Shown piece by piece: positions 1 to 64,000 of a stretch of 64,000 nucleotides of DNA (position 1 is its first letter; every line of letters begins with the position of its first letter). Under the pieces are notes generated by a model, which was not told the DNA's origin, did not search any database, and was given only the letters and a program-made list of their open reading frames with translations. The position numbers were made by a program, and so were the translations under genes. Origin of the DNA: Prevotella sp. (GTDB lineage Bacteria > Bacteroidota > Bacteroidia > Bacteroidales > Bacteroidaceae); contig JAFSKJ010000022.1 in assembly GCA_017449025.1 (NCBI GenBank), positions 1 through 64,000 on the forward strand, given 5' to 3'.

Positions 1-405
1 GTAGTGATAGTATTCGTCCACGTCGTTCATGAAATTCTCGTTGACGAAGTTCAGCGCATAGACAGGTTGCAGGAGTTCGTAGTCATCGCCTTTCTTCGAC
101 TGCGCCACGTATGCTTTAGAGGAATTGAGCAGGACACGCTTCTTGAACGAGTCAGTCCAAGTCATCTGCATCTCAACGATGAACTCGCGCTTCTTGTTGT
201 CCTTGCAGCACACGTCCACGATGCTGTCCTTTTCGGCCTGCATCCGGTCGGGCACTTTCTCGGCTGGCCAATACTCGATGCTCTCCACACGCTCGTCTTC
301 ATTCAGGGGGAGCATGGCATTGAGCAGACTGATGACGAGGTGCTTGTGCTCGCCGAATATCTTCTTGAAAGTCAGGTCGGCTCTCGGGTCTAAATACTTT
401 CCCAT
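1..405 (-). CDS. Rpn family PD-(D/E)XK nuclease/putative transposase, N-terminal part
   Basis: The reading frame is open from an ATG at 405 to the left edge, giving 135 codons of the N-terminal part only. The protein begins MGKYLDPRADLTFKKIFGEH and carries the D...ExQ pattern of PD-(D/E)XK enzymes (SIVDVCC then EFIVEMQ). It is clearly paralogous to the complete gene at 25684-26526, which has the same order of motifs. The family is annotated as recombination-promoting nuclease or PD-(D/E)XK transposase and is common in multiple copies in Bacteroidales. A TAnnTTTG box reading TACCTTTG on the minus strand (438-431) lies just upstream. The activity of this copy is not known. Confidence 0.85.
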   Translation of the reverse strand, partial: MGKYLDPRADLTFKKIFGEHKHLVISLLNAMLPLNEDERVESIEYWPAEKVPDRMQAEKDSIVDVCCKDNKKREFIVEMQMTWTDSFKKRVLLNSSKAYVAQSKKGDDYELLQPVYALNFVNENFMNDVDEYYHY

Positions 406-430
406 AATCGTTTTGCCTTAAATCATGGCG

Positions 431-438
431 CAAAGGTA
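431..438 (-). promoter_or_regulatory. -7 box (TACCTTTG) for the Rpn gene
   Basis: The minus strand reads TACCTTTG, the Bacteroidota -7 consensus TAnnTTTG, 26 bases before the ATG. No good TTG box is visible about 19 bases upstream, so strength is uncertain. Confidence 0.5.
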
Positions 439-614
439 CTAAAAAGTTTGGAATATTGTTCCATTTGCCCTCTATTATTTATCTTTTTTATAATCCCTGC
501 ATTATAGCAGCCACTTAGAAATCAAGGGGGCTCAAAAAAAATATATTAAGGCAAATGACGAACGAAGCAAGCGCAAAAGCGGACTAGGAAGCGATGATCT
601 GCCTTACTTGACCG

Positions 615-1442
615 TTAACGGCTTTTCGAAATGAATAGGCTGGTGATATGACTCAATGGCGTCGTGCCGTCGGTCACACGCTCCATAATCATCCAGTCGG
701 TGCGGTAGTCGATATGTTCTTCCACAGCAATGCGGTCTTTCGTCAACCACTTCACTTGTTGGGTCTTGTTGCCGACCTTGTAGGACTTCTTGCCGTTGTA
801 TTCAATCTTGTCAACGCCTCCACTGGTTCCTCCTGCTATCATCGTCCAGTCATTGGGCGCGAAGATGACGAAGCTGTTGAAGTATTTGCTCGTAGGATAC
901 TGCTCGTGCAGCTTGGGCAGTTCTTTCTTGACATCGCGCAGTTCGTCCACGTAGCCGATGAAGCGCCATGTGCCTGTCAGGGGATTCGCCGCATCTACCT
1001 CAGCCTTGCCCGTCAGCGCGTCGAAGAAAATCTTGCTCATCTCCGTGTATGTGTCGGACTCATACTTCTCAATGCACCAGTCGTTCTTGGGGAAATGTAG
1101 GTGGCTTGTGTATGTGCTCCACCACTTCATCTTGAACTGCTTGGCGTTGCTGTCATAGATGAGCGTGCTCTTGTCATCCTCAGACTTTGGCTGCTCTCCC
1201 GTGTAGTTGAACACCCGATGGTCGTTGTCGCTGATGTTGAAGAAGGCGGCTCGCGCCGATACCATGAGCGTCACGCTGTCGGTGCAGATTTTGTACTGTT
1301 CAAAGGGGGCTTTCACCTCGCCCAACTTGCCCGTGAGCGTGGTCATCTTGTAGATGCCGCGCGGGTTCTCCGTCTGGGCGTTCGTTAAGATTGACAGGGA
1401 AACAAGTGCTGCTGCCATCAGCATTTTCATTGTACTTTTCAT
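615..1442 (-). CDS. Secreted lipocalin-like hypothetical protein
   Basis: A 275-residue protein with a signal peptide (hydrophobic MLMAAALVSLSILTNAQ). Two halves look related in layout: residues about 25-140 (NPRGIYKM... start) and about 152-265 (NPLTGTWRFIGY start). The GTW opening and alternating strands resemble the lipocalin-like DUF families of Bacteroidales secreted proteins; this is inference from pattern only. Translation may start at residue 1 or at the Met at residue 5. The gene has an unusually long leader (1443-1736) sharing blocks with those of the genes at 23043 and 30037, which suggests common regulation. Function unknown. Confidence 0.75.
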   Translation of the reverse strand: MKSTMKMLMAAALVSLSILTNAQTENPRGIYKMTTLTGKLGEVKAPFEQYKICTDSVTLMVSARAAFFNISDNDHRVFNYTGEQPKSEDDKSTLIYDSNAKQFKMKWWSTYTSHLHFPKNDWCIEKYESDTYTEMSKIFFDALTGKAEVDAANPLTGTWRFIGYVDELRDVKKELPKLHEQYPTSKYFNSFVIFAPNDWTMIAGGTSGGVDKIEYNGKKSYKVGNKTQQVKWLTKDRIAVEEHIDYRTDWMIMERVTDGTTPLSHITSLFISKSR

Positions 1443-1767
1443 TGCTTTTTAATATAGTGGGATAATAAGTCTGACTATCAGTCTGAGGCCCTGGAATTGC
1501 CGTTGTCACATAACGATACAATAGTCCACGCCTCAAGGTATGATTATCATCATCAACAAAGACGAAGGAGCATAATACACCCATTGTGAACGCTATTGCA
1601 TATCGTCCGTGACATGAAGCTTTCCAGGTTTCAGAACTGGGACAAATACGCGCTAAACGCTCATCTTCTAAAGTTGAGAAGCCTTTATAGCGTAGTGCCG
1701 CGCTGGGCACTGCTTGGAATCTCGGCGACAAAAATACTAAAAAAAACCGAAGGTGCAAAACTTTCGG
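1443..1767 (-). promoter_or_regulatory. Long conserved leader with palindromic promoter, copy A
   Basis: Read on the minus strand. A palindrome (1767-1747, CCGAAAG...CTTCGG) holds a TTTG -33 box (1759-1756), then exactly 19 bases, then TATTTTTG (1736-1729). About 287 bases separate the -7 box from the ATG. The leader contains a perfect short hairpin (AGTGCC/GGCACT, 1711-1694), the block GGGTGTATTATGC (1582-1570) and the block ATACCTTGAGGCGTGG (1541-1526). The same order of blocks recurs upstream of the genes at 23043 and 30037; the first 65 or so bases after the -7 box are almost identical to those of the 30037 leader. Confidence 0.7.
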
Positions 1768-1827
1768 CGGATTATTTATTAGGGAATAATGTGAAGAAAT
1801 TTGTATGAAGCGGCAGTAATTGGCATT

Positions 1828-1965
1828 TTATTATATGATCATCTGCAAAGATACCACCAAAGCCCGAAGGGCTGATAAGACCACAGGCTGGAGCGGCACC
1901 CCTGCCTGCGGTCTGTTGCCCCTTTGGGGCTTTGGTGGTACGATAGCGGATAATCATATTTTATT
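1828..1965. repeat. Foldback (inverted repeat) element
   Basis: TACCACCAAAGCCC (from 1852) pairs with GGGGCTTTGGTGGTA (to 1940). The inner arms (AAGACCACAGGC and TGCCTGCGGTCT) and AT-rich outer arms (ATTATATGATCAT and ATAATCATATT) extend it. It sits between divergent transcription units. It resembles a small non-autonomous foldback repeat, but no target duplication was identified. Confidence 0.55.
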
Positions 1966-1995
1966 ATAAATCATTCAAAAAAGAGAGGCAAAAAC

Positions 1996-2026
1996 TTGTC
2001 TAATCCAGTGAAAAGTAGTAACTTTG
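1996..2026 (+). promoter_or_regulatory. Promoter TTG-N20-TAACTTTG
   Basis: TTG at 1996-1998 and TAACTTTG at 2019-2026 match the Bacteroidota sigma consensus. Transcription would begin a few bases before the ATG at 2039, which argues for a very short leader or for the ATG at 2051. Confidence 0.65.
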
Positions 2027-2038
2027 CGCCAAGAAAAG

Positions 2039-2530
2039 ATGGATTTGAAGATGAACCGATTGGTCGTAACAGTTAATGAAAGTGCCCAGATTAGCCGTCT
2101 GCGGACAGCCATCAGCCAACTGAGAGGTGTGGAGCAGGTGACAATGCTTCGTGAGGCGAAGCCAATGGGCGGTAAAGCCGTTCCGAGAAAGCTTTACAAG
2201 GAATTGCTGGAGCGGGCAGACAGTCTTGGGCAGCTTGCCGACGGATGGGACGGCCAGGACAGCAAGGCCATTGCCCCGGAGAGCATCCGCAGATTCAAAT
2301 CCGCTATTGCCAAAGCAGACGAAATACTTCTTGAAGGATGGATTCTCTTTCCTGATGCACGTGGCAACCTTTATTTGGACTATACTGGCAGCGATGCCGT
2401 GGCTGGAATAACGATGACCGACGACCGCCTTGTCTATTTCTTCAAGAAAGACGGCAGGACGGTCAGAAACGACCATGCGGCCTTCACCTCGCGCAATCTC
2501 CTTTCAATCTTGTCTCGTGTACATGGCTGA
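2039..2530 (+). CDS. Hypothetical protein, first gene of a two-gene module
   Basis: About 163 residues. The ATG at 2039 (MDLKMNRLVV) or at 2051 (MNRLVV) is the likely start; anything earlier would overlap the -7 box. The middle carries LADGWDGQDSKAIAPESIRR, a pattern seen in many short uncharacterised proteins (WDG, an Ala-Pro pair, then a helix), followed by a strand-rich half (LFPDARGNLYLDY). No signal peptide or membrane segment is present, so it is probably cytoplasmic. The last 8 bases overlap the next gene, so the two are translationally coupled. The layout is compatible with a toxin-antitoxin or other small accessory module, but I recognise no toxin fold. Confidence 0.6.
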   Translation: MDLKMNRLVVTVNESAQISRLRTAISQLRGVEQVTMLREAKPMGGKAVPRKLYKELLERADSLGQLADGWDGQDSKAIAPESIRRFKSAIAKADEILLEGWILFPDARGNLYLDYTGSDAVAGITMTDDRLVYFFKKDGRTVRNDHAAFTSRNLLSILSRVHG

Positions 2531-2978
2531 AAAGTTTCCTAAGACAGTCTGTGACGATGAAGACGTGGCAAGAATTATCTTCTCCCCCTCTTACATTTAC
2601 AAGGGGCGTGTAGCTCCGACGGCTTTCAGATGGGAGATCTTGCCGAGTGGCCACGCAGAGGACTATATCTCCGTACTTCGCGGCGACACCTCAGAATTAG
2701 GCAATCAGACAGAGTCTTTCAGGCCAAGGACTAAAGGCGATACCTGTTATGGGTATGCATTGTTGCGGGTAGGAAATGTTAGGGGAATAGCCTTTGACGA
2801 TATAGACTGTACCACTGATGTTCAGTCATTTCCCAGCAAGACCCATCCAAATCATGCTGGCATCGTGGCTGAGATTGGTAAAGAACGGGTGACAGCTCTT
2901 ACGCCTGTCTCGCCTGAGATGATGATGGTTCAGAAAGAATTGGCCAGTCTATGTGGCGAAATCAAAAAGTTCAAATAG
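2523..2978 (+). CDS. Hypothetical protein, second gene of a two-gene module
   Basis: A 151-residue protein beginning MAEKFPKTVCDDEDVARIIF. The ATG at 2523 overlaps the stop codon of the previous gene (ATGGCTGA), so coupling is strong, and I prefer it to upstream in-frame Met codons inside the previous gene. No signal peptide and no membrane segment are seen. Noticeable features are the segment RWEILPSGHAEDYISVLRGD and a C-terminal helix rich in Met and Lys. I cannot assign a family. Close pairing with the WDG-motif protein is the only functional clue. Confidence 0.6.
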   Translation: MAEKFPKTVCDDEDVARIIFSPSYIYKGRVAPTAFRWEILPSGHAEDYISVLRGDTSELGNQTESFRPRTKGDTCYGYALLRVGNVRGIAFDDIDCTTDVQSFPSKTHPNHAGIVAEIGKERVTALTPVSPEMMMVQKELASLCGEIKKFK

Positions 2979-3121
2979 TGAGAAGCTTTATGTAAGGTCT
3001 TTCTCTATGCTTCTTAAATAGAACCATTCCTAATGTGAATTCCTCGTAATAACCATCATCATTTGCTACATATTTGATAAAAAATGATACGCTGGCGGTA
3101 GCATACTACAATAATACTTTG

Positions 3122-3129
3122 TATTTTTG
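3122..3129 (+). promoter_or_regulatory. -7 box (TATTTTTG) for the GH31-CE15 gene
   Basis: TATTTTTG matches the TAnnTTTG consensus 43 bases before the chosen ATG. No clear TTG lies 19-20 bases upstream. Confidence 0.5.
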
Positions 3130-3172
3130 CATCACAATTGTCAATAACTCATAATAAACACACATAATGCAA

Positions 3173-6100
3173 ATGAAGAGACACTCCATCATACTCACCA
3201 TGCTGATGGCAGCCGTACTATGTGTACATGGTGCAAAGACCATCGCCTTTGGCAACGGCCGCATTACTGTGACCTCTGTTGCCCGTAATGCCGTTCGTGT
3301 GCAGTATGCCAACACTGATGCCAAGAGCGATTTGCCCGACTGGGTTTACGTGAAGCACGAAGAGGTGACATCCACCGACGTGAAGGTAGACTTAGACCCT
3401 CGGCGACAACTGCTCACCATTCGCGACCATAGTGGCCGCGTGGTGTTCAGGGCCACCAGCCATAAGCTGTCAGGCAGCGAGGCCACCTTAGTCTTTGATT
3501 CGCCCAAGGACGAGAGCCTGTTCGGACTGGGGCAGTTCCAGGACGGGTTCAGCAACGTGCGCGGACTGTCGCGGAGGCTCACACAGGTGAACACCCAGAT
3601 CAGCCTGCCCATGCTGCTGTCGAGCAAGGGCTATGGTGTGCTTTGGAACAACTACGGCATGACAGAGTTTAACCCGTGTGGCAGGAGCATGCCCATGACC
3701 CTTCAAAAAGATGGGGGCGTTCGCGAGGAGGTCAATGTCACCACAACCGAAGGTGGAAAGAAAGAGGTGCGCGAGCGCAACGTCTTCGAGGCCACCATCG
3801 ACGTGAAGGAGGATGGCGACTATACACTGTTGCTCGACGTTGGACAGAAGATGGCCCGGCGCCATAACCTCAGTATCGACGGCACCAATGTCATCAACAT
3901 GAACAACCTGTGGCTGCCGCCAACAGCATCGACAATCGTTCATCTGAAGGCAGGCAGACATAAGCTTACGGCAGAGCTCACGAAGGAAGACAAGCCAACG
4001 GTTTACTACAACAAGGTGGGCAACACCACTGTATTCCGCTCGCCAGTGGCCGAAGCCGTTGACTACACGGTGTTCGTCGGCTCCCCAGACGAAATCATTG
4101 CCACCTACCGCGACCTTACCGGCCATGCACCACAGATGCCCTCATGGGCATTGGGGTATATCCACTGTCGCGAGCGCTTCCACTCGTCGCAAGAAATATT
4201 GGAGACAGCCAACCGCTTCCGTGAAGAGAAGATGCCTCTCGACGTGATTGTTCAGGACTGGCAATACTGGGGCAAGTACGGCTGGAACTCCATGCGTTTC
4301 GACGAGCAGTATTATCCTGACCCTAAAGCCCTTACCGACAGCCTACACCGTATGGGTGTAAAGCTGATGGTAAGCGTATGGTCGAAGATTGACAAGAACT
4401 CTGATGTGGGGCGCCAGATGGCTGCCGATGACTATTACATTCCCGGCACCGACTGGATAGACTTCTTCAACCCCGATGCCGCAGCAGCATATTGGCGCAA
4501 TTTCAGCGAGAGGCTGGTGCCCTTGGGCATCGATGCCTGGTGGCAGGATGCCACAGAGCCAGAGAACGACGACCTCGCGGGGCGTCGTGTGAACCGCGGG
4601 AAGTGGTCGGGCGAGCAGGTGCGGAATGTCTATCCGTTGCTGGTGAACAAAACCGTGTATGAAGGTTTGCAGACATACAACACCAAACATCAGGCATCTG
4701 CCACTCCTCTCATCCTCACCCGCTGTGGCTTCCCCGGCATACAGCGCTACGGTGCAGCATTGTGGAGCGGCGATGTGGGCAACGACTGGGAGACTTTCCG
4801 CAGGCAAATTGTTGCCGGCCTTGGCGTGCAGGCAGCAGGCATTCCTTGGTGGACCTACGATGCTGGCGGCTTCTTCCGCCCTGGTGACCAATACACCAAT
4901 AAAGAGTATATAGAGCGGATGCTACGATGGATAGAGACGTCGGTGTACCTGCCGCTGATGCGCGTTCACGGCTATATGAGCAATACTGAGCCGTGGAACT
5001 ATGGCCCTGAGGCGCAGGCAATAATTGCCGAGTGCCTGCATGAGCGCGAGCAGTTACGCCCTTACCTTGACGAGTGCGCCCGCCGTGTGGCCACGGAGGG
5101 CTATACGCTGATGCGTCCGCTGGTATTCGACTTTGCCGACGACCCCGTGGCACTGCAGCAGAAATATGAGTACATGTTCGGCCCCGACCTGCTCATAAGC
5201 CCTGTCACCGAGCCAGGGGTCACTGAGTGGAAGACCTACCTGCCGCGCTGCAAGGGTGGCTGGCGCGACTACCACACAGGGCGCTTTTACGAGGGCGGAC
5301 AGACTGTCACCACCCCCGTGACCTTAGCTTATATTCCTGTATTCGTGCGTGCCACTGCGGCAGCTACCTCAAAAGTCTATGACAAGGAGAACACTGGAGC
5401 CAACTATCCCGTTCCAGTCATGCCAGCAGCCAGCGCCCTGCCAGTTATACGCCAGTTGCCTAATGCCTTAGAAGGTGTAAACAGCTTTGCTGACTGGGAG
5501 CGCCGCCGCAATGACATAGGCCACATGATACAGCACTATGGCATAGGAAGGAAGCCCGCCGTAGACGACGGCCAAGTGACGGCAACGATGAAGGGTGACA
5601 CACTGATTGTCTACGTCACCGTTGGCCAGCACACCATAAAGCTACACTCTGCCATTAACTATCCAAAGGTGGGCAAGCCTCCTTACGCATTGATGATTGG
5701 CACAAGCATGATATCGCTGCCTAAAGACCTGTTTGACAACCGTCCCATCGCCACACTGATATTCCATGAGAAGCAGGTGAACGACTACGGACAGTGGGGC
5801 CGTCATCACGACCGAGGGCAGCATCCCTTCGACAGCCTCTATCCCGACCTCACTGCCAATGGTGCCTACAGTGAGTGGGCCTGGGGATTGAGCCGCATCT
5901 TAGACGGACTTCAGCAGCTCGGCCCGGATAGGACAAAGATAGACATTAGCCACATAGGTGTCACTGGATGCTCATACGCTGGAAAGATGGCACTATACTG
6001 CGGTGCCTTCGACGAGCGCATAGCACTGACCATTGCACAGGAGCCTGGTGGCGGCGGTGCTGCCGCCTGGCGTGCTTCGCATGAGTCGGAAGAAAAGGTT

Positions 6101-6439
6101 GAAGACATAGACAAGACCGACTACCACTGGTTCCTGGAGAGTCAGAAGCGCGATTTCAGCGGTGACGATGTCTACCGCCTGCCATACGACCAGCATGAGC
6201 TGTGCGCTATGGTCTGCCCGCGTGCCCTGCTGCTCCTGGGCAATCCTGACTATCCCTGGCTTTCCGACCCCGCCATGCTCGTGTCGGCGAAGGCTGCCCA
6301 CCACGTATGGCAGCGCTTCGGCATTGCCGACCGCATGGCATGGGATATTGTAGGCGGCCATGGGCATTGCCAGCTTCCCGACAGCCAACGGCCAATAGTA
6401 CAGTCGTTCATCGACAGGTTCTTATTAGGTAAAGAGTAA
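3173..6439 (+). CDS. GH31 glycoside hydrolase fused to a CE15-like glucuronoyl esterase
   Basis: Numbering is from the upstream in-frame ATG at 3167 (1090 residues); the ATG at 3173 gives a more usual signal peptide (MKRHSIILTMLMAAVLCVHG). Residues about 25-730 are a GH31 enzyme with a PA14-like insert at about 183-285. The nucleophile motif WWQDATEP has Asp461, and SGD has the likely acid/base Asp536. Residues about 760-1085 match bacterial CE15: GVTGCSYAGKMA with Ser936, then EPGGGGAAAWR, and a C-terminal GHGHCQLP with the likely catalytic His. GH31 enzymes with PA14 include alpha-xylosidases; CE15 cleaves lignin-glucuronic acid esters. One polypeptide would thus attack side chains and ester links of glucuronoxylan. 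The exact GH31 specificity is not visible. Confidence 0.88.
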   Translation: MKRHSIILTMLMAAVLCVHGAKTIAFGNGRITVTSVARNAVRVQYANTDAKSDLPDWVYVKHEEVTSTDVKVDLDPRRQLLTIRDHSGRVVFRATSHKLSGSEATLVFDSPKDESLFGLGQFQDGFSNVRGLSRRLTQVNTQISLPMLLSSKGYGVLWNNYGMTEFNPCGRSMPMTLQKDGGVREEVNVTTTEGGKKEVRERNVFEATIDVKEDGDYTLLLDVGQKMARRHNLSIDGTNVINMNNLWLPPTASTIVHLKAGRHKLTAELTKEDKPTVYYNKVGNTTVFRSPVAEAVDYTVFVGSPDEIIATYRDLTGHAPQMPSWALGYIHCRERFHSSQEILETANRFREEKMPLDVIVQDWQYWGKYGWNSMRFDEQYYPDPKALTDSLHRMGVKLMVSVWSKIDKNSDVGRQMAADDYYIPGTDWIDFFNPDAAAAYWRNFSERLVPLGIDAWWQDATEPENDDLAGRRVNRGKWSGEQVRNVYPLLVNKTVYEGLQTYNTKHQASATPLILTRCGFPGIQRYGAALWSGDVGNDWETFRRQIVAGLGVQAAGIPWWTYDAGGFFRPGDQYTNKEYIERMLRWIETSVYLPLMRVHGYMSNTEPWNYGPEAQAIIAECLHEREQLRPYLDECARRVATEGYTLMRPLVFDFADDPVALQQKYEYMFGPDLLISPVTEPGVTEWKTYLPRCKGGWRDYHTGRFYEGGQTVTTPVTLAYIPVFVRATAAATSKVYDKENTGANYPVPVMPAASALPVIRQLPNALEGVNSFADWERRRNDIGHMIQHYGIGRKPAVDDGQVTATMKGDTLIVYVTVGQHTIKLHSAINYPKVGKPPYALMIGTSMISLPKDLFDNRPIATLIFHEKQVNDYGQWGRHHDRGQHPFDSLYPDLTANGAYSEWAWGLSRILDGLQQLGPDRTKIDISHIGVTGCSYAGKMALYCGAFDERIALTIAQEPGGGGAAAWRASHESEEKVEDIDKTDYHWFLESQKRDFSGDDVYRLPYDQHELCAMVCPRALLLLGNPDYPWLSDPAMLVSAKAAHHVWQRFGIADRMAWDIVGGHGHCQLPDSQRPIVQSFIDRFLLGKE

Positions 6440-6475
6440 GAAAACAGGCTTGGGAAATTTCCCAAGCCTGTTTTC
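6440..6475. terminator. Bidirectional terminator
   Basis: A near-perfect palindrome (GAAAACAGGCTTGGGAAA / TTTCCCAAGCCTGTTTTC) with A and T tracts on both flanks lies between the convergent GH31-CE15 gene and the FKBP cluster. Confidence 0.9.
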
Positions 6476-6492
6476 TTACTTCTTCTGCACAA

Positions 6493-7476
6493 TTACTTCT
6501 TGCGCTTCTTGGCAGCAGGCTTCTTGGCTACGGGCTTGTCCGCAGTCTCGACCTTGGCAGCCTCAGCGGCAGGGCGGTCGATACCCACAAGCTCAACGTC
6601 GAAGATCAGTGCTGAGTAAGGCTTGATCTGTCCAGCATTACGTTCACCGTAAGCCAGCTCGTATGGAATGAAGAGCTGCCATTTCGAGCCGACAGGCATC
6701 ATGGTGAGAGCCTCGGTCCATCCGCGTATCACCTGATTGGCAGCGAAAGAGCTGGGCTTGTCGCCGTGGCGCGACGACGCGTCGAAAACAGTGCCGTCGA
6801 TAAGGCGCCCCTCATAGTTGACAAGCACCTTGTCGGTGGCTTGGGGCACCTCTCCCTCACCCTTCACCAGTACTTTGTACTGCAGACCGGAAGGAGTGGT
6901 AATAACGCTGTCGCGCTTAGCATTGTCGGCCAAGAACTTGCGGCCGGCATCACGGTTGGGACCGTACAGGCGCTCCTCCTTGACCTTCATGTTCTCCTGC
7001 TGCTTGGTCTTGAAAAAGTCTTCGGCCTGCTGCTGGGAGAAAACAGTTGTGTCGGCCTGCAAGGCATCGGAGAAGCCGCGGAAGAAGAGCTTGGTGTCGA
7101 TGGTGTCAGGGGTGTTGGTGAAATCCTTGACAACGCTGGGCAGCATGCGGCTCTTCAGCTGGTCGGCAATCTGTTGCCCGGCCATGAAAGCTTTCATCTT
7201 AGGGTCGTCGCCGCTATTGAGTATCTGGTTGAAGCCGCTTATGAAGTCGGCCATATAGGCTGTGTCCACGCCGAGCTGCTGCTGCAGATAGGGCATAAGG
7301 CCGTTGGTGAGCGACATTCCACAGGAATAGCTCACGGAGTCGGAGCTGCTTTTCAGGTTTACGGGTGTTACCACAACCTTCTCTTCAGCTTTTTTCTTAT
7401 CTTTCTTGGCGGCCTGTATCGTACTAAAAGAAGCACTCGCCAGAAGGACGAGTGCCAGTAATGCTATATTCTTCAT
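6493..7476 (-). CDS. FKBP-type peptidyl-prolyl isomerase, exported
   Basis: A 327-residue protein starting MKNIALLALVLLASASFS with a signal peptide; a longer in-frame start 10 codons upstream would spoil it. Residues about 40-180 are the helical FkpA_N dimerisation domain (DSVSYSCGMSLTNGL). Residues about 195-295 are the FKBP domain (VLVNYEGRLIDGTVFDASS, VIRGWTEAL, YGERNAGQIKPYSALIFDVEL). The C-terminus is a Lys/Ala/Pro-rich tail (KKPAAKKRKK). It should catalyse prolyl isomerisation and chaperoning of proteins in the periplasm. It is the last of three paralogues in the same orientation, 19 bases from the next one. Confidence 0.93.
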   Translation of the reverse strand: MKNIALLALVLLASASFSTIQAAKKDKKKAEEKVVVTPVNLKSSSDSVSYSCGMSLTNGLMPYLQQQLGVDTAYMADFISGFNQILNSGDDPKMKAFMAGQQIADQLKSRMLPSVVKDFTNTPDTIDTKLFFRGFSDALQADTTVFSQQQAEDFFKTKQQENMKVKEERLYGPNRDAGRKFLADNAKRDSVITTPSGLQYKVLVKGEGEVPQATDKVLVNYEGRLIDGTVFDASSRHGDKPSSFAANQVIRGWTEALTMMPVGSKWQLFIPYELAYGERNAGQIKPYSALIFDVELVGIDRPAAEAAKVETADKPVAKKPAAKKRKK

Positions 7477-7495
7477 TATAGTATGAGAGGGATTA

Positions 7496-8374
7496 TTACT
7501 TAACAATTTCTACAAGCTCAATCTTGAAGATAAGGGCAGAGAAGGGCTTAATCTGTCCCTGCTCGCGCTCGCCATAAGCGAGATCCTGGGGAATGTAAAC
7601 CTCCCAAACTGACCCTGCGGGCATGTGAACGAGAGCGTCGGTCCAACCCTTGATAACCTGGTTGGCGCGCAGTTCGATAGGCTCTCCACGCTTGTAAGAA
7701 CTGTCGAAGACGTTGCCGTCGAGAGTTCTGCCCTCATAGTGCACCTTTACTGTAGAAGAGTCTGTGGGGATGGCACCAGCACCCTCCTTGATGACCTTGT
7801 ACTGAACGCCGCCGGGAAGGGTCTTTATGCCCTCTTTCTTGGCGTTGTCGGCCAGGAACTTCTCACCTTCAGCCTTGTTGGGACCGTAGGTCTTCAGGAG
7901 CTCACGACTTCTGATTTCCTGCATCTTTGTCTGTGCCAGTTTGCCAGCATCTTCAACGGTCATCAGGCCCTTGCGTCCAGTGGTACCGCTTACAAAACCT
8001 GCAAGGAAGTTCCTCAGCGAGATGGTCTGGGTGGAGTCCTCACCGAAAATCTCGTGGTTGATGCCCTTAACCATCTGATTGGCAATCTGCTGACCAATCT
8101 GGATGCCTGCATAGTAGGCTGCCTTCGACTTGTCATCACCAGCGTTGGCACCCTCGTTAAGACCCTTGATGAAGTCGTTCATGCGTGTGGTGTCTACGCC
8201 CATACGATCCTGAAGATACTCTTTCAGACCCTGGGTCTGAGCCATACCGAGTGCGTAGCTCACTGAGTCGATGTCGTTCTTGAGGTTAGCTTTCGGTGTG
8301 CTGGAATTGCTGTTACAGGCAGTGAAGCCTGCAGCTACGATAGCCATAGCGGCTACAATTGTAAATTTTTTCAT
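7496..8374 (-). CDS. FKBP-type peptidyl-prolyl isomerase, lipoprotein
   Basis: A 292-residue protein with a lipoprotein signal ending in GFTAC (Cys20). FkpA_N helices lie at about 33-180 (DIDSVSYALGMAQTQGL) and the FKBP domain at about 190-290 (VKVHYEGRTLDGNVFDSSY, VIKGWTDAL, YGEREQGQIKPFSALIF). It is the Mip/FkpA type, membrane anchored and facing the periplasm. It lies between two paralogues, and the three probably arose by tandem duplication followed by a change of localisation signal. Confidence 0.93.
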   Translation of the reverse strand: MKKFTIVAAMAIVAAGFTACNSNSSTPKANLKNDIDSVSYALGMAQTQGLKEYLQDRMGVDTTRMNDFIKGLNEGANAGDDKSKAAYYAGIQIGQQIANQMVKGINHEIFGEDSTQTISLRNFLAGFVSGTTGRKGLMTVEDAGKLAQTKMQEIRSRELLKTYGPNKAEGEKFLADNAKKEGIKTLPGGVQYKVIKEGAGAIPTDSSTVKVHYEGRTLDGNVFDSSYKRGEPIELRANQVIKGWTDALVHMPAGSVWEVYIPQDLAYGEREQGQIKPFSALIFKIELVEIVK

Positions 8375-8453
8375 TGTCTTTTTAATGTTTTATTGTTGTT
8401 TGATGTTTATTCTGTTTATGAGGCCTCCGGGGCTACTGAGTACTTTCCAGTGG

Positions 8454-9059
8454 CTATACCACCTGAATCAGTTCCACGTCGAAGATAAGGGCGGCAAACG
8501 GGGGAATCATGGCTCCTGCTCCGCCCTCGCCGTATGCCAACCGGTAGGGAATAAAGAAGCGGTACTTGGCACCCTCCTGCATGAGCTGCAGTCCCTCGGT
8601 CCATCCGGCAATCACTTGTTGCAGGGGAAATGTTGCAGGCTCGCCACGCTGCACAGACGAGTCAAACACAGTGCCGTCGATGAGGAATCCCTCATAGTGG
8701 CACATCACGGTGTCCGTGGCCGAAGGCTTCTTGCCGTTGCCCTCTTTCAGCACTTGATACTGCAGGCCGCTGGGCAGTGTCACCACCCCTTCTTTACTGG
8801 CATTCTCGGCAAGATACTTCTCACCGGCCTCCTTGGCAGCTTTTCCGGCCACGGCGCGTTCAGCGCTCATCTGCTGTTCTTTTTTCTGGAAATAGTCTTG
8901 TACGATGGTCTGCGCCTCGCGGTGAGCCACCTTCAGTTCGCGGCCGGCAATCACGTCGCTGATAGCAGCCGCAAAGTCATTGATGTTCAAGTCGTCGACA
9001 CCCATCTGAGCCAGTTGCTGGCCGATGCCCAGACCTAAAGCATAGCTTAGTTTGTCCAT
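8454..9059 (-). CDS. FKBP-type peptidyl-prolyl isomerase, without signal peptide
   Basis: A 201-residue protein beginning MDKLSYALGLGIGQQLAQMG, which is directly the FkpA_N helix, so no export signal is present and it is probably cytoplasmic. The FKBP domain occupies about 100-200 (VMCHYEGFLIDGTVFDSSV, VIAGWTEGLQLM, YGEGGAGAMIPPFAALIFDVEL). A promoter (TAACTTTG on the minus strand, 9109-9102) lies upstream, so this gene probably leads the three-gene run. Confidence 0.92.
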   Translation of the reverse strand: MDKLSYALGLGIGQQLAQMGVDDLNINDFAAAISDVIAGRELKVAHREAQTIVQDYFQKKEQQMSAERAVAGKAAKEAGEKYLAENASKEGVVTLPSGLQYQVLKEGNGKKPSATDTVMCHYEGFLIDGTVFDSSVQRGEPATFPLQQVIAGWTEGLQLMQEGAKYRFFIPYRLAYGEGGAGAMIPPFAALIFDVELIQVV

Positions 9060-9101
9060 TGTTTAATCAAAAATGCATTTAAGTACTTAAAAAATCGGGC
9101 G

Positions 9102-9109
9102 CAAAGTTA
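9102..9109 (-). promoter_or_regulatory. -7 box (TAACTTTG) for the FKBP cluster
   Basis: The minus strand reads TAACTTTG, a TAnnTTTG match, 43 bases before the ATG of the first FKBP gene. Confidence 0.55.
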
Positions 9110-9219
9110 CAAACTTTATTTCATTTCGTAGCGATAAAACGAAAAAAAGTTAATCTTTTTGTGCATTCTTAATACTTATTAGCCACAACACTGTCTGTGG
9201 GAAAAGGAAAAAGTCCCGT

Positions 9220-9678
9220 CTATTTGCGCCCGAAGTCGGCAGGAACCTCTCCCCACTTCTTAGTTTCCCACTTAAGTATTGGGTTACGGTAGTCGTGCGT
9301 GCGAAGCCAGTTTTCGGCGCGTGCAATAATCTGGAAGAGCGACTCTGTCATTGGCGTGCGCTCAAGTTTGGTCTTGCACTGCCGTTTCTTTACCCATAAC
9401 ATGGCGTTGTAGGAGTCGCTGTAGATGGTCTTCTGGTGCAACCCCTGCTGCCAGCAGAGCGCCAGGGCATGGACTATGGCCAGGAACTCGCCAATGTTGT
9501 TGGTGCCCTTCATGGGGCCGAAGTGAAACACCCGCGCCCCTGTCGACAGGTCCACAGCCTGATACTCCATAGGCCCAGGATTGCCGCTGCAAGCCGCATC
9601 CACGGCCCATGCATCGGCTGTCACCTCCATGGGAAGCGGTAGCACGGTGTCATGTCGATAGCCCGGTGGGTTTTGCAT
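9220..9678 (-). CDS. RNase H-like protein
   Basis: A 152-residue protein (MQNPPGYRHD...). Catalytic carboxylates of the RNase H fold are visible: AVDAACSGNPG (Asp), NNIGEFLAIVHAL (Glu), YSDSYNAMLWV (Asp) and a C-terminal ADFGRK (Asp). This is the hydrolase domain without the N-terminal viroplasmin-like domain often found in Bacteroidota RNase HI. It should cleave RNA in RNA-DNA hybrids. The ATG at 9678 lies directly after the argS stop with AGGAT upstream, so the pair is probably co-transcribed; an alternative in-frame start at 9702 would overlap argS. Confidence 0.85.
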   Translation of the reverse strand: MQNPPGYRHDTVLPLPMEVTADAWAVDAACSGNPGPMEYQAVDLSTGARVFHFGPMKGTNNIGEFLAIVHALALCWQQGLHQKTIYSDSYNAMLWVKKRQCKTKLERTPMTESLFQIIARAENWLRTHDYRNPILKWETKKWGEVPADFGRK

Positions 9679-9679
9679 T

Positions 9680-11494
9680 TTACATCCTTTCAGGCACTTC
9701 AATGCCGAGCAGGCTCATGCCGGCCTTGATGATCTTGGCAACATTACGGGCGAGCACCAGGCGCATGGCCTTGATGTTCTCGTCGGGTTCGTTGAGTATG
9801 GAGTAGTCGTGGTAGAACTGGTTGAACACCTTCGTCAGCTCATAGCAGTAGTTGGCAATGCCAGAGGGCGAGTAGTCCTTGCCTGCCTGCTCGACAGCGG
9901 CTCCGAACTCGTTCATCTTCTGGATGAGCTCCACTTCCTTGTCGCTGAGTACAGTAGGTTGGGTAGGTAAGGTAGGTTGAGTAGGTGATTTGCGTAGAAT
10001 ACTGCGTATTCTCGCGTAGGTGTACTGTATGAAGGGGCCAGTGTTGCCGTTGAAGTCGATGCTCTCCTCGGGGTTGAAAAGCATGTTCTTGCGCGCATCT
10101 ACCTTAAGTATGAAGTACTTCAGGGCTCCCATGCCCACTATGCGGGCAATCTCGCGGCGCTCCTCCTCGGTCATATCGTCGAACTTGCCCAGTTCCATCG
10201 AGGTCTTGTAGGCATCTTCCACCATCAGTTCCATCAGGTCGTCGGCATCGACAACGGTGCCTTCACGGCTCTTCATCTTGCCGTTTGGCAGCTCCACCAT
10301 GCCGTAGCTGAAGTGCGTCAGCTCCTTGCCCCACTTGAAGCCGAGGCGGTCGAGCAGGATGGAGAGCACCTGGAAGTGATAGTTCTGCTCGTTGCCCACA
10401 ACGTATATCATCTTGTCGATGGGATAGTCCTCGTAGCGCATCTCGGCGGTGCCGATGTCCTGTGTCATATAGACGGAGGTGCCGTCGGAGCGCAACAGCA
10501 GTTTCTGGTCGAGGCCCTCGTTGGTCAGGTCGGCCCATACAGAGCCGTCGTCGTGACGCTCGAAGAGGCCTTTGGCGAGTCCCTCCTCCACCTTGGCCTT
10601 ACCCTTGAGATATGTCTGGCTCTCGTAGTATATTTTGTCGAAGCCTACCCCCATTTTCTTATATGTCTCATCGAAGCCGGCATACACCCACGAGTTCATC
10701 TTCTCCCACAGGGCACGCACCTCAGTGTCGCCCTGCTCCCACTTGACCAGCATCTCGTGAGCCTCCTTGATAAGTGGAGCCTCCTGCTTGGCCTTCTCTT
10801 CGGCTTTCTCAGCTGGTAAGCCGCTGAGCGCGAATTTGGCGGCCAACTCCTTCACCTCCTCGCGGTAGTGCTTGTCAAAGGCCACGTAGTAGTCGCCAAT
10901 GAGGTGGTCGCCCTTCTTGCCCGACGACTCCGGGGTCTCACCGTTGCCCCACTTCAGCCATGCGAGCATAGACTTGCAGATGTGGATGCCTCGGTCGTTC
11001 ACTATGTTGGTCTTCACCACGCGGTATCCGTTGGCCTCCATAATCTGTGCCAGCGACCAGCCGAGCAGGTTGTTGCGCACGTGTCCTAAGTGCAGGGGTT
11101 TATTGGTGTTTGGCGAGGAGTATTCAATCATCACCAGCTTCTCCCCGTCCCTGTCCAAAGGAAGGGGGTGAGTTCCGAAGTGGCTGTCCTCGTCGATAGC
11201 CTTCAGCAGTTCCATCCACGCTCCGTCTCCGATGCTGAGATTAAGAAAGCCCTTCACCACGTTGAACTTCTCCACTGCCGTGCAATTACTTGCCAGGTAC
11301 TCACCAATCTCTTGTGCCGTCTGCTCAGGACTCTTCCTTGCAGCCTTGACAAATGGGAACACCACGAGCGTAAGGTTGCCCTCAAACTCGCTCCTTGTCT
11401 TCTGCAACTGCAACATCTTCGCCGTTGCGTCCATGCCGTACAGAGCCTTTACCGCCTCTCCGGCTGCCTTGCTTATCAATGCCTCGATATTCAT
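9680..11494 (-). CDS. argS: Arginyl-tRNA synthetase
   Basis: A 604-residue class I synthetase starting MNIEALISKAAGEAVKALYG. The HIGH motif is HLGHVRNN, and the KMSKS-like loop is GKMKSREGTVVDADDL, as is usual in ArgRS. The N-terminal additional domain and the C-terminal anticodon-binding domain (GIANYCYELTKVFNQFYHDY) are intact. Odd feature: between ILRKS and SDKEVELIQKM there is a PTQPTLPTQPT insertion coded by the 9-bp CCTACC-type repeat (9953-9987). It sits between the catalytic core and the anticodon-binding helices, in a place that evidently tolerates it. A promoter (TACCTTTG, 11534-11527) lies upstream. Confidence 0.97.
   Translation of the reverse strand: MNIEALISKAAGEAVKALYGMDATAKMLQLQKTRSEFEGNLTLVVFPFVKAARKSPEQTAQEIGEYLASNCTAVEKFNVVKGFLNLSIGDGAWMELLKAIDEDSHFGTHPLPLDRDGEKLVMIEYSSPNTNKPLHLGHVRNNLLGWSLAQIMEANGYRVVKTNIVNDRGIHICKSMLAWLKWGNGETPESSGKKGDHLIGDYYVAFDKHYREEVKELAAKFALSGLPAEKAEEKAKQEAPLIKEAHEMLVKWEQGDTEVRALWEKMNSWVYAGFDETYKKMGVGFDKIYYESQTYLKGKAKVEEGLAKGLFERHDDGSVWADLTNEGLDQKLLLRSDGTSVYMTQDIGTAEMRYEDYPIDKMIYVVGNEQNYHFQVLSILLDRLGFKWGKELTHFSYGMVELPNGKMKSREGTVVDADDLMELMVEDAYKTSMELGKFDDMTEEERREIARIVGMGALKYFILKVDARKNMLFNPEESIDFNGNTGPFIQYTYARIRSILRKSPTQPTLPTQPTVLSDKEVELIQKMNEFGAAVEQAGKDYSPSGIANYCYELTKVFNQFYHDYSILNEPDENIKAMRLVLARNVAKIIKAGMSLLGIEVPERM
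9953..9987 (-). repeat. 9-bp CCTACC minisatellite inside argS
   Basis: On the minus strand the sequence runs CCTACTCAACCTACCTTACC and on to CCTACCCAACC, in frame as Pro-Thr-X. It belongs to the same dispersed family as the tracts at 17803, 20338, 20537, 21247, 44160 and 45597. Confidence 0.8.
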
Positions 11495-11526
11495 TCTTTT
11501 TATTGCTGTTTGCTGTATTTTGGGTG

Positions 11527-11534
11527 CAAAGGTA
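11527..11534 (-). promoter_or_regulatory. -7 box (TACCTTTG) for argS
   Basis: The minus strand reads TACCTTTG 33 bases before the argS ATG, divergent from the promoter of the epimerase gene. Confidence 0.55.
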
Positions 11535-11588
11535 TGCAAAAAAATTGATAAACTTACATAATGGCAGAAGATTCTCAATTATTTTATG

Positions 11589-11596
11589 TACTTTTG
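11589..11596 (+). promoter_or_regulatory. -7 box (TACTTTTG) for the epimerase/PAP2 operon
   Basis: TACTTTTG lies 46 bases before the ATG at 11642. Its position excludes a longer in-frame start at 11561. Confidence 0.55.
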
Positions 11597-11641
11597 CACC
11601 CGAAAAGCGAACACATCGTTATAGAAAGCACAATAAATGAG

Positions 11642-12643
11642 ATGAAGATACTTATAACAGGATCGAGCGGCTTCATTGGAAGCTTCTTGGTGGAGGAGGC
11701 ACTGAAGCGCGGATTTGAAACGTGGGCAGCGGTGCGCAAAAGCAGCTCGCGGCAATACCTGCAAGACCCGCGCATAAATTTCATAGAGCTGAACCTTAGT
11801 GACAGTGATGAGCTGCGACAGCAGCTGTCCGGCCACTCGTTCGACTACGTTGTCCACGCTGCCGGAGTCACCAAGTGCTTAGACCGTCAAGACTTTTTCC
11901 GCATCAACACCGAGGGCACCAAGAACTTGGTGCTGGCCCTGCTGGCTCTCGACATGCCGCTTAAGCGTTTCGTATATATCAGCTCGCTGAGCGTCTTCGG
12001 TGCCATTCGCGAGAAGCAGCCTTACGGCGACATTCTCGAGAGCGACACCCCGTGTCCCAATACCGCATACGGCGAGAGTAAGCTTGAGGCCGAGCGCTGG
12101 CTCGACTCTGTCATTGCTGGGCGCGCCTTCCCCTGCGTCACACTCCGCCCCACGGGCGTCTATGGTCCGCGTGAACGCGACTATTTCATGATGTTCAAAA
12201 GCATAAAGCAGCACGTTGACTTCGCTGTGGGCTACCGCCGACAGGACATCACATTCGTCTACGTGGCCGACGTGGTGCAGGCAGTCTTCCTGGCTTTGGA
12301 CAAGGGGCAGACGGGCCGCAAATACTTCCTCAGCGACGGGCAGGTGTATCAGAGCACCACCTTCAGCAACCTTATTCGCAAGGAATTGGGCAACCCCTGG
12401 TGGCTGCGCATCACAGCGCCTGTATGGGTGCTCCGCGTGGTAACATTCTTCGCCGAGTACGCAGGCCGGATGACAGGCAAGGTGACGGCCCTCAACAACG
12501 ACAAGTATAACATTCTGCGCCAGCGCAACTGGCGGTGCGACATCCAGCCCGCCATCGACGAGCTTGGCTATCGCCCCGCCTACGACCTCAAGCGTGGCGT
12601 AAAACTGGCCACACAGTGGTATAAGGACAACCAATGGCTATAA
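11642..12643 (+). CDS. NAD-dependent epimerase/dehydratase (extended SDR)
   Basis: A 333-residue extended short-chain dehydrogenase. The nucleotide-binding motif is ITGSSGFIGSFL near the N-terminus and the catalytic YGESK (YxxxK) follows after SSLSVFG. A 3-beta-HSD/epimerase-like C-terminal half is present (LRPTGVYGPRERDYF). The substrate is not determined. The stop overlaps the start of the following PAP2 membrane protein, so the two work in one operon. An involvement in lipid or sugar-nucleotide modification is inference from this pairing. Confidence 0.87.
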   Translation: MKILITGSSGFIGSFLVEEALKRGFETWAAVRKSSSRQYLQDPRINFIELNLSDSDELRQQLSGHSFDYVVHAAGVTKCLDRQDFFRINTEGTKNLVLALLALDMPLKRFVYISSLSVFGAIREKQPYGDILESDTPCPNTAYGESKLEAERWLDSVIAGRAFPCVTLRPTGVYGPRERDYFMMFKSIKQHVDFAVGYRRQDITFVYVADVVQAVFLALDKGQTGRKYFLSDGQVYQSTTFSNLIRKELGNPWWLRITAPVWVLRVVTFFAEYAGRMTGKVTALNNDKYNILRQRNWRCDIQPAIDELGYRPAYDLKRGVKLATQWYKDNQWL

Positions 12644-13596
12644 TAAAATATCTTTTCTCCCCCACAAAGAAGCCCCACCGAGGGCTTATTGCTGCCGAGT
12701 GGGCCATGGTGGCCTACATGGTTTTCACCTTATTATATATATTCTTTGCGTGGACAAGCCTCTCCGACCCATACACCATGCTGTGGGGGCGCGCCCAGAT
12801 ACTCGTCATGACAGCCGCGCTATGGGGTGTCTACCGTATGATACCCTGCCGCTTCACCTACCTGTGCCGCATCTCAGGCCTGTTGTTGCTGCTCCCATGG
12901 TGGTATCCTGACACCTTCGACCTGAACCGCACGCTGCCCAACCTCGACCATGTGTTCGCATCCTGGGAACAGACGGTGATGGGCGGACAGCCGGCACTTA
13001 CATTTGCCGCGCAGTGGAGCAACCCTGTGTTCAGCGAGATTATGGACATCAGCTACCTTTCCTACTTCCCGCTGATAGCGGTGGTGGTGCTCTTCTACTT
13101 CATTTTCCGCTACGACGAGCTGGGCCGCACAACGTTCATCATCCTTGCCTCGTTTTTCATCTTCTACACCGTCTACGACCTGCTGCCGGTCACTGGCCCG
13201 CAGTACTATTATCTCGCTGCGGGCATCGACAACATATCCCATGGCACATTCCCCTCCGTGGGCAACTATTTCGCCACCCATCAGGAGCAACTCACCACGC
13301 CCGGCTGGAGCGACGGTTTCTTCTACCATCTTCTCAAGAGCACCCACATGGCGGGCGAACGCCCCACGGCGGCCTTTCCCAGCAGCCACATCGGCATCAC
13401 CACCGTCCTGCTGCTGTTGGCCCGGGCGTCCGGGAGCCGCCGCCTCTTCTTCTTCGTGCTGCCCTTCCTGCTGCTGATGTGCTTCTCCACGGTCTACATC
13501 ATGGCTCACTACGCCATCGACATCTTTGCCGGACTGCTCACAGGCACCATCCTCTACTTCCTGCTGCGCTGGACGGGCAGGGGGATAACCACATAA
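12634..13596 (+). CDS. PAP2 superfamily / Aur1-like membrane phosphotransferase
   Basis: A 320-residue integral membrane protein with about six hydrophobic segments. PAP2 motifs are visible in the C-terminal half: GERPTAAFPSSHIG (motif with catalytic His) and HYAIDIFAGLLTG (third motif His and Asp). The architecture resembles Aur1/IPC synthase-like enzymes, which transfer phosphoinositol to ceramides; Bacteroidales make inositol sphingolipids, so this is one plausible role. A plain lipid phosphatase is the alternative. It starts inside the end of the epimerase gene (10-base overlap). Confidence 0.82.
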   Translation: MAIIKYLFSPTKKPHRGLIAAEWAMVAYMVFTLLYIFFAWTSLSDPYTMLWGRAQILVMTAALWGVYRMIPCRFTYLCRISGLLLLLPWWYPDTFDLNRTLPNLDHVFASWEQTVMGGQPALTFAAQWSNPVFSEIMDISYLSYFPLIAVVVLFYFIFRYDELGRTTFIILASFFIFYTVYDLLPVTGPQYYYLAAGIDNISHGTFPSVGNYFATHQEQLTTPGWSDGFFYHLLKSTHMAGERPTAAFPSSHIGITTVLLLLARASGSRRLFFFVLPFLLLMCFSTVYIMAHYAIDIFAGLLTGTILYFLLRWTGRGITT

Positions 13597-13636
13597 CGCT
13601 TACTGACTGATTGCCGCCAATGGGAGTAACATAAGC

Positions 13637-14542
13637 ATGAAAGAGAAGAAGACAATTGCCGAATACATTGGAGGGTACCGCCGCTACCTGCAGTTAGAGA
13701 GGGGCTTCGGAACAAACACCATCGACGCATACATGCGCGACGTGGACAAGCTGGTGCAATACTTTGCATCTGAGCATCTGGAGCCGCTTGAGGCAAAGCT
13801 CGACAACCTACAGCAGTTTGCCGCCAATCTCCACGACATGGGCATAGGCCCGCGCTCACAGAGCCGCATACTGAGCGGCGTGCGCTCCTTCTACCGCTAC
13901 CTGCTGCTTGATGAATACATTGACGACGACCCCACCGAGCTGCTGGAGTTCCCGCAGTTAGGCGAGCACCTGCCAGAGGTGCTCACCACCGAAGAGGTGG
14001 ACCGTCTGGAGGAGACGGTAGACCTGTCGAAGTGGGAGGGACACCGCAACCGCGCCATCATTGAGGTGCTCTTCTCCTGCGGTCTGCGGGTGAGCGAGCT
14101 GGTGGGACTAAAGCTATCGAACCTCTTCCTCGACCAACAGTTCATGCGCATCACCGGCAAGGGAGCCAAGGAGCGCTTGGTGCCCATCTCTCCGCGAGCC
14201 ATCAAGGAGTTGCAACTATGGTTTGACGACCGCTGCCACATGACCATTAAGCGGGGTGAAGAAGATTACGTGTTCCTTAACCGCCGCGGCGCCCACCTCA
14301 CGCGCACCATGATATTAATAATGGTGAAGCGGCTCGCTGCAGAGGCCGGCATCGAGAAGACCATCTCGCCCCACACCCTGCGCCACTCGTTTGCCACAGT
14401 GCTGCTCGAAGGCGGTGCCGACCTGCGCGCCATCCAGGCCATGTTAGGCCATGAGCGCATAGGCACCACCGAAATCTACACACACATCGACACCACTACG
14501 CTACGCCGCGAGATACTTGAGCACCATCCAAGAAACAAATAG
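13637..14542 (+). CDS. xerD: Tyrosine recombinase XerD
   Basis: A 301-residue recombinase of the normal XerD length. The N-terminal SAM-like domain (YIGGYRRYLQLERGFGTNTI) is followed by the catalytic domain with Arg in CGLRVSELVGL, HTLRHSF (His-x-x-Arg), the second His in LGHERIGTTEIY and the nucleophilic Tyr in EIYTHI. It should resolve chromosome dimers at dif with XerC. No phage or integron neighbours argue for a mobile integrase instead. Confidence 0.92.
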   Translation: MKEKKTIAEYIGGYRRYLQLERGFGTNTIDAYMRDVDKLVQYFASEHLEPLEAKLDNLQQFAANLHDMGIGPRSQSRILSGVRSFYRYLLLDEYIDDDPTELLEFPQLGEHLPEVLTTEEVDRLEETVDLSKWEGHRNRAIIEVLFSCGLRVSELVGLKLSNLFLDQQFMRITGKGAKERLVPISPRAIKELQLWFDDRCHMTIKRGEEDYVFLNRRGAHLTRTMILIMVKRLAAEAGIEKTISPHTLRHSFATVLLEGGADLRAIQAMLGHERIGTTEIYTHIDTTTLRREILEHHPRNK

Positions 14543-14655
14543 GCCGGCAGCCACTCTCGACAGCCCTGCCAGGCATCAGGTGTCGCATAATCATTTCTTT
14601 GGGTTTCCCACACACGTAGTTGGAATGTTTGCGCAAGCATTAGAAACCTTTTTCG

Positions 14656-14686
14656 TTGGTTCTGACAACATTATTTATTATTTTTG
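14656..14686 (+). promoter_or_regulatory. Promoter TTGG-N19-TATTTTTG for GH115
   Basis: TTGG at 14656-14659 and TATTTTTG at 14679-14686 fit the Bacteroidota consensus spacing; the ATG follows 22 bases later. Confidence 0.65.
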
Positions 14687-14707
14687 CACACAAATTGCTA
14701 ACCAACG

Positions 14708-17248
14708 ATGAGAATACTACAATCATTCTTGATGCTACTCTTCGCAGTAGCCTGCGCCAATGCCGGCAACGATGGTGCCTGGCGGCAGCCACAGTTTGTA
14801 ACGTTTGAAAAGACCGACGGCTTCACCATAGTAGCCGATGGAAGGGTGGCACCGCTGTGCGTGGATGCCAAGGACTGGACAGGGGTGAGCCTGGCCACGG
14901 CCTCGCTGGCCGACGATGTGGAGCGCGTAACAGGCAGACGCCCGGAAGTGACCAACAAGCCACAGCCTGGAAGCGTGATAATCGGCACCGTTGGCCGGAG
15001 CCGCATCATCGACAAGCTCATTAGCCAGAAGAAGATTGACCTGACATGCCTGAAGGGACAGTGGGAATCGTATGTCATTGAGACCGTGGACAACCAGTTG
15101 GTGATTGCCGGCAGCGACCGTCGCGGCACCGTCTATGGCATCTACGAGCTGAGCCGTCAGATGGGAGTCTCGCCATGGTACTGGTGGGCCGACGTGCCTG
15201 CCATGCAGCACTCCGAAGTTTATGTGGCCACCGGACGACATCTGCAACCGTCGCCTAAGGTGAAGTATCGCGGCATCTTCATCAACGACGAAGACTGGGG
15301 GCTGAAGCCTTGGGCTGCGAAAACCTACGAGAAGGAGCTGGGCGACATAGGCCCGCGAACATACGCCCGCGTATGCGAACTGTTGCTGCGCCTGAAAGCC
15401 AATATGTTGGCGCCGGCCATGCACTCTTGTACGGGAGCCTTCTACTCACATCCGGAAAGCAAGGCCGTGTGCGACTCCTTCGGAGTGATTATCACCACCA
15501 GCCACTGCGAACCACTGCTTCTGAACAACGCCGCCAAGAGCGAGTGGAACCAGCAGCTCGACGGCGACTGGAACTACAAGACCAACGAGGCAACCATCCG
15601 CAAGAAGTGGGACGACCGACTGGCAGAGGCCGCACATTACGAGAACATCTACACTGTGGCCATGCGCGGACTCCACGACTCGGGGCTGCGCGGAAACCTG
15701 CCCATGGAGGAACGTGTGCCTCTGATAAGCCGCGTCATCGACGACCAGCGCCATCTGCTGGTAAAGCATAAGGCTTATACTCCAACCGTAAGCTCCAAGA
15801 CCACCGCCCTAAAGCCACACGACATACCCCAGATATTCGTGCCATACAAGGAGACGATGGACATCTACGAAGCGGGGTTGCAGGTGCCGGACGACATTAC
15901 GCTGGTGTGGGTCGACGACAACTACGGCTACATGAAGCGTGTGTCTAACCCACAGGAGCAGGCCCGCAAGGGAGGCTCAGGAGTCTACTACCACCTATCT
16001 TATTTAGGAGCCCCCCACGACTATCTGTGGATAAACACCACACCGCCAGTGCTCATGTACGAAGAGCTTATGAAGGCATACCTCACAGGCGCCGACCGCT
16101 ATTGGCTGCTCAACGTGGGCGACATCAAGCCTATGGAGTTAGGCATACAGACTTTCATGGAGATGGCATGGAACCCCGAGACATTCTCCTTCCGCACCGC
16201 CAACAGCCATCAGGCAGCATTCCTTGCAGAGACCTTCGACATGGGCACCGACGTGGCCACACTACAGTCGCTGCTCAACGACTACTACCGCTTGGCGTGG
16301 AGCCGGAAGCCTGAGTTCATGGGCTTCGAATACGAGTGGGACGACAAAGAGCACACAGGGCTGAAGCCTACCGGATTCTCGTTCAGGAACTACGGCGAGG
16401 CACAGCAGAGACTGGCCGACTATCAGCGCATAAGTGATATGGTGGAGCGCCTGGCACCGGCAGGCACTGCCCGCGAGGCATTCTTTGAGATGGTGCAGTT
16501 CCCCGTGCAGGCTGCCTGCCAGATGAACCGCAAGTTCCTCATGGCCCAGCTAAACAGCGAGCTGGCAGCTGAGAGTCGCACAGCCGAGGCAAACTGGGCA
16601 GCACGGCAGATGGAGCAGGCTTTCGACAGCATCAACGCCCTGAACCGTCGCTACAACGAGCAGCTTGGCGGCAAGTGGCGCCACATGATGGCTATACCGC
16701 CCGGCTACTGCGCTCTTTATCACAAGAAGCCTGCTGTGGTCGTAACCGAGGGGGCTGGCGAGAAGCGCCCCGACCTGGCTGTCAGCAGCTGGGGCGACAC
16801 AATGGCAGAGGGCTGCTATGTAGTCAACCTGGCCGACTATGAGAGCAAATCGGCCGACGCACAGGTGATTGGCGGACTGGGCTATGACTGGCGCGTGATG
16901 AGGTTAGGCACCGCCACCTACCGCCTGCCACACATTGACAGCGACAGCATCACGCTGGTGCTCTACACCGTACCATTTTGGCCCATCTTTGCCGGCAAGA
17001 GCAATGCTGTGAGAGTGAGCATCGACGGCGGACAGCCGAAGGTGTTCGACAATGTCTTCCGCGAGTACGACCGCACATGGAAGGACCAGGTGATACGCAA
17101 TGGCGCCACCTGCCGCCAGCTGTTCACCATAGACCGCAGCCTGCCCTTCCACACGCTGACCTTCGAGGCCGCAGAGCCGGGGCAGATGGTGCAGCGCGCC
17201 ATCATCGACTGGGGCGGACTGAAGCCATCGTACCTCGGACCGCAATAG
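14708..17248 (+). CDS. GH115 family alpha-glucuronidase-like protein (divergent copy)
   Basis: An 846-residue secreted protein with a signal peptide (MRILQSFLMLLFAVACANAG). The GH115 hallmark IAGSDRRGTVYGIYELSRQ followed by GVSPWYWWADVP is present, then the large catalytic barrel (LRLKANMLAPAMHS) and a C-terminal beta domain ending DWGGLKPSYLG. GH115 removes (4-O-methyl)glucuronic acid from xylan. Compared with the second copy at 52058-54580, several conserved blocks differ: TSHCEPLL instead of TSHHEPM, AMRGLHDSG instead of GMRGDGDEA, and VDDNYGYMKRV instead of SDDNWGDIRRV. This suggests a different substrate or subfamily. Confidence 0.88.
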   Translation: MRILQSFLMLLFAVACANAGNDGAWRQPQFVTFEKTDGFTIVADGRVAPLCVDAKDWTGVSLATASLADDVERVTGRRPEVTNKPQPGSVIIGTVGRSRIIDKLISQKKIDLTCLKGQWESYVIETVDNQLVIAGSDRRGTVYGIYELSRQMGVSPWYWWADVPAMQHSEVYVATGRHLQPSPKVKYRGIFINDEDWGLKPWAAKTYEKELGDIGPRTYARVCELLLRLKANMLAPAMHSCTGAFYSHPESKAVCDSFGVIITTSHCEPLLLNNAAKSEWNQQLDGDWNYKTNEATIRKKWDDRLAEAAHYENIYTVAMRGLHDSGLRGNLPMEERVPLISRVIDDQRHLLVKHKAYTPTVSSKTTALKPHDIPQIFVPYKETMDIYEAGLQVPDDITLVWVDDNYGYMKRVSNPQEQARKGGSGVYYHLSYLGAPHDYLWINTTPPVLMYEELMKAYLTGADRYWLLNVGDIKPMELGIQTFMEMAWNPETFSFRTANSHQAAFLAETFDMGTDVATLQSLLNDYYRLAWSRKPEFMGFEYEWDDKEHTGLKPTGFSFRNYGEAQQRLADYQRISDMVERLAPAGTAREAFFEMVQFPVQAACQMNRKFLMAQLNSELAAESRTAEANWAARQMEQAFDSINALNRRYNEQLGGKWRHMMAIPPGYCALYHKKPAVVVTEGAGEKRPDLAVSSWGDTMAEGCYVVNLADYESKSADAQVIGGLGYDWRVMRLGTATYRLPHIDSDSITLVLYTVPFWPIFAGKSNAVRVSIDGGQPKVFDNVFREYDRTWKDQVIRNGATCRQLFTIDRSLPFHTLTFEAAEPGQMVQRAIIDWGGLKPSYLGPQ

Positions 17249-17324
17249 TAAGAAAAAGTAGCGGCAGGACACAATATTTGAATTGTTTCTACGTTAAACT
17301 TTTAAACGAAAAACAGAGACAACA

Positions 17325-17792
17325 ATGAAAATAAGATTCTACCACTGGTACAACATGCTGCTGTCGGCCATGCTCACGTGGCTGGGCTTTGGCTCATGTA
17401 CCGACACTGGCCCTGACGAATATGGTCCTGCACCCATGTACGGCACTCTGCCCTACGCCAACTATCATATTTCCGGCACCGTGACCGATGAGAGCGGACA
17501 GCCATTGAAGGGTATTCGCGTATCGATGCTTAATGCCTATGCCAAAGACCTGCCAGCCACAGACATGACACATACCGATGCCGACGGACATTTCAGCATG
17601 AAAGATTTCTCCACAGATTACATCAGCGACAGAATGCTCGTAACCGAGGACATAGACGGTCCTGACAATGGAGGGAACTTTGCCTCTGACACCACAATGA
17701 TTGAGAAATTCAATATAAAGCACATAGACGACAGCAACTATTCAGACAGGTATGAGGTGGATGCTGAAGTGAAACTAAAGAAAAAAGACTGA
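17325..17792 (+). CDS. Putative lipoprotein of the radical SAM/lipoprotein system
   Basis: A 155-residue protein with a lipoprotein signal ending GFGSC (Cys25). After a short Pro/Tyr-rich linker it has a transthyretin/CarboxypepD_reg-like segment (HISGTVTDESGQPLKGIRVSM ... DADGHFSMKDF). It lies 4 bases before the radical SAM gene. The combination matches a pair known in Bacteroides, Prevotella and Porphyromonas as the putative lipoprotein of a radical SAM/lipoprotein system; the modification and the biological role are not known to me. The lipoprotein is the natural candidate substrate (inference). Confidence 0.8.
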   Translation: MKIRFYHWYNMLLSAMLTWLGFGSCTDTGPDEYGPAPMYGTLPYANYHISGTVTDESGQPLKGIRVSMLNAYAKDLPATDMTHTDADGHFSMKDFSTDYISDRMLVTEDIDGPDNGGNFASDTTMIEKFNIKHIDDSNYSDRYEVDAEVKLKKKD

Positions 17793-17796
17793 CCAC

Positions 17797-18972
17797 ATGA
17801 GCACACCTACCACACCTACCAAACCTACCAAACCTACAATACCTACCAAACCTACCAAACCTACCAAACCTACCAAACCTACCAACCCCCACCCCCCCAC
17901 ACCGCTAACACCGCGGCGCAAGCTCGCCTTGGAACTATGGAGACTGCGCGAGCGCAACATGGTGCGCGAGCACCCCTTGGAACAGCTGTTCTGGGAGTGC
18001 ACCCTGCGCTGCGACCTCAACTGCCGCCATTGCGGCAGTGACTGCAAGACCGACAGCAGCCGCCGCGACATGCCTAAGGAAGACTTTCTCAGAGTGCTCG
18101 ACAGCGTAGCACGCAAGTACGACCCGCACAAGGTGTTTGTCGTCATCTCAGGCGGAGAGCCACTCATGCGCCCCGACTTAGAGGAGTGTTGCGCCGCCAT
18201 TGCAGAGAAAGGGTTTCCATGGGGCATGGTGACCAACGCCATACACCTCACCCCACAGCGCTTCCATGGCCTGCTCAGGGCAGGGTTGCGCTCAATGGCC
18301 ATAAGCTTAGACGGCCTTGAGGACGACCACAACTGGATGCGAGGCAACGACAACAGCTTCCGCATGGTGGACCAGGCCATAGACATGCTGGTGGCACAGC
18401 GCACGGTGGTCTTCGACCTCGTCACATGCGTCAACAAGCGCAACTATCCGAAGCTTAACGACATAAAGGAGTACCTCGTAAGCAAGGGCGTGGGGCGATG
18501 GCGACTGTTCTCCATATTCCCCATGGGACGCGCAGCCCTCGACCCCATGATGCACATCAGCGACGAGGAGTTCCGCGGACTCTTCGAGTTCATCAAGAAC
18601 ACACGCCACGAGGGGCGCATACGTGCCGACTACGGCTGCGAAGGTTTCTTGGGCAACTACGAGGGTGATGTGCGCAACCGCTTCTTCGCCTGTCAGGCTG
18701 GAGTCACTGTCGGCTCTGTGATGGCCGACGGCACCATAGCCGCATGTACCAGCATACGCAGTGACTTCGGCCAGGGAAACATCTACAACGACGACTTTCT
18801 CGACGTGTGGGAGAACAGATACCAGGTGTATCGCGACCGCAAGTGGATGCAGAGCGGCGACTGTGCCAGATGCAGCTACTGGCGCTATTGCCAAGGCAAC
18901 GGCATGCACCTGCGCGACGCCGAGGGAAAGCTGCTATTCTGTCACCTAAACAGGCTCAACAAGTGCCGGTGA
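17797..18972 (+). CDS. Radical SAM/SPASM protein of the rSAM/lipoprotein system
   Basis: A 391-residue protein. Residues 1-44 are an unusual Thr/Pro/Lys run coded by the 9-bp repeat, directly after the start codon. The radical SAM cluster motif is C72xxxC76xxC79 (CDLNCRHC), followed by GGEPL. A C-terminal SPASM-type Cys cluster (ACTSI, then CARCSYWRYCQGNGMHL) should bind auxiliary iron-sulfur clusters. Such enzymes modify peptides or mature other enzymes. It is translationally close to the lipoprotein gene (4 bases) and is followed after 10 bases by a SNF2-type ATPase, which suggests a three-gene operon. Confidence 0.9.
   Translation: MSTPTTPTKPTKPTIPTKPTKPTKPTKPTNPHPPTPLTPRRKLALELWRLRERNMVREHPLEQLFWECTLRCDLNCRHCGSDCKTDSSRRDMPKEDFLRVLDSVARKYDPHKVFVVISGGEPLMRPDLEECCAAIAEKGFPWGMVTNAIHLTPQRFHGLLRAGLRSMAISLDGLEDDHNWMRGNDNSFRMVDQAIDMLVAQRTVVFDLVTCVNKRNYPKLNDIKEYLVSKGVGRWRLFSIFPMGRAALDPMMHISDEEFRGLFEFIKNTRHEGRIRADYGCEGFLGNYEGDVRNRFFACQAGVTVGSVMADGTIAACTSIRSDFGQGNIYNDDFLDVWENRYQVYRDRKWMQSGDCARCSYWRYCQGNGMHLRDAEGKLLFCHLNRLNKCR
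17803..17886 (+). repeat. 9-bp CCTACCAAA minisatellite at the radical SAM N-terminus
   Basis: About nine tandem units of CCTACCAAA with variants CCTACCACA and CCTACAATA code for PTK, PTT and PTI. It begins two codons after the ATG and is the longest in-gene copy of the family. Confidence 0.92.
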
Positions 18973-18982
18973 ATTCTCTCGC

Positions 18983-21790
18983 ATGTCCCACATCTTACTC
19001 GTTCTTCGCCCACAGAAGCAGTGGGGCATAGTGGCTGCCGAGCTGAAGCGCGTGGCATCGTTGGGGCGTTTCATGATGACACAGGGCACCATGAGGAGCT
19101 GTCAGGCTGCTGACAGCGGAGCAGAACCTGACATGATTGCCTTGGCCACAACGTGCGAAGAGCTGCAGACAGGAGCGCTCTACTCCAAGTTTGCCAACAA
19201 GAAGAAATTCCGACACGAGGCCGACTTCTGGGCCGCCACAGAGCTCACTGTCAGACAATATGTAAAGAAAATGGCCGACCAAAAGGTGATTAAGGCCGTA
19301 CAACTGGCCCACGCCCTTGGCATACCTATACTTTACGCTCCCACCGAAAAGGCTCCACTGCACATAGAGGAGCAGCTCACGCTGCAGCCCGACGTGGAGG
19401 TGACGCCTATAATGAACTTCACGCGACATGACAAGGGAACCACATACCGGTTGCAACTGCGCATAGGACAAGGGCAGACCATAACGCCCGCCCAACACCG
19501 TCTGACGCCTGTCACCTACGAGCCGGGACTATTCGCCCTCGACAACAAGCTGATGATGCTCGGCCACGGATTCAGCGGACAGCTGTTGCTGCCATTCGTG
19601 ACCAAGGAGACCGTCGACATTCCGCGACACATGGAGAACGACTACTTCAGGCGCTTCATCTTGAAGAATGTGACCAAGGCAGAAATCAACGCCGAGGGTT
19701 TCGACATCGTGGATGTCAACGAGCAGCTGCTACCGCGACTCTCCGTGGAACGCAGCATCGATGCCCTCTATCTGCTCACCCTGCAATTCTCATACGGCGA
19801 CAATATCTACACCACAGTCAGCAAGAGCCGCGGCCGCGTGTCGCTCAGCGAGACGGCCAACGGCTTCCGTTTCACTCGCCAGCTGCGCGATAGCGCAAAG
19901 GAGAGCCACTATGTGGAAGTGTTGCGAAAATACGACAGGCCCATCACCGCCAACGGAAGCATTAAGTTCGACACGCTTGCAGAAATGATTGCATGGATGC
20001 GACACCACGGCAACAGTCTGCGCAAGCAGGGCTTCAAGCTGACGCAGCCTTCCGACAATGTCTACTATATAGGTCCGCTGAGCGTGGAGCAGAGCGACAA
20101 ATGGACAGGCGACTGGCTGCAGACCAATGTCACCATAGTGCTCAACGACGGACAACTGCGCATACCATTCCTCAACCTGAGAGACACCATACTCAGAGGA
20201 GAGAAAGAATATATGCTCAGCACCGGCGAGAGACTGCTCATACCCGACGAGTGGCTCAGCCGATATTCCAGCCTGCTGCTGACGGCCACACCGAAAGATA
20301 AGGGATTCGTGCGACACCGCAGCCAGCTAACCTCAGACCAACCTACCACACCTACCAAACCTACCACACCTACAGTGCAGCCACCAAAGCAGCTAAAGGC
20401 CAACCTCCGACCTTATCAGCTTGAAGGGTTCCAGTGGCTGTGGGGCAATTTCGAAGCACGTACCGGCTGTTGCCTCTCCGACGAGATGGGATTAGGAAAG
20501 ACACTGCAGACCATAGCACTGCTAATGAATTTCTCAACACCTACCACACCTACCACACCTACCAAACCTACCCCAGCCGAAGGCCTCCTCTTCACCGAAC
20601 AAGAGATGAGTGGAGAGGGCAGCCTCAGCCCAACCTCGCTCGTCGTCGCACCAGCCTCCGTAGTCCACAACTGGCTTGGCGAACTCAAGCGCTTTGCACC
20701 CTCCATGCTCGTCTGCGACTATACCGGCACTACAGCAAAGCGCATGGCCAAGCGGAGAACGTTGATGCAGTGCCACGTCGTCATCACCTCTTACCGCACG
20801 TTGCTCAACGACATAGACTTCTTCGAACGCCAGCAATTCGGCATCATCGTCTTCGACGAGAGCCAGGCCTTCAAAAACTCCACGTCACAACTCCATTCCG
20901 CTGTCGTGAAACTTCAGGGACTACACCGCATGGCACTCAGCGGCACACCCGTTGAAAACAACCTCGGCGAGCTGTGGAGCCTCATGAGCGTGCTCAACCC
21001 CAACCTGCTGGGAAGCAGCCAGAACTTCCAGCGCAGCTTCGTCATGCCCATAGAGCGTAGCATAGAGCAGCAGCGCACACAGGTGCTCCAACGGCTCATA
21101 GCACCATACTTCCTCAAGCGCACCAAAGAGCAGGTGCTCAATGATTTGCCAGAGCGCCAGGACGAGGTCATAGTCTGTCCCATGACAGAAAGCCAGACCA
21201 GCCTTTATGCCCAAGAACTGTCCAAGGCTCGTAACCTATTAATCTCACAACCTACCACACCTACCACACCTACCAACCTCAACCTACTGGCAGCAATACA
21301 GCGCCTGCGCCACATAGCCAACGGCGAGGGGAAGACCAACGTAGTGTTTGAACACCTCGAACAGCTGCGAGACACAGGCCACAAGGTGCTCATCTTCAGC
21401 GAGTATGTCAGCATGCTTGACAAGGTGGGTAACGCCATGAAAGAGCGAGGATGGACCTACGACATCCTCACCGGACATACCGCCAACCGCAAGCAGGTGA
21501 TAGACCACTTCCAGAACACGCCCCACTGCCAGTTCTTCCTCATATCGCTCAAGGCCGGCGGAGTGGGCATCAACCTCACCGCAGCCGACTACGTCTTCAT
21601 CCTCGACCCCTGGTGGAACCAGGCCGCAGAGGAGCAGGCCATAGCACGTGCACACCGCATAGGGCAGCGCAATGCCGTCTTCGTCTACCGCTTCGTTTCG
21701 GAAAACACCCTCGAACAGCAGATACTCACATTGCAGCAGCGCAAACAAAACCTCATCGACAGCGTCATGCCTTTCCTCCTCTCATCTTAG
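18983..21790 (+). CDS. SNF2-family DEAD/DEAH-box ATPase/helicase
   Basis: A 935-residue protein. The C-terminal two thirds form a Swi2/Snf2 motor: Walker A DEMGLGKTLQT with Lys506, the box II variant DESQ at 625-628, ALSGTPVENNLGELWSLM (motif III), and the second lobe with FSEYVSMLDK, LKAGGVGINLTAADYV and ARAHRIGQRNAVFVYR (motifs V and VI). The N-terminal 450 residues are a large accessory region without a family I recognise. It should translocate on duplex DNA and may remodel RNA polymerase or repair complexes. Three in-frame PTTPTKPT-type insertions from the 9-bp repeat lie between conserved blocks. Confidence 0.9.
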   Translation: MSHILLVLRPQKQWGIVAAELKRVASLGRFMMTQGTMRSCQAADSGAEPDMIALATTCEELQTGALYSKFANKKKFRHEADFWAATELTVRQYVKKMADQKVIKAVQLAHALGIPILYAPTEKAPLHIEEQLTLQPDVEVTPIMNFTRHDKGTTYRLQLRIGQGQTITPAQHRLTPVTYEPGLFALDNKLMMLGHGFSGQLLLPFVTKETVDIPRHMENDYFRRFILKNVTKAEINAEGFDIVDVNEQLLPRLSVERSIDALYLLTLQFSYGDNIYTTVSKSRGRVSLSETANGFRFTRQLRDSAKESHYVEVLRKYDRPITANGSIKFDTLAEMIAWMRHHGNSLRKQGFKLTQPSDNVYYIGPLSVEQSDKWTGDWLQTNVTIVLNDGQLRIPFLNLRDTILRGEKEYMLSTGERLLIPDEWLSRYSSLLLTATPKDKGFVRHRSQLTSDQPTTPTKPTTPTVQPPKQLKANLRPYQLEGFQWLWGNFEARTGCCLSDEMGLGKTLQTIALLMNFSTPTTPTTPTKPTPAEGLLFTEQEMSGEGSLSPTSLVVAPASVVHNWLGELKRFAPSMLVCDYTGTTAKRMAKRRTLMQCHVVITSYRTLLNDIDFFERQQFGIIVFDESQAFKNSTSQLHSAVVKLQGLHRMALSGTPVENNLGELWSLMSVLNPNLLGSSQNFQRSFVMPIERSIEQQRTQVLQRLIAPYFLKRTKEQVLNDLPERQDEVIVCPMTESQTSLYAQELSKARNLLISQPTTPTTPTNLNLLAAIQRLRHIANGEGKTNVVFEHLEQLRDTGHKVLIFSEYVSMLDKVGNAMKERGWTYDILTGHTANRKQVIDHFQNTPHCQFFLISLKAGGVGINLTAADYVFILDPWWNQAAEEQAIARAHRIGQRNAVFVYRFVSENTLEQQILTLQQRKQNLIDSVMPFLLSS
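20338..20377 (+). repeat. 9-bp minisatellite inside the SNF2 gene, site 1
   Basis: CCTACCACACCTACCAAACC and so on, in frame as PTTPTKPTTPT, lies between the N-terminal region and the ATPase core. Confidence 0.88.
20537..20575 (+). repeat. 9-bp minisatellite inside the SNF2 gene, site 2
   Basis: Units of CCTACCACA and CCTACCAAA, in frame as PTTPTTPTKPT, lie between Walker A and box II, about 15 codons after the Walker A motif. Confidence 0.88.
21247..21282 (+). repeat. 9-bp minisatellite inside the SNF2 gene, site 3
   Basis: CCTACCACA units, in frame as QPTTPTTPTN, lie in the linker between the two motor lobes. Confidence 0.85.
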
Positions 21791-21986
21791 TTCAGATGGT
21801 ACGCAAAGACGCTAAGGCGCGAAGTTCTTTGCTTTGCGTCTTAGCATACAAAAATGAAATTACACTCCTAACCTCGTATCAACGGCCACGACGGGGCCGC
21901 GGGTCGGAGGCGAAGCGCACGGCGTAGATAAGCAACTGGTAGAGCTGTTCGTTAGCCTTGCTTTGCTCCTGCTTATAGTAATTTTT

Positions 21987-22233
21987 CAAAAAAAGGGTGT
22001 CAGGGTGACAGAACAGCCTGCCACAAAGGGTTTGCACCCTGTTTGAGGGTGACAGAGGGTGACAGGAGGGTGACAGGAGGGTGACAGGAATGTGACAGGA
22101 GGGTGACAGGTGGGTGACACTATTATGCGCAGGGTTGAAAGCTGTCACCCTTCTGTCACCCTCTGTCACCCTCAAACAGGGTGCAAACGTCCTGCACATC
22201 GGCGTTCTGTCACCCTGACACCCTTTTTTTCAA
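21987..22233. repeat. Foldback with GGGTGACA direct repeats
   Basis: Outer arms match over about 30 bases (AAAGGGTGTCAGGGTGACAG and its complement), then diverge for about 15 bases and match again over about 35 bases including GTTTGCACCCTGTTTGAGGG. The central part carries five or so tandem GGAGGGTGACA units. The structure is imperfectly symmetric and resembles a non-autonomous mobile or replication-related repeat. Confidence 0.75.
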
Positions 22234-22296
22234 AATTCCCTGTATAGAGTCAGTGTGACTTATACACTTAGCCCCGTAAAGTGGCACTTTAGCTCA

Positions 22297-22345
22297 ATAA
22301 AGTGGCACTTTTTTGAAATTAAGTGCCACCTTACGGTCGTAGAGT
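22297..22345. repeat. AAGTGGCAC hairpin repeat, copy 1
   Basis: TAAAGTGGCACTTTTTTGAA followed by its inverted partner ATTAAGTGCCACCTTACGG. A nearly identical 47-base copy lies at 62743-62790. An extra half unit (GTAAAGTGGCACTTTA) precedes it. It could serve as a terminator-like or REP-like element. Confidence 0.7.
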
Positions 22346-22509
22346 CGTGACGCTAAAAGCGTCTTCGCTCATTAACCGTAGTGTCCGAAGGACCTGCGGG
22401 AAAATGAAGGCTGCGAAATGCACTCTGAAAGAGTGCCCCAACGACATAAATGGGAAGCCCCCAACCCCCTAAAGGGGGAACTACAGACTCTGCATGAACT
22501 CCCCCTTCA

Positions 22510-22550
22510 GGGGGTTGGGGGGCTGGGGGCTGGGGGTTGGGGGTTGGGGG
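22510..22550 (+). other. G-rich tract with quadruplex potential
   Basis: Six runs of five or six G are separated by TT or CT. An inverted pair CCCCTAAAGGGGG and CCCCCTTCAGGGGG lies just upstream. Confidence 0.65.
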
Positions 22551-22632
22551 ACTCCCTGGTCATACAGCGGGTCAACCGTAGGTCGAATGTTTTTCAGTAG
22601 GGACTATAAATAATAGATGTTCCCAAAAAATA

Positions 22633-23042
22633 ATCCGCCGAAAGTTTGGAACTTCCGGCGGATTTTCGTATCTTTGTCGCCGATTCGTGTTAGCCCGGAA
22701 GGGCAGGCGGGTCGGAACTTATTGGAAACAGGACGTTTACGGACGTTATCTTCTGATGTAGAATCTCGCAAATTCAAGCCAAGAAGAAACGCAACCAGAG
22801 ACGTCCGCGTTGGGTGTATTATGCCCTGTTGCCTTATACATTATTATATGTGATGGTGGCAGAATTGTATAATACCTTACGGCGTGGGCTAACTCGAGTT
22901 GCTTATCCTTGGCAAGGCAATGCGAGAGCCCTACATCGGGATAGGCGAGAAGTAGAGACACCCACGTCTTTCGCATTTATCAGGGCGATACATTTAATCA
23001 CGCTGAATCTGGGTGGCTATAGGCAGAAAAAACCAACTACAA
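22633..23042 (+). promoter_or_regulatory. Long conserved leader with palindromic promoter, copy B
   Basis: The palindrome at 22633-22663 (ATCCGCCG / CGGCGGAT, 14-base arms with one mismatch) contains TTGG (22646-22649), followed by 19 bases and TATCTTTG (22669-22676). The leader is about 365 bases and holds GGGTGTATTATGC (22812-22824) and ATACCTTACGGCGTGGGCT (22872-22890). The first 54 bases are identical to those of copy C; the middle differs. Confidence 0.72.
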
Positions 23043-25391
23043 ATGAAAAACCTAAAACATTATTATGTTGTCGGAGCAATGGCTGTTGCGTCATTCCTGT
23101 TGTCATCGTGTGCCAAGGACTTCCAGGATGACATTGACAAGCTGAACACTAAAGTAGACAACATCGACACACGTGTGACAAAGCTTGAAGAGCAAGTGAC
23201 AAAGATTAATAGCGAGCTGTCGACACTGTCCGTACTTGCCACGGCAGTAGAGAAAGGATTCTATGTGACAGACGTTAAGGACACCAGCGAGGGCTGCGAG
23301 CTGACACTCAGCAACGGCCGCAAGGTATCCTTGCAGAACGGCCCCGACAACTCGCTCACCCCCTCTCCCGCATTGAGCATGACGCAGGTGAACGGAGTGT
23401 ATTACTGGACCATGAACGGCATGCTCATCACAGGTACCGACGGCAAGCCCATCGCCGCCACGGGAATGACGCCCAAGGTGAAGTACGACAGTGCCACCCA
23501 GCAGTGGTTGCTCTCCATCGACGGCGGGCGTACCTATCAGATGGTGAATGTCTACGCCCAGTTCATCATCAACGAGCAGGTGCTGTCACAAATCATCAAC
23601 AACTATATCAGCCAGAACCAGACCACCTTAATCAGTAACGAGGTGCTGCAGCAGATAATCAGCAACTACATCACCAACAACTACTCCACCCTGTTCGATA
23701 CCAACATACTGAACCAGGTGATAGTGAACTACGTGCAGAACAACTACTCGAACATCTTTTCCGTGGACGTGCTGAACAACATCTTCCAGAAATACATCAG
23801 CGAGCACTCAAGCCAGATTATCGACGTTGACGTGATGACGAATATCATCCTGAACTTCATAGAGCAGAACCCGACAATCTTTGTCAACAACGAGATACTG
23901 TACAAGATTCTCGTCACCTATATAGAGCAGAACCAGACCACCATCTTCAAGAACGAGCTTCTGCTTCAGGTCATCAACAATTTCATTGCCAACTACAACA
24001 ACGTCATCAACGTTGAGATGCTGCGGCAGATCATCAACAACTACATAGAGTTGCACCAGGACGTAATCGTCGACAACACCGTCATACAGAACGTGCTCAT
24101 ACAGTATGTGCAGAAATACTACCTGCAGATCTTCACAACAGAAATCCTCTATCAGGTTATCAACAACTACATTCAGCAGAACCAAACCACCATCTTCAAC
24201 GACATACTGCTGAAGCAGGTCATCTCCACATACATTGAGAACAACTACAACACGTTCATCTCCGACGAGGCCATCTACAACATCATCAGCAAATACCTTG
24301 AAATAAACTACACCACAATCATCAACGAGGAGACGCTCTACAAGGTCATCTACAATTACTTCCAGCAGAACTACAACCTCTTCATCGATGAAACCATCAT
24401 CATGAACGTCATCAACCAGTACATTGAGAAGCACCAGACAACGATCATCGATATTGACATCGTCCGCAACATTGTGAACACTTACGTAGAGCAGAACATC
24501 TACAACATCTTCAGCGTGGAGATACTCACACAGATTATCACCAACTACTTCTCCACCCACCAGACCATCATCAACCAGTACACCATCATCAACAATGTTG
24601 TTATTGAGGGTGACTATATCAACATCACCCTCTACACTGGCGAGGTTATTAAGCTCGTTATCTACGACAGCTACGCCCGCATACGCGACCGAGTGCAGAG
24701 CATAGTCTTTGTGCCAGTATATACAGATGGGAAAATACATTATAGTTATGACAAGAGCGACAATATATTGTTTAACATAACATATTATGTGTCTCCTGCA
24801 TCTATGGCTTCGATTATAGCGCAGAAATATAATACTAAGACTATGGGCATGAACATGCTGGCCACAGTCTACTCATCTGGAGGAAATGGAATGGCAACCA
24901 ACGTTGTATCAATTTCCAACGTCACAGGAGAAAGTAGCGGACTTATGAGAGTTACTGCCACTGCCCCATATAGTTACCTGACAGATACAAGGTATATCTA
25001 TTCGTTGGCACTACACGTGACTGACACCAATACAGGTGGCACCGACTACACTACTGACTTCACGCTTCTGTACAAGGATACCTCTCACGATGTTCATTAT
25101 GATTATTACTATGACCAGAAGCTGTTAGGCACATGGTATCAGTCAAACAAACTGACCGCAAACTACGAATGGTCATTCTCATCTGACGGAACATGCACGT
25201 ATAGCAGAACTCCTTTGTTGGGAAAGACAACTACAGAAACAGGAAAATGGTATTGTTATGGAAACTATCTCTATGTCTATATTGGAGAAGACACAGAAAT
25301 GTTCACATATACTGTAGATGGTAATATACTTGTTCTCAGCCTGTATTCAGGAACAAATGAAAGGGCTGCCGGAGAGTTTAATAGGCAATAA
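23043..25391 (+). CDS. Surface lipoprotein with DUF4988-like coiled coil and sixteen 21-residue repeats
   Basis: A 782-residue lipoprotein (signal ending LLSSC). A short coiled coil follows (DIDKLNTKVDNIDTRVTKLE), typical of the N-terminus of Bacteroidales surface proteins of the DUF4988 type. Residues about 175-513 consist of sixteen tandem units of 21 residues (one of 20). The common pattern is two or three polar residues, two hydrophobic, Q/N, two hydrophobic, xNYI, then about five polar residues and two hydrophobic, for example ISNEVLQQIISNYITNNYST. The C-terminal 90 residues begin KLLGTWYQSNKL and look lipocalin-like. The region after about 24740 is richer in A and T than the repeat part. 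Function unknown; a repetitive stalk or fibre is an inference. Confidence 0.82.
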   Translation: MKNLKHYYVVGAMAVASFLLSSCAKDFQDDIDKLNTKVDNIDTRVTKLEEQVTKINSELSTLSVLATAVEKGFYVTDVKDTSEGCELTLSNGRKVSLQNGPDNSLTPSPALSMTQVNGVYYWTMNGMLITGTDGKPIAATGMTPKVKYDSATQQWLLSIDGGRTYQMVNVYAQFIINEQVLSQIINNYISQNQTTLISNEVLQQIISNYITNNYSTLFDTNILNQVIVNYVQNNYSNIFSVDVLNNIFQKYISEHSSQIIDVDVMTNIILNFIEQNPTIFVNNEILYKILVTYIEQNQTTIFKNELLLQVINNFIANYNNVINVEMLRQIINNYIELHQDVIVDNTVIQNVLIQYVQKYYLQIFTTEILYQVINNYIQQNQTTIFNDILLKQVISTYIENNYNTFISDEAIYNIISKYLEINYTTIINEETLYKVIYNYFQQNYNLFIDETIIMNVINQYIEKHQTTIIDIDIVRNIVNTYVEQNIYNIFSVEILTQIITNYFSTHQTIINQYTIINNVVIEGDYINITLYTGEVIKLVIYDSYARIRDRVQSIVFVPVYTDGKIHYSYDKSDNILFNITYYVSPASMASIIAQKYNTKTMGMNMLATVYSSGGNGMATNVVSISNVTGESSGLMRVTATAPYSYLTDTRYIYSLALHVTDTNTGGTDYTTDFTLLYKDTSHDVHYDYYYDQKLLGTWYQSNKLTANYEWSFSSDGTCTYSRTPLLGKTTTETGKWYCYGNYLYVYIGEDTEMFTYTVDGNILVLSLYSGTNERAAGEFNRQ

Positions 25392-25400
25392 ATCTTGGAT

Positions 25401-25432
25401 GTGCCAGACTTCATGTGTATGAAGTCTGGCAC
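25401..25432 (+). terminator. Terminator-like hairpin
   Basis: GTGCCAGACTTCAT and ATGAAGTCTGGCAC form a perfect 14-bp stem with a GTGT loop, 10 bases after the stop. The T tract is weak. Confidence 0.7.
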
Positions 25433-25575
25433 GCTTCTTATTAACACTATACCCAATATAGAAAACATGGACATATAGATAAGAAGCGTCCACTCTTAAG
25501 TCTACGTATCTCTGTTCCTTTCGAAACGAATTGCCATAATTATCAACGTGTTTTTCATTATGGTTGACTTTTTCC

Positions 25576-25616
25576 AGCCGAAAGTTTTGCACTTTCGGCT
25601 TTTTTGCGTACTTTTG
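25576..25616 (+). promoter_or_regulatory. Palindromic promoter of the Rpn gene
   Basis: AGCCGAAAGT...ACTTTCGGCT (25576-25600) encloses TTTG (25586-25589); 19 bases later comes TACTTTTG (25609-25616). It has the same design as the promoters of the three long leaders. Confidence 0.75.
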
Positions 25617-25683
25617 CAGCGGGTTGTGCCACTGTGGCTCCATGCGCGGGTGGCGCATTACATAGAATCAAACAAATTACGAT

Positions 25684-26526
25684 ATGGAAGGAAAATACCT
25701 GGATCCGAAGGCTGACCTGACCTTCAAGCTGATCTTCGAGCACGAGGATTTGCTCATAAGTCTGCTCAATGCCCTGCTGCCGCTCGACGAGGGCAAGCAG
25801 ATAGAGCATGTAGAGTACCTGCCTACCGAGCTGGTGCCCGAGAACCCGGGGAAAAAGAACAGCGTGGTGGACGTCCGCTGCCGAGAGACAGGTGGCCGCC
25901 ACTTCATAGTGGAAATGCAGCTGAACTGGAACAACGAGTTCCGCCACCGCGTCATCCTCAATGCTGCCAAGGCGGTGGTGAAGCAGCTGAACCCCGGCGA
26001 GGAGTTCAAGCTCATACAGCCCGTCTATTCGCTGAACCTTATCAACGACGTGGGTTTCGATGCCGGCCCCGACGAGTTCTACCACGACTATGCCATCGTC
26101 GATGTTGCACATGCCAACCGGCACATTGAGGGCCTCCGCTTCGTGTTCATAGAGCTGCCCAAGTTCAAGCCTAAGACCATTGCCGAGCGTAAGATGGCGG
26201 TGCTGTGGCTCCGCTTCCTCACGGAGATAAACTCTTCAACGAAAGAGGCACCTGCCGAGCTGCTGGATAATCCCGACACTGCAAAGGCCCTGAAACTTTT
26301 AGAGAAGTCGGCCTATAGCGAGGGGCAGTTAGAGGCTTACGACCGCTTCTGGGATGCCGTCTACCGCGAACGAGTCTTTTATAACGACGGGTTCAAGAAA
26401 GGACAGGCGGAAGGCATAGAAGAGACCAATCGCAAGAATGCCCGCAAGATGAAGGCCAAAGGTTTTGCAACAGAAGACATCGCTGAGATTACCGGCCTCA
26501 CCGCCGAAGAGATTGACAGGCTGTAA
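25684..26526 (+). CDS. Rpn family PD-(D/E)XK nuclease/putative transposase
   Basis: A complete 280-residue protein, MEGKYLDPKADLTFKLIFEH. Catalytic pattern: Asp63 in SVVDVRC, Glu77 and Gln79 in HFIVEMQ. The C-terminus has a charged helix and ends GFATEDIAEITGLTAEEIDRL, typical of this family in Bacteroidales. Related E. coli RpnA proteins are DNA endonucleases that raise recombination. The last part of the gene together with its downstream flank (26492-26575) is repeated exactly at 29521-29604. A truncated paralogue lies at the left edge of the window. Confidence 0.88.
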   Translation: MEGKYLDPKADLTFKLIFEHEDLLISLLNALLPLDEGKQIEHVEYLPTELVPENPGKKNSVVDVRCRETGGRHFIVEMQLNWNNEFRHRVILNAAKAVVKQLNPGEEFKLIQPVYSLNLINDVGFDAGPDEFYHDYAIVDVAHANRHIEGLRFVFIELPKFKPKTIAERKMAVLWLRFLTEINSSTKEAPAELLDNPDTAKALKLLEKSAYSEGQLEAYDRFWDAVYRERVFYNDGFKKGQAEGIEETNRKNARKMKAKGFATEDIAEITGLTAEEIDRL

Positions 26527-26575
26527 GCCTGCGCAATAAATAGGCATAATTTTTCCTATTTTATCCCTTTTAATA
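26492..26575 (+). repeat. 84-bp exact duplication, copy 1
   Basis: It starts with CCGGCCTCACCGCCGAAGAG inside the Rpn gene and ends TTTTAATA in its 3' flank. It is identical to 29521-29604. The two copies bracket the IS1380 remnant, the FISUMP gene and the RAYT element. Confidence 0.95.
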
Positions 26576-27284
26576 CCTAAAATCCGCAGATAATTTTCAA
26601 AGGTCTAATTTTGCCGCCATTTGAGACATGTCTGTCTGTTTTTAGCCATACAAGCGTGTAATCCGACCGACCATGAGCCAGTACCCCCTTACCCCGTAAG
26701 GTCGAGAGGCATAGACCGAGGCATCAATGAAGAAGGTTGTTTTATCCGTGTTCCCAGATAAGTTTGTATGGCTTGTTGGAGTAGATGTTGAGTTTGTACT
26801 GCCTTGCCGTTCTGACCCACTTGGCAGGCACGGCGATGAATCTGAAAAGGAAGCTCTTGACCCTGTCCGTTGCTTCCACCCCGAAAAGGCACATGAGCGG
26901 CAGCGAGACGATGTATTGGTAGAAGTTTGCAGCCATGGCGGTTAGGAGTAGGAACACGGTGTTCCCGTATTATCTCGCGCTTTGATAGCCAATAAGCTTA
27001 CTGCGAAGCCCCAGGTGGGAGTCGATTACGGAGGACAGAATACGGTCAAATTTGTCCAAGACGAAAAATATTCCACCAAAAGCGGTGATTTTCTCAGATT
27101 TTTTGCTTACCTTTGCCATGTCATTGACGATTTTTGCTTGTCTTGATTTGCAGCACTAAGGTAAGTGAAATTTCTGACATGGCCAAATCCTGAGCCGCTC
27201 GGCTTTGCCGCTTGCCCCAGCAAGAATTTTTTGTTGCTCAGGTACTTATAAAGAAAGTTAAATTAAAGTGCTGCGGAATTTAGG
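26576..27284 (-). mobile_element. Internally deleted IS1380-type element
   Basis: The outer ends form an inverted repeat: CCTAAAATCCGCAG at 26576 and, on the minus strand, CCTAAATTCCGCAG from 27284. Between them lies a transposase remnant (26742-27119) that keeps only the two ends of the protein. The flanks do not show an obvious 4-bp target duplication. The right end abuts the start codon of the FISUMP gene. Confidence 0.75.
26742..27119 (-). pseudogene. IS1380 family transposase remnant
   Basis: From the ATG at 27119 the protein starts MAKVSKKSEKITAFGG and continues IFFVLDKFDRILSSVIDS and HLGLRSKLIGYQ, the usual start of IS1380 transposases. After a stop codon the same frame continues YGNTVFLLLTAMAANFYQ and FRFIAVPAKWVRTARQ, the usual C-terminal end. 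The catalytic centre between them is lost. The remnant cannot be active. Confidence 0.8.
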
Positions 27285-28421
27285 ATGATGAAAAAGTTTT
27301 TTCTGCTACAATTCTTTTTAGGTCTATGTCAAATAGCGGCCTTCGCACAGATGGATTACGAATTGGTTATAGATAAGACCGACGGATCTGAGATTGTCAT
27401 TCCTGTAGAAGACATTGAACAGATGTTTTTCCGTGAGAGAAACACATCTCAACCCGATCTATTGGATGGCCCATTTCCAGTTGGCCAATGGCAAGAATGC
27501 AAACCCGACGGAACACTCCGTGACGATGCTACAGAGTATGAGGTTATGCACATGAATATCTATTCTAACGGAACGGGTGACTGGTGGACTGTTACAAAAG
27601 GAAAGACAGATGAATACAGGTATTCCTTCAATTACACATGTACGATGAATGGCAGTTCAGGGTCGGTAACCATGACCATTACTGCTTCAAGCCGTCAGTC
27701 TGATGTTGGGCAGTCGCTAACCATGCCGGTAACTTACGAAAAAGAAATATTGCATGGAGGGGAGATTTATTATAAGAAAGTAGGTGGAGGAACAGGCGGG
27801 GAAAGTAATGTTTATTATGAATGCCCCGATGGAAACCACCCACATTTGATTGACCTTGGGTTGCCAAGCGGCACAAAGTGGGCTTGCTGCAACGTGGGCG
27901 CTACTACACCAGAGCAGGATGGTGGTTATTACGCATGGGGTGAAACAGAGGAGAAAGATGAGTATTACTCATCCACGTATAAGTGGGTTGAAAATGGTAA
28001 ACTGTCTAAATATTGTACTGACAGTAAGCGCGGCATTGTCGATAATAAGACTTTACTTGATTTGGCCGATGACGTTGCCCATGTAAAGTGGGGTGGGGTA
28101 TGGGTTATGCCTACACTTGACCAGTGTGAAGAACTTGCTAAGAACTGCTCTTTCGTGTGGACAACCCAGAATGGTGTGATTGGTTGTAAGTTTACGGGCT
28201 CGAATGGCTGTTCTATATTTCTTCCCGCTTCTGGCTGGCGTGACCGATACTCTCTCGGCAACAAAGGTTTCAGCGGCTATTACTGGTCGTCAACGCTTAA
28301 CGAGTCATCCCCACGCGGAGCACGCTACCTCTTCTTCGATTCAAGTTTTGTGTCTGCTTTCCAAGGATACTACCGTTATAACGGTCTTACCGTACGCCCA
28401 GTAAGTTCAAGCAATAATTGA
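27285..28421 (+). CDS. Secreted protein with Fibrobacter succinogenes major paralogous (FISUMP) domain
   Basis: A 378-residue secreted protein (signal MMKKFFLLQFFLGLCQIAAFA). Residues about 22-45 form a short motif common in Bacteroidales secreted proteins (IDKTDGSEIVIPVEDIEQMF). Residues about 185-375 are the FISUMP domain (DLGLPSGTKWACCNVGATTP, YYAWGE, YWSSTLNES, GLTVRPV), a C-type-lectin-like fold. The start codon directly touches the right end of the deleted IS1380 element, and no usual promoter was found between the element and the gene. The role is probably surface binding (inference). Confidence 0.82.
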   Translation: MMKKFFLLQFFLGLCQIAAFAQMDYELVIDKTDGSEIVIPVEDIEQMFFRERNTSQPDLLDGPFPVGQWQECKPDGTLRDDATEYEVMHMNIYSNGTGDWWTVTKGKTDEYRYSFNYTCTMNGSSGSVTMTITASSRQSDVGQSLTMPVTYEKEILHGGEIYYKKVGGGTGGESNVYYECPDGNHPHLIDLGLPSGTKWACCNVGATTPEQDGGYYAWGETEEKDEYYSSTYKWVENGKLSKYCTDSKRGIVDNKTLLDLADDVAHVKWGGVWVMPTLDQCEELAKNCSFVWTTQNGVIGCKFTGSNGCSIFLPASGWRDRYSLGNKGFSGYYWSSTLNESSPRGARYLFFDSSFVSAFQGYYRYNGLTVRPVSSSNN

Positions 28422-28465
28422 TAAGCTTGACATGGGAACCCATTCCGATGTCTTCTGAATACTGC

Positions 28466-28495
28466 ATCCCGCTCCCCTCCTCGGTAGAGCGGGAT
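28466..28495 (+). terminator. Terminator-like hairpin after the FISUMP gene
   Basis: ATCCCGCTC and AGAGCGGGAT form the stem; it lies directly before the RAYT left end. Confidence 0.6.
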
Positions 28496-28500
28496 TCTAA

Positions 28501-28716
28501 GAATCACGGGGACAGGTTTGATTCTTCCTGCAATAAATGAGGATCTATATCCGTTAATAATATGAGAACGAGCATTGTTCATTCTTATATGCCGAGAATC
28601 GGAAGAAGAATCACGGGGACAGGTTTTTGATTCTTCCTGCAATAAATGAGGATCTATATCCGTTAATAATATGAGAACGAGCATTGTTCATTCTTATATG
28701 CCGAGAATCGGAAGAA
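28501..28716 (+). repeat. Tandem duplication of the RAYT left end (107 and 109 bp)
   Basis: Two successive copies run from GAATCACGGGGACAGG to GAATCGGAAGAA; the second has two extra T in the T run. The duplication includes the short upstream ATG reading MRTSIVHSYMPRIG. Confidence 0.93.
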
Positions 28717-29492
28717 TTCAGAGCGGGACAGGCATCTATCATGTCATGCTGAGAGGCATCAACCGCCAAGATCTTTTTGAAGAGCCTGATGACTATTGGG
28801 CTTTCATTAGGGTGTTGTCTGCCCTGCCTCAGAGGAAATCCGTCGTTACTTCTTTTCCAGTATGTACATGTCATATCTATGCCTACTGTCTGATGCCCAA
28901 CCACGTCCATCTTCTTGTTTGTGAGAAGGACTGGAAAGTTGGTGAGATAGTGAAGTCTATCGCCTCAAGTTACGCTTTTTACTATAACAAGAAGTATGGC
29001 CGTGTAGGCCATCTTTTTCAAGACCGTTTTAGAAGTGAGCCATGTAACGATGCCGCTTATTTTATAACCTTATTCCGCTATATCCATCAGAATCCTGTAA
29101 AAGCAGGACTGGTCGACGAGGCACGAGCTTATGAGTATAGTAGCTGGGGAAACGACTATCTTGGTTTGTCTGACCACCAGGTTTGCTACAAACAGGCTGC
29201 CATCAACAGATATGGCATGGATGAGCTTTCCGCTTGGGTAGAAATGCCTTTGTCCGGGGAAGTTGACTGCCTAGACATAGAAAATAAAAGGATTGTGGCC
29301 GACGAGACAATACGTCAAATGATTCTTGAGAAGAGTGGGACGAAGAATCTGACAGAGTTCCGACTCCATTCAAAGGAGAGACAGAAAAACATCATCCGTG
29401 ATGTTATGTTGAAGTTGGACGCTGGCCCTCGCCAATTATCACGTGTTAGTGGACTTCCCTACTCAATCGTCTATAAGCTAAAAAAGTTATGA
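28698..29492 (+). CDS. REP-associated tyrosine transposase (Y1_Tnp/HUH)
   Basis: About 264 residues from MPRIGRIQSGTGIYHVMLRG, the usual family start; an in-frame ATG at 28671 lies within the duplicated end. The HUH motif is HVH in YCLMPNHVHLLV, followed by a Tyr-containing helix region (SSYAFYYNKKYGRVGHLFQDRF) and FRYIHQNPVKAGLV. A C-terminal helix-turn-helix-like part is present (GPRQLSRVSGLPYSIVYKLKK). The family processes REP-type hairpins. The gene appears intact. Confidence 0.88.
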   Translation: MPRIGRIQSGTGIYHVMLRGINRQDLFEEPDDYWAFIRVLSALPQRKSVVTSFPVCTCHIYAYCLMPNHVHLLVCEKDWKVGEIVKSIASSYAFYYNKKYGRVGHLFQDRFRSEPCNDAAYFITLFRYIHQNPVKAGLVDEARAYEYSSWGNDYLGLSDHQVCYKQAAINRYGMDELSAWVEMPLSGEVDCLDIENKRIVADETIRQMILEKSGTKNLTEFRLHSKERQKNIIRDVMLKLDAGPRQLSRVSGLPYSIVYKLKKL

Positions 29493-29520
29493 TAGAATCA
29501 AAAACCTGTCCCCATGATTC

Positions 29521-29604
29521 CCGGCCTCACCGCCGAAGAGATTGACAGGCTGTAAGCCTGCGCAATAAATAGGCATAATTTTTCCTATTTTATCCCTTTT
29601 AATA
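29521..29604 (+). repeat. 84-bp exact duplication, copy 2
   Basis: Identical to the end of the Rpn gene and its flank at 26492-26575. It directly follows the right end of the RAYT element. Confidence 0.95.
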
Positions 29605-29632
29605 TTGAATCTGACAAAATACTAAAAAAATA

Positions 29633-30036
29633 ATCCGCCGAAAGTTTGGAACTTCCGGCGGATTTTCGTATCTTTGTCGCCGAGATTCCCAGCAGTGCCC
29701 AGCGCGGCACTGCGCTACAAAGGTTTCTCAACTTTGCGGAAGGCCATGAAGGCTTATGCTGGAATGGCCTGACAACGAGAGCGTTTAACGCATGATTGTC
29801 CCAATTCTGAACGTGGAAAATTCGAGTGCTGGATAATATGCAATAACGTTCACGTCTGTAGGTGTATTATGCATCTTCACTTATGGTGAGGGATGATTAT
29901 ACCTTTGGGCGTGGACTATTGTATGATTATAGCACAAAGGTAATTTCCACGACCCAGAATTGATAATGTACAACATTGTCCACGCTCTTTGTGCGGGTAA
30001 ACAAAATTCATTTACAACAATTAAAAACATAAGACT
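29633..30036 (+). promoter_or_regulatory. Long conserved leader with palindromic promoter, copy C
   Basis: The palindrome is at 29633-29663 and TATCTTTG at 29669-29676; about 360 bases of leader precede the ATG. It includes a perfect hairpin (CAGTGCC/GGCACTG, 29693-29712), GGTGTATTATGC (29861-29872) and ATACCTTTGGGCGTGGACT (29899-29917). GCGTGGAC of the last block can pair with GTCCACGC about 70 bases downstream. Confidence 0.75.
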
Positions 30037-30984
30037 ATGAAGAAAAGATTATTATTAATTATTATTTGTTCCATTATAATTGGAATGCAAAAAGTTGGTG
30101 CTCAGATTGCTAAGGTCGCTTTGTCACACAACGGAAACATTACGATGTATAACGCCGAGGAACTACAGACGGCTATTGACGCATCGGTTGATGGGGATAC
30201 GCTGTTCTTGAATGAGGGAACGTTTAGTGGAGGTATTACCATTTCAAAAAAAATATCTTTGATAGGGGCTGGTGACAAAACTGTTATAAGTGGTAATCTC
30301 TACATTTCATTAACAGGAAAACTAACATCAAGAATGCTTGATGCCATCAATATAAGCGAAAAATTATATGTTAGCAGTGATAGTAATGATCTCCTTGATG
30401 GATTAATTATTAGAAAATGTGTGTTTAAGTCATTTGATACGGGGACATCACTTACCAATGCTATAATAGACAGATGTTATCAAACAAATGTGGAATATTA
30501 TTTATATCATTACTTTAAAGTAAGTTCAAATTTCAAACATTCTAATGTGATAAAAGTTGTTAATTCCGTTATTGGCTGTTATCATGGTTATGATGCAACA
30601 ATAAACAATACCATTTTTGTTAACTGTAATGTTAAATCTGGTTATGCTTATGATAAAAGTACTAGCAATAAAGCAACCTTTTATAATTGCATTGTTGACA
30701 ATTTTTATTCAAAAGCCAATTTTTCAAATAGTCAGTTTATATATTGTTACTTAAAAATTGATTCTGGAACAACTCAAAATTGTCAGTTTGGAACAATAAC
30801 ATGGGATGGGGTTAATTGTACTTCAACAAACATGCTTGGCCAAGACGGTACTCCTGTGGGAATCGACGGCGGTACTACACCTTATACTCTTGTTCCCACC
30901 ACTCCCAAGATGGAAAGCTTTGATTTGAAAGTGGACACTCAGAGCAAAAAGCTAAATGTGAACATTAAAATGACTGCCAACTAA
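30037..30984 (+). CDS. Secreted right-handed beta-helix-like protein
   Basis: A 315-residue protein with a signal peptide (MKKRLLLIIICSIIIGMQKVGAQ). It begins with the pattern of parallel beta-helix proteins (LQTAIDASVDGDTLFLNEGTFSGGITISKKISLIGAGDKTVI) and continues with short Asn-rich strands. It ends with a linker and a small tail (KMESFDLKVDTQSKKLNVNIKMTAN). Its coding sequence is much richer in A and T than the neighbours, a sign of different origin. It stands behind long leader C and 13 bases before the C10 protease gene. The ligand or activity is unknown. Confidence 0.72.
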   Translation: MKKRLLLIIICSIIIGMQKVGAQIAKVALSHNGNITMYNAEELQTAIDASVDGDTLFLNEGTFSGGITISKKISLIGAGDKTVISGNLYISLTGKLTSRMLDAINISEKLYVSSDSNDLLDGLIIRKCVFKSFDTGTSLTNAIIDRCYQTNVEYYLYHYFKVSSNFKHSNVIKVVNSVIGCYHGYDATINNTIFVNCNVKSGYAYDKSTSNKATFYNCIVDNFYSKANFSNSQFIYCYLKIDSGTTQNCQFGTITWDGVNCTSTNMLGQDGTPVGIDGGTTPYTLVPTTPKMESFDLKVDTQSKKLNVNIKMTAN

Positions 30985-30997
30985 AAAAGGGAGAGAT

Positions 30998-33900
30998 ATG
31001 AGACGTCTATTATTACAAACCTTGTTGTACTTGGCGGCTACCATCGGCATTTCTGCCCAAAGCCTCAGGTGCTATGATTATTGGATAGATTCTGACTATA
31101 GTAAGCATACCTTTGTAAATAGTAGCAATACCGATATTAGCCTGTCAATAGCAACCAATGACCAGGCGGCAGGTGCACATGTGTTGAATTTCCGCGCCCA
31201 GAATAGCAACGGCGAATGGGGTCCAGTCAACCGAATGCTTTACGTCATTCAAGAGAATGCCGAGCAGGTTGCCCAAAGCCTCAGATACTACGAATATTGG
31301 ATTGACTCCGATTATGGTAATCGAACCTTTGTGAATAGTAGCAATACAAATGTCAGCCTTTCAATATCAACCAATGCGCAGTCCGCTGGGGTATATGTGC
31401 TAAACTTCCGCGCCCAAAACAGCAACGGCGAGTGGGCTCCTGTCAACCGTATGCTTTACGTCATTCCAGAGGAAGCCGAGCTAGTTGCTGAGACAAATGT
31501 TGTGGAGTATTGGATGGACGAAGACTTCTCTACGCATAGGACAGAAAAAGTAAATGTCATCGATAACACGATATTGTTAGGCATCACGATTTCTCGCCTT
31601 TCTGAAGGAACACATACACTCAACATTAGGGCAGGAAATTCTAACGGTGAATGGAGCAGTATCTCTCGTTTGCTTTTCTATGTACCGGAATTCCCAAATT
31701 CTGGCGGTGACGATTCCACTGATGATATCATTTCCTTTGCCGATGCCGAAGTGAAGAGAATCTGTGTACAGGATTGGGACACAGACGGCGATGGCGAATT
31801 GTCGAAAGCTGAAGCTGCGGCGGTAACAGACCTGGGAGAAACGTTCTGGGGACAATCAGAGGTGCGTTCTTTTGAGGAGTTGCAGTACTTCACTGGCCTT
31901 ACTTCCATTGGCTACGAAGCCTTCAATGGATGCAGCAGCCTTTCCTCCATAGTCATTCCTAATACAGTCACGTCTATCGGCACTTCTGCTTTCATCGGCT
32001 GTAGTAGTCTTTCTGCTATCACCATACCAAAGTCTGTTACATCCATTGGCGATGGATTATTCCAAGGATGCAGCGCTTTGACCAGCATTGTCGTGGAAAA
32101 CGGTAATACAGTATATGACTCCAGAGACAACTGCAATGCCATCATCGAAACCAGCACTAACAAGTTGATTGCCGGATGCAAGACAACAACTATCCCCGGC
32201 TCGGTGACAGCTATCGGTAAGTATGCCTGCCAGAGCAGTGGTCTTACATCCGTAGTCTTACCCAATTCGGTAGTGAGCATTATGGGGTGTGGCTTCCGCC
32301 GCTGTTACAACCTCACTTACGTAGAGATACCCGGAAGCGTTACCTCTATTGACGACCGTGCATTTGCCGAATGCACCAGCCTGATGGAAGTATACTGCTA
32401 TATTCAAGAGCCATTTGCAATCAACAGCAGTGTCTTTAGCTATATCTCTTCTGACGCTACCCTCTACGTGCCAGCTGGCACCAAATCGAAATATGAGTCA
32501 ACCACTGGATGGAGTGCGTTTAAGAACATCGTGGAGATGGGGGCTGGAGGAACATATTCAGCCATCACACCGATGGTGACAGCCTCGTGGCATCAGAAGT
32601 CGCCGTTCAACGACGAGTGTCCTGACGGTGCTGCTGCCGGCTGCGGCGCTGTGGCAGTAGCCCAGATACTTAACTACTATAAAAAGCCGGAGCATGGCTA
32701 CGGACACGTCACATACAACAGTGAAGATGTGGATTTCGAAGCCAACCCCATTGCCTGGGGCAGCATACGTGATGTGTATGGCACTAGCTCTACCGATGCA
32801 GAGCGGGCAGCTGTAGCCCGACTCGTACACCAAGTGGGGGCAGCCATGAAGATGCAGTATGGAAGCAGCTCGTCGCCTGCCAACCGCGCGTCGATGATGT
32901 GGGGCCTGCAGCACTACCTGCACTTCTCGCCATTGTCGCGTTACCGCTATCGCCGCTATTACTCCACTGAGCAGTGGCTGCGCATGCTCGACAGCGAGCT
33001 TGAGGCTAAACGCCCGGTGTTCTACCGCGGCGACCACAGCTCCTTCGAGAAAGCACTGGCAGGACATATCTTCGTAATCGACGGGCGCGACAGCGAGGGG
33101 CGCTATCACTTCAACTTCGGACATGCCAGCAGCACGCAGGACAAGTATGCAAGCCTGAATATCATAAACCAGGGCACGGAGAACTTCATTGGTCGGAAGT
33201 CGAACGGCAGTGACAACGCTGCATACGACTACTGTCAGGCAATGATAACATCGTTCTTCCCTGTCGACGGCCTCACCGATGCCGACTATGACGCAGCAAA
33301 CATAATGATTACCAAACCGATGGTGATTGATGGCGACAGGACACCACGCACGGTCAGCATGACAGGTTCGGTCACCATCTCGTTCCAGTTCCAGTATGTC
33401 AGCTTCACAGCAGGCTCCATACAATACAGCATCGGTTTCTACCAGAACGGGATTCTGAAAGGTGTGTCAACAACCACCCGCACTGCAACCCTGAGCGACG
33501 GCGGGCGTGGGATAAACGCCACAGACCGCACATTCTCGCTTCCAACGGGTCTCGCCAACGGCGAATATGAAATGGCGGTGGTGTCGCGTACCGACAGCAG
33601 CGCACCATGGCTGCGCGCCTGGGACAGCGCACCAAACAGCATACCTGCAACGGTGAATGGCAGCACGTTCACATTCAGCATACCAAGCTTCCACGACGGC
33701 GAGACAAACCTCAGGCTGCAAGCAGAGCCGACAATAGTCAGCGATGGAGTTGTTGAGTTCACCGTGGTTAACTCGTCTGAAAACAACTTTGAAGGCACAA
33801 TCAAGGTTACGTGCGGCGACACGGAGAACTCCCTTCTTACTGCAGTCTACGAGGGGCAGAGCGTAACTTACCGCTTCCCAATCGGCAGCAACAGCACCGA

Positions 33901-34747
33901 CGGCTTGACTATATCGTATCTGGCAGACGGCTCGGAGCAGTGGCTGTCATTAAATAGCAATGGGTTCTTGCTCGGCGACATCAATTTAGACGGCGAGGTA
34001 GACGGTACCGACCTTGTGCTGCTGACAAACATGATAATGACCAACGACAGTTCGAACAAGATAGCCGACATGAACAGCGACGGCGAGGTGGACGGCACGG
34101 ACTATGTGCTTATGGTGAACAAGATCATGGGCTTTACAAGCGTACGCAGGGAAACGGCAGGGGCAGACACCGACATAGCCAACACCAGCATCACGGCAGA
34201 ACCTATAGCCGTCAGGGCAGGGGAAAGCACCACGCTGACCATAGCAATGGATAACCCCGAGCAGGCGGTGACACTGGTACAGATGGACATAACGCTGCCG
34301 AAGGGACTGACATTGGATAATAACGACAACTTTGACAACATGGACAACCACGGTGTTATGATGGCCGGACGTACCTCATGGCGCAACCACACGCTGATGG
34401 CAAATGACCTGGGCGACAGGACGCGCCTGCTGTTGGCCTCGGCTACAAACGAGGTGATTGCGGGTGCTCATGGTGGCATAATAACTCTAACGCTGAAGGC
34501 CGACGAGGACTTCCGTGGCGACGACATCGTGCTCAGCAACATAATCTGTACGAGTCCCGATGCCGCTACAGCACGACCCAATGACTACGTGATGCACCTT
34601 GGAGGTGACGCTACGGGCATTGCGGAGGTTGCAAATGGAACGTCGAAGAAGGAGGTCTCTGCCTACGACTTGTCAGGCAGACGCATAGGCACTTCTGTCA
34701 AGAAGAAAGGAGTGTACATCGTTGGCGGACGGAAGGTTGTTAAGTAA
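30998..34747 (+). CDS. Multidomain secreted C10 cysteine protease with LRR_5, dockerin-like and cohesin-like parts
   Basis: A 1249-residue protein with a signal peptide. In order: three repeats of about 65 residues (YDYWIDSDY, NFRAQNSNGEW); an EF-hand-like loop (DWDTDGDGELSKAEA) at about 255; BspA-type LRR_5 repeats at 290-495 (YEAFNGCSSLSSIVIPNTVT); a streptopain-type C10 protease at 515-770 with Cys549 (AAGCGAVAVAQI) and His690 (GHIFVIDGRD); a beta region; a dockerin-like pair of calcium loops at 991-1046 (GDINLDGEVDGTDLVLL and DMNSDGEVDGTDYVLMV); a cohesin-like domain at about 1060-1210; and a C-terminal tail (YDLSGRRI...KKKGVYIVGGRKVVK). It is probably exported and held at the cell surface. 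Operon with the neighbours is likely. Confidence 0.85.
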   Translation: MRRLLLQTLLYLAATIGISAQSLRCYDYWIDSDYSKHTFVNSSNTDISLSIATNDQAAGAHVLNFRAQNSNGEWGPVNRMLYVIQENAEQVAQSLRYYEYWIDSDYGNRTFVNSSNTNVSLSISTNAQSAGVYVLNFRAQNSNGEWAPVNRMLYVIPEEAELVAETNVVEYWMDEDFSTHRTEKVNVIDNTILLGITISRLSEGTHTLNIRAGNSNGEWSSISRLLFYVPEFPNSGGDDSTDDIISFADAEVKRICVQDWDTDGDGELSKAEAAAVTDLGETFWGQSEVRSFEELQYFTGLTSIGYEAFNGCSSLSSIVIPNTVTSIGTSAFIGCSSLSAITIPKSVTSIGDGLFQGCSALTSIVVENGNTVYDSRDNCNAIIETSTNKLIAGCKTTTIPGSVTAIGKYACQSSGLTSVVLPNSVVSIMGCGFRRCYNLTYVEIPGSVTSIDDRAFAECTSLMEVYCYIQEPFAINSSVFSYISSDATLYVPAGTKSKYESTTGWSAFKNIVEMGAGGTYSAITPMVTASWHQKSPFNDECPDGAAAGCGAVAVAQILNYYKKPEHGYGHVTYNSEDVDFEANPIAWGSIRDVYGTSSTDAERAAVARLVHQVGAAMKMQYGSSSSPANRASMMWGLQHYLHFSPLSRYRYRRYYSTEQWLRMLDSELEAKRPVFYRGDHSSFEKALAGHIFVIDGRDSEGRYHFNFGHASSTQDKYASLNIINQGTENFIGRKSNGSDNAAYDYCQAMITSFFPVDGLTDADYDAANIMITKPMVIDGDRTPRTVSMTGSVTISFQFQYVSFTAGSIQYSIGFYQNGILKGVSTTTRTATLSDGGRGINATDRTFSLPTGLANGEYEMAVVSRTDSSAPWLRAWDSAPNSIPATVNGSTFTFSIPSFHDGETNLRLQAEPTIVSDGVVEFTVVNSSENNFEGTIKVTCGDTENSLLTAVYEGQSVTYRFPIGSNSTDGLTISYLADGSEQWLSLNSNGFLLGDINLDGEVDGTDLVLLTNMIMTNDSSNKIADMNSDGEVDGTDYVLMVNKIMGFTSVRRETAGADTDIANTSITAEPIAVRAGESTTLTIAMDNPEQAVTLVQMDITLPKGLTLDNNDNFDNMDNHGVMMAGRTSWRNHTLMANDLGDRTRLLLASATNEVIAGAHGGIITLTLKADEDFRGDDIVLSNIICTSPDAATARPNDYVMHLGGDATGIAEVANGTSKKEVSAYDLSGRRIGTSVKKKGVYIVGGRKVVK

Positions 34748-34803
34748 ACAACGGATTACACTGATTCAACGGATTAATATTAACAACGAATTATACGAAT
34801 CTT

Positions 34804-37800
34804 ATGAAGACGAGAAAGATTAAGCAGATAATAATGGCAGTGGTGGCTTTGATGGCACTGCTGCCAATGAGGAGCATGGCAGCCTCGGCCACCCTGTCGA
34901 TAGAGGACTTCACCATCAAGGGCGGTGAGACTAAGACAATGCTCATCGATGTGAACAACGCTGACATGCAGGTGACACTGGTGCAGTTCGACATGCGCCT
35001 GCCGCAGGGGCTGTCGGTGGCTATGAAAGACGGCGACTACGCTATTGACATAGCTGGGCGCACCACGTATAAAAAACACTCCGTCAGCGTCAACCTGATT
35101 GACGGCCTGTTGCGCGTGATGCTACATTCAAGCAACAGGGAAGTACTCAGTGGCACAAGTGGTGCCGTGCTCGGCGTCACTCTTACTGCAGCCTCCGGCT
35201 TCAGCGGCGGCAAAATACAGTTGGAGAACATAAAGATTGTGGCTCCCGACGCAAGTGCTACGACAAGCAAGCCTGGCACATATATATATAATGTGTCGGA
35301 TGCCGTCACCCTGACGGCGAAGAGCTACACCCGCCAGTATGGTGAGGCGAACCCCACGTTTGGCTATGAGGTGACGAGCGGAACAATCACGTCTGGCACA
35401 CCGACAATAACATGCTCGGCCACGGCGACATCACCCGTGGGTACATACGACATCGTCATTGCAAAGGGTTCGGTGACGAATGGCACGATGAACCTTGTGA
35501 AGGGAACGCTGACCATCACCAAGGCTCCGCTGACCATCAGTGCAGGCAGCTACACGAAGGTGGAGGGCGAGGCCAACCCCACATTCACCCCGACCTTCAG
35601 CGGATTCAAGAACGGTGAGACGAAGAACGTGCTGACAAAGCAGCCCACCATCACCTGCACGGCCACGACAGCCTCAACACCCGGCAGCTATCCCGTAACC
35701 GTCAGCGGTGCCGAGGCCCAGAACTACAGCATCAGCTATGTCAATGGCACACTGACCGTGACGGCAAAAGTCGTACCTGAACCCTACGCTGTGCTAAGCG
35801 ACGACGGAAAGACCGTGACATTCTACTATGATGGGAAGAAAGCCAGCAGAGGGGGAGTTGGCATCAATAATAGCGACTCAAGTGCTCCCTACGCAACCGC
35901 CACAACTGCCGTCATCGATGCTTCGTTTGCCGACTACCGTCCTATCAGTACCGCCTACTGGTTCTACAAATGCTCTTCCTTAACCTCTATCACAGGAATA
36001 GATAACCTGCAAACAGACAATGTGACAAGCATGAGCTGCATGTTCTATAAGTGCTCCTGCATGACAAGCCTCAACTTGAGCGGGTTCAAGACCTACAACG
36101 TTACAAATATGTCCAACATGTTCTGGGACTGCTCCCGCCTAACGAGTCTCAACGTAAGCGGATGGAGCAACAACAAGGTGACGAGCATGAGCGAAATGTT
36201 CAGTGGCTGCTCCAACCTAACGAGTCTTGATGTGAGCGGCTTCAAGACCAATAATGTGACGGCCATGTTACGCATGTTCAATCGCTGCTCCAGCCTGACG
36301 AGCCTTGACGTGAGCGGTTTCAAGACCGACAACGTGACGAACATGAGCTACATGTTCAGTGGCTGCTCCAGCCTGACGAGCCTTGACGTGAGCGGCTTCA
36401 ATACCGACAACGTAAAGGACATGAGCGGCATGTTCAGTGGCTGCTCTGGTTTGACAAGCATTGAAGTGAGCGGATTCAAGACTGACAACGTAAAGGACAT
36501 GAGCGGCATGTTCAGTGGCTGCTCTGGTTTGACAAGCATTGAAGTGAGCGGATTCAGGACCGACAACGTGACAAACATGAGCTACATGTTCTCTTCTTGT
36601 TACAGACTGACGAGCCTCGACGTGAGCGGGTTCAAGACTGACAACCTGACGAACATGGGCAGCATGTTCATGTTTTGCTCCAGACTGACGACCCTTGATC
36701 TGAGCGGATTCAAGACCGACAAGGTGACGGACATGAGCTACATGTTCTGGGGCTGCCGCAGCCTGACGAGCCTTGACGTGAGTGGATTCAAAACCGACAA
36801 TGTGACGAACATGAAGAGCATGTTCTATAGATGTTCCGGCCTAACAAGCCTTGACGTGAGCGGATTCAAGACCAACAATGTGACGTACATGAACAACATG
36901 TTCTATGGCTGCTCCAGCTTGAAGACGATTTATGCCAGTGAAGAAAATTGGAGCACTGCCAATGTAACATCAGGAAACGATGTGTTCACTAGCTGCACCA
37001 GCCTCGTGGGTGGCAATGGTACGAAGTATGATGCAAACCACGTAGGTGTAGATTATGCCTGCATAGACAAGGAAGGACAGCCGGGGTATCTCACTGGCAA
37101 GAACAGCACTACTCCCGGCGGTGACGATGAGCCGACAGGAGCCTACGTCGTACAGGATGGTAGCACGCTGACGTTCTATTATGACGATGAGAGAGACAGT
37201 CGGACGGGTATTGTATATAGTTTGAAGCAAAAATATGAGGGCGGACCAGTTCTTATAATTAATAGCAGTAGAAAGAATGCTCCATCCCCATCCAACCAAT
37301 TCACAAATGACTTCCCTGAATGGACAAGCTCAACAAGCATTACCAAGGTGGTGTTCGACGATTCCTTTGCAAATTACACTCCAACAAGCACTGCTTACTG
37401 GTTCTTTAATATGAGCGAGCTTACAGAGGTTGAGCACATCGGTAATCTGAATACGGAGCAGGTAGTTGATATGAAATATATGTTTTACGAATGTTATAAG
37501 TTGAAGACTTTGAATCTGGGAGATTTCAAGACCGAAAACGTGACAGACATGTGCTGCATGTTCAATTACTGCTCCAGCCTGACAGAATTGAACGTCAGTA
37601 GTTTTAACACAGCAAACGTAACCTCTATGCGATTCATGTTTGCAGGCTGCGGCAGCCTTACCGATATTGATGTTAGCGGATTTGAGACAGCCAATGTTAC
37701 GGATATGACTTTTATGTTCCAGAATTGCAGCAAATTAGAAACTCTTGACTTGAGGAGTTTCGTTGTGCAGAAGGTAACGCGTTTTGACAAGATGTTCTCT

Positions 37801-40800
37801 GGCTGCACGTCGCTGAAGACCATCTATGCCAACACCGACTGGAAGAATCAGGAAAGCACTTCCACAAGCATGTTTGCAGGTTGCACCAGCCTTGTTGGCG
37901 GCAATGGGACAGTGTATGATGCCAACAACATTGAGCTTAGCTACGCCCATGTTGATGGCACTGGCGGCCCAGGCTACTTCACCTACAAGAATGGCAGCAA
38001 TATCAATTACACCGGTGGCACTATGGCCTACGCCGTACTGAATAGCGGAACGCTCACGTTCTACTATGATGACAAGCTACGGTCGCGCAGTGGGACGCTG
38101 TTTGAGGTAAAGGAGAAGGGCTATACCAAGAGCCAGACAGGGTCGAGGGGCAAACCCGACTGGTACTCCTATCGCAGCAGCATCACAAAGGCTGTGTTCG
38201 ACACAACGTTTGTTCATTTCATGCCTAAGGAGACCAATGGCTGGTTCTATGACCACTCAAAGCTCACCTCTGTCGAGGGGCTGGAAAACCTGAACACCTC
38301 TGAGGTGACCAGCATGTGGGGCATGTTCCGTTTCTGCGACAAGCTAAAAAGCCTCGACGTGAGCCACTTTGACACCAGCAAGGTGACGGACATGAGCTTC
38401 ATGTTCTGTTACTGCGAAAACCTCAGTAGTCTTGACGTTACCAACTTCAATACGGAGAATGTAACCATGATGGAACACATGTTCCACACCATACCAGTAA
38501 CCGAACTGGACCTGAGCAATTTCAACACTGCCAAGGTAACCGACATGAACACCATGTTCAGCATGTGCAAGAACCTGACAACCATCTATGCCAGCAGTCT
38601 GTGGAGCAAGGAAATGGTGAACAAAAGTATCGGCATGTTCAGCAATTGTAATGCCCTCGTCGGTGGCCAGGGCACCAAGATCACATCTCAGCATACCGAC
38701 AAGGAGTATGCCATCATTGACGGCGGCTCTGCTAATCCCGGCTATCTCACTGAGAGAGGTGCAACAATAATACCTGTAGTTCGAGAAGCATACGCCGCAT
38801 TAAGCGACGACGGAAAGACCGTAACATTCTACTATGATGGCAACAAAGCCAGCAGAGGAGGGCTAGATATTAACAGCAGACAACAATACCCCTCTTATAG
38901 CTCTGCGACAACTGCCGTCATAGATGCTTCATTTGCCGACTACCGTCCCACCAGCACCGCCTACTGGTTCTGCAAATGTTTATCACTAACTACCATCACA
39001 GGAATGGAGAACCTGCATACCGACAACGTGACGAACATGTATCGAATGTTCTATCGTTGCACCAGCCTGACGAGCCTTGACCTGAGCGGATTCAAGACCG
39101 ACAATGTGACGGACATGAGTTGGATGTTTTATGACTGCGCGAGTCTGATAAACCTTGACCTTAACAGCTTCAATACCAGCAATGTGACGGACATGCTCAG
39201 CATGTTCTCTTGCTGCTCTAAGCTGGAGAGCCTTGACGTGAGCGGATTCAAGACCGATAATGTGACAATTATTAGAGGCATGTTCAATGGCTGCTCTAAT
39301 CTGACGAGCCTTGACGTGAGCGGATTTAGGACCGACAAAGTGACAAGTATGGTCAACATGTTCCGTGGTTGTTCTAAGCTGACGAGCCTTGACGTGAGCG
39401 GATTCAAGACGGACAATGTGACGGACATGAGCGAAATGTTCTCTGGTTGCAAAAGCCTTACGAGTCTCAATGTAAGCGGATTCAAGACGGACAATGTGAC
39501 GAACATGACCGAAATGTTCCATGGCTGCTCTAAACTGGCGATCCTTGACGTGAGCGGTTTCAAGACCGACAACGTGACGAACATGAGTTATATGTTCAAT
39601 GGCTGTTCAAGCCTGACAAGCCTTGACGTGAGCGGTTTCAAGACCGATAGCGTGTTGAACATGGGCGGCATGTTCGGTGGCTGCTCCGGGCTGAAGAGCC
39701 TTGACGTGAGCGGATTCAAGACAGACAACGTGACGAACATGGGCAGCATGTTCTCTAACTGTTCCGGCCTAACAAGCCTTGACGTGAGCGGATTCAAGAC
39801 CGACAAGGTGACGGACATGAGCTACATTTTCTGGGGCTGCTCCAAGCTGACGAGCCTTGACTTAAGCGGATTAAATACCGGCAACGTGACGGACATGGGC
39901 TACATGTTCAAAGACTGCTCCAGCTTGACGAGCCTTGACGTGAGCGGATTCAAGACCGACAAAGTGACGGACATGAGATACATGTTCTATGGATGCTCTA
40001 ATCTGACGAGCCTTGACGTGAGCGGACTCAGGACCGACAACGTGACGGACATGAGCTATATGTTCAGAGGGTGCTCCAGCCTGACGAGCCTTGACCTAAG
40101 CGGGTTCAAGACCGACAATGTGACGAGAATGGAAAATATGTTCTATGGCTGCTCCAGCTTGAAGACAATTTATGCCAGTGAGGAGAATTGGAGCACAGCC
40201 AAGGTAACATCTTTTGGCGGCAGCGCCATGTTCACTGGCTGCACCAGCCTCGTTGGTGGCAATGGCACGAGGTTCGACGCATACCATGTAGGCGTGGAGT
40301 ATGCATGTATCGATGGCGTGGCAGACCAGCCAGGTTATTTAACAGAATCAGGAGCAGAACCTTGGATAAAGGAACCATACGCTGTGTTAAGTGACGAAGG
40401 GAAGACAGTGACTTTCTACTATGACGAGAACAAAGCCAGTAGAGGGGGAGTAGACATTAATAACAATTCTAATATGTCTTATAAGACTGCCACAACTGCA
40501 ATTATCGATGCTTCGTTTGTAGACTACCGCCCTACCAGCACTGCCGATTGGTTCCACCACTGTTCTTCACTGACCACCATCGCCGGAATAGAGAACCTGC
40601 AAACAGACAACGTGACGTACATGAGCGGCATGTTCTCTGGCTGCTCTAAGCTGACCAGCCTTGACGTGAGTGGATTCAAGACCGACAAGGTGGAATACAT
40701 GAGCTTCATGTTCTCTGGCTGCTCCAGCCTTACGAGTCTTGACCTGAGTGGATTCAAGACCGACAAAGTGAAGAACATGAACTGCATGTTCGTTTCCTGC

Positions 40801-41637
40801 TCTGGCTTGAAGACGATTTATGCCAGTGAGGAGAATTGGAGCACAGCCAATGTAACCTCAGGGAGCAGCATGTTCTCCGGTTGTACCAGCCTCGTTGGTG
40901 GCAACGGCACTAAGTACGATGAAAACCATGTGGACAAGGAGTATGCCTGCATAGACAAGGACGGACAGCCGGGGTATCTGACGGAGAAGAGGAAGAGCTT
41001 GACGCCGTCAAGTGGAGAAGAAGAGGTTTACGACGATGATGGCAAGTACGATAACTTGGACGGCAACGTGATAGGGAACATACTCTATAGCATCGACCCC
41101 ACCGATGGCGGCTACAACAAGAGTGAGGGCTGCATAGAGGTGACGAAGCCGACGAGCGATGATGATATGGACGCCATTGCGGGCAAGGACCCGTTTGGTG
41201 AGGACGTGCGCAACAACTTCACGGGCATCATCTTCATGGTGAGCGCTGGCAAGGGAACCATCAAGGTGAACGCCGAGACCACGGGAGGCATGCTGCTGAA
41301 GGTGAAGATCGGCAATGCCGAGCCTACGGAGATGGAGCTTGACGGCAAGCTGAAAGCCACGTTCCACTACAACGTCACGAAGCCTACCTACGTGTATATC
41401 TACGCCAGCTACAGCGGTGCGGCCTCCGCACGCGGCAACGGCGAGGAGCCGAGCCTGAAGATCTACGGCATTGAGTGGAAGCAGGATGCGGGTACACCGA
41501 CGGACATCGATAGCCTCACCACTAACCCCTCACCAAAGGACGAGGGGAGTGTATACACCCTCGGCGGCCAGCGCATAGATGCGCTACCTAAGAAGAAGGG
41601 GGTGTATATCCGCGGCGGAAAGAAGTTTGTGAGGTAA
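34804..41637 (+). CDS. Giant BspA-family (DUF285) leucine-rich repeat surface protein
   Basis: A 2277-residue secreted protein. In order: signal peptide; cohesin-like domain at about 25-160, similar to that of the preceding protease (VTLVQFDMRLPQGLSV); two MBG-type domains at about 165-320; then five blocks, each beginning with a YAVLSDDGKTVTFYYDGKKA-type module at about 321, 779, 1074, 1322 and 1855, followed by arrays of a 26-residue DUF285 repeat (TDNVTNMSYMFSGCSSLTSL + DVSGFK). I count 12, 5, 4, 15 and 3 units, 39 in total. A C-terminal beta domain ends YTLGGQRI...KKGVYIRGGKKFVR. Family members bind host or plant proteins and other bacteria. Unit number is likely variable. Confidence 0.88.
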   Translation: MKTRKIKQIIMAVVALMALLPMRSMAASATLSIEDFTIKGGETKTMLIDVNNADMQVTLVQFDMRLPQGLSVAMKDGDYAIDIAGRTTYKKHSVSVNLIDGLLRVMLHSSNREVLSGTSGAVLGVTLTAASGFSGGKIQLENIKIVAPDASATTSKPGTYIYNVSDAVTLTAKSYTRQYGEANPTFGYEVTSGTITSGTPTITCSATATSPVGTYDIVIAKGSVTNGTMNLVKGTLTITKAPLTISAGSYTKVEGEANPTFTPTFSGFKNGETKNVLTKQPTITCTATTASTPGSYPVTVSGAEAQNYSISYVNGTLTVTAKVVPEPYAVLSDDGKTVTFYYDGKKASRGGVGINNSDSSAPYATATTAVIDASFADYRPISTAYWFYKCSSLTSITGIDNLQTDNVTSMSCMFYKCSCMTSLNLSGFKTYNVTNMSNMFWDCSRLTSLNVSGWSNNKVTSMSEMFSGCSNLTSLDVSGFKTNNVTAMLRMFNRCSSLTSLDVSGFKTDNVTNMSYMFSGCSSLTSLDVSGFNTDNVKDMSGMFSGCSGLTSIEVSGFKTDNVKDMSGMFSGCSGLTSIEVSGFRTDNVTNMSYMFSSCYRLTSLDVSGFKTDNLTNMGSMFMFCSRLTTLDLSGFKTDKVTDMSYMFWGCRSLTSLDVSGFKTDNVTNMKSMFYRCSGLTSLDVSGFKTNNVTYMNNMFYGCSSLKTIYASEENWSTANVTSGNDVFTSCTSLVGGNGTKYDANHVGVDYACIDKEGQPGYLTGKNSTTPGGDDEPTGAYVVQDGSTLTFYYDDERDSRTGIVYSLKQKYEGGPVLIINSSRKNAPSPSNQFTNDFPEWTSSTSITKVVFDDSFANYTPTSTAYWFFNMSELTEVEHIGNLNTEQVVDMKYMFYECYKLKTLNLGDFKTENVTDMCCMFNYCSSLTELNVSSFNTANVTSMRFMFAGCGSLTDIDVSGFETANVTDMTFMFQNCSKLETLDLRSFVVQKVTRFDKMFSGCTSLKTIYANTDWKNQESTSTSMFAGCTSLVGGNGTVYDANNIELSYAHVDGTGGPGYFTYKNGSNINYTGGTMAYAVLNSGTLTFYYDDKLRSRSGTLFEVKEKGYTKSQTGSRGKPDWYSYRSSITKAVFDTTFVHFMPKETNGWFYDHSKLTSVEGLENLNTSEVTSMWGMFRFCDKLKSLDVSHFDTSKVTDMSFMFCYCENLSSLDVTNFNTENVTMMEHMFHTIPVTELDLSNFNTAKVTDMNTMFSMCKNLTTIYASSLWSKEMVNKSIGMFSNCNALVGGQGTKITSQHTDKEYAIIDGGSANPGYLTERGATIIPVVREAYAALSDDGKTVTFYYDGNKASRGGLDINSRQQYPSYSSATTAVIDASFADYRPTSTAYWFCKCLSLTTITGMENLHTDNVTNMYRMFYRCTSLTSLDLSGFKTDNVTDMSWMFYDCASLINLDLNSFNTSNVTDMLSMFSCCSKLESLDVSGFKTDNVTIIRGMFNGCSNLTSLDVSGFRTDKVTSMVNMFRGCSKLTSLDVSGFKTDNVTDMSEMFSGCKSLTSLNVSGFKTDNVTNMTEMFHGCSKLAILDVSGFKTDNVTNMSYMFNGCSSLTSLDVSGFKTDSVLNMGGMFGGCSGLKSLDVSGFKTDNVTNMGSMFSNCSGLTSLDVSGFKTDKVTDMSYIFWGCSKLTSLDLSGLNTGNVTDMGYMFKDCSSLTSLDVSGFKTDKVTDMRYMFYGCSNLTSLDVSGLRTDNVTDMSYMFRGCSSLTSLDLSGFKTDNVTRMENMFYGCSSLKTIYASEENWSTAKVTSFGGSAMFTGCTSLVGGNGTRFDAYHVGVEYACIDGVADQPGYLTESGAEPWIKEPYAVLSDEGKTVTFYYDENKASRGGVDINNNSNMSYKTATTAIIDASFVDYRPTSTADWFHHCSSLTTIAGIENLQTDNVTYMSGMFSGCSKLTSLDVSGFKTDKVEYMSFMFSGCSSLTSLDLSGFKTDKVKNMNCMFVSCSGLKTIYASEENWSTANVTSGSSMFSGCTSLVGGNGTKYDENHVDKEYACIDKDGQPGYLTEKRKSLTPSSGEEEVYDDDGKYDNLDGNVIGNILYSIDPTDGGYNKSEGCIEVTKPTSDDDMDAIAGKDPFGEDVRNNFTGIIFMVSAGKGTIKVNAETTGGMLLKVKIGNAEPTEMELDGKLKATFHYNVTKPTYVYIYASYSGAASARGNGEEPSLKIYGIEWKQDAGTPTDIDSLTTNPSPKDEGSVYTLGGQRIDALPKKKGVYIRGGKKFVR
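36400..36560 (+). repeat. Exact 78-bp tandem duplication within the BspA array
   Basis: Two successive repeat units coding for TDNVKDMSGMFSGCSGLTSI are the same at the DNA level apart from a change at their outer border, unlike the other units. This indicates a recent duplication. Confidence 0.85.
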
Positions 41638-41668
41638 TCTATAGGAAGACGATGCCAGAGGCATCAGA

Positions 41669-41864
41669 TAGGAGTAGCCAGCCATACAGCCGTGCCAGAG
41701 GTACGGCGAAATGGCTGGTGAGACGGTGGTGGTAACGGGCGTGCCGTAGGTACGCGACAATACGCGGTGTTTGTCGCGTACCTAAAGGCACGCCTTTTCC
41801 TTGCACCTTCATACCAGCCATTTCGCCATACCTACGGCATGGCTGTATGGCTGGCTACTCCTAT
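41669..41864. repeat. 196-bp foldback element
   Basis: TAGGAGTAGCCAGCCATACA at the left pairs with TGTATGGCTGGCTACTCCTA at the right, then GCCGTGCC with GGCATGGC, GCGAAATGGCTGGT with ACCAGCCATTTCGC and, near the centre, GTACGCGACAA with TTGTCGCGTAC. It is almost completely self-complementary. It follows the BspA stop codon by about 30 bases; a small hairpin GATGCC/GGCATC precedes it. Confidence 0.85.
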
Positions 41865-42031
41865 CATGCCCCTCTGGGGCATTTGGCTGCTCGCGGAGTG
41901 GCGGGCGAGGGCGCCCGCGTTCCAGTGTAAGAGTTGGCACAGATAAGTTGTACAAGTTGTCATAGTTGTCGTTAACATCCCCTCATAAAAACGGCGTAAA
42001 ACATTTTCATGGAAATATGCAACATAAATAT

Positions 42032-42062
42032 TTGGGACATTGGCGGAAATTCTGTAACTTTG
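42032..42062 (+). promoter_or_regulatory. Promoter TTGG-N19-TAACTTTG for GH30
   Basis: TTGG at 42032-42035 and TAACTTTG at 42055-42062 match the consensus; a leader of about 45 bases precedes the ATG. Confidence 0.7.
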
Positions 42063-42111
42063 CAAGCGTTTTGAGGTTATGAGGTTTTGAGTTTATTAGT
42101 TTGAAGATTAT

Positions 42112-43650
42112 ATGAAAAGAATTATTACTTCTATTGTTGCAGTAGCGGCCTGCACCGCCATTGAAGCCGCCACCATCACGCTGACAGTGAACAACACCCG
42201 TATGCAGAAGATTACCGGCTTTGGTGCTGCCTGTTGCGACGGAGCGATGTGCCCATACGGCGACGATACAACGCCGGTGAAACTGCTTTACGGCCCCACG
42301 TCGAAGATTGGACTGAACATAATGCGCATGGAGATCTCGCCGAACTTCAAGGGTGACGTGACCGCGGCCGACGTAGGCTGGGACACGCCCTACGACTGGA
42401 AAGGCTCGCTACCTTCGGCTAAGATTGTGAAACAGCGTGGCGGCATTGTCTTCGGCACACCCTGGTCGCCCCCTGGCACCTACAAGACTAACGGCACTGC
42501 TCAGGGCGGCAATGCTGAAGACCAAGGCTACAAAAAGGGCAAGCTGAAGGATGACTGCTACGAGAAGTTCTTCCCCTGGCTGAACACCTTCCTGTCTTAC
42601 ATGAAGAAGAATGGGGTGAACGTTGATGCCGTGTCCATTCAGAACGAGCCCGACTGGTGGGTAAGCTATTCGGGATGCCTCTATGACCCTGAGGACTTGG
42701 TGAGGCTTGTGAAGAACTATGCCTACCTGCTGGACCGGGAGACGTACGCAGGAGTGAAGCTTATCAGCGGCGAGAGCCTTGGCTTCACACAGAACTACAC
42801 CGACCCGCTGATGAAGGACGAGACGTGCCGAGAGCAGATAGACATAGTGGCGGGCCACCTCTACGGCCATGCTCCCCTTGACTACATGAAGAAATCGGCT
42901 GTACTACCTACGAAGTACGGCAAGGAGGTATGGATGACGGAACATTCGTCGTACGACAACATAGAAAGCCTGCCCGACTGGCACCATCAGCTACTCTTTG
43001 CCGAGGAGCTTAACGAGTGCATGCTGGCGGGATGCACAGGATATATTTATTGGTATATGCGCGCGCATTGGGCCTTCGTGGGTACTGGTGAGGCAAAATA
43101 CAACTCCGGCGGCATAAAGAACATAAAGAACCGGCTGCTGCCCCGTGCATACGTGATGTCTCACTTCTCGAAGCACGTCACTGGCTCCACGCGCCTTACC
43201 ACCTCACGCGACATGACATCGGGAAAGGAAGCCGCAGCCGAGTATTCGGCATACATCAAGGGCGACTCGCTGATAGTGATGGCCATCGACACCACTCAGT
43301 ATGGCCACAACCTGAAACTGGTACTGCCCTACAGCGTGAAGAGCGGAACACACCTGTTGTCGACAGGCAACGAGACGGAGAACCTCTGTCAGGAGAAGCC
43401 CATAACCATTGACGAGCCTGCGAGCGAGGTGATTGTAGAGATGCCTGCCCGCAGCCTGAATACGTATATCTTCACCATCGACGACGGCAATGCGGCTATT
43501 GAAGACATAAATGTTACGGGCATTGACGGTCCCAAGACTTATTACGACCTGCACGGACGGCGCATGGACAATCCCCACGGGCTGTTTGTCGAGAGGAGTG
43601 CCGACGGCAGCACGAGAATACGCTTCGCTAAAGTGATTGACAAACGATAA
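42112..43650 (+). CDS. GH30 family endo-xylanase (subfamily 8-like)
   Basis: A 512-residue secreted enzyme. Signal peptide MKRIITSIVAVAACTAIEA. The (beta/alpha)8 barrel begins QKITGFGAACCDGAM. The acid/base is Glu179 in IQNEPDW and the nucleophile Glu277 in WMTEHSS; the beta domain follows (GSTRLTTSRD). This pattern fits glucuronoxylan-specific xylanases of GH30_8, which need a glucuronic acid side chain on the backbone. The end (YYDLHGRRMDNPHGLFV) resembles the sorting-like tails of other secreted proteins here. Context with GH67, GH115 and GH3 supports glucuronoxylan degradation. Confidence 0.88.
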   Translation: MKRIITSIVAVAACTAIEAATITLTVNNTRMQKITGFGAACCDGAMCPYGDDTTPVKLLYGPTSKIGLNIMRMEISPNFKGDVTAADVGWDTPYDWKGSLPSAKIVKQRGGIVFGTPWSPPGTYKTNGTAQGGNAEDQGYKKGKLKDDCYEKFFPWLNTFLSYMKKNGVNVDAVSIQNEPDWWVSYSGCLYDPEDLVRLVKNYAYLLDRETYAGVKLISGESLGFTQNYTDPLMKDETCREQIDIVAGHLYGHAPLDYMKKSAVLPTKYGKEVWMTEHSSYDNIESLPDWHHQLLFAEELNECMLAGCTGYIYWYMRAHWAFVGTGEAKYNSGGIKNIKNRLLPRAYVMSHFSKHVTGSTRLTTSRDMTSGKEAAAEYSAYIKGDSLIVMAIDTTQYGHNLKLVLPYSVKSGTHLLSTGNETENLCQEKPITIDEPASEVIVEMPARSLNTYIFTIDDGNAAIEDINVTGIDGPKTYYDLHGRRMDNPHGLFVERSADGSTRIRFAKVIDKR

Positions 43651-43664
43651 AACGACAAAAAGAT

Positions 43665-44162
43665 ATGGCTCTGATAAAATCGTACAGAGGTCTGACTCCG
43701 CGCTGGGGTCGCGACTGCTACTTCAGTGAGAATGCTACCATAGTGGGCGATGTCACGATGGGTGACGAGTGCTCTATATGGTTCAATGCCGTGGTTCGAG
43801 GCGACGTGGCTCCGATAACCATCGGCGACCGCACCAATGTGCAGGACGGCTCGTGCGTGCATGTGACCCACGACACCGGCCCTACGCACATAGGCAGCGA
43901 CGTGACCATAGGCCACAACGTTACCGTTCACGCCTGCACCATTCACGACGGTGCCCTGATAGGCATGGGCAGCACGCTGCTCGACGGTTGTGAGATTGGC
44001 GAGGGAGCCATAGTGGCTGCTGGAGCCTTGGTGCTGCAGAACACCAAGATTCCGCCCCATGAGATATGGGGCGGCGTGCCTGCCAAATACCTGAAGCCTA
44101 CGCGCCCCGGCCAGACTGACAATGCTGCACACTATGTGGAGTATGCGCGGCACTACAGGTAG
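43665..44162 (+). CDS. Gamma carbonic anhydrase family protein
   Basis: A 165-residue left-handed beta-helix protein made of hexapeptide repeats (IVGDVTMGDECSIWFNAVVRGD). Candidate metal ligands are His residues in VHVTHDTGPTHIG and IGHNVTVHA. The family (YrdA/PaaY-like) includes zinc carbonic anhydrases and proteins without that activity. It begins 14 bases after the GH30 stop, so it may be read through from that promoter. Its stop codon lies at the edge of a 9-bp repeat tract. Confidence 0.9.
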   Translation: MALIKSYRGLTPRWGRDCYFSENATIVGDVTMGDECSIWFNAVVRGDVAPITIGDRTNVQDGSCVHVTHDTGPTHIGSDVTIGHNVTVHACTIHDGALIGMGSTLLDGCEIGEGAIVAAGALVLQNTKIPPHEIWGGVPAKYLKPTRPGQTDNAAHYVEYARHYR

Positions 44163-44228
44163 GTTTAGTAGGTGTGGTAGGTGTGGTAGGTTTAGTAGGT
44201 GTGGTAGGTTTAGTAGGTGTGGTAGGTG
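44160..44228 (-). repeat. 9-bp minisatellite between the gamma carbonic anhydrase gene and murF
   Basis: The minus strand reads CCTACCACA and CCTACTAAA units, about seven in a row. They fill nearly the entire space between the two convergent genes, touching both stop codons. Confidence 0.9.
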
Positions 44229-45590
44229 TTATAGTAGAGGTGGCAGTTCGTAGAGGCGGTTGCTGTTCGAACCCTTGATAAGTATGTAGCGGTTGCGGGG
44301 CTGCTCGGCGGCGATGGCCGCCTTGACCTCGTCGACATCGGCAAACAGACGGTAGGGGTGGTTGACGGCAGCGAACTCACTGCCCACGAGCCACACGTCG
44401 TCGATGCCGGATTTTTGCAGCTCGTCTACCAGCTTCTGGTGCTCTCTTTCCGATGACTTCCCCAGTTCGCCCATCTGTCCGAGTATTACCATCTTCGGTT
44501 GTACGTCCATGAGAATGAAGTTGGTAAGTGCTGCGCGCATCGACGTCGGGTTGGCGTTGTAGGCGTCCACTATCAGGTGGTTGCTCTCAGTGATGGTAAG
44601 CTGCGAGCGGTTGTTCGACGGCTTATACTCGGTGAGTGCAGCGTTGATGTCGGCAGGGCTTACGGCGAAGTTAAGTCCCACGGCGATGGCAGCGAGCAGA
44701 TTGTCTACGTTGTACATTCCTATGAGTTGTGTCTGCACGTCGTACCATACGGGCTTCTTGCCGCGCTCTTCGAGGTTGCTGTCCGACTCTCGCCATCGGA
44801 ACAACACGTATGGGTTGCACGACAGGAACTCGCCCACTGTGCATCCGTCGGTGTTCTCACAGTATTGGGAATACGGGGCAACCCAGACGTTGTCGGGAAG
44901 GATGTCGAGAAGCTTCTCGTTGTCGGCATTGAGAAAGACAAGGCTCTCTCCGCGCTTGGCCAAATAGTCGTAAAGCTCGCCCTTGGTCTTCAACACATTC
45001 TTCAGCGAACCGAAGCCCGACAAGTGAGCGCGGCCCACGTTGGTGATTATTCCGCATGTAGGCTCGGCGGTCTCCGCCAATGTGCGTATGTCGCCGGGAT
45101 GGCTTGCACCCATCTCTATCACGGCAATGTCGTGTTCGGCGGTGAGGCGGAAGAGGGTCTTGGGCACACCCACGTCGTTGTTGAAGTTGCCCTGGGTGAA
45201 CAGCACGTTATAGTTTTTCGACAGCACGGCGGCGACAAGCTCCTTGGTGGTGGTCTTGCCATTGGTGCCGGTAATGGCTATCACGGGTATGTCGAACTGC
45301 CGGCGGTGCTCACGGGCCAGGTCCTTGTAGGTCTGCAGGGTGTCGGAGACAAGGATGAGGCGCGAGGCTACCGACTCTGGGTCGCCCTTGTCGCCGGAGA
45401 GTTCGGGGATGGCGGGGTCGTCGACCACGGCGTAGGCGCATCCGCGCTGGAGGGCATCCACGGCGAACTTGTTTCCGTCGAACTTATCACCCTTAAGGGC
45501 AATGAAAATGCTCCCCTTTGGGCAGTCGCGGCTGTCGGTGGTGATGCATGGGTGCTCACGGTAGAGCTGGTAGAGTTGTTTTATTGTCAT
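44229..45590 (-). CDS. murF: UDP-N-acetylmuramoyl-tripeptide--D-alanyl-D-alanine ligase
   Basis: A 453-residue Mur ligase. The N-terminal domain (ITTDSRDCPKGSIFIALKGD) recognises the UDP-sugar; the ATP loop is ITGTNGKTTTKELVAAVL; the central domain has EMGASHPGDI and the C-terminal domain VDAYNANPTSMRAAL and LGQMGELG. It adds D-Ala-D-Ala to the peptidoglycan precursor in the cytoplasm. It stands alone, away from a division cluster, as is common in this group. Both sides are occupied by 9-bp repeat tracts, leaving little room for a promoter upstream. Confidence 0.95.
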   Translation of the reverse strand: MTIKQLYQLYREHPCITTDSRDCPKGSIFIALKGDKFDGNKFAVDALQRGCAYAVVDDPAIPELSGDKGDPESVASRLILVSDTLQTYKDLAREHRRQFDIPVIAITGTNGKTTTKELVAAVLSKNYNVLFTQGNFNNDVGVPKTLFRLTAEHDIAVIEMGASHPGDIRTLAETAEPTCGIITNVGRAHLSGFGSLKNVLKTKGELYDYLAKRGESLVFLNADNEKLLDILPDNVWVAPYSQYCENTDGCTVGEFLSCNPYVLFRWRESDSNLEERGKKPVWYDVQTQLIGMYNVDNLLAAIAVGLNFAVSPADINAALTEYKPSNNRSQLTITESNHLIVDAYNANPTSMRAALTNFILMDVQPKMVILGQMGELGKSSEREHQKLVDELQKSGIDDVWLVGSEFAAVNHPYRLFADVDEVKAAIAAEQPRNRYILIKGSNSNRLYELPPLL

Positions 45591-45596
45591 TGTGGT

Positions 45597-45652
45597 GGGG
45601 TAGGTTTGGTAGGTTTGGTAGGTTTAGTAGGTTTGGTAGGTTTGGTAGGTTT
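45597..45652 (-). repeat. 9-bp minisatellite between murF and the GH67 gene
   Basis: Six or so TACCAAACC units on the minus strand. The first three are read as the C-terminus of GH67 (TYQTYQTY); the GH67 stop is a TAA made from a CAA in one repeat unit. Confidence 0.92.
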
Positions 45653-47483
45653 TGAAGTATTTCAGGCAGACGTCGCGCCACTCGCAGGCGTTGTCAAGCT
45701 GGTGCTGTAGGCGCTCGTCAACCTCTTGCCAGCGCTGCTCGTCGATGATGCCCTTGGCTTCTTGCCAGATGTTGCAGAAGTCCTCAACCTCGCTGACGCC
45801 ACGCTGGTAGCGATACTGCAGCTCTTCCCAGAGTGTGCGCCCGCTGTTGGTGCGGTAAGTCCAGGGCACGTGGTGGAACCAGAGCAGATAGCGCTCCGGG
45901 CAGGTTGACAAGTCGTCGTAGAGCGAACAGTAGGGCTCGTTGTATTGTGCCGTTGCGTTGGTGCCGCTATGTGAGCGGTTGAACCCTATGCCCTCCTTGT
46001 CTGCCTTGTGGTAGTAAACGGGGCACCACTCTATAGGGTAGTTGGCCTTGAAGCCGTCAGGCTCTGGGCCGTAGTGGTGGTCGAACTTGAATATGTGGTG
46101 CAGTCCGAGGGGCATCATATAGTCCACGCACGCCTCGCGTGAGCGCAGCATCATGCTTAATATAGGTGAGAGATTGCCCTGCTGGCCGAAGGTGGCCGAA
46201 AGCCATTCCGTGGCAATCTCCTCGGACTTGAGCATGGGGTTCCACGCCAAGCGTCCGAAGGCGTACCAGTTGGCTTGGGCGAAGTGGTGTCCACACCAGT
46301 TGCGGTCGAGGCCTATGTTGGCCACTCCGGCAATGCCTACGAGTCTCTTGGGCTGCACGAATGAGAAGAACTCGCGCCACATTGGTGCCAGGTAGACCAG
46401 GTGCTCCGACTGTCCGAGGTACTCCTGTGTGATTTGCAGCTCGGCCATCTGTGGTGTCTGCACCATCTGGTCGAAGATGGGAGCGTAAGGCTCTCGTGGC
46501 TGGAAGTCGAGCGGGCCGTTCTTCGACTGCAGTATGACGTTGCTTAGGAACTTGCCGTCGTCGGGCTTGAATTCCGACACTGCCTGCTTCACACGGTCCT
46601 CGCCCTTATGCTTGGCTCCATAGACGAACGAGCGCCAGATGATAATGCCGCCGTAGGGAGCCACAGCGCGGGCCAGCATGTTGGCACCGTCGGAGTGGGA
46701 GCGGTCGTAGTCGCCAGGGCCTGGCTGTCCCTCGGAGTTGGCCTTGACAAGGAAGCCTCCGAAGTCTGGTATTAGCTTGTAAATTTCCTTTGCCTTAGCC
46801 TTCCACCATGCAGCCACCTTCGGGTTCAGCGGGTCGGCGGTCTTCAGGCCTCCCAAGGCCATTGGCGATGCGAAGTTCACGGAGAGGTAGGTGCGTATGC
46901 CATAGGGGCGCAGTATGTCGGCAATCATCTTCACCTGGGCCAGATAGTTTGCCGAGAGCATCTTCGGCGATGCGTTGACATTGTTGAGAACAGAGCCGTT
47001 GATGCCTATTGATGCGCATGCACGGGCATACTCCCTGACAAGTGAGGGATTGGCTTCCGCCCCGTCGTTGCTCCAGAAAATGCTCTTGCCGGCATATCCT
47101 CGCTCTATGGTGCCGTCAAGGTTGTCCCAGTGGTTAAGTATTCTCAGCTTGAAGAATGGTTGGGAACTTTGCTTCTCACCCCTCAGCAGGGCGTAGGCTC
47201 CATAGAGCAGTCCACGCTCGGTCTTGGCGCGCAGCGTGCTGCCGCCGTCCTCTATGCAGTAGCCTTCGTCGGAGGGCATGGTGGGGTCGATCACCAAGTT
47301 CACAGTCTCGCCTTGATAGAAGTTGCGCAGCTCTTGTGCGGCTATGCACTCCTGTCCTGTTACTCGTGCCTTGCGCACAGTGTCGTAGCGCAGCCACAGC
47401 CGGCTGCCGTCTTCAGCTGAGGCGATGCCGGCCACGAACAGTGCCAGCAGAGTCAGCATACCTTTCTTTATTTTAGTGTTCAT
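45624..47483 (-). CDS. GH67 alpha-glucuronidase
   Basis: A 619-residue secreted enzyme starting MNTKIKKGMLTLLALFVAGIASA; the longer frame upstream lacks a signal peptide. GH67 hallmarks are ILNHWDNLDGTIERGYAG, GFLVKANSEGQPGPGDY (likely acid Glu) and FDQMVQTPQMAELQITQEYL (likely Asp/Glu pair). It releases 4-O-methylglucuronic acid from the non-reducing end of xylo-oligosaccharides. The last residues (KTYQTYQTYQTY) come from the 9-bp repeat and are not part of the family. It follows GH9 on the same strand. Confidence 0.95.
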   Translation of the reverse strand: MNTKIKKGMLTLLALFVAGIASAEDGSRLWLRYDTVRKARVTGQECIAAQELRNFYQGETVNLVIDPTMPSDEGYCIEDGGSTLRAKTERGLLYGAYALLRGEKQSSQPFFKLRILNHWDNLDGTIERGYAGKSIFWSNDGAEANPSLVREYARACASIGINGSVLNNVNASPKMLSANYLAQVKMIADILRPYGIRTYLSVNFASPMALGGLKTADPLNPKVAAWWKAKAKEIYKLIPDFGGFLVKANSEGQPGPGDYDRSHSDGANMLARAVAPYGGIIIWRSFVYGAKHKGEDRVKQAVSEFKPDDGKFLSNVILQSKNGPLDFQPREPYAPIFDQMVQTPQMAELQITQEYLGQSEHLVYLAPMWREFFSFVQPKRLVGIAGVANIGLDRNWCGHHFAQANWYAFGRLAWNPMLKSEEIATEWLSATFGQQGNLSPILSMMLRSREACVDYMMPLGLHHIFKFDHHYGPEPDGFKANYPIEWCPVYYHKADKEGIGFNRSHSGTNATAQYNEPYCSLYDDLSTCPERYLLWFHHVPWTYRTNSGRTLWEELQYRYQRGVSEVEDFCNIWQEAKGIIDEQRWQEVDERLQHQLDNACEWRDVCLKYFKTYQTYQTY

Positions 47484-47538
47484 TTTGAGGTTATGAGGTT
47501 TTGAGGTTATTGCATAATATTCTGTGCGCCACCAGCGT

Positions 47539-49245
47539 TTACCTGCTGTGTGCTTCCACCCCGGCAAGCAGTGCAAGTATGGATGCATTCCAGTTGATGG
47601 CTATCTCGTTGCTGGCATACGACGGCATGACATCGGAGTACGACTCGTCGGGCTGCTTGGATGGGTAGGCCTTCACCTCGGCAATGTCCTGCTGTGCAGG
47701 GTTGGGGCCGCCTATGAGCAGTCCGGGATAGGGTGCCGCAATGCCGTCGGCCTCGGAGAGGCGGTGGTGTGGATGCTGCGGACTGCGGTTGCCGAAGCCG
47801 GTAATGTAGCAGTAACCGGTGGCATTGCGACCGAGCACGTAGTCGGCATTGTGCTGTGCTGCGGCAAGGTAGCGCTTGTCGCCGGTCATGCTGTAGGCGT
47901 AGAGCATTGTCATTCCGTTGGCGCCGAAGGTCTCTGCCAGACAACCCCATCCGTAGTCGCGGGGAGCGTTGCCGCACGACGTATGGAACGACGATGTAGG
48001 CATTGTGGCCAAAAGGCTGTCGCAGTGGGAGAGCAGGAGAGGAGAGAGCTGGGCTGTAAGAGGTGTAGAGCGGGTTACAGCCTCGTAGATGCCAAGTGCT
48101 GCAACGTTGCCCCACGTGGGCGGCGAGAAGCGCTGCGGCCGGTTGTTGGCTGCCACTTCGGCAAAAGTCTTGTCGGTGGTGAGCAGCAGCAACTCAGTGG
48201 CTGCCCAGAACCACTCGTCGGAAAGCCCCCCGTCGCCATATTCGCCGGTATTGATGGCCGGCTTGTATTGTCCGTTCATGGCTGCCTGGCGGTAGTAGAC
48301 TTTCGGGTTGCGCACTGCCCATCCGTAGGCAGCCAATGCCGCCCGTGCCGCCTGCTGGGCAAAGTCGGGATAGTCGGTGTTGCCTTGGTAGATGCGGGCG
48401 GCCTGTGCCATGACGGCAGCGAAGTCGAGGGTGGCGGCAGTGCTCTTCTGCACCACGTAGCGCTGCTGGTGGCAGTCGGCAGGCATGACGAACGCCTCGA
48501 AGTTGGGAGTTGTGAGCTTATGGTAGACGCCGCCGTCGTAAGGGTCTTGCATGGTGAGCATCCAGCGGAGGTTGTAGTACAGTTCGTCGAGAAGGTCGGC
48601 GGTGGAGTTGCTGCTTTCGGGAATGTTGGTGCTGAGGCCGTCGTAGAACTCTTTGTTCTGCTCATAGCTGCAGAGCATCACGCCGATGGAGAAGGCCGAG
48701 TTGACAATGTATTTGTTGTAGTCGCCGGCGTCGTACCATCCTCCGGGCGAGCTGATGACGGCGCCCTCAGGTCGTCCCGGCGACACTGCCGACGAGTGTA
48801 TGCAGACCAGAGTGTCAGGATGGCCGCAGGGTCTGGCATAGTCGCCACCGTAGCGTTTGTCAATGGCAATGCCAGAGCGCGTCAGGTAGAAAGCTTTTAG
48901 TGTGGCAGTGGCCACCTTGCGCAGGGCGCTCTCGCCAATGGTTACAATGGCGGTATGCTTACCGCTCCTGAGCGTGTATGTGCCAGGCTTGGCAAGACTG
49001 CTGAAGTCTACTATTGAGCGCTTCTTCTTCGACCACGGCGAAACAGACGTACGTACGGCCTTTGCCTTAGCCACGCTCTTCCCCGTAGCGTTGTCAACAA
49101 TTGTCAGAGTGCTTCCTGAGCCTTCCACCACGGCAATCTTTTCCTGGTTAGGATACATGCCTACCTGATTTACCCGTATTTGCGAATGGGTTTGTACTGT
49201 CGCGGCAATGGCGACTGCAAGTGTCACTAAGACTTTCTTTTTCAT
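47539..49245 (-). CDS. GH9 endoglucanase/cellulase
   Basis: A 568-residue secreted enzyme from MKKKVLVTLAVAIAATVQT; ATG codons a little upstream are also in frame. An N-terminal Ig-like CelD_N domain (IRVNQVGMYPNQEKIAVV) is followed by the (alpha/alpha)6 GH9 barrel: GGWYDAGDYNKYIVN with the catalytic Asp pair, and near the end SYASNEIAINWNASIL with the acid Glu. It should cleave beta-1,4-glucan. A promoter (TATCTTTG on the minus strand at 49283-49276) lies upstream, divergent from GH3. Confidence 0.93.
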   Translation of the reverse strand: MKKKVLVTLAVAIAATVQTHSQIRVNQVGMYPNQEKIAVVEGSGSTLTIVDNATGKSVAKAKAVRTSVSPWSKKKRSIVDFSSLAKPGTYTLRSGKHTAIVTIGESALRKVATATLKAFYLTRSGIAIDKRYGGDYARPCGHPDTLVCIHSSAVSPGRPEGAVISSPGGWYDAGDYNKYIVNSAFSIGVMLCSYEQNKEFYDGLSTNIPESSNSTADLLDELYYNLRWMLTMQDPYDGGVYHKLTTPNFEAFVMPADCHQQRYVVQKSTAATLDFAAVMAQAARIYQGNTDYPDFAQQAARAALAAYGWAVRNPKVYYRQAAMNGQYKPAINTGEYGDGGLSDEWFWAATELLLLTTDKTFAEVAANNRPQRFSPPTWGNVAALGIYEAVTRSTPLTAQLSPLLLSHCDSLLATMPTSSFHTSCGNAPRDYGWGCLAETFGANGMTMLYAYSMTGDKRYLAAAQHNADYVLGRNATGYCYITGFGNRSPQHPHHRLSEADGIAAPYPGLLIGGPNPAQQDIAEVKAYPSKQPDESYSDVMPSYASNEIAINWNASILALLAGVEAHSR

Positions 49246-49275
49246 AATCATCACGAATAGTATGCAATCAGGGTG

Positions 49276-49283
49276 CAAAGATA
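49276..49283 (-). promoter_or_regulatory. -7 box (TATCTTTG) for GH9
   Basis: The minus strand reads TATCTTTG 31 bases before the chosen ATG. Confidence 0.55.
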
Positions 49284-49379
49284 AACAAAAAAAACGGGAA
49301 TAACGTCTCATGCAAGCGATAATTTACAAAAAGAAAAGCATTTGTGACATGACCAAACAGTAAGACGGCGGAAAAGATG

Positions 49380-49387
49380 TATCTTTG
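49380..49387 (+). promoter_or_regulatory. -7 box (TATCTTTG) for GH3
   Basis: TATCTTTG lies 39 bases before the ATG at 49426; it rules out a longer start at 49387. Confidence 0.6.
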
Positions 49388-49425
49388 TGCCGCAATTGTT
49401 TATTCACATAAAGAAAACCTACGTT

Positions 49426-52011
49426 ATGAAGCGCTTCCTTTTATCTGCTACTGCCGCTTGCTGTGTCATAATGACCATTGCGCAGACATTTCCCTATCAA
49501 AACCCTAACCTAAGTGCCCGGGAGCGGGCCAAGGATTTGTGCTCACGCTTGACACTGGAAGAGAAAGCAAAGCTGATGCTCGACGAGAGTCCCGCCATTC
49601 CACGCTTGGGCATCAAGAAGTTCTTCTGGTGGAGCGAGGCCCTGCATGGTGCCGCCAACCAGGGCAACGTCACCGTGTTTCCCGAGCCTATAGCCATGGC
49701 GTCGTCGTTCAACCCCGACTTGCTTTACAAGTGCTTCGACGTGGCCTCTACCGAGTTCCGCGCCCAGTACAACGAGCGCATGCAGCGTGGCAGCGGCGAA
49801 GACGAGAAATTCCACAGCCTATCTGTATGGACCCCCAACGTGAACATATTCCGCGACCCGCGATGGGGTAGGGGGCAGGAGACCTACGGCGAAGACCCCT
49901 ACCTTACCTCTGTCATGGGTACGCAGGTGGTCAGGGGCCTGCAAGGGCCTGAGGACGCGAAGTACCGTAAGCTCTGGGCCTGTGCCAAGCACTATGCCGT
50001 GCACAGCGGCCCGGAGTACACCCGCCACTCGGCCAACCTGACCAACGTGACGCCCCGTGACATGTGGGAGACCTACATGCCGGCATTCAAGACACTGGTG
50101 CAGGATGCCAAGGTCCGCGAGGTGATGTGCGCCTATCAGCGCCTTGACGACGATCCCTGCTGTGGCTCACAGCGCCTGCTGCAGACCATTCTCCGAGATG
50201 AGTGGGGCTTCCAGTACCTGGTGGTGAGCGACTGCGGCGCTGTCAGCGACTTTTACGAGTCGCACAAGTCATCATCGACACCCGTCCACGCCTCGGCCAA
50301 GGCCACCATAGCTGGCACCGACGTGGAGTGCGGCTACGACTACGCCTACCGCAGCATTCCCGAAGCCGTGAATCGCGGCTTCATCACTGAGGCCGAGGTT
50401 GACAAACATGTCATCCGCCTGTTGGAGGGGCGCTTCGACTTAGGCGAGATGGACGACCCGTCGCTCGTGGAGTGGTCGAAGATTCCATATTCGGCCATGT
50501 CTACCAAGGCATCGGCGCAGTTGTCGCTCGACATGTCACGGCAGACCATAGTGCTGTTGCAGAACAAGAACAACATACTGCCCCTCGCAAAGGGAAAGGA
50601 GAAGATTGCCGTCATAGGCCCCAATGCCGACAATGCCCCGATGATGTGGGGCAACTATAACGGCATGCCCAACCACACTGTCACCATGCTCGACGGCATC
50701 AAGGCCAAGCAAAAGAAACTCTACTATGCCAAGGGCTGCGACCTGACCTACGACAAGGTGCAGGACTGCCTGCTCGCCTCGCAATGCAGCTTCGAGGGCA
50801 AGAAAGGCATGAAGGGCACGTTCTGGAACAACCGCAACATGGAGGGCAAGCCCGTTACCACACAGTATTACACCCAGCCATTAGCCGTCACCACCGCCGG
50901 CATGCACAACTTCGCCCCCGGAGTTCAGCTTGAGGACTTTGCGGCCAAGTACGAGACAGTCTTCACGCCGCAGGAGCCGGGCGAGTATGTTGTCAACGTG
51001 GAGGGCTGCGGACATTTTGAACTCTACATCAACGGTGAACAGAAATTCCGCCACCACATCTGGCGCACCACGCCCAACCTTGTCACCATACAGGCCGAAA
51101 AGGGAAAGAGCTACAACATTGAGGTGCGCTTTGCACACATCCACACATACAATGCCAATCTGTCCATCAACATTGCCAAGGAATACCCCATTGACTACCA
51201 GCAGACCATAGCCCAGCTGCAGGGCATTGATAAGGTTGTCTTCGTGGGCGGCATATCGCCAGCCTTAGAAGGCGAGGAGATGCCCGTAGACATCGACGGC
51301 TTCAAGGGCGGCGACCGCACCCACATTGAGTTGCCCGCCGTCCAGCGCAAATTCCTTAAGGCACTGAAGGATGCTGGAAAGACCATCATCTTCGTCTGCT
51401 GCTCAGGCTCATGCATTGCCCTGCAGCCCGAGACGGAGACCTGCGATGCCATAGTGCAGGCATGGTATGCCGGTCAGGAGGGTGGTACTGCCGTGGCCGA
51501 CGTGCTCTTCGGCGACTATAATCCTACGGGAAAACTGCCGGTAACATTCTACAAGACGAGCAGCCAGCTGCCCGACTATGAGGACTACTCGATGAAGGGG
51601 CGCACCTACCGTTACTTCGACGACGCCCTCTTCCCCTTCGGCTACGGCTTGAGCTACACGCAGTTCGAGCTGGGCGATGCCACTGTGACTGGAACCCCTG
51701 GATCTCCGGGATTTACCTTGGCCATACCTGTTAAGAATATTGGGAAACGCAATGGTGCCGAGATTGTTCAGGTCTATATCCGTGACCTCTCCGACAATGA
51801 AGGTCCGCTGAAGTCGTTGCGTGCCTTCCAGCGTGTCGATGTGAAAGCCGGACAGACTGTCACTGCTCAGTTGCCGCTCACCCGCAAGTCGTTCGAGTTC
51901 TGGGACCCTGAAACCAACAGCATGCGCGTGAAGCCCGGCAAGTACGAAATCCTTGTAGGCACCAGCTCCGACGACAAGGACCTGAAGAAGCAAACCATTA
52001 CTATATTATAA
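49426..52011 (+). CDS. GH3 beta-xylosidase/glucosidase with PA14 domain
   Basis: An 861-residue secreted enzyme (signal MKRFLLSATAACCVIMTIAQ). The GH3 N-terminal domain carries WWSEALHG and the nucleophile Asp269 in VVSDCGAVSDF; the C-terminal domain follows with a PA14 insertion (about 440-590, YVVNVEGCGHFELYINGE) and a fibronectin-like end (GPLKSLRAFQRVDVKAGQTV). The layout matches Prevotella GH3 xylosidases acting on xylo-oligosaccharides. It lies 46 bases before a GH115 gene and probably shares its transcript. Confidence 0.93.
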   Translation: MKRFLLSATAACCVIMTIAQTFPYQNPNLSARERAKDLCSRLTLEEKAKLMLDESPAIPRLGIKKFFWWSEALHGAANQGNVTVFPEPIAMASSFNPDLLYKCFDVASTEFRAQYNERMQRGSGEDEKFHSLSVWTPNVNIFRDPRWGRGQETYGEDPYLTSVMGTQVVRGLQGPEDAKYRKLWACAKHYAVHSGPEYTRHSANLTNVTPRDMWETYMPAFKTLVQDAKVREVMCAYQRLDDDPCCGSQRLLQTILRDEWGFQYLVVSDCGAVSDFYESHKSSSTPVHASAKATIAGTDVECGYDYAYRSIPEAVNRGFITEAEVDKHVIRLLEGRFDLGEMDDPSLVEWSKIPYSAMSTKASAQLSLDMSRQTIVLLQNKNNILPLAKGKEKIAVIGPNADNAPMMWGNYNGMPNHTVTMLDGIKAKQKKLYYAKGCDLTYDKVQDCLLASQCSFEGKKGMKGTFWNNRNMEGKPVTTQYYTQPLAVTTAGMHNFAPGVQLEDFAAKYETVFTPQEPGEYVVNVEGCGHFELYINGEQKFRHHIWRTTPNLVTIQAEKGKSYNIEVRFAHIHTYNANLSINIAKEYPIDYQQTIAQLQGIDKVVFVGGISPALEGEEMPVDIDGFKGGDRTHIELPAVQRKFLKALKDAGKTIIFVCCSGSCIALQPETETCDAIVQAWYAGQEGGTAVADVLFGDYNPTGKLPVTFYKTSSQLPDYEDYSMKGRTYRYFDDALFPFGYGLSYTQFELGDATVTGTPGSPGFTLAIPVKNIGKRNGAEIVQVYIRDLSDNEGPLKSLRAFQRVDVKAGQTVTAQLPLTRKSFEFWDPETNSMRVKPGKYEILVGTSSDDKDLKKQTITIL

Positions 52012-52057
52012 ATAAGGTGGGGCATGTAGATTCCCACGAAAGACGATTAGTACAACC

Positions 52058-54580
52058 ATGATGAAAAAGATTTGTTCGCTGTGTGTGGCATTACTCGCCA
52101 CCATTACCTTGGCGCATGCCGCCGAACCGTTTGTCAGCTTTACGCCCGTTGAGGGTGCGCTGACACTGAGCAAGGCTGTCATAGGCTATAGCCCCGAAGA
52201 CTACGAGGGCGTGAAGATTGCCATTGCCAGTCTCAAGGCCGACATGAAGAATGTGCTCGGCATAGAACCCGAAGAGACCACTACCGTTGGCAGGACGCTC
52301 AGCGGCTCAGCCGTAGAGAAGAGAGTAAACCCCACCATAGTCATCGGCACTGTCGGCAAGAACAAGTACATAGACCGCCTGAAGCTCCAGGGGCTGAAAG
52401 GCAAGCGTGAGAAATACATCATCACCACTGTTGACAACCAGCTGATAATTGCCGGCAGCGACCGCCGGGGCACCATCTACGGCATCTATGAGCTGAGCCG
52501 CCAGCTGGGCGTGTCGCCCTGGTACTGGTGGGCCGATGTGCCTGTTGCCAAGCACACAGAGGCATACGTCCAGCCAGGTATCTATACCGACGGCGAGCCT
52601 GCCGTTGAGTTCCGCGGCATCTTCCTCAACGACGAGGCCCCCTGCCTTACCAGCTGGGTGAAGAACACGTGGGGCACCAACTACGGCGACCACCGCTTCT
52701 ATGAGAAAGTGTTCGAACTGATTCTCCGCCTGAAGGGCAACATGATGTGGCCCGCCATGTGGGGCTGGGCCTTCTATGCCGACGACCCCGAGAATGGCAA
52801 GACCGCCGACAGGATGGGCGTTATGATGGGCACCTCGCACCACGAGCCTATGGCCCGCAACCATCAGGAGTATGCCCGCCACCGTAAGGAGTGGGGAGCC
52901 TGGAACTACGAGACGAACCAGGCAAAGCTCGACCAGTTCTTCCGCGAGGGCATCGAGCGCATGAACGGCACCGAGGACATAGTGACCATAGGCATGCGTG
53001 GCGACGGCGACGAGGCCATGAGCGACAAGGCCGACACCAAGCTGATGGAGCGCATCATCACCAACCAGCGAAAGATTATCAAGGACGTAACACGCAAGCC
53101 GGCAGAGAAAACCACGCAGGTGTGGGCATTATATAAAGAGGTGCAGGACTACTACGACGCCGGACTTCAGGTGCCCGACGACGTGATGATTCTCATTAGC
53201 GACGACAACTGGGGCGACATACGCCGCGTGCCCGTCACAGAGAAGGAACGGAGCCGCAAGGGCGGCTGGGGCATCTACTACCATGTGGACTACGTGGGTG
53301 CCCCCCGCAACACCAAGTGGATTAACGTCACGCAGACGCAGCAGATGTTCGAGCAGCTATCGCTGGCCTACGACTTCGGCATCCAGCGCATGTGGATTCT
53401 CAACGTCGGCGACCTGAAGCCGATGGAGTACCCCATTCAGCTGTTCATGGACATGGCCTGGAACCCGAAGGAGTACACTCAGCAGACGGTCGCCGACCAC
53501 ACCCGCCGCTTCTTTGCAAGTGTGCTCAGCAGTTCTGCCGCCGAGGAAGCTGCCTACATATACAACCAGAACTGCAAGTACATGGCGCGCGTGACACCAG
53601 AGATGCTCGATGCCAACACCTACAACGTGGAGACGGGCGAATGGCGGCAGGTGGCCGACGACTACGCCCGCCTGGAGCGCCGCGCTATGCACCTCTACGA
53701 CGAGATTCCCGCCGAGGCCCGCGACTTCTTCCGCCAGCTCATTCTCTTCCCTGTGCAGGCCATGGCCAATCTCTACGATATGTACTACGCTCAGGCCATG
53801 AACCAGTACTTAGCCAAGTCGGGCAACCCCGATGCCAACGAGTGGGCAGCCCAGGTGAAACGATGTTTCGAGCGCGACTCCGCGCTCTGCCGCCATTACA
53901 ACAAGGAGATGGCCGGTGGCAAGTGGGACGGCATGATGACGCAGAAGCACATAGGCTACCGTTCGTGGAACGACAACTTCCCCAAGGACATGCTCCCCCG
54001 CACAACCGCAGTGCCCGTTGGTTCTGCCAACGGGGGCGGCTACACCTTCACCCCCAGCAACGGCTACGTCGCCATCGAGGCCGAGCACTACTACAGCACC
54101 ACAGTCTCCGAGGGCACCCAGTGGACTGTCTATCCCGACTATGGGCGCACGCTCAGCGCCGTCGCCCTGACGCCCTACACTAAGCCCGTAGGCGATGCCT
54201 CGCTTACCTACCGCTTCACGCTGCCTGCCGACGCGCCCAAGACGGTGAAGGTTCACGTCATAGTGAAGTCAACCCTCGACTTCCTCAACGTCGGTGGCTT
54301 CGAATACTCCGTCAGCCTTGACGGAGGGGAACCGCAGGTTGTCAACTTCAACAAGACGCTCGTCGACCGCCAGCCCTATATGTACTCGGAGTTCTATCCC
54401 ACCATCGCCCGTCGCATTGTCGAGAAAACGGTGGAACTGCCTGTCGGCAACTCCACCGCCCACGAGCTGACGCTGAAGCCGCGTCACCCCGGCATTGTGT
54501 TCGAAAAGATTGTTGTAGACTTCGGCGGCTACAAGCCCTCGTACCTTTTCATGGACGAGTCGGCATACAGCAAGCAGTAA
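52058..54580 (+). CDS. GH115 xylan alpha-1,2-glucuronidase
   Basis: An 840-residue secreted enzyme (signal MMKKICSLCVALLATITLAHA). Typical blocks of the family: IAGSDRRGTIYGIYELSRQ, GVSPWYWWADVPV, GVMMGTSHHEPMARNH, GMRGDGDEAMSD, ISDDNWGDIRRVP, GAPRNTKWIN, and the C-terminal domain ending DFGGYKPSYLFMDES. It removes glucuronic acid from internal and terminal xylose units. With GH3 it forms a two-gene unit. It is more typical of the family than the copy at 14708. Confidence 0.93.
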   Translation: MMKKICSLCVALLATITLAHAAEPFVSFTPVEGALTLSKAVIGYSPEDYEGVKIAIASLKADMKNVLGIEPEETTTVGRTLSGSAVEKRVNPTIVIGTVGKNKYIDRLKLQGLKGKREKYIITTVDNQLIIAGSDRRGTIYGIYELSRQLGVSPWYWWADVPVAKHTEAYVQPGIYTDGEPAVEFRGIFLNDEAPCLTSWVKNTWGTNYGDHRFYEKVFELILRLKGNMMWPAMWGWAFYADDPENGKTADRMGVMMGTSHHEPMARNHQEYARHRKEWGAWNYETNQAKLDQFFREGIERMNGTEDIVTIGMRGDGDEAMSDKADTKLMERIITNQRKIIKDVTRKPAEKTTQVWALYKEVQDYYDAGLQVPDDVMILISDDNWGDIRRVPVTEKERSRKGGWGIYYHVDYVGAPRNTKWINVTQTQQMFEQLSLAYDFGIQRMWILNVGDLKPMEYPIQLFMDMAWNPKEYTQQTVADHTRRFFASVLSSSAAEEAAYIYNQNCKYMARVTPEMLDANTYNVETGEWRQVADDYARLERRAMHLYDEIPAEARDFFRQLILFPVQAMANLYDMYYAQAMNQYLAKSGNPDANEWAAQVKRCFERDSALCRHYNKEMAGGKWDGMMTQKHIGYRSWNDNFPKDMLPRTTAVPVGSANGGGYTFTPSNGYVAIEAEHYYSTTVSEGTQWTVYPDYGRTLSAVALTPYTKPVGDASLTYRFTLPADAPKTVKVHVIVKSTLDFLNVGGFEYSVSLDGGEPQVVNFNKTLVDRQPYMYSEFYPTIARRIVEKTVELPVGNSTAHELTLKPRHPGIVFEKIVVDFGGYKPSYLFMDESAYSKQ

Positions 54581-54605
54581 CCGAGTTTTATAAGTTTTCT
54601 TCGGT

Positions 54606-55646
54606 TCATGTCTCGTCGAAGAGGCCGGGCTGCATCACATTGCCAGTGTACGGGTTGCGGCCGAAGTGGCGATAGGCCAGCTCTGTGACCATGCGTCCCC
54701 TTGGTGTCCGCTTGATAAATCCCTCCATGATGAGGAAAGGCTCGTAGACCTCCTCCACAGTGCCGGAGTCTTCGCCGATGGCGGTGGCTATGGTGGTGAG
54801 TCCCACGGGCCCCCCGCGGAACTTGTCGATAATGGTGAGCAGTATCTTGTTGTCAATCTCGTCGAGGCCGTACTGGTCGATGTTGAGGGCAGTGAGAGCC
54901 ACGCGTGTTATCTTGGTGTCAATGCTTCCGTTGCCCCTCACCTGTGCAAAGTCTCTGACGCGGCGTAGCAGCGCATTGGTTATTCGTGGCGTTCCGCGGC
55001 TCCTGCCTGCTATCTCAAGTGCGGCATCTTCGGTTATGGGCACTCCCAAAATGCCTGCCGACCGCTCTACAATCTTCTGCAGCGTCTGCGGGTCGTAGTA
55101 CTCTAAGTGCATGTTGATGCCGAAGCGCGCGCGCAGTGGTGCGGTAAGCAGTCCGCTGCGTGTGGTTGCACCAACGAGTGTGAAGGGGTTGAGGTCAATC
55201 TGTATGGAACGTGCCGACGGCCCTTTGTCTATCATGATGTCGATGCGGTAGTCTTCCATGGCCGAATACAGGTATTCTTCCACTACTGGCGAAAGGCGGT
55301 GGATCTCGTCGATGAAGAGCACGTCGTTTTTCTCTAACGATGTGAGTATTCCCGCCAGGTCGCCCGGCTTGTCGAGCACAGGTCCGCTGGTGATCTTGAA
55401 TCCCACGCTCAACTCGTTGGCAATGATGTTCGACAGCGTGGTCTTTCCCAGACCCGGCGGGCCGTGGAGCAGTGTGTGGTCGAGGGGTTCGCCGCGGTAC
55501 TTGGCAGCCTCCACAAACACCTGCAGGTTGTCTACCACCTTCTTCTGCCCGCTGAAGTCGCTGAATTTGAGCGGCCTCAGCGCGTTTTCGAAGTCTTTCT
55601 CGTTTGTGCTGTATCTCTCCTGTCTTATGTCAAAGTCTTCGTCCAT
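54606..55646 (-). CDS. ruvB: Holliday junction branch migration ATPase RuvB
   Basis: A 346-residue AAA+ motor of standard length. Walker A is [14 protein letters not shown], Walker [10 protein letters not shown], with [17 protein letters not shown] and the C-terminal winged helix ([16 protein letters not shown]). RuvB hexamers drive branch migration with RuvA. It lies 30 bases downstream of dusB in the same direction. Confidence 0.97.
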
Positions 55647-55676
55647 TGAGTTTGTGAGTTTATTTAGTTTGTAAGT

Positions 55677-56624
55677 TTATCCCAACAGCTCCCTTGTCTT
55701 TTCCAGTATCTGCATCAGCTCGTCCATGTGCTCAGCCCTGAGCATGGCTATTCGTGTCTGGCGGAAGTTTGGTATAGCCTTGAATATGGGTGTGGCGGCC
55801 AAGTGCCGCCTGGTGTGCAGTATGCCCCGCTTCTCGTCAATCCTCTCCACGTTTATCCGGAGTTGCTCTTCGAGAATGTCGAGCTTCTGGCCGAAAGTCA
55901 GTTGTTCCCGACTGAATATCCACGGACATCCGAACGTTGCCCGCCCAATCATCACTGCGTCCACTCCGTAGCGGTCGAAGGCAGCGTCAGCCTCTTGTGG
56001 CGAGTGTATGTCGCCATTGCCTATAATAGGAATATGTATGCGTGGGTTGCTCTTCACCTGCCCTATCAGCGTCCAGTCGGCCTGTCCGGTATACATCTGG
56101 CTGCGTGTGCGCCCGTGAATGGTGAGTGCCTCAATGCCGCAGTCCTGCAACTGCTCTGCCAGGTCGGTTATGATGAGCTGCTCGTGGTTCCATCCCAACC
56201 GTGTCTTGACGGTCACGGGCAGGCTGACGGCATCCACCACCCGGCGCGTTATGTCGAGCATCTTGGGGATGTTCTGCAGCATACCAGCCCCGGCTCCTTT
56301 TCCTGCCACCTTCTTCACCGGACAGCCGAAGTTAAGGTCTATCACGTCGGGGGCGGCCTGTTCCACAATCCTCGCAGCCTCGACCATGGCGTCGGTGTCG
56401 CGCCCGTAGATCTGTATGCCCACGGGGCGCTCATCGTCGCTTATGGTCAGCTTCTTGACCGTCGAGCTTACGTCGCGTATGAGCGCCTCTGCCGACACGA
56501 ATTCTGTGTACACCATGCTTGCGCCGTATCGCTTGCAGAGCATGCGGAAGCCCACGTCGGTCACGTCTTCCATAGGTGCGAGGAACAGCGGACGCTCGCC
56601 AAAGTCAATGTCTCGTATCTTCAT
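55677..56624 (-). CDS. dusB: tRNA-dihydrouridine synthase
   Basis: A 315-residue flavoprotein. The start LFLAPMEDVTDVGFRMLCKR, the motif DLNFGCPVKKVAGKGAGAGM with the catalytic Cys, and VKTRLGW plus IHGRTRSQMYTGQADW are typical of the DusB branch. It reduces uridine in the tRNA D-loop. A -7 box (TAACTTTG, minus strand 56639-56632) lies just upstream, and ruvB follows. Confidence 0.93.
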   Translation of the reverse strand: MKIRDIDFGERPLFLAPMEDVTDVGFRMLCKRYGASMVYTEFVSAEALIRDVSSTVKKLTISDDERPVGIQIYGRDTDAMVEAARIVEQAAPDVIDLNFGCPVKKVAGKGAGAGMLQNIPKMLDITRRVVDAVSLPVTVKTRLGWNHEQLIITDLAEQLQDCGIEALTIHGRTRSQMYTGQADWTLIGQVKSNPRIHIPIIGNGDIHSPQEADAAFDRYGVDAVMIGRATFGCPWIFSREQLTFGQKLDILEEQLRINVERIDEKRGILHTRRHLAATPIFKAIPNFRQTRIAMLRAEHMDELMQILEKTRELLG

Positions 56625-56631
56625 GATTCTG

Positions 56632-56639
56632 CAAAGTTA
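56632..56639 (-). promoter_or_regulatory. -7 box (TAACTTTG) for dusB-ruvB
   Basis: The minus strand reads TAACTTTG only 8 bases before the ATG, so the leader would be nearly absent. Confidence 0.5.
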
Positions 56640-56678
56640 CGTCAAAAAAGGCAGACAGCGAAATTATTGGTGCGTTTT

Positions 56679-56710
56679 TTTGCTTTTTCGCTCACTTATT
56701 AGTATCTTTG
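56679..56710 (+). promoter_or_regulatory. Promoter TTTG-N20-TATCTTTG for argF'
   Basis: TTTG at 56679-56682 and TATCTTTG at 56703-56710, 66 bases before the ATG. Confidence 0.65.
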
Positions 56711-56776
56711 CACCCAAGAAGCGACATATTCATGTCAAAGTGAAAGTAATATTAAACCATAAAGGAGACAAAAAAC

Positions 56777-57757
56777 ATGGGAAAAGAATTCCGCACATTC
56801 ATCAACGCTGAAGACATCGGGCCGTTGGACAAGGCCATGGCCGAGGCTATGGAAATAAAGAACAACCGTTACAAATATCAGCATCTTGGCAAGAACAAGA
56901 CGCTAATGATGATATTCTTCAACAACTCGTTGCGCACGCGCCTGTCGACGCAGAAGGCCGCCATGAACATGGGCATGAACGTGATTGTGCTTGACGTTAA
57001 CGCCGGAGCGTGGAAGTTGGAGACCGAACGCGGCGTCATCATGGATGGCGACAAGTCGGAGCACCTGCTTGAGGCCATTCCCGTTATGGGATGCTACTGC
57101 GACATTATCGGTGTTCGCTCGTTTGCCGGCCTCACCGACCGCGAGTACGACTATGCCGAGACCGTTCTCAACCAGTTCATCAAGTACAGCGGGCGCCCTG
57201 TCTTTGCCATGGAGACAGCCACCGTTCACCCCCTGCAGGCCTTTGCCGACCTCATCACCATCGAGGAATACTGGAAGGAGAGGAATAAGCGCCCCAAGGT
57301 TGTGCTGACGTGGGCTCCCCACTGCCGCTCACTGCCACAGGCCGTGCCTAACTCGTTTGCGCAGTGGATGCTCGCTGCCGACGTTGACTTTGTGGTCACC
57401 CATCCTGAAGGCTACGAGCTTGACCCGAAGTTTGTTGGCAATGCCCGCGTGGAGTACGACCAGCGCAAGGCTTTCGATGGTGCCGACTTCATCTACGCCA
57501 AGAACTGGTCAAACCCTGGCGTCACACGTCTTGAGGACTACGGAAAGATTACCAGCAAGGACATGTCGTGGACGGTAGACACCGAGCACATGTCGTGGAC
57601 GAACAATGGTAAGTTCATGCACTGCTTGCCCGTTCGCCGCAACCTCATCGTCACCGACGACGTAATAGAGAGTCCGAACAGTATTGTCATTCCCGAAGCC
57701 GCCAACCGTGAGATCAGCTGCTCAGTGGTGCTCAAGAGAATGCTTGAACAACTATGA
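56777..57757 (+). CDS. argF': N-succinylornithine carbamoyltransferase-like protein
   Basis: A 326-residue transcarbamylase of the Bacteroidota arginine pathway type. SLRTRLSTQKAA is the carbamoyl phosphate loop (with RTRLS instead of the RTR of usual OTCases), followed by ETERGVIMDGD, MHCLPVRRN and IPEAANREIS. From memory, the Bacteroides fragilis enzyme has Pro90 in DGDKPEH, which decides for succinylornithine; here the aligned residue is Ser94 (DGDKSEH). Acetylornithine enzymes carry Glu at this place. Specificity is therefore somewhat open, although the overall sequence is of the succinylornithine type. Confidence 0.9.
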   Translation: MGKEFRTFINAEDIGPLDKAMAEAMEIKNNRYKYQHLGKNKTLMMIFFNNSLRTRLSTQKAAMNMGMNVIVLDVNAGAWKLETERGVIMDGDKSEHLLEAIPVMGCYCDIIGVRSFAGLTDREYDYAETVLNQFIKYSGRPVFAMETATVHPLQAFADLITIEEYWKERNKRPKVVLTWAPHCRSLPQAVPNSFAQWMLAADVDFVVTHPEGYELDPKFVGNARVEYDQRKAFDGADFIYAKNWSNPGVTRLEDYGKITSKDMSWTVDTEHMSWTNNGKFMHCLPVRRNLIVTDDVIESPNSIVIPEAANREISCSVVLKRMLEQL

Positions 57758-57765
57758 CAACTATT

Positions 57766-57830
57766 CCCCCTCCTAACCCCCTTTGGGGGAGGGACTGGTA
57801 ACTCCTCCCCCAAAGGGGGTTAGGAGGGGG
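57766..57830. terminator. Long bidirectional terminator-like inverted repeat
   Basis: CCCCCTCCTAACCCCCTTTG and its complement CAAAGGGGGTTAGGAGGGGG form long arms around a short spacer, between convergent argF' and the AraC regulator gene. Confidence 0.85.
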
Positions 57831-57833
57831 CTT

Positions 57834-58715
57834 TTACAACTTGCGGTATCTGCTGGGCGAGACGCCGGCATGCTCCTTGAAATACTTGCCCAAGAACGAC
57901 TGGTTGGGGAAGTTCATTTCCTTTGCAATATCCTTGATGCTCGCCGATGAGCATTTGAGCATCACGCGTATCTCGGACATCACGTAGTTGTCTATCCAGT
58001 CGTTGGGTGTGCGTTTGCTGGCACTCTTCACCATCTCCGACAGATACTTCGGCGTGATGCATAGTTGCTGCGCATACCACGACACACGGCGCTCTTTGCG
58101 GCAGTTCTCCTCTACAAGCTTTATGAACTGCGTGAAAATGGAATCGGCACGTGTCTGACGACGGTCGCTGTGGTCCTGGAAGTGGTACACCACATTGCTC
58201 AAATCGTAGAACATGGCCAGCATCAGCGTACGTATCAAGTTGTGGCGGAAAAGGCTCTTGCCGTCGTTAAGCTTCTTGCGGATGATGTTGAAGTATTCGG
58301 TAAACACGGCTTTGTCTCGCTCCTTAAGCCGTATCACAGGGTATGTGTGGGAATAGAGGAACAGCGCGGAGGCGTCGCTGACGTTCTGGATAATCTCGTG
58401 GAACAAGCGCATGCTCACCATGAAGCACATGCCTTCCACATCGTCTGAGGCCGAGTAGTTGTCAATGATGTGGTGCTCTGACGATGCCACCATGTCTCCG
58501 GCCTCCACGTGCATGTGCTGCATGTCCATACGGAAATCCACATGCCCCGCAGTGCAAAGTGCAATTAGTATGAAGTTTGTCTGGCGCGCCTCGTCTGGCA
58601 TGCGCATCTTCCCTATCTGGTCTATCAACAGAATGTCATTATCCATGAAACCACAGTTAGGCCACTCTTTTGCCCGCTCTATACTGGCAGGAATCGCTTT
58701 TACTTGTTTTGCCAT
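57834..58715 (-). CDS. AraC family transcriptional regulator
   Basis: A 293-residue protein with an N-terminal cupin-like sensing domain (residues about 1-165) and a C-terminal AraC-type double helix-turn-helix (YAQQLCITPKYLSEMVK; SIKDIAKEMNFPNQSFLGKYFKEHAGVSPSRYRK). It probably senses a small ligand and activates a nearby operon. It is divergent from the CE12-like esterase gene, sharing a 226-base intergenic region, so that gene is a likely target (inference). Confidence 0.92.
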   Translation of the reverse strand: MAKQVKAIPASIERAKEWPNCGFMDNDILLIDQIGKMRMPDEARQTNFILIALCTAGHVDFRMDMQHMHVEAGDMVASSEHHIIDNYSASDDVEGMCFMVSMRLFHEIIQNVSDASALFLYSHTYPVIRLKERDKAVFTEYFNIIRKKLNDGKSLFRHNLIRTLMLAMFYDLSNVVYHFQDHSDRRQTRADSIFTQFIKLVEENCRKERRVSWYAQQLCITPKYLSEMVKSASKRTPNDWIDNYVMSEIRVMLKCSSASIKDIAKEMNFPNQSFLGKYFKEHAGVSPSRYRKL

Positions 58716-58774
58716 GTCTATTTCTTTTCTTCTCCGCAGGCATGCTAAACCTGCATTTATTTACATTTCGCATG

Positions 58775-58805
58775 CAAAGGTAATAATAAAAAGACAAAAC
58801 GCCAA
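58775..58805 (-). promoter_or_regulatory. Promoter TTGG-N19-TACCTTTG of the AraC regulator
   Basis: On the minus strand TTGG (58805-58802) and TACCTTTG (58782-58775) have a 19-base spacer. Confidence 0.65.
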
Positions 58806-58856
58806 GCCTTTGCCCAGACATTTTTTTGTTTCCGGAAAAATTGTCTTGCCAAAGGC

Positions 58857-58887
58857 TTGTGACTTCCACTTTTTTTTCGTACCTTTG
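58857..58887 (+). promoter_or_regulatory. Promoter TTGT-N19-TACCTTTG of the CE12-like gene
   Basis: TTGT at 58857-58860 and TACCTTTG at 58880-58887, divergent from the AraC promoter about 50 bases away. The space between them is AT-rich and is where a regulator could bind. Confidence 0.65.
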
Positions 58888-58941
58888 CCAACAAGTTGTG
58901 CGAAAGACTACTATTAACAACTAATTAATACGAACAAATCA

Positions 58942-61900
58942 ATGAAAAGAAAAACAAACTTGCTACGCCATATCCTGCTGTGGACAGCACTTATGGCAAG
59001 CACCTTGGTGACATGGGCGCAGACTGCAACGGTGCTCACCGAGGATTTCTCAGGCACGACGAACATCTTCGGCGTGACTGCCACTGGGCTGGCCACTGGG
59101 TCGGCATGTATCTACGACACCAAGCTCGACGGCTTCGGCCCTGTGCTGGCCGTGAGCAACGCCACTGCCACCGGCACCATCAACAGCTCAGACGGCAAGG
59201 CCGTCAGCGCTTCCATCGGCAAGGTGACTGTAGAGTTCGATGCCTTTCACGGCTATTATGCCTACGACGCCACCACAACGGTATCGCTGCTCAACAGCGA
59301 CGGGCAGGCAATAGCCAGCTACACTTACAATGCCAATGGATGTAAGGTGGCAAGTGTTACCGCCGGCGGACAGGAAATTGCCGGATTTGAGGCTTTCAGC
59401 CTGCAAAGCACTGGCGCTAACGGATGGGCAGGCAGCGGCAAGCCATACTCGGCTACCACCAATCCGCATATCTCCATCTCGCTGAGTGCTACCGGCAAAA
59501 TGGAGATGGCCTTCACCCTGAATGGCAATACCACCAACCTGCTCGGCTCGGCCTTGACAATGGCCAAGGACGTGGCCGCCATTCAGCTTGTCAATAAGTT
59601 CTCACGCGGCGAGAATACCGACCGCTGCTACGGCATTGACAACATCAAGGTGACCACCGAGGTGATACAGCAAGACCCCGACCAGGTTGAGGACATTGCC
59701 TTCGTAGTCATCAACGGTGCTGACAACATGACCTTCGGCCCGTCGACAGACACCCCTTATGCCAACAGCTACTCTGTCACCATCACAGGCACAGAGGGAA
59801 CAACCATCACCGAGGACAACATCAACCCGAAGGTCACCGACTTCAACGTGGTGTGGGACATCGACGGATTCAAGACCCAGAACGACACCGAGGGCCAGTA
59901 CTGCGACTCCTACGGCTCCTTCTCCACCAACAATGCAGGCAAGGTGCAGACAACGTTCGACCTGCGAGACGTGCCCATGAACTTCTTCGGAAAGATGACC
60001 GCCACCATAACCTACAACGGCACCACCACCGTGGCAGAGAAGTACGTGGTGGCACAGGGAGACCTCTCGACAGGTGCAGGCCAGGTGCTGCCGCGAGCCG
60101 GATTCCCCGCAAGCCTGAGCGCATATCCCAATGCGCTGGTGGGGTACAAGGTGGCCGACGAGACCTACGGCAATGCCTCCGACCCGCTGCTCGGCGGCTG
60201 GTGCGTGGCAGGCAGCGACACCCACAACGGTGTGCTCATGGCCGATGCCGACAACACCAAGTATATCCGCCTGACAGCATCCACGCTGAAGAAGTCGCAC
60301 GTGATGACACAGAAGATCGATTCACCCAGCGGGCAGATAGTCTTCACCACACTGCTGCGCTTCAACCAGGCCGGAGCGTCGGTAACGCTGACCGGCGGCT
60401 ACCCCTTCTGGTCAAGTAGCAAATACACCTGCCCCGTAAGCCTGAACTTCGACGGCTCTAAGCTGACACTCAATGGAACAGCCCTGACTTCAGGTGAGAC
60501 AGAAGCGCAGTTTACCACCGGTACTTGGTATCGCGTGGTGCTCTCGGCCGACAAGAGCAGCCAGATTACTTACGCCAAGGTGTTCAGCACCACCGGACAG
60601 CTCATTGGCGAGACAGCCATGCTGCCATGGGCCGAGGAGTCCAGTCCCACATTCTTCAGCATAGGCATGGGCAACAGCAATACCGGCTCGGTAGACATGG
60701 CTCAGTATGAGGCTGTGATACCCACACCGTCGGCCGACACCTTCACGCTTACCGCCGACAAGCAGACACTGTCCATACCCCAAGGCGAGACGGCACGACT
60801 GATGGCCTCCGTCAACAGCATCGACGGCATGCCCATCACCCAGACAGCCAACTGGAGCATCGTTGAGAGCGACATGGAGCAGGCCGTAATCATCACCCCC
60901 GACGCCACCGACTCCCACTCGGCCACCATCACCCTCTCTCCCACAGCCGAGGCAGGCACAGCCACCATACAGGTGAGCATAGGCGGCATAGCCAAGACCA
61001 TAGCCCTGAGCCTGACATCGTCGGCAGAGAGCATAAAGTTCACTGAGAGCACCACCAGCATCACCATTCCGCTCGACGAGGCCGAGACTGTAACCGCCAC
61101 CTTCGCCGCCCAGCTGATAAGCGGCGACGGCACACCCGTCAACAAGCCCGTAACGCTGGCAGCCTACGACAAGGCCGGCCTGCAGCCCTACACCTTCGCC
61201 GACGGCATCACCTTCGACGCTTCCACTGGCCTGCTCACAGTATCGGCAGCGGCAGACCCGGCAACATTCACCATACGCGCCACTGCTAACAACAGCGACG
61301 GCGAGGAGCTGACGAAGAGCGTAACGGTGAGCGTTCACGGAATGAAGTTCGACTTCGGACTGACCGACGACGAGGCCGTGGCCGAGGGATTCACCGCCGT
61401 GGGCGCAACCACTGCCTACAGCGATGCCAACGGATACGGACTGGCCTCAGGCACTGCCACCAGCGGAGGCACCGCATCGGCCACCGATGCCGGCGGCGAC
61501 TACCTTGAGGGAGCGCTGCAATTCAACTTCAAGGTGCAGAAGGGCAACTTCTATACTGTGGAAGTGACATGCCAGGGAGTGCTCACCACTGCACACATCA
61601 ACAGCGACCTGGCAGGCTATGAGCTAAGCTCCAACTCAAGCATGACGACTGCCACCTACACCATTCCAGCCACCCGCGACTTCATCGACCTGCACATTGC
61701 CAATGTCGACGCCACCAGCGTGGCACGCATTGCCAAGGTCGTCGTTACCAAGCAGCCCATGAGGCAGAAGAACAAGAAAATCAAGGTGCGCCACATAGGC
61801 GACTCCACGTCGGCCAACAACGGCTCATGGGCCTACCGCCTGAGCAAGAACCCCGGCAGCTATCCCGAACTGTTCAATATATGCGAGTTCATCAACAACG

Positions 61901-62622
61901 GTGCCGGAGGGCGCAACCTCAGCACATACTACACCCAGGGCAAGCTGGCCTACGTGCTCAACGAGATATGCCCCGGCGACGTAGTGATGTTCGGAAACAT
62001 GGGCACCAACGGCATGGGCAGCTCGTTCGAGGCCGATGTCAACTACTATCTTGACGCAGCCGAGGCACTGGGAGCGAAGGTGATACTCAACTCGTACACA
62101 CCCCACGGAGCAGTGTCAAACTACACCAGCGGATATAACTCCACCACCAACACCTTCGACAGCTACCGTCGCGACTCCTACGACAACATAGTGCGCAAGA
62201 TTGACACCAAGCGCGCCGCTAACGACGACAACTACCTTGGATTCGTGGAGATAGGCAAGAACGCCGACGCAATATTCAATGCCTACGTGGCCGACTATGC
62301 CGCCAACGGCTATGCCAGTGCCGACGCTGCCGCACAGGCCATCATTGCATGTTTCCCCGACCACAACCACTACAACAACAACACTCTGGCCTGCGACCTT
62401 ATGCTCAACGGATACAAGACCGCAACAGTGAAGGGCATTGTGCCACAGATAGTGGACCTGATAAAGCCTATTGCCACCGGCATAGATGAAAGCCCCATGA
62501 TGGGAAACTCGACTAAACAAGGCGACGAGGCTGTCTACACCCTCTCAGGCCAGAGGGTTGATGCAAGCCAACAGAAGCCCGGACTCTACATCAAGGGAGG
62601 ACGGAAGGTGATAATAAGATAA
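58942..62622 (+). CDS. Large secreted SGNH/CE12-like esterase
   Basis: A 1226-residue secreted protein. Signal peptide up to MASTLVTWAQ. The N-terminal 600 residues are beta-rich modules (DFSGTTNIFGVTATG...; a concanavalin-like region around WYRVVLSADKSSQITYAKVF). Ig-like domains follow at about 605-800. A FDFG...GYGLASGT module at about 800-930 resembles the N-terminal beta domain of rhamnogalacturonan acetylesterases. The SGNH domain starts HIGDSTSANNGSWAYRL with Ser955, then NNGAGGRNL, FGNMGTNG, and Asp1140/His1143 (DHNH). It should remove acetyl groups from plant polysaccharides. The tail YTLSGQRV...KPGLYIKGGRKVIIR is the shared sorting-like motif. Confidence 0.82.
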   Translation: MKRKTNLLRHILLWTALMASTLVTWAQTATVLTEDFSGTTNIFGVTATGLATGSACIYDTKLDGFGPVLAVSNATATGTINSSDGKAVSASIGKVTVEFDAFHGYYAYDATTTVSLLNSDGQAIASYTYNANGCKVASVTAGGQEIAGFEAFSLQSTGANGWAGSGKPYSATTNPHISISLSATGKMEMAFTLNGNTTNLLGSALTMAKDVAAIQLVNKFSRGENTDRCYGIDNIKVTTEVIQQDPDQVEDIAFVVINGADNMTFGPSTDTPYANSYSVTITGTEGTTITEDNINPKVTDFNVVWDIDGFKTQNDTEGQYCDSYGSFSTNNAGKVQTTFDLRDVPMNFFGKMTATITYNGTTTVAEKYVVAQGDLSTGAGQVLPRAGFPASLSAYPNALVGYKVADETYGNASDPLLGGWCVAGSDTHNGVLMADADNTKYIRLTASTLKKSHVMTQKIDSPSGQIVFTTLLRFNQAGASVTLTGGYPFWSSSKYTCPVSLNFDGSKLTLNGTALTSGETEAQFTTGTWYRVVLSADKSSQITYAKVFSTTGQLIGETAMLPWAEESSPTFFSIGMGNSNTGSVDMAQYEAVIPTPSADTFTLTADKQTLSIPQGETARLMASVNSIDGMPITQTANWSIVESDMEQAVIITPDATDSHSATITLSPTAEAGTATIQVSIGGIAKTIALSLTSSAESIKFTESTTSITIPLDEAETVTATFAAQLISGDGTPVNKPVTLAAYDKAGLQPYTFADGITFDASTGLLTVSAAADPATFTIRATANNSDGEELTKSVTVSVHGMKFDFGLTDDEAVAEGFTAVGATTAYSDANGYGLASGTATSGGTASATDAGGDYLEGALQFNFKVQKGNFYTVEVTCQGVLTTAHINSDLAGYELSSNSSMTTATYTIPATRDFIDLHIANVDATSVARIAKVVVTKQPMRQKNKKIKVRHIGDSTSANNGSWAYRLSKNPGSYPELFNICEFINNGAGGRNLSTYYTQGKLAYVLNEICPGDVVMFGNMGTNGMGSSFEADVNYYLDAAEALGAKVILNSYTPHGAVSNYTSGYNSTTNTFDSYRRDSYDNIVRKIDTKRAANDDNYLGFVEIGKNADAIFNAYVADYAANGYASADAAAQAIIACFPDHNHYNNNTLACDLMLNGYKTATVKGIVPQIVDLIKPIATGIDESPMMGNSTKQGDEAVYTLSGQRVDASQQKPGLYIKGGRKVIIR

Positions 62623-62641
62623 TCAGCAGACGAAAAAATTA

Positions 62642-62685
62642 ATGTATCTGCGCACGCGAGAATACGTGCGCAGGTACATTTTTTT
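62642..62685 (+). terminator. Rho-independent terminator
   Basis: ATGTATCTGCGCACG and CGTGCGCAGGTACAT form the stem, followed by a run of seven T, 20 bases after the esterase stop. Confidence 0.9.
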
Positions 62686-62742
62686 ATGTGTCAGTTTTTT
62701 CAGTCAACAAGGCCTCACCAGTAGAGTGGCACTCTACGGAGC

Positions 62743-62790
62743 TAAAGTGGCACTTTTTTGAAATTAAGTGCCACTTTACGGTCGTAAAGT
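62743..62790. repeat. AAGTGGCAC hairpin repeat, copy 2
   Basis: TAAAGTGGCACTTTTTTGAA followed by ATTAAGTGCCACTTTACGG and GTCGTAAAGT; nearly identical to the element at 22297-22345. Additional half units (AGAGTGGCACTCTACGG) lie on both sides. Confidence 0.75.
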
Positions 62791-62992
62791 GCCACTCTAC
62801 GGATGAGGCATGTTTCAAACAGAAGAAAAATTTCAATTTCCATGCTATTTTGACTTTTCATTTGCACATAACTCGATTTTTTTACTGAGAAGTGGTTTTG
62901 AGATTATCACAAACAGCCAAATATTTTCCGCAAGCTATATTATTATCTGTCAATTTCGCCCAAGAAAGATTTAATAATTCGCAAGATCTTAG

Positions 62993-63000
62993 TATTTTTG
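62993..63000 (+). promoter_or_regulatory. -7 box (TATTTTTG) for the ECF sigma gene
   Basis: TATTTTTG lies 102 bases before the ATG. No TTG box at the usual distance is evident. Confidence 0.45.
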
Positions 63001-63101
63001 CACACGAAAGAAAGAATAGGAAAAAAGATGTGTCTGATGAAAAAAGTGTTATTCTCATGCAGTCTTTTCCATAACTACAGGACTATATAGATAGAGACGT
63101 T

Positions 63102-64000
63102 ATGTTCACGATGGAGATAACACGGCTGATAGAACGGTGCAGACAGGGCGATGCGGATGCGCTCGGAGAACTGTACAAGGCATACGCCCAGAGGATGAGG
63201 GGTGTGTGCCGACGCTATATCAGTGAGGAACAGGCAGTGGACGACGTGCTGCACGATGCTTTCGTGATTATCTTCACGTCGTTCAACAAACTGAGAGATG
63301 TCTCAAAAGCAGAATCGTGGATGATGTCGATTACACGAAATGTGGCCTCGAAGTATAAAGACCATTTGGATAATCTGCCCTTCGTTCCTTTGAAGGAAGC
63401 GGAATCGTTAGTTGCTCCAGATGAAAAGGAGAGTGTGAGGGGAGTTCCTTTGGAGGACGTGTTGCGCATGGTGGAGCGATTGCCGGAAGGTTACGGGCAG
63501 GTGTTCCGACTGTCAGTCTTTGAAGGTATGTCTCACAAGGAGATTGCCGCCATGTTGGGCATCGAGGCACACTCGTCGTCGTCGCAACTGGCGCGGGCGA
63601 AGAAGATGCTCCGTAAGATGATGCAGCAGTACTGGGCTGTGCTCCTGCTGCTACTCATCCCTGTAGGCATTTGGCTGCTGCATCGGAAGGATAAGCCAGG
63701 CAGGGTGGGCGACTCCTCCAAAGTAGTAGCTACTGCAGATACTGTGTCGTCCGCAGGTTCTGTCGAACCTAAGGTTACTGAGCGTGAACCGCATGGCGGT
63801 TCTGGGCAGCTCACAGAAAAGACCCCGGCTACAGAGAGACAAGCGCAACCTTCGACGGTGAAGCCGTCGCCGCTCAATAACCAAGAGTACGCGCAGCGCA
63901 TCACCGGAGGACAGACGACTGCCACAGAAAGCTCGACGGTGGAGCCGTCGCCGCTCAATAACCAAGAGTACGCGCAGCACACCCCAGGAGGACAGACGAC
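63102..64000 (+). CDS. ECF-type sigma factor with transmembrane segment and repeat-containing tail, partial
   Basis: The frame begins MFTMEITRLIERCRQGDADA and stays open to the right edge (299 codons seen). Residues 1-170 are an ECF sigma factor: region 2 (DALGELYKAYAQRMRGVCRR, DDVLHDAFVIIF) and region 4 (LPEGYGQVFRLSVFEGMSHKEIAAMLG). One membrane segment follows (YWAVLLLLLIPVGIWLL at about 176-192). The remaining part is low-complexity, probably periplasmic, and includes two copies of a 27-residue repeat starting STVKPSPLNNQEYAQ. A sigma factor joined to a membrane anchor suggests that it is controlled by release or acts as its own sensor. The end is missing. Confidence 0.85.
   Translation, partial: MFTMEITRLIERCRQGDADALGELYKAYAQRMRGVCRRYISEEQAVDDVLHDAFVIIFTSFNKLRDVSKAESWMMSITRNVASKYKDHLDNLPFVPLKEAESLVAPDEKESVRGVPLEDVLRMVERLPEGYGQVFRLSVFEGMSHKEIAAMLGIEAHSSSSQLARAKKMLRKMMQQYWAVLLLLLIPVGIWLLHRKDKPGRVGDSSKVVATADTVSSAGSVEPKVTEREPHGGSGQLTEKTPATERQAQPSTVKPSPLNNQEYAQRITGGQTTATESSTVEPSPLNNQEYAQHTPGGQT

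Follow-up and report, generated by a model that had tools for sequence, protein, structure and literature searches.

Transcription attenuators of the trp type alternate between 1:2, 2:3, and 3:4 pairing of leader segments, with a U-rich stretch after segment 4, and they carry a leader peptide. The HIV-1 dimer initiation site and the RNAI/RNAII pair of ColE1 represent RNAs that proceed from a kissing-loop contact to an extended duplex. The leader RNA described here, which is present in a 64,000-nt stretch of Prevotella sp. DNA (the window, contig JAFSKJ010000022.1 of assembly GCA_017449025.1), can be compared with both. As in the trp-type attenuators, 1:2, 2:3, and 3:4 pairing can alternate between a promoter and a gene; a U-tract follows segment 4 in 23 of 23 copies outside the genus but in only 16 of 30 in a genus set. 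There is no leader peptide above chance, the 3:4 loop is 47 nt long, a segment 5 is added, and the genes controlled would not be those of one pathway. As in the HIV-1 and ColE1 RNAs, complementary loops could make a kissing contact that would then lengthen into a duplex, but both partners lie in one molecule, they would control downstream transcription, and the kissing itself is a prediction.

Structured RNAs of Bacteroidetes have been found by comparison before, and Weinberg et al. 2010 tabulates Rfam numbers for Flavo-1, Bacteroides-1, Bacteroidales-1, and Bacteroid-trp (PMC2864571). The leader RNA is akin to Flavo-1 and its kin in being a structured Bacteroidetes RNA found by comparison; as far as that table extends, these RNAs differ from it in having Rfam numbers (PMC2864571), whereas the leader RNA reaches no Rfam threshold. 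At the gathering thresholds of Rfam release 15, there were no matches in the window or in 20 loci of the genus, and 20 wider loci returned only two tRNAs and one tmRNA, all away from the RNA, in agreement with the initial annotation, which had called the family unlisted. Below threshold, His_leader aligned over the promoter palindrome of one window copy (copy C; 28.9 bits vs a threshold of 49) and Leu_leader aligned over the family member L161 (16.1 bits vs a threshold of 50), weak matches that are not evidence of membership. No description of the leader RNA was found in the open-access literature searched. Two palindromic candidate RNAs of human microbiomes, HMP_4078 and HMP2_4205 (109 and 132 bp), are likewise self-complementary and from Bacteroidetes, and HMP_4078 lies near phage integrase domains (PMC8040213). 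In the descriptions given there, the candidates have neither a two-state switch nor a link to cargo genes such as those proposed here for the leader RNA, and pieces of the leader family may be among the thousands of candidates that the source holds (PMC8040213). Since typical 5′ UTRs of Bacteroidota are short, with a median of 32 nt given for Bacteroides thetaiotaomicron (PMC7366714) and 24 nt for a flavobacterium (PMC9723704), leaders of ~300 nt with a conserved two-state fold stand out.

Judged by sequence comparison, the element is a leader RNA of ~200 nt found across many Bacteroidota genomes, where the genes that it precedes are numerous, unrelated, and mostly predicted to encode exported proteins. 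Two shapes are predicted for it, and by flipping from one to the other, the RNA would likely turn the downstream gene on or off.

Leader copies in the window and extent of the family

The initial annotation had placed three long leaders in front of unrelated genes for secreted proteins, and all three were confirmed in the sequence, at 1767-1443 on the minus strand (copy A) and at 22633-23042 and 29633-30036 on the plus strand (copies B and C). The sequence blocks that it described as common to them are real. In the 3.5-Mb assembly (81% complete), the only three sites at which ATACCTT lies 20-50 nt downstream of GTGTATTATGC are these leaders, and a backward-pattern control of this block pair occurs at none. 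All three copies fold better than dinucleotide shuffles (z of -3.3 for A, -5.0 for B, and -7.1 for C). Other details were borne out only in part: the palindromic promoter said to be shared is an exact 27-nt sequence in B and C, but A has only a diverged 24-nt version, and the early hairpin described as perfect in A and C is perfect in C but has one mismatch in A. The pairing proposed for C, of GCGTGGAC with GTCCACGC, turned out to be the co-varying segment 3:4 pair of the RNA family, and the pairing of GAGGC with GCCTC proposed for A is absent from the lowest-energy fold of A.

A fourth copy (D) lies on contig 72 of the same assembly, is 89% identical, and precedes a different exported-looking gene. 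With up to three mismatches permitted, the 27-nt palindrome, which encloses the -33 box position, was found at three sites in the assembly, all exact and each before copy B, C, or D. A related palindrome accompanies copy E (L009), from another species, and none was seen by eye in the other family members printed. The palindrome was rejected as a family-wide trait and is a local feature only. Upstream of B (22450-22600) and of D (L002), a similar repeat-rich stretch with CCCCCAACCCCCTAAAGGGGG-type blocks is visible by eye, as if promoter regions had been swapped between loci.

When folded together with RNAalifold, copies A, C, D, and E form one long hairpin of 59 pairs, and a covariance model (R1) was built from these four sequences. 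R1 gave 13 matches in its own genome at E ≤ 10, three of which are opposite-strand matches or fragments, and it recovered the diverged copy B, which had not been used to build it, at 42.3 bits and an E value of 3e-7. A refined model (R2) was built from 25 elements.

Copy C lies on the plus strand. Its palindrome, identical in B and D, surrounds the -33 promoter position at 29635..29661 and is followed by a -7 promoter box (TATCTTTG, 29669..29676) of a type enriched upstream across the family and by a 5′ hairpin domain, seen in the fold, that precedes the core (29682..29729). The family core with segments 1 to 4 spans 29777..29995 (217.6 bits with R1 and 144.6 bits with R2) and contains, in order, segment 1 (GAGCGTT, 29779..29785), a 5′ mini-hairpin (GAA..TTC, 29809..29823) whose loop can pair with that of a 3′ mini-hairpin, segment 2 (AACGTTCACG, 29845..29854), segment 3 (GGGCGTGGACTATTG, 29907..29921), the 3′ mini-hairpin (GGU..ACC, 29939..29954), and segment 4 (CAACATTGTCCACGC, 29971..29985), after which there is a weak U-rich stretch; a segment 5 is not visible. 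The gene behind it (30037..30984, plus strand) encodes 315 aa with a signal-peptide-like start and no Pfam match. Farther along the same strand lie genes for a 1249-aa protein with peptidase C10, BspA-type repeats, and dockerin (30998-34747) and for a 2277-aa protein with 14 DUF285 stretches (34804-41637), which may share an operon with the copy C gene. On the upstream side, a Y1-type (IS200-like) transposase gene (273 aa, 28671-29492, plus strand) ends ~140 nt before the copy C promoter.

Copy B, also on the plus strand, has its palindrome and -7 box at 22635..22676 and a diverged core at 22729..22977 (42.3 bits with R1 and 51.1 bits with R2), in which the four segments (22731-22736, 22800-22809, 22881-22889, and 22957-22968) carry compensatory changes of their own and the U-tract is weak. 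It is followed by a gene with a lipoprotein-like start and DUF4988 (23043..25391, plus strand), after which there is a gene for a PD-(D/E)XK nuclease family transposase (25684-26526, plus strand). Copy A, on the minus strand, has its diverged palindrome and -7 box within 1729..1770 (1747-1770 and 1729-1736, respectively) and a core at 1473..1664 (176.6 bits with R1); segments 1 to 3 and the long hairpin are clear, a convincing segment 4 is absent (a doubtful one lies at 1457-1468), and the gene behind it (615..1442, minus strand) encodes 275 aa with a signal-peptide-like start and no Pfam match. The window copies are genuine members of the family, but they are not the best examples of the terminator proposed below.

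A BLAST search with copy C had found similarity in 3 of 100 related genomes, its own included, implying a species-specific RNA, a view that the covariance models overturned. With the own genome counted in each case, R1 has matches in 146 of 398 congeneric genomes (E ≤ 0.1), while R2 has matches in 139 of 393 genomes sampled evenly across the order (E ≤ 0.001), spread over 82 of 206 genera, and in 21 of 296 genomes sampled across the phylum. At most six candidates were scored per genome in the order scan, so copy numbers from it are lower bounds. That 275 of the 296 phylum genomes have no match, and that promoter, ATG distance, and U-tract hold in the matches, provides a check on the rate of false matches. 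In named genomes, a DNA pattern picked out 60 stretches, 57 of which have an R2 match (the three without one being L198, L239, from Micavibrio, and L243). Among the matching records is Prevotella histicola, whose element is identical to one in the genus set and thereby points to Prevotella, in the taxonomy used, as the genus of the window's genome. The others include Bacteroides cellulosilyticus, B. timonensis, three Capnocytophaga records, two Flavobacterium species, Parapedobacter, and five records labelled Fibrobacter or Fibrobacterales. With hundreds of further matches to a covariance model, the prospect raised with the initial annotation, that no further copies would be found, does not hold, and it is apparent from these comparisons that the three leaders belong to a large RNA family reaching far beyond Prevotella. 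Two matches sometimes lie close together, as in L175, where they stand in tandem before one gene, and on contig 8 of G687 (72496-73057), where they are ~370 nt apart.

Pairing segments and two alternative folds

The core holds segments 1 (GAGCGTT), 2 (AACGCTCACGC), 3 (GCGTGGGCTATTG), and 4 (CAATAGTTCCCACGC), which can pair in two alternative ways, either as separate 1:2 and 3:4 hairpins or with 2:3 atop one long hairpin. In copies outside the genus, a segment 5 located a few tens of nt before the ATG can pair with segment 4. Pairing was assessed with a swap test, in which each segment, excised using the model alignment, was scored against its own partner and against the partners of all other elements (5000 permutations). 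The genus alignment drew on 100 loci of 118 elements (the 18 omitted were 11 near-duplicates and 7 divergent elements); all but L053 were placed, and removing redundancy reduced these 99 to 57. A second set comprised 23 of 29 loci from outside the genus and 30 of 33 genus loci.

Among the 57 copies, z was -9.2 for 1:2, -10.5 for 2:3, and -11.9 for 3:4, and it was -7.8 for an inner pair, TTATCC:GGATAA, with 0 of 5000 permutations reaching any of these values, while five control combinations fell between -0.5 and +1.6. The 23 copies from outside the genus gave -6.5 for 1:2, -5.7 for 2:3, -5.5 for 3:4, -8.2 for the inner pair, and -5.6 for 4:5, against -0.6 to +1.1 for four of five controls and -1.5 for the fifth, 3:5 (319 of 5000 permutations). 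Pairing of 4:5 was weaker in the genus set of 30 (z -3.1). Segments 1 and 4 could also form a closing pair, with z of -4.1 in the 57 copies (0 of 5000), -2.2 in the 23 from outside the genus, and -0.5 in the 30 from within it; given this weak support, and only partial support in a further check, 1:4 was rejected as a main helix. The copies had been found with models that hold the long hairpin, which makes the tests of its arms and of 2:3 partly circular, whereas 1:2, 3:4, and 4:5 are not model pairs.

The covarying stems that the initial annotation had proposed to test for are evident both in the four sequences behind R1, where 16 of the 59 pairs have double changes, and in an alignment of 25 elements made from sequence only. 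In the latter, 91.5% of cells are paired in the two-hairpin state, with double changes in 14 pairs, and 94.1% are paired in the long hairpin, with double changes in 20 of 32 pairs; neither state was reached by any of 500 shuffles, and sliding the partner by 1-3 columns lowered pairing to 30-54%. As the compensatory changes exceed both shuffled and slid controls, the element qualifies as a conserved structured RNA. Two small hairpins mirror each other within it, GAAAU/AUUUC on the 5′ side and GGY/RCC on the 3′ side. Pairing in the 3′ mini-hairpin reaches 90.7%, but a single one of the three pairs changes from one paired type to another, and shuffles do as well on two of five measures. The loops of the two are complementary (CUGGAC and GUCCAG), and we infer that they could kiss before zipping up.

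Wobble pairs offer a view of which strand folds. Each strand was aligned to its partner's reverse complement in such a way that G.U and A.C counted alike as mismatches, and on the gene-sense strand, G.U outnumbered A.C in the arms (265:92) and in 1:2 (47:8), 2:3 (87:7), 3:4 (59:11), and 1:4 (49:11). The arms and 2:3 are part of the search model, which favours G.U, while 1:2 and 3:4 lie outside it. Outside the genus, the ratios were 29:3 for 2:3, 16:2 for 3:4, and just 7:4 for 1:2, and 4:5 was without asymmetry (9 G.U and 7 A.C), so it is the swap test that carries the case for 4:5. The asymmetry points to the gene-sense strand as the one that would fold, although by this measure alone, folded single-stranded DNA would look the same as RNA. 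A U-tract (at least 5 T in 7 nt) directly follows segment 4 in all 23 copies outside the genus and in 16 of 30 in the genus set; in the window, it is weak in B and C and absent in A. It is the U-tract and the promoter together that argue for RNA rather than folded DNA.

Predicted energies are in line with the two states. Among 53 copies, folding the 5′ half separately gives 1:2 as the optimum in 51 and folding the 3′ half gives 3:4 in 52, while the optimum for the whole is the long hairpin with 2:3 in 52, more stable by ~14 kcal/mol on average with kissing not counted. These energies imply two well-defined folds, one able to form during synthesis and one favoured at equilibrium. The loop of the 3:4 hairpin has a median length of 47 nt, and in a pattern scan of one short member, the sole terminator-like site was the 2:3 stem with a U-rich tail of its own on the sense strand; 3:4 was not reported as terminator-like in the scan of that member. 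Short ORFs in the leader numbered 69 of 80 vs 71.1 expected from shuffles, at scattered positions, and a leader peptide with control codons was therefore rejected.

Promoter, genes behind the RNA, and mobile islands

The -7 promoter box of Bacteroidetes has the consensus TAnnTTTG. Of 57 non-redundant elements, 51 have such a box in the 200 nt before the core. A control window contains one in 8 of 55 cases, shuffles predict 7.1, and in only 3 of 49 elements does a box lie between the core and the start codon. Outside the genus, the upstream box is present in 18 of 23 elements (4 of 21 in the control). As far as sequence can tell, this agrees with the initial annotation in placing transcription starts at the distant boxes rather than next to the ATG. 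A same-strand ORF follows 111 of 118 genus elements at a median of 79 nt past the core (interquartile 71.5-95); outside the genus, the start codon lies at a median of 59 nt past segment 4 (interquartile 57-102), and the median from TAnnTTTG box to ATG is 307 nt (44 copies). With a promoter upstream and a same-strand gene at a narrow distance, the RNA occupies the position of a 5′ leader, and with distance, strand, and promoter all held, a stand-alone repeat element was rejected.

The next gene tends to encode an exported protein. By a crude hydropathy rule, a signal-peptide-like start was called for 84 of 111 genus genes when only the first ATG was used (85 of 111 with later start codons permitted), for 35 of 52 in the non-redundant set, and for 19 of 23 outside the genus, against a background of 107 of 344 ORFs of at least 100 aa and 125 of 440 of at least 50 aa. 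Among the genes examined behind the RNA are those for BspA-type leucine-rich repeat proteins, DUF4988 lipoproteins, an outer-membrane barrel, a CsgG-like protein, and a type IX secreted protein, and many are without a Pfam match. The tendency toward exported genes thus stands, but control of surface proteins, as originally worded, is too narrow a description, given that acyltransferases, a TerB-like protein, an XRE-type regulator, and a cytosine methylase are also found behind the RNA, and the regulation itself is putative. One subfamily precedes short XRE-type helix-turn-helix genes with nearly the same N-terminus (L060, L062, L063, and L071), and a copy on contig 31 of the own genome (L050) precedes a cytosine-5 DNA methylase gene.

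A subset of the elements lies on islands. Comparison with two query proteins placed a serine recombinase gene before 17 elements and a tyrosine recombinase gene before 6. When only elements with 1.4 kb or more of upstream sequence are counted, such genes precede 8 of 37 genus elements, 2 of 22 from the order, and 2 of 45 from named genomes. The recurrent island order is DUF3871, recombinase, promoter and RNA, and variable cargo. When islands are compared in pairs, the similarity of the DNA in many cases extends from the recombinase across the RNA and ends ~220-250 nt past the core start, just before the cargo ATG; where the cargo is alike, similarity continues into it. A circular 15.5-kb record of B. 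finegoldii carries an integrase, DUF3871, a recombinase, the RNA (169 bits), and a lipocalin gene. R2 matches are also present on records filed as plasmids, L257 and L258 (Parabacteroides distasonis), L259 (Bacteroides finegoldii), and L260 (a Chryseobacterium shandongense plasmid), where the genes behind the RNA are small function-unassigned genes, a DUF5640 gene, or a gene for a type IX secreted protein, and stretches similar to the RNA occur in two unannotated human-faecal phage records (MT835917 and MT837480). No arrays of the RNA were found: twenty regions, none longer than 20 kb, contained a single strong match apiece, and there were two weak extras (28.2 and 23 bits). A relative of the Y1 transposase lies upstream only of window copy C, one of 37 genus elements with 1.4 kb of upstream sequence, and a RAYT-type mobile palindrome was accordingly rejected. 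Behind a recombinase on such islands, the leader is probably a ready-made expression port for exchangeable cargo genes.

A proposed switch, its alternatives, and implications

The initial annotation had seen in the leaders a family of cis-regulatory RNA, a reading to which covariation, further copies, and the position of promoter and gene lend support and under which regulation would be the function. We propose, with moderate confidence and from sequence comparison, that the RNA is a transcription attenuator for the gene behind it, working through five co-varying segments that would pair in two exclusive ways; the layout follows from the two folds, with 3:4 and the U-tract as the terminator and 2:3 as the antiterminator. 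Transcription would start from the upstream TAnnTTTG box, and the 5′ half would fold first, as 1:2. The mini-hairpin loops CUGGAC and GUCCAG would then kiss and zip into the long hairpin with 2:3, which would free segment 4 to pair with segment 5 and let polymerase continue (ON). A signal that holds the 5′ half as 1:2 would instead allow 3:4 to form against the U-tract and stop transcription before the start codon (OFF). We infer the assignment of the ON state, and the direction of control is uncertain in view of the long 3:4 loop and of the pattern scan that named 2:3 rather than 3:4. A loop of ~47 nt is unusual for an intrinsic terminator, and this, together with a U-tract in only 16 of 30 copies of the genus set, counts against the attenuator, as do the weak U-tracts of window copies B and C, the missing segment 4 of copy A, and the absence of strand asymmetry in 4:5. 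The mixed genes behind the RNA speak for a general physiological cue or factor as the trigger rather than a single metabolite; no sensor or trigger was found.

Much of the same evidence can be read in other ways. Were the RNA always to run through, 4:5 or 3:4 pairing could hide or free the stretch before the start codon, and control would be translational. The location of segment 5 a few tens of nt before the ATG, its co-variation with segment 4 outside the genus (z -5.6), and the narrow start codon distance would all suit such a switch, which, however, needs no U-tract, yet 23 of 23 copies outside the genus have one after segment 4; as no segment 5 is seen in copy C and 4:5 is without strand asymmetry, we regard a translational switch as rather unlikely. 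The U-tract at the 3′ end, the RNA's own promoter box, and its strong structure are also what an independent trans-acting small RNA with its own promoter and terminator would have, the adjacent gene then being a chance neighbour. This appears quite improbable: a same-strand gene stands behind 111 of 118 elements at an interquartile distance of 71.5-95 nt from the core end, signal-peptide-like starts are far above background, and 46 of 49 elements have no promoter box between RNA and gene.

The two remaining readings we consider very unlikely. An ordinary metabolite riboswitch with a ligand not yet recognised would employ conserved, mutually exclusive 5′-leader folds such as these, but the genes examined behind the RNA share no pathway and suggest no ligand, no Rfam riboswitch was found at threshold, and the two-state pairing itself accounts for several invariant bases. 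The islands bring to mind instead a single-strand DNA recombination site of the attC kind, at which a recombinase would swap cargo genes and the hairpin would act as DNA. The recombinase gene, of the serine or tyrosine kind, that immediately precedes some elements, the DNA similarity that crosses the RNA in many island pairs and ends just before the cargo start codon, the circular record with integrase, DUF3871, recombinase, RNA, and lipocalin gene, and a wobble-pair asymmetry that would fit a folded single DNA strand as well all speak for such a site. Against this, the core sites RYYYAAC/GTTRRRY occur in 0 of 53 outer ends (0.1 expected by chance), there are no cassette arrays, most copies have neither queried kind of recombinase within 1.5 kb, and the promoter, the U-tract, and the distance to the ATG favour RNA; with core sites and arrays absent, an attC/integron site was rejected.

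The earlier reading of a cis-regulatory family is extended by the two-state design of the RNA, by its reach past Prevotella, and by the tie to variable cargo in a subset of copies. More tentatively, it is possible, although doubtful, that a strand-exchange switch in which kissing hairpins zip up is found phylum-wide as the standard expression port of Bacteroidota mobile islands, composed of recombinase, promoter, switch RNA, and exchangeable exported-protein cargo. If the port reading is true, newly captured genes would come at once under the same RNA control. If the family works as proposed, mobile islands could use it to make their cargo genes follow the state of the host cell. It would then represent an RNA switch common among bacteria of the gut and mouth and would open a way to study the on-off control of accessory surface proteins in Prevotella and related bacteria.
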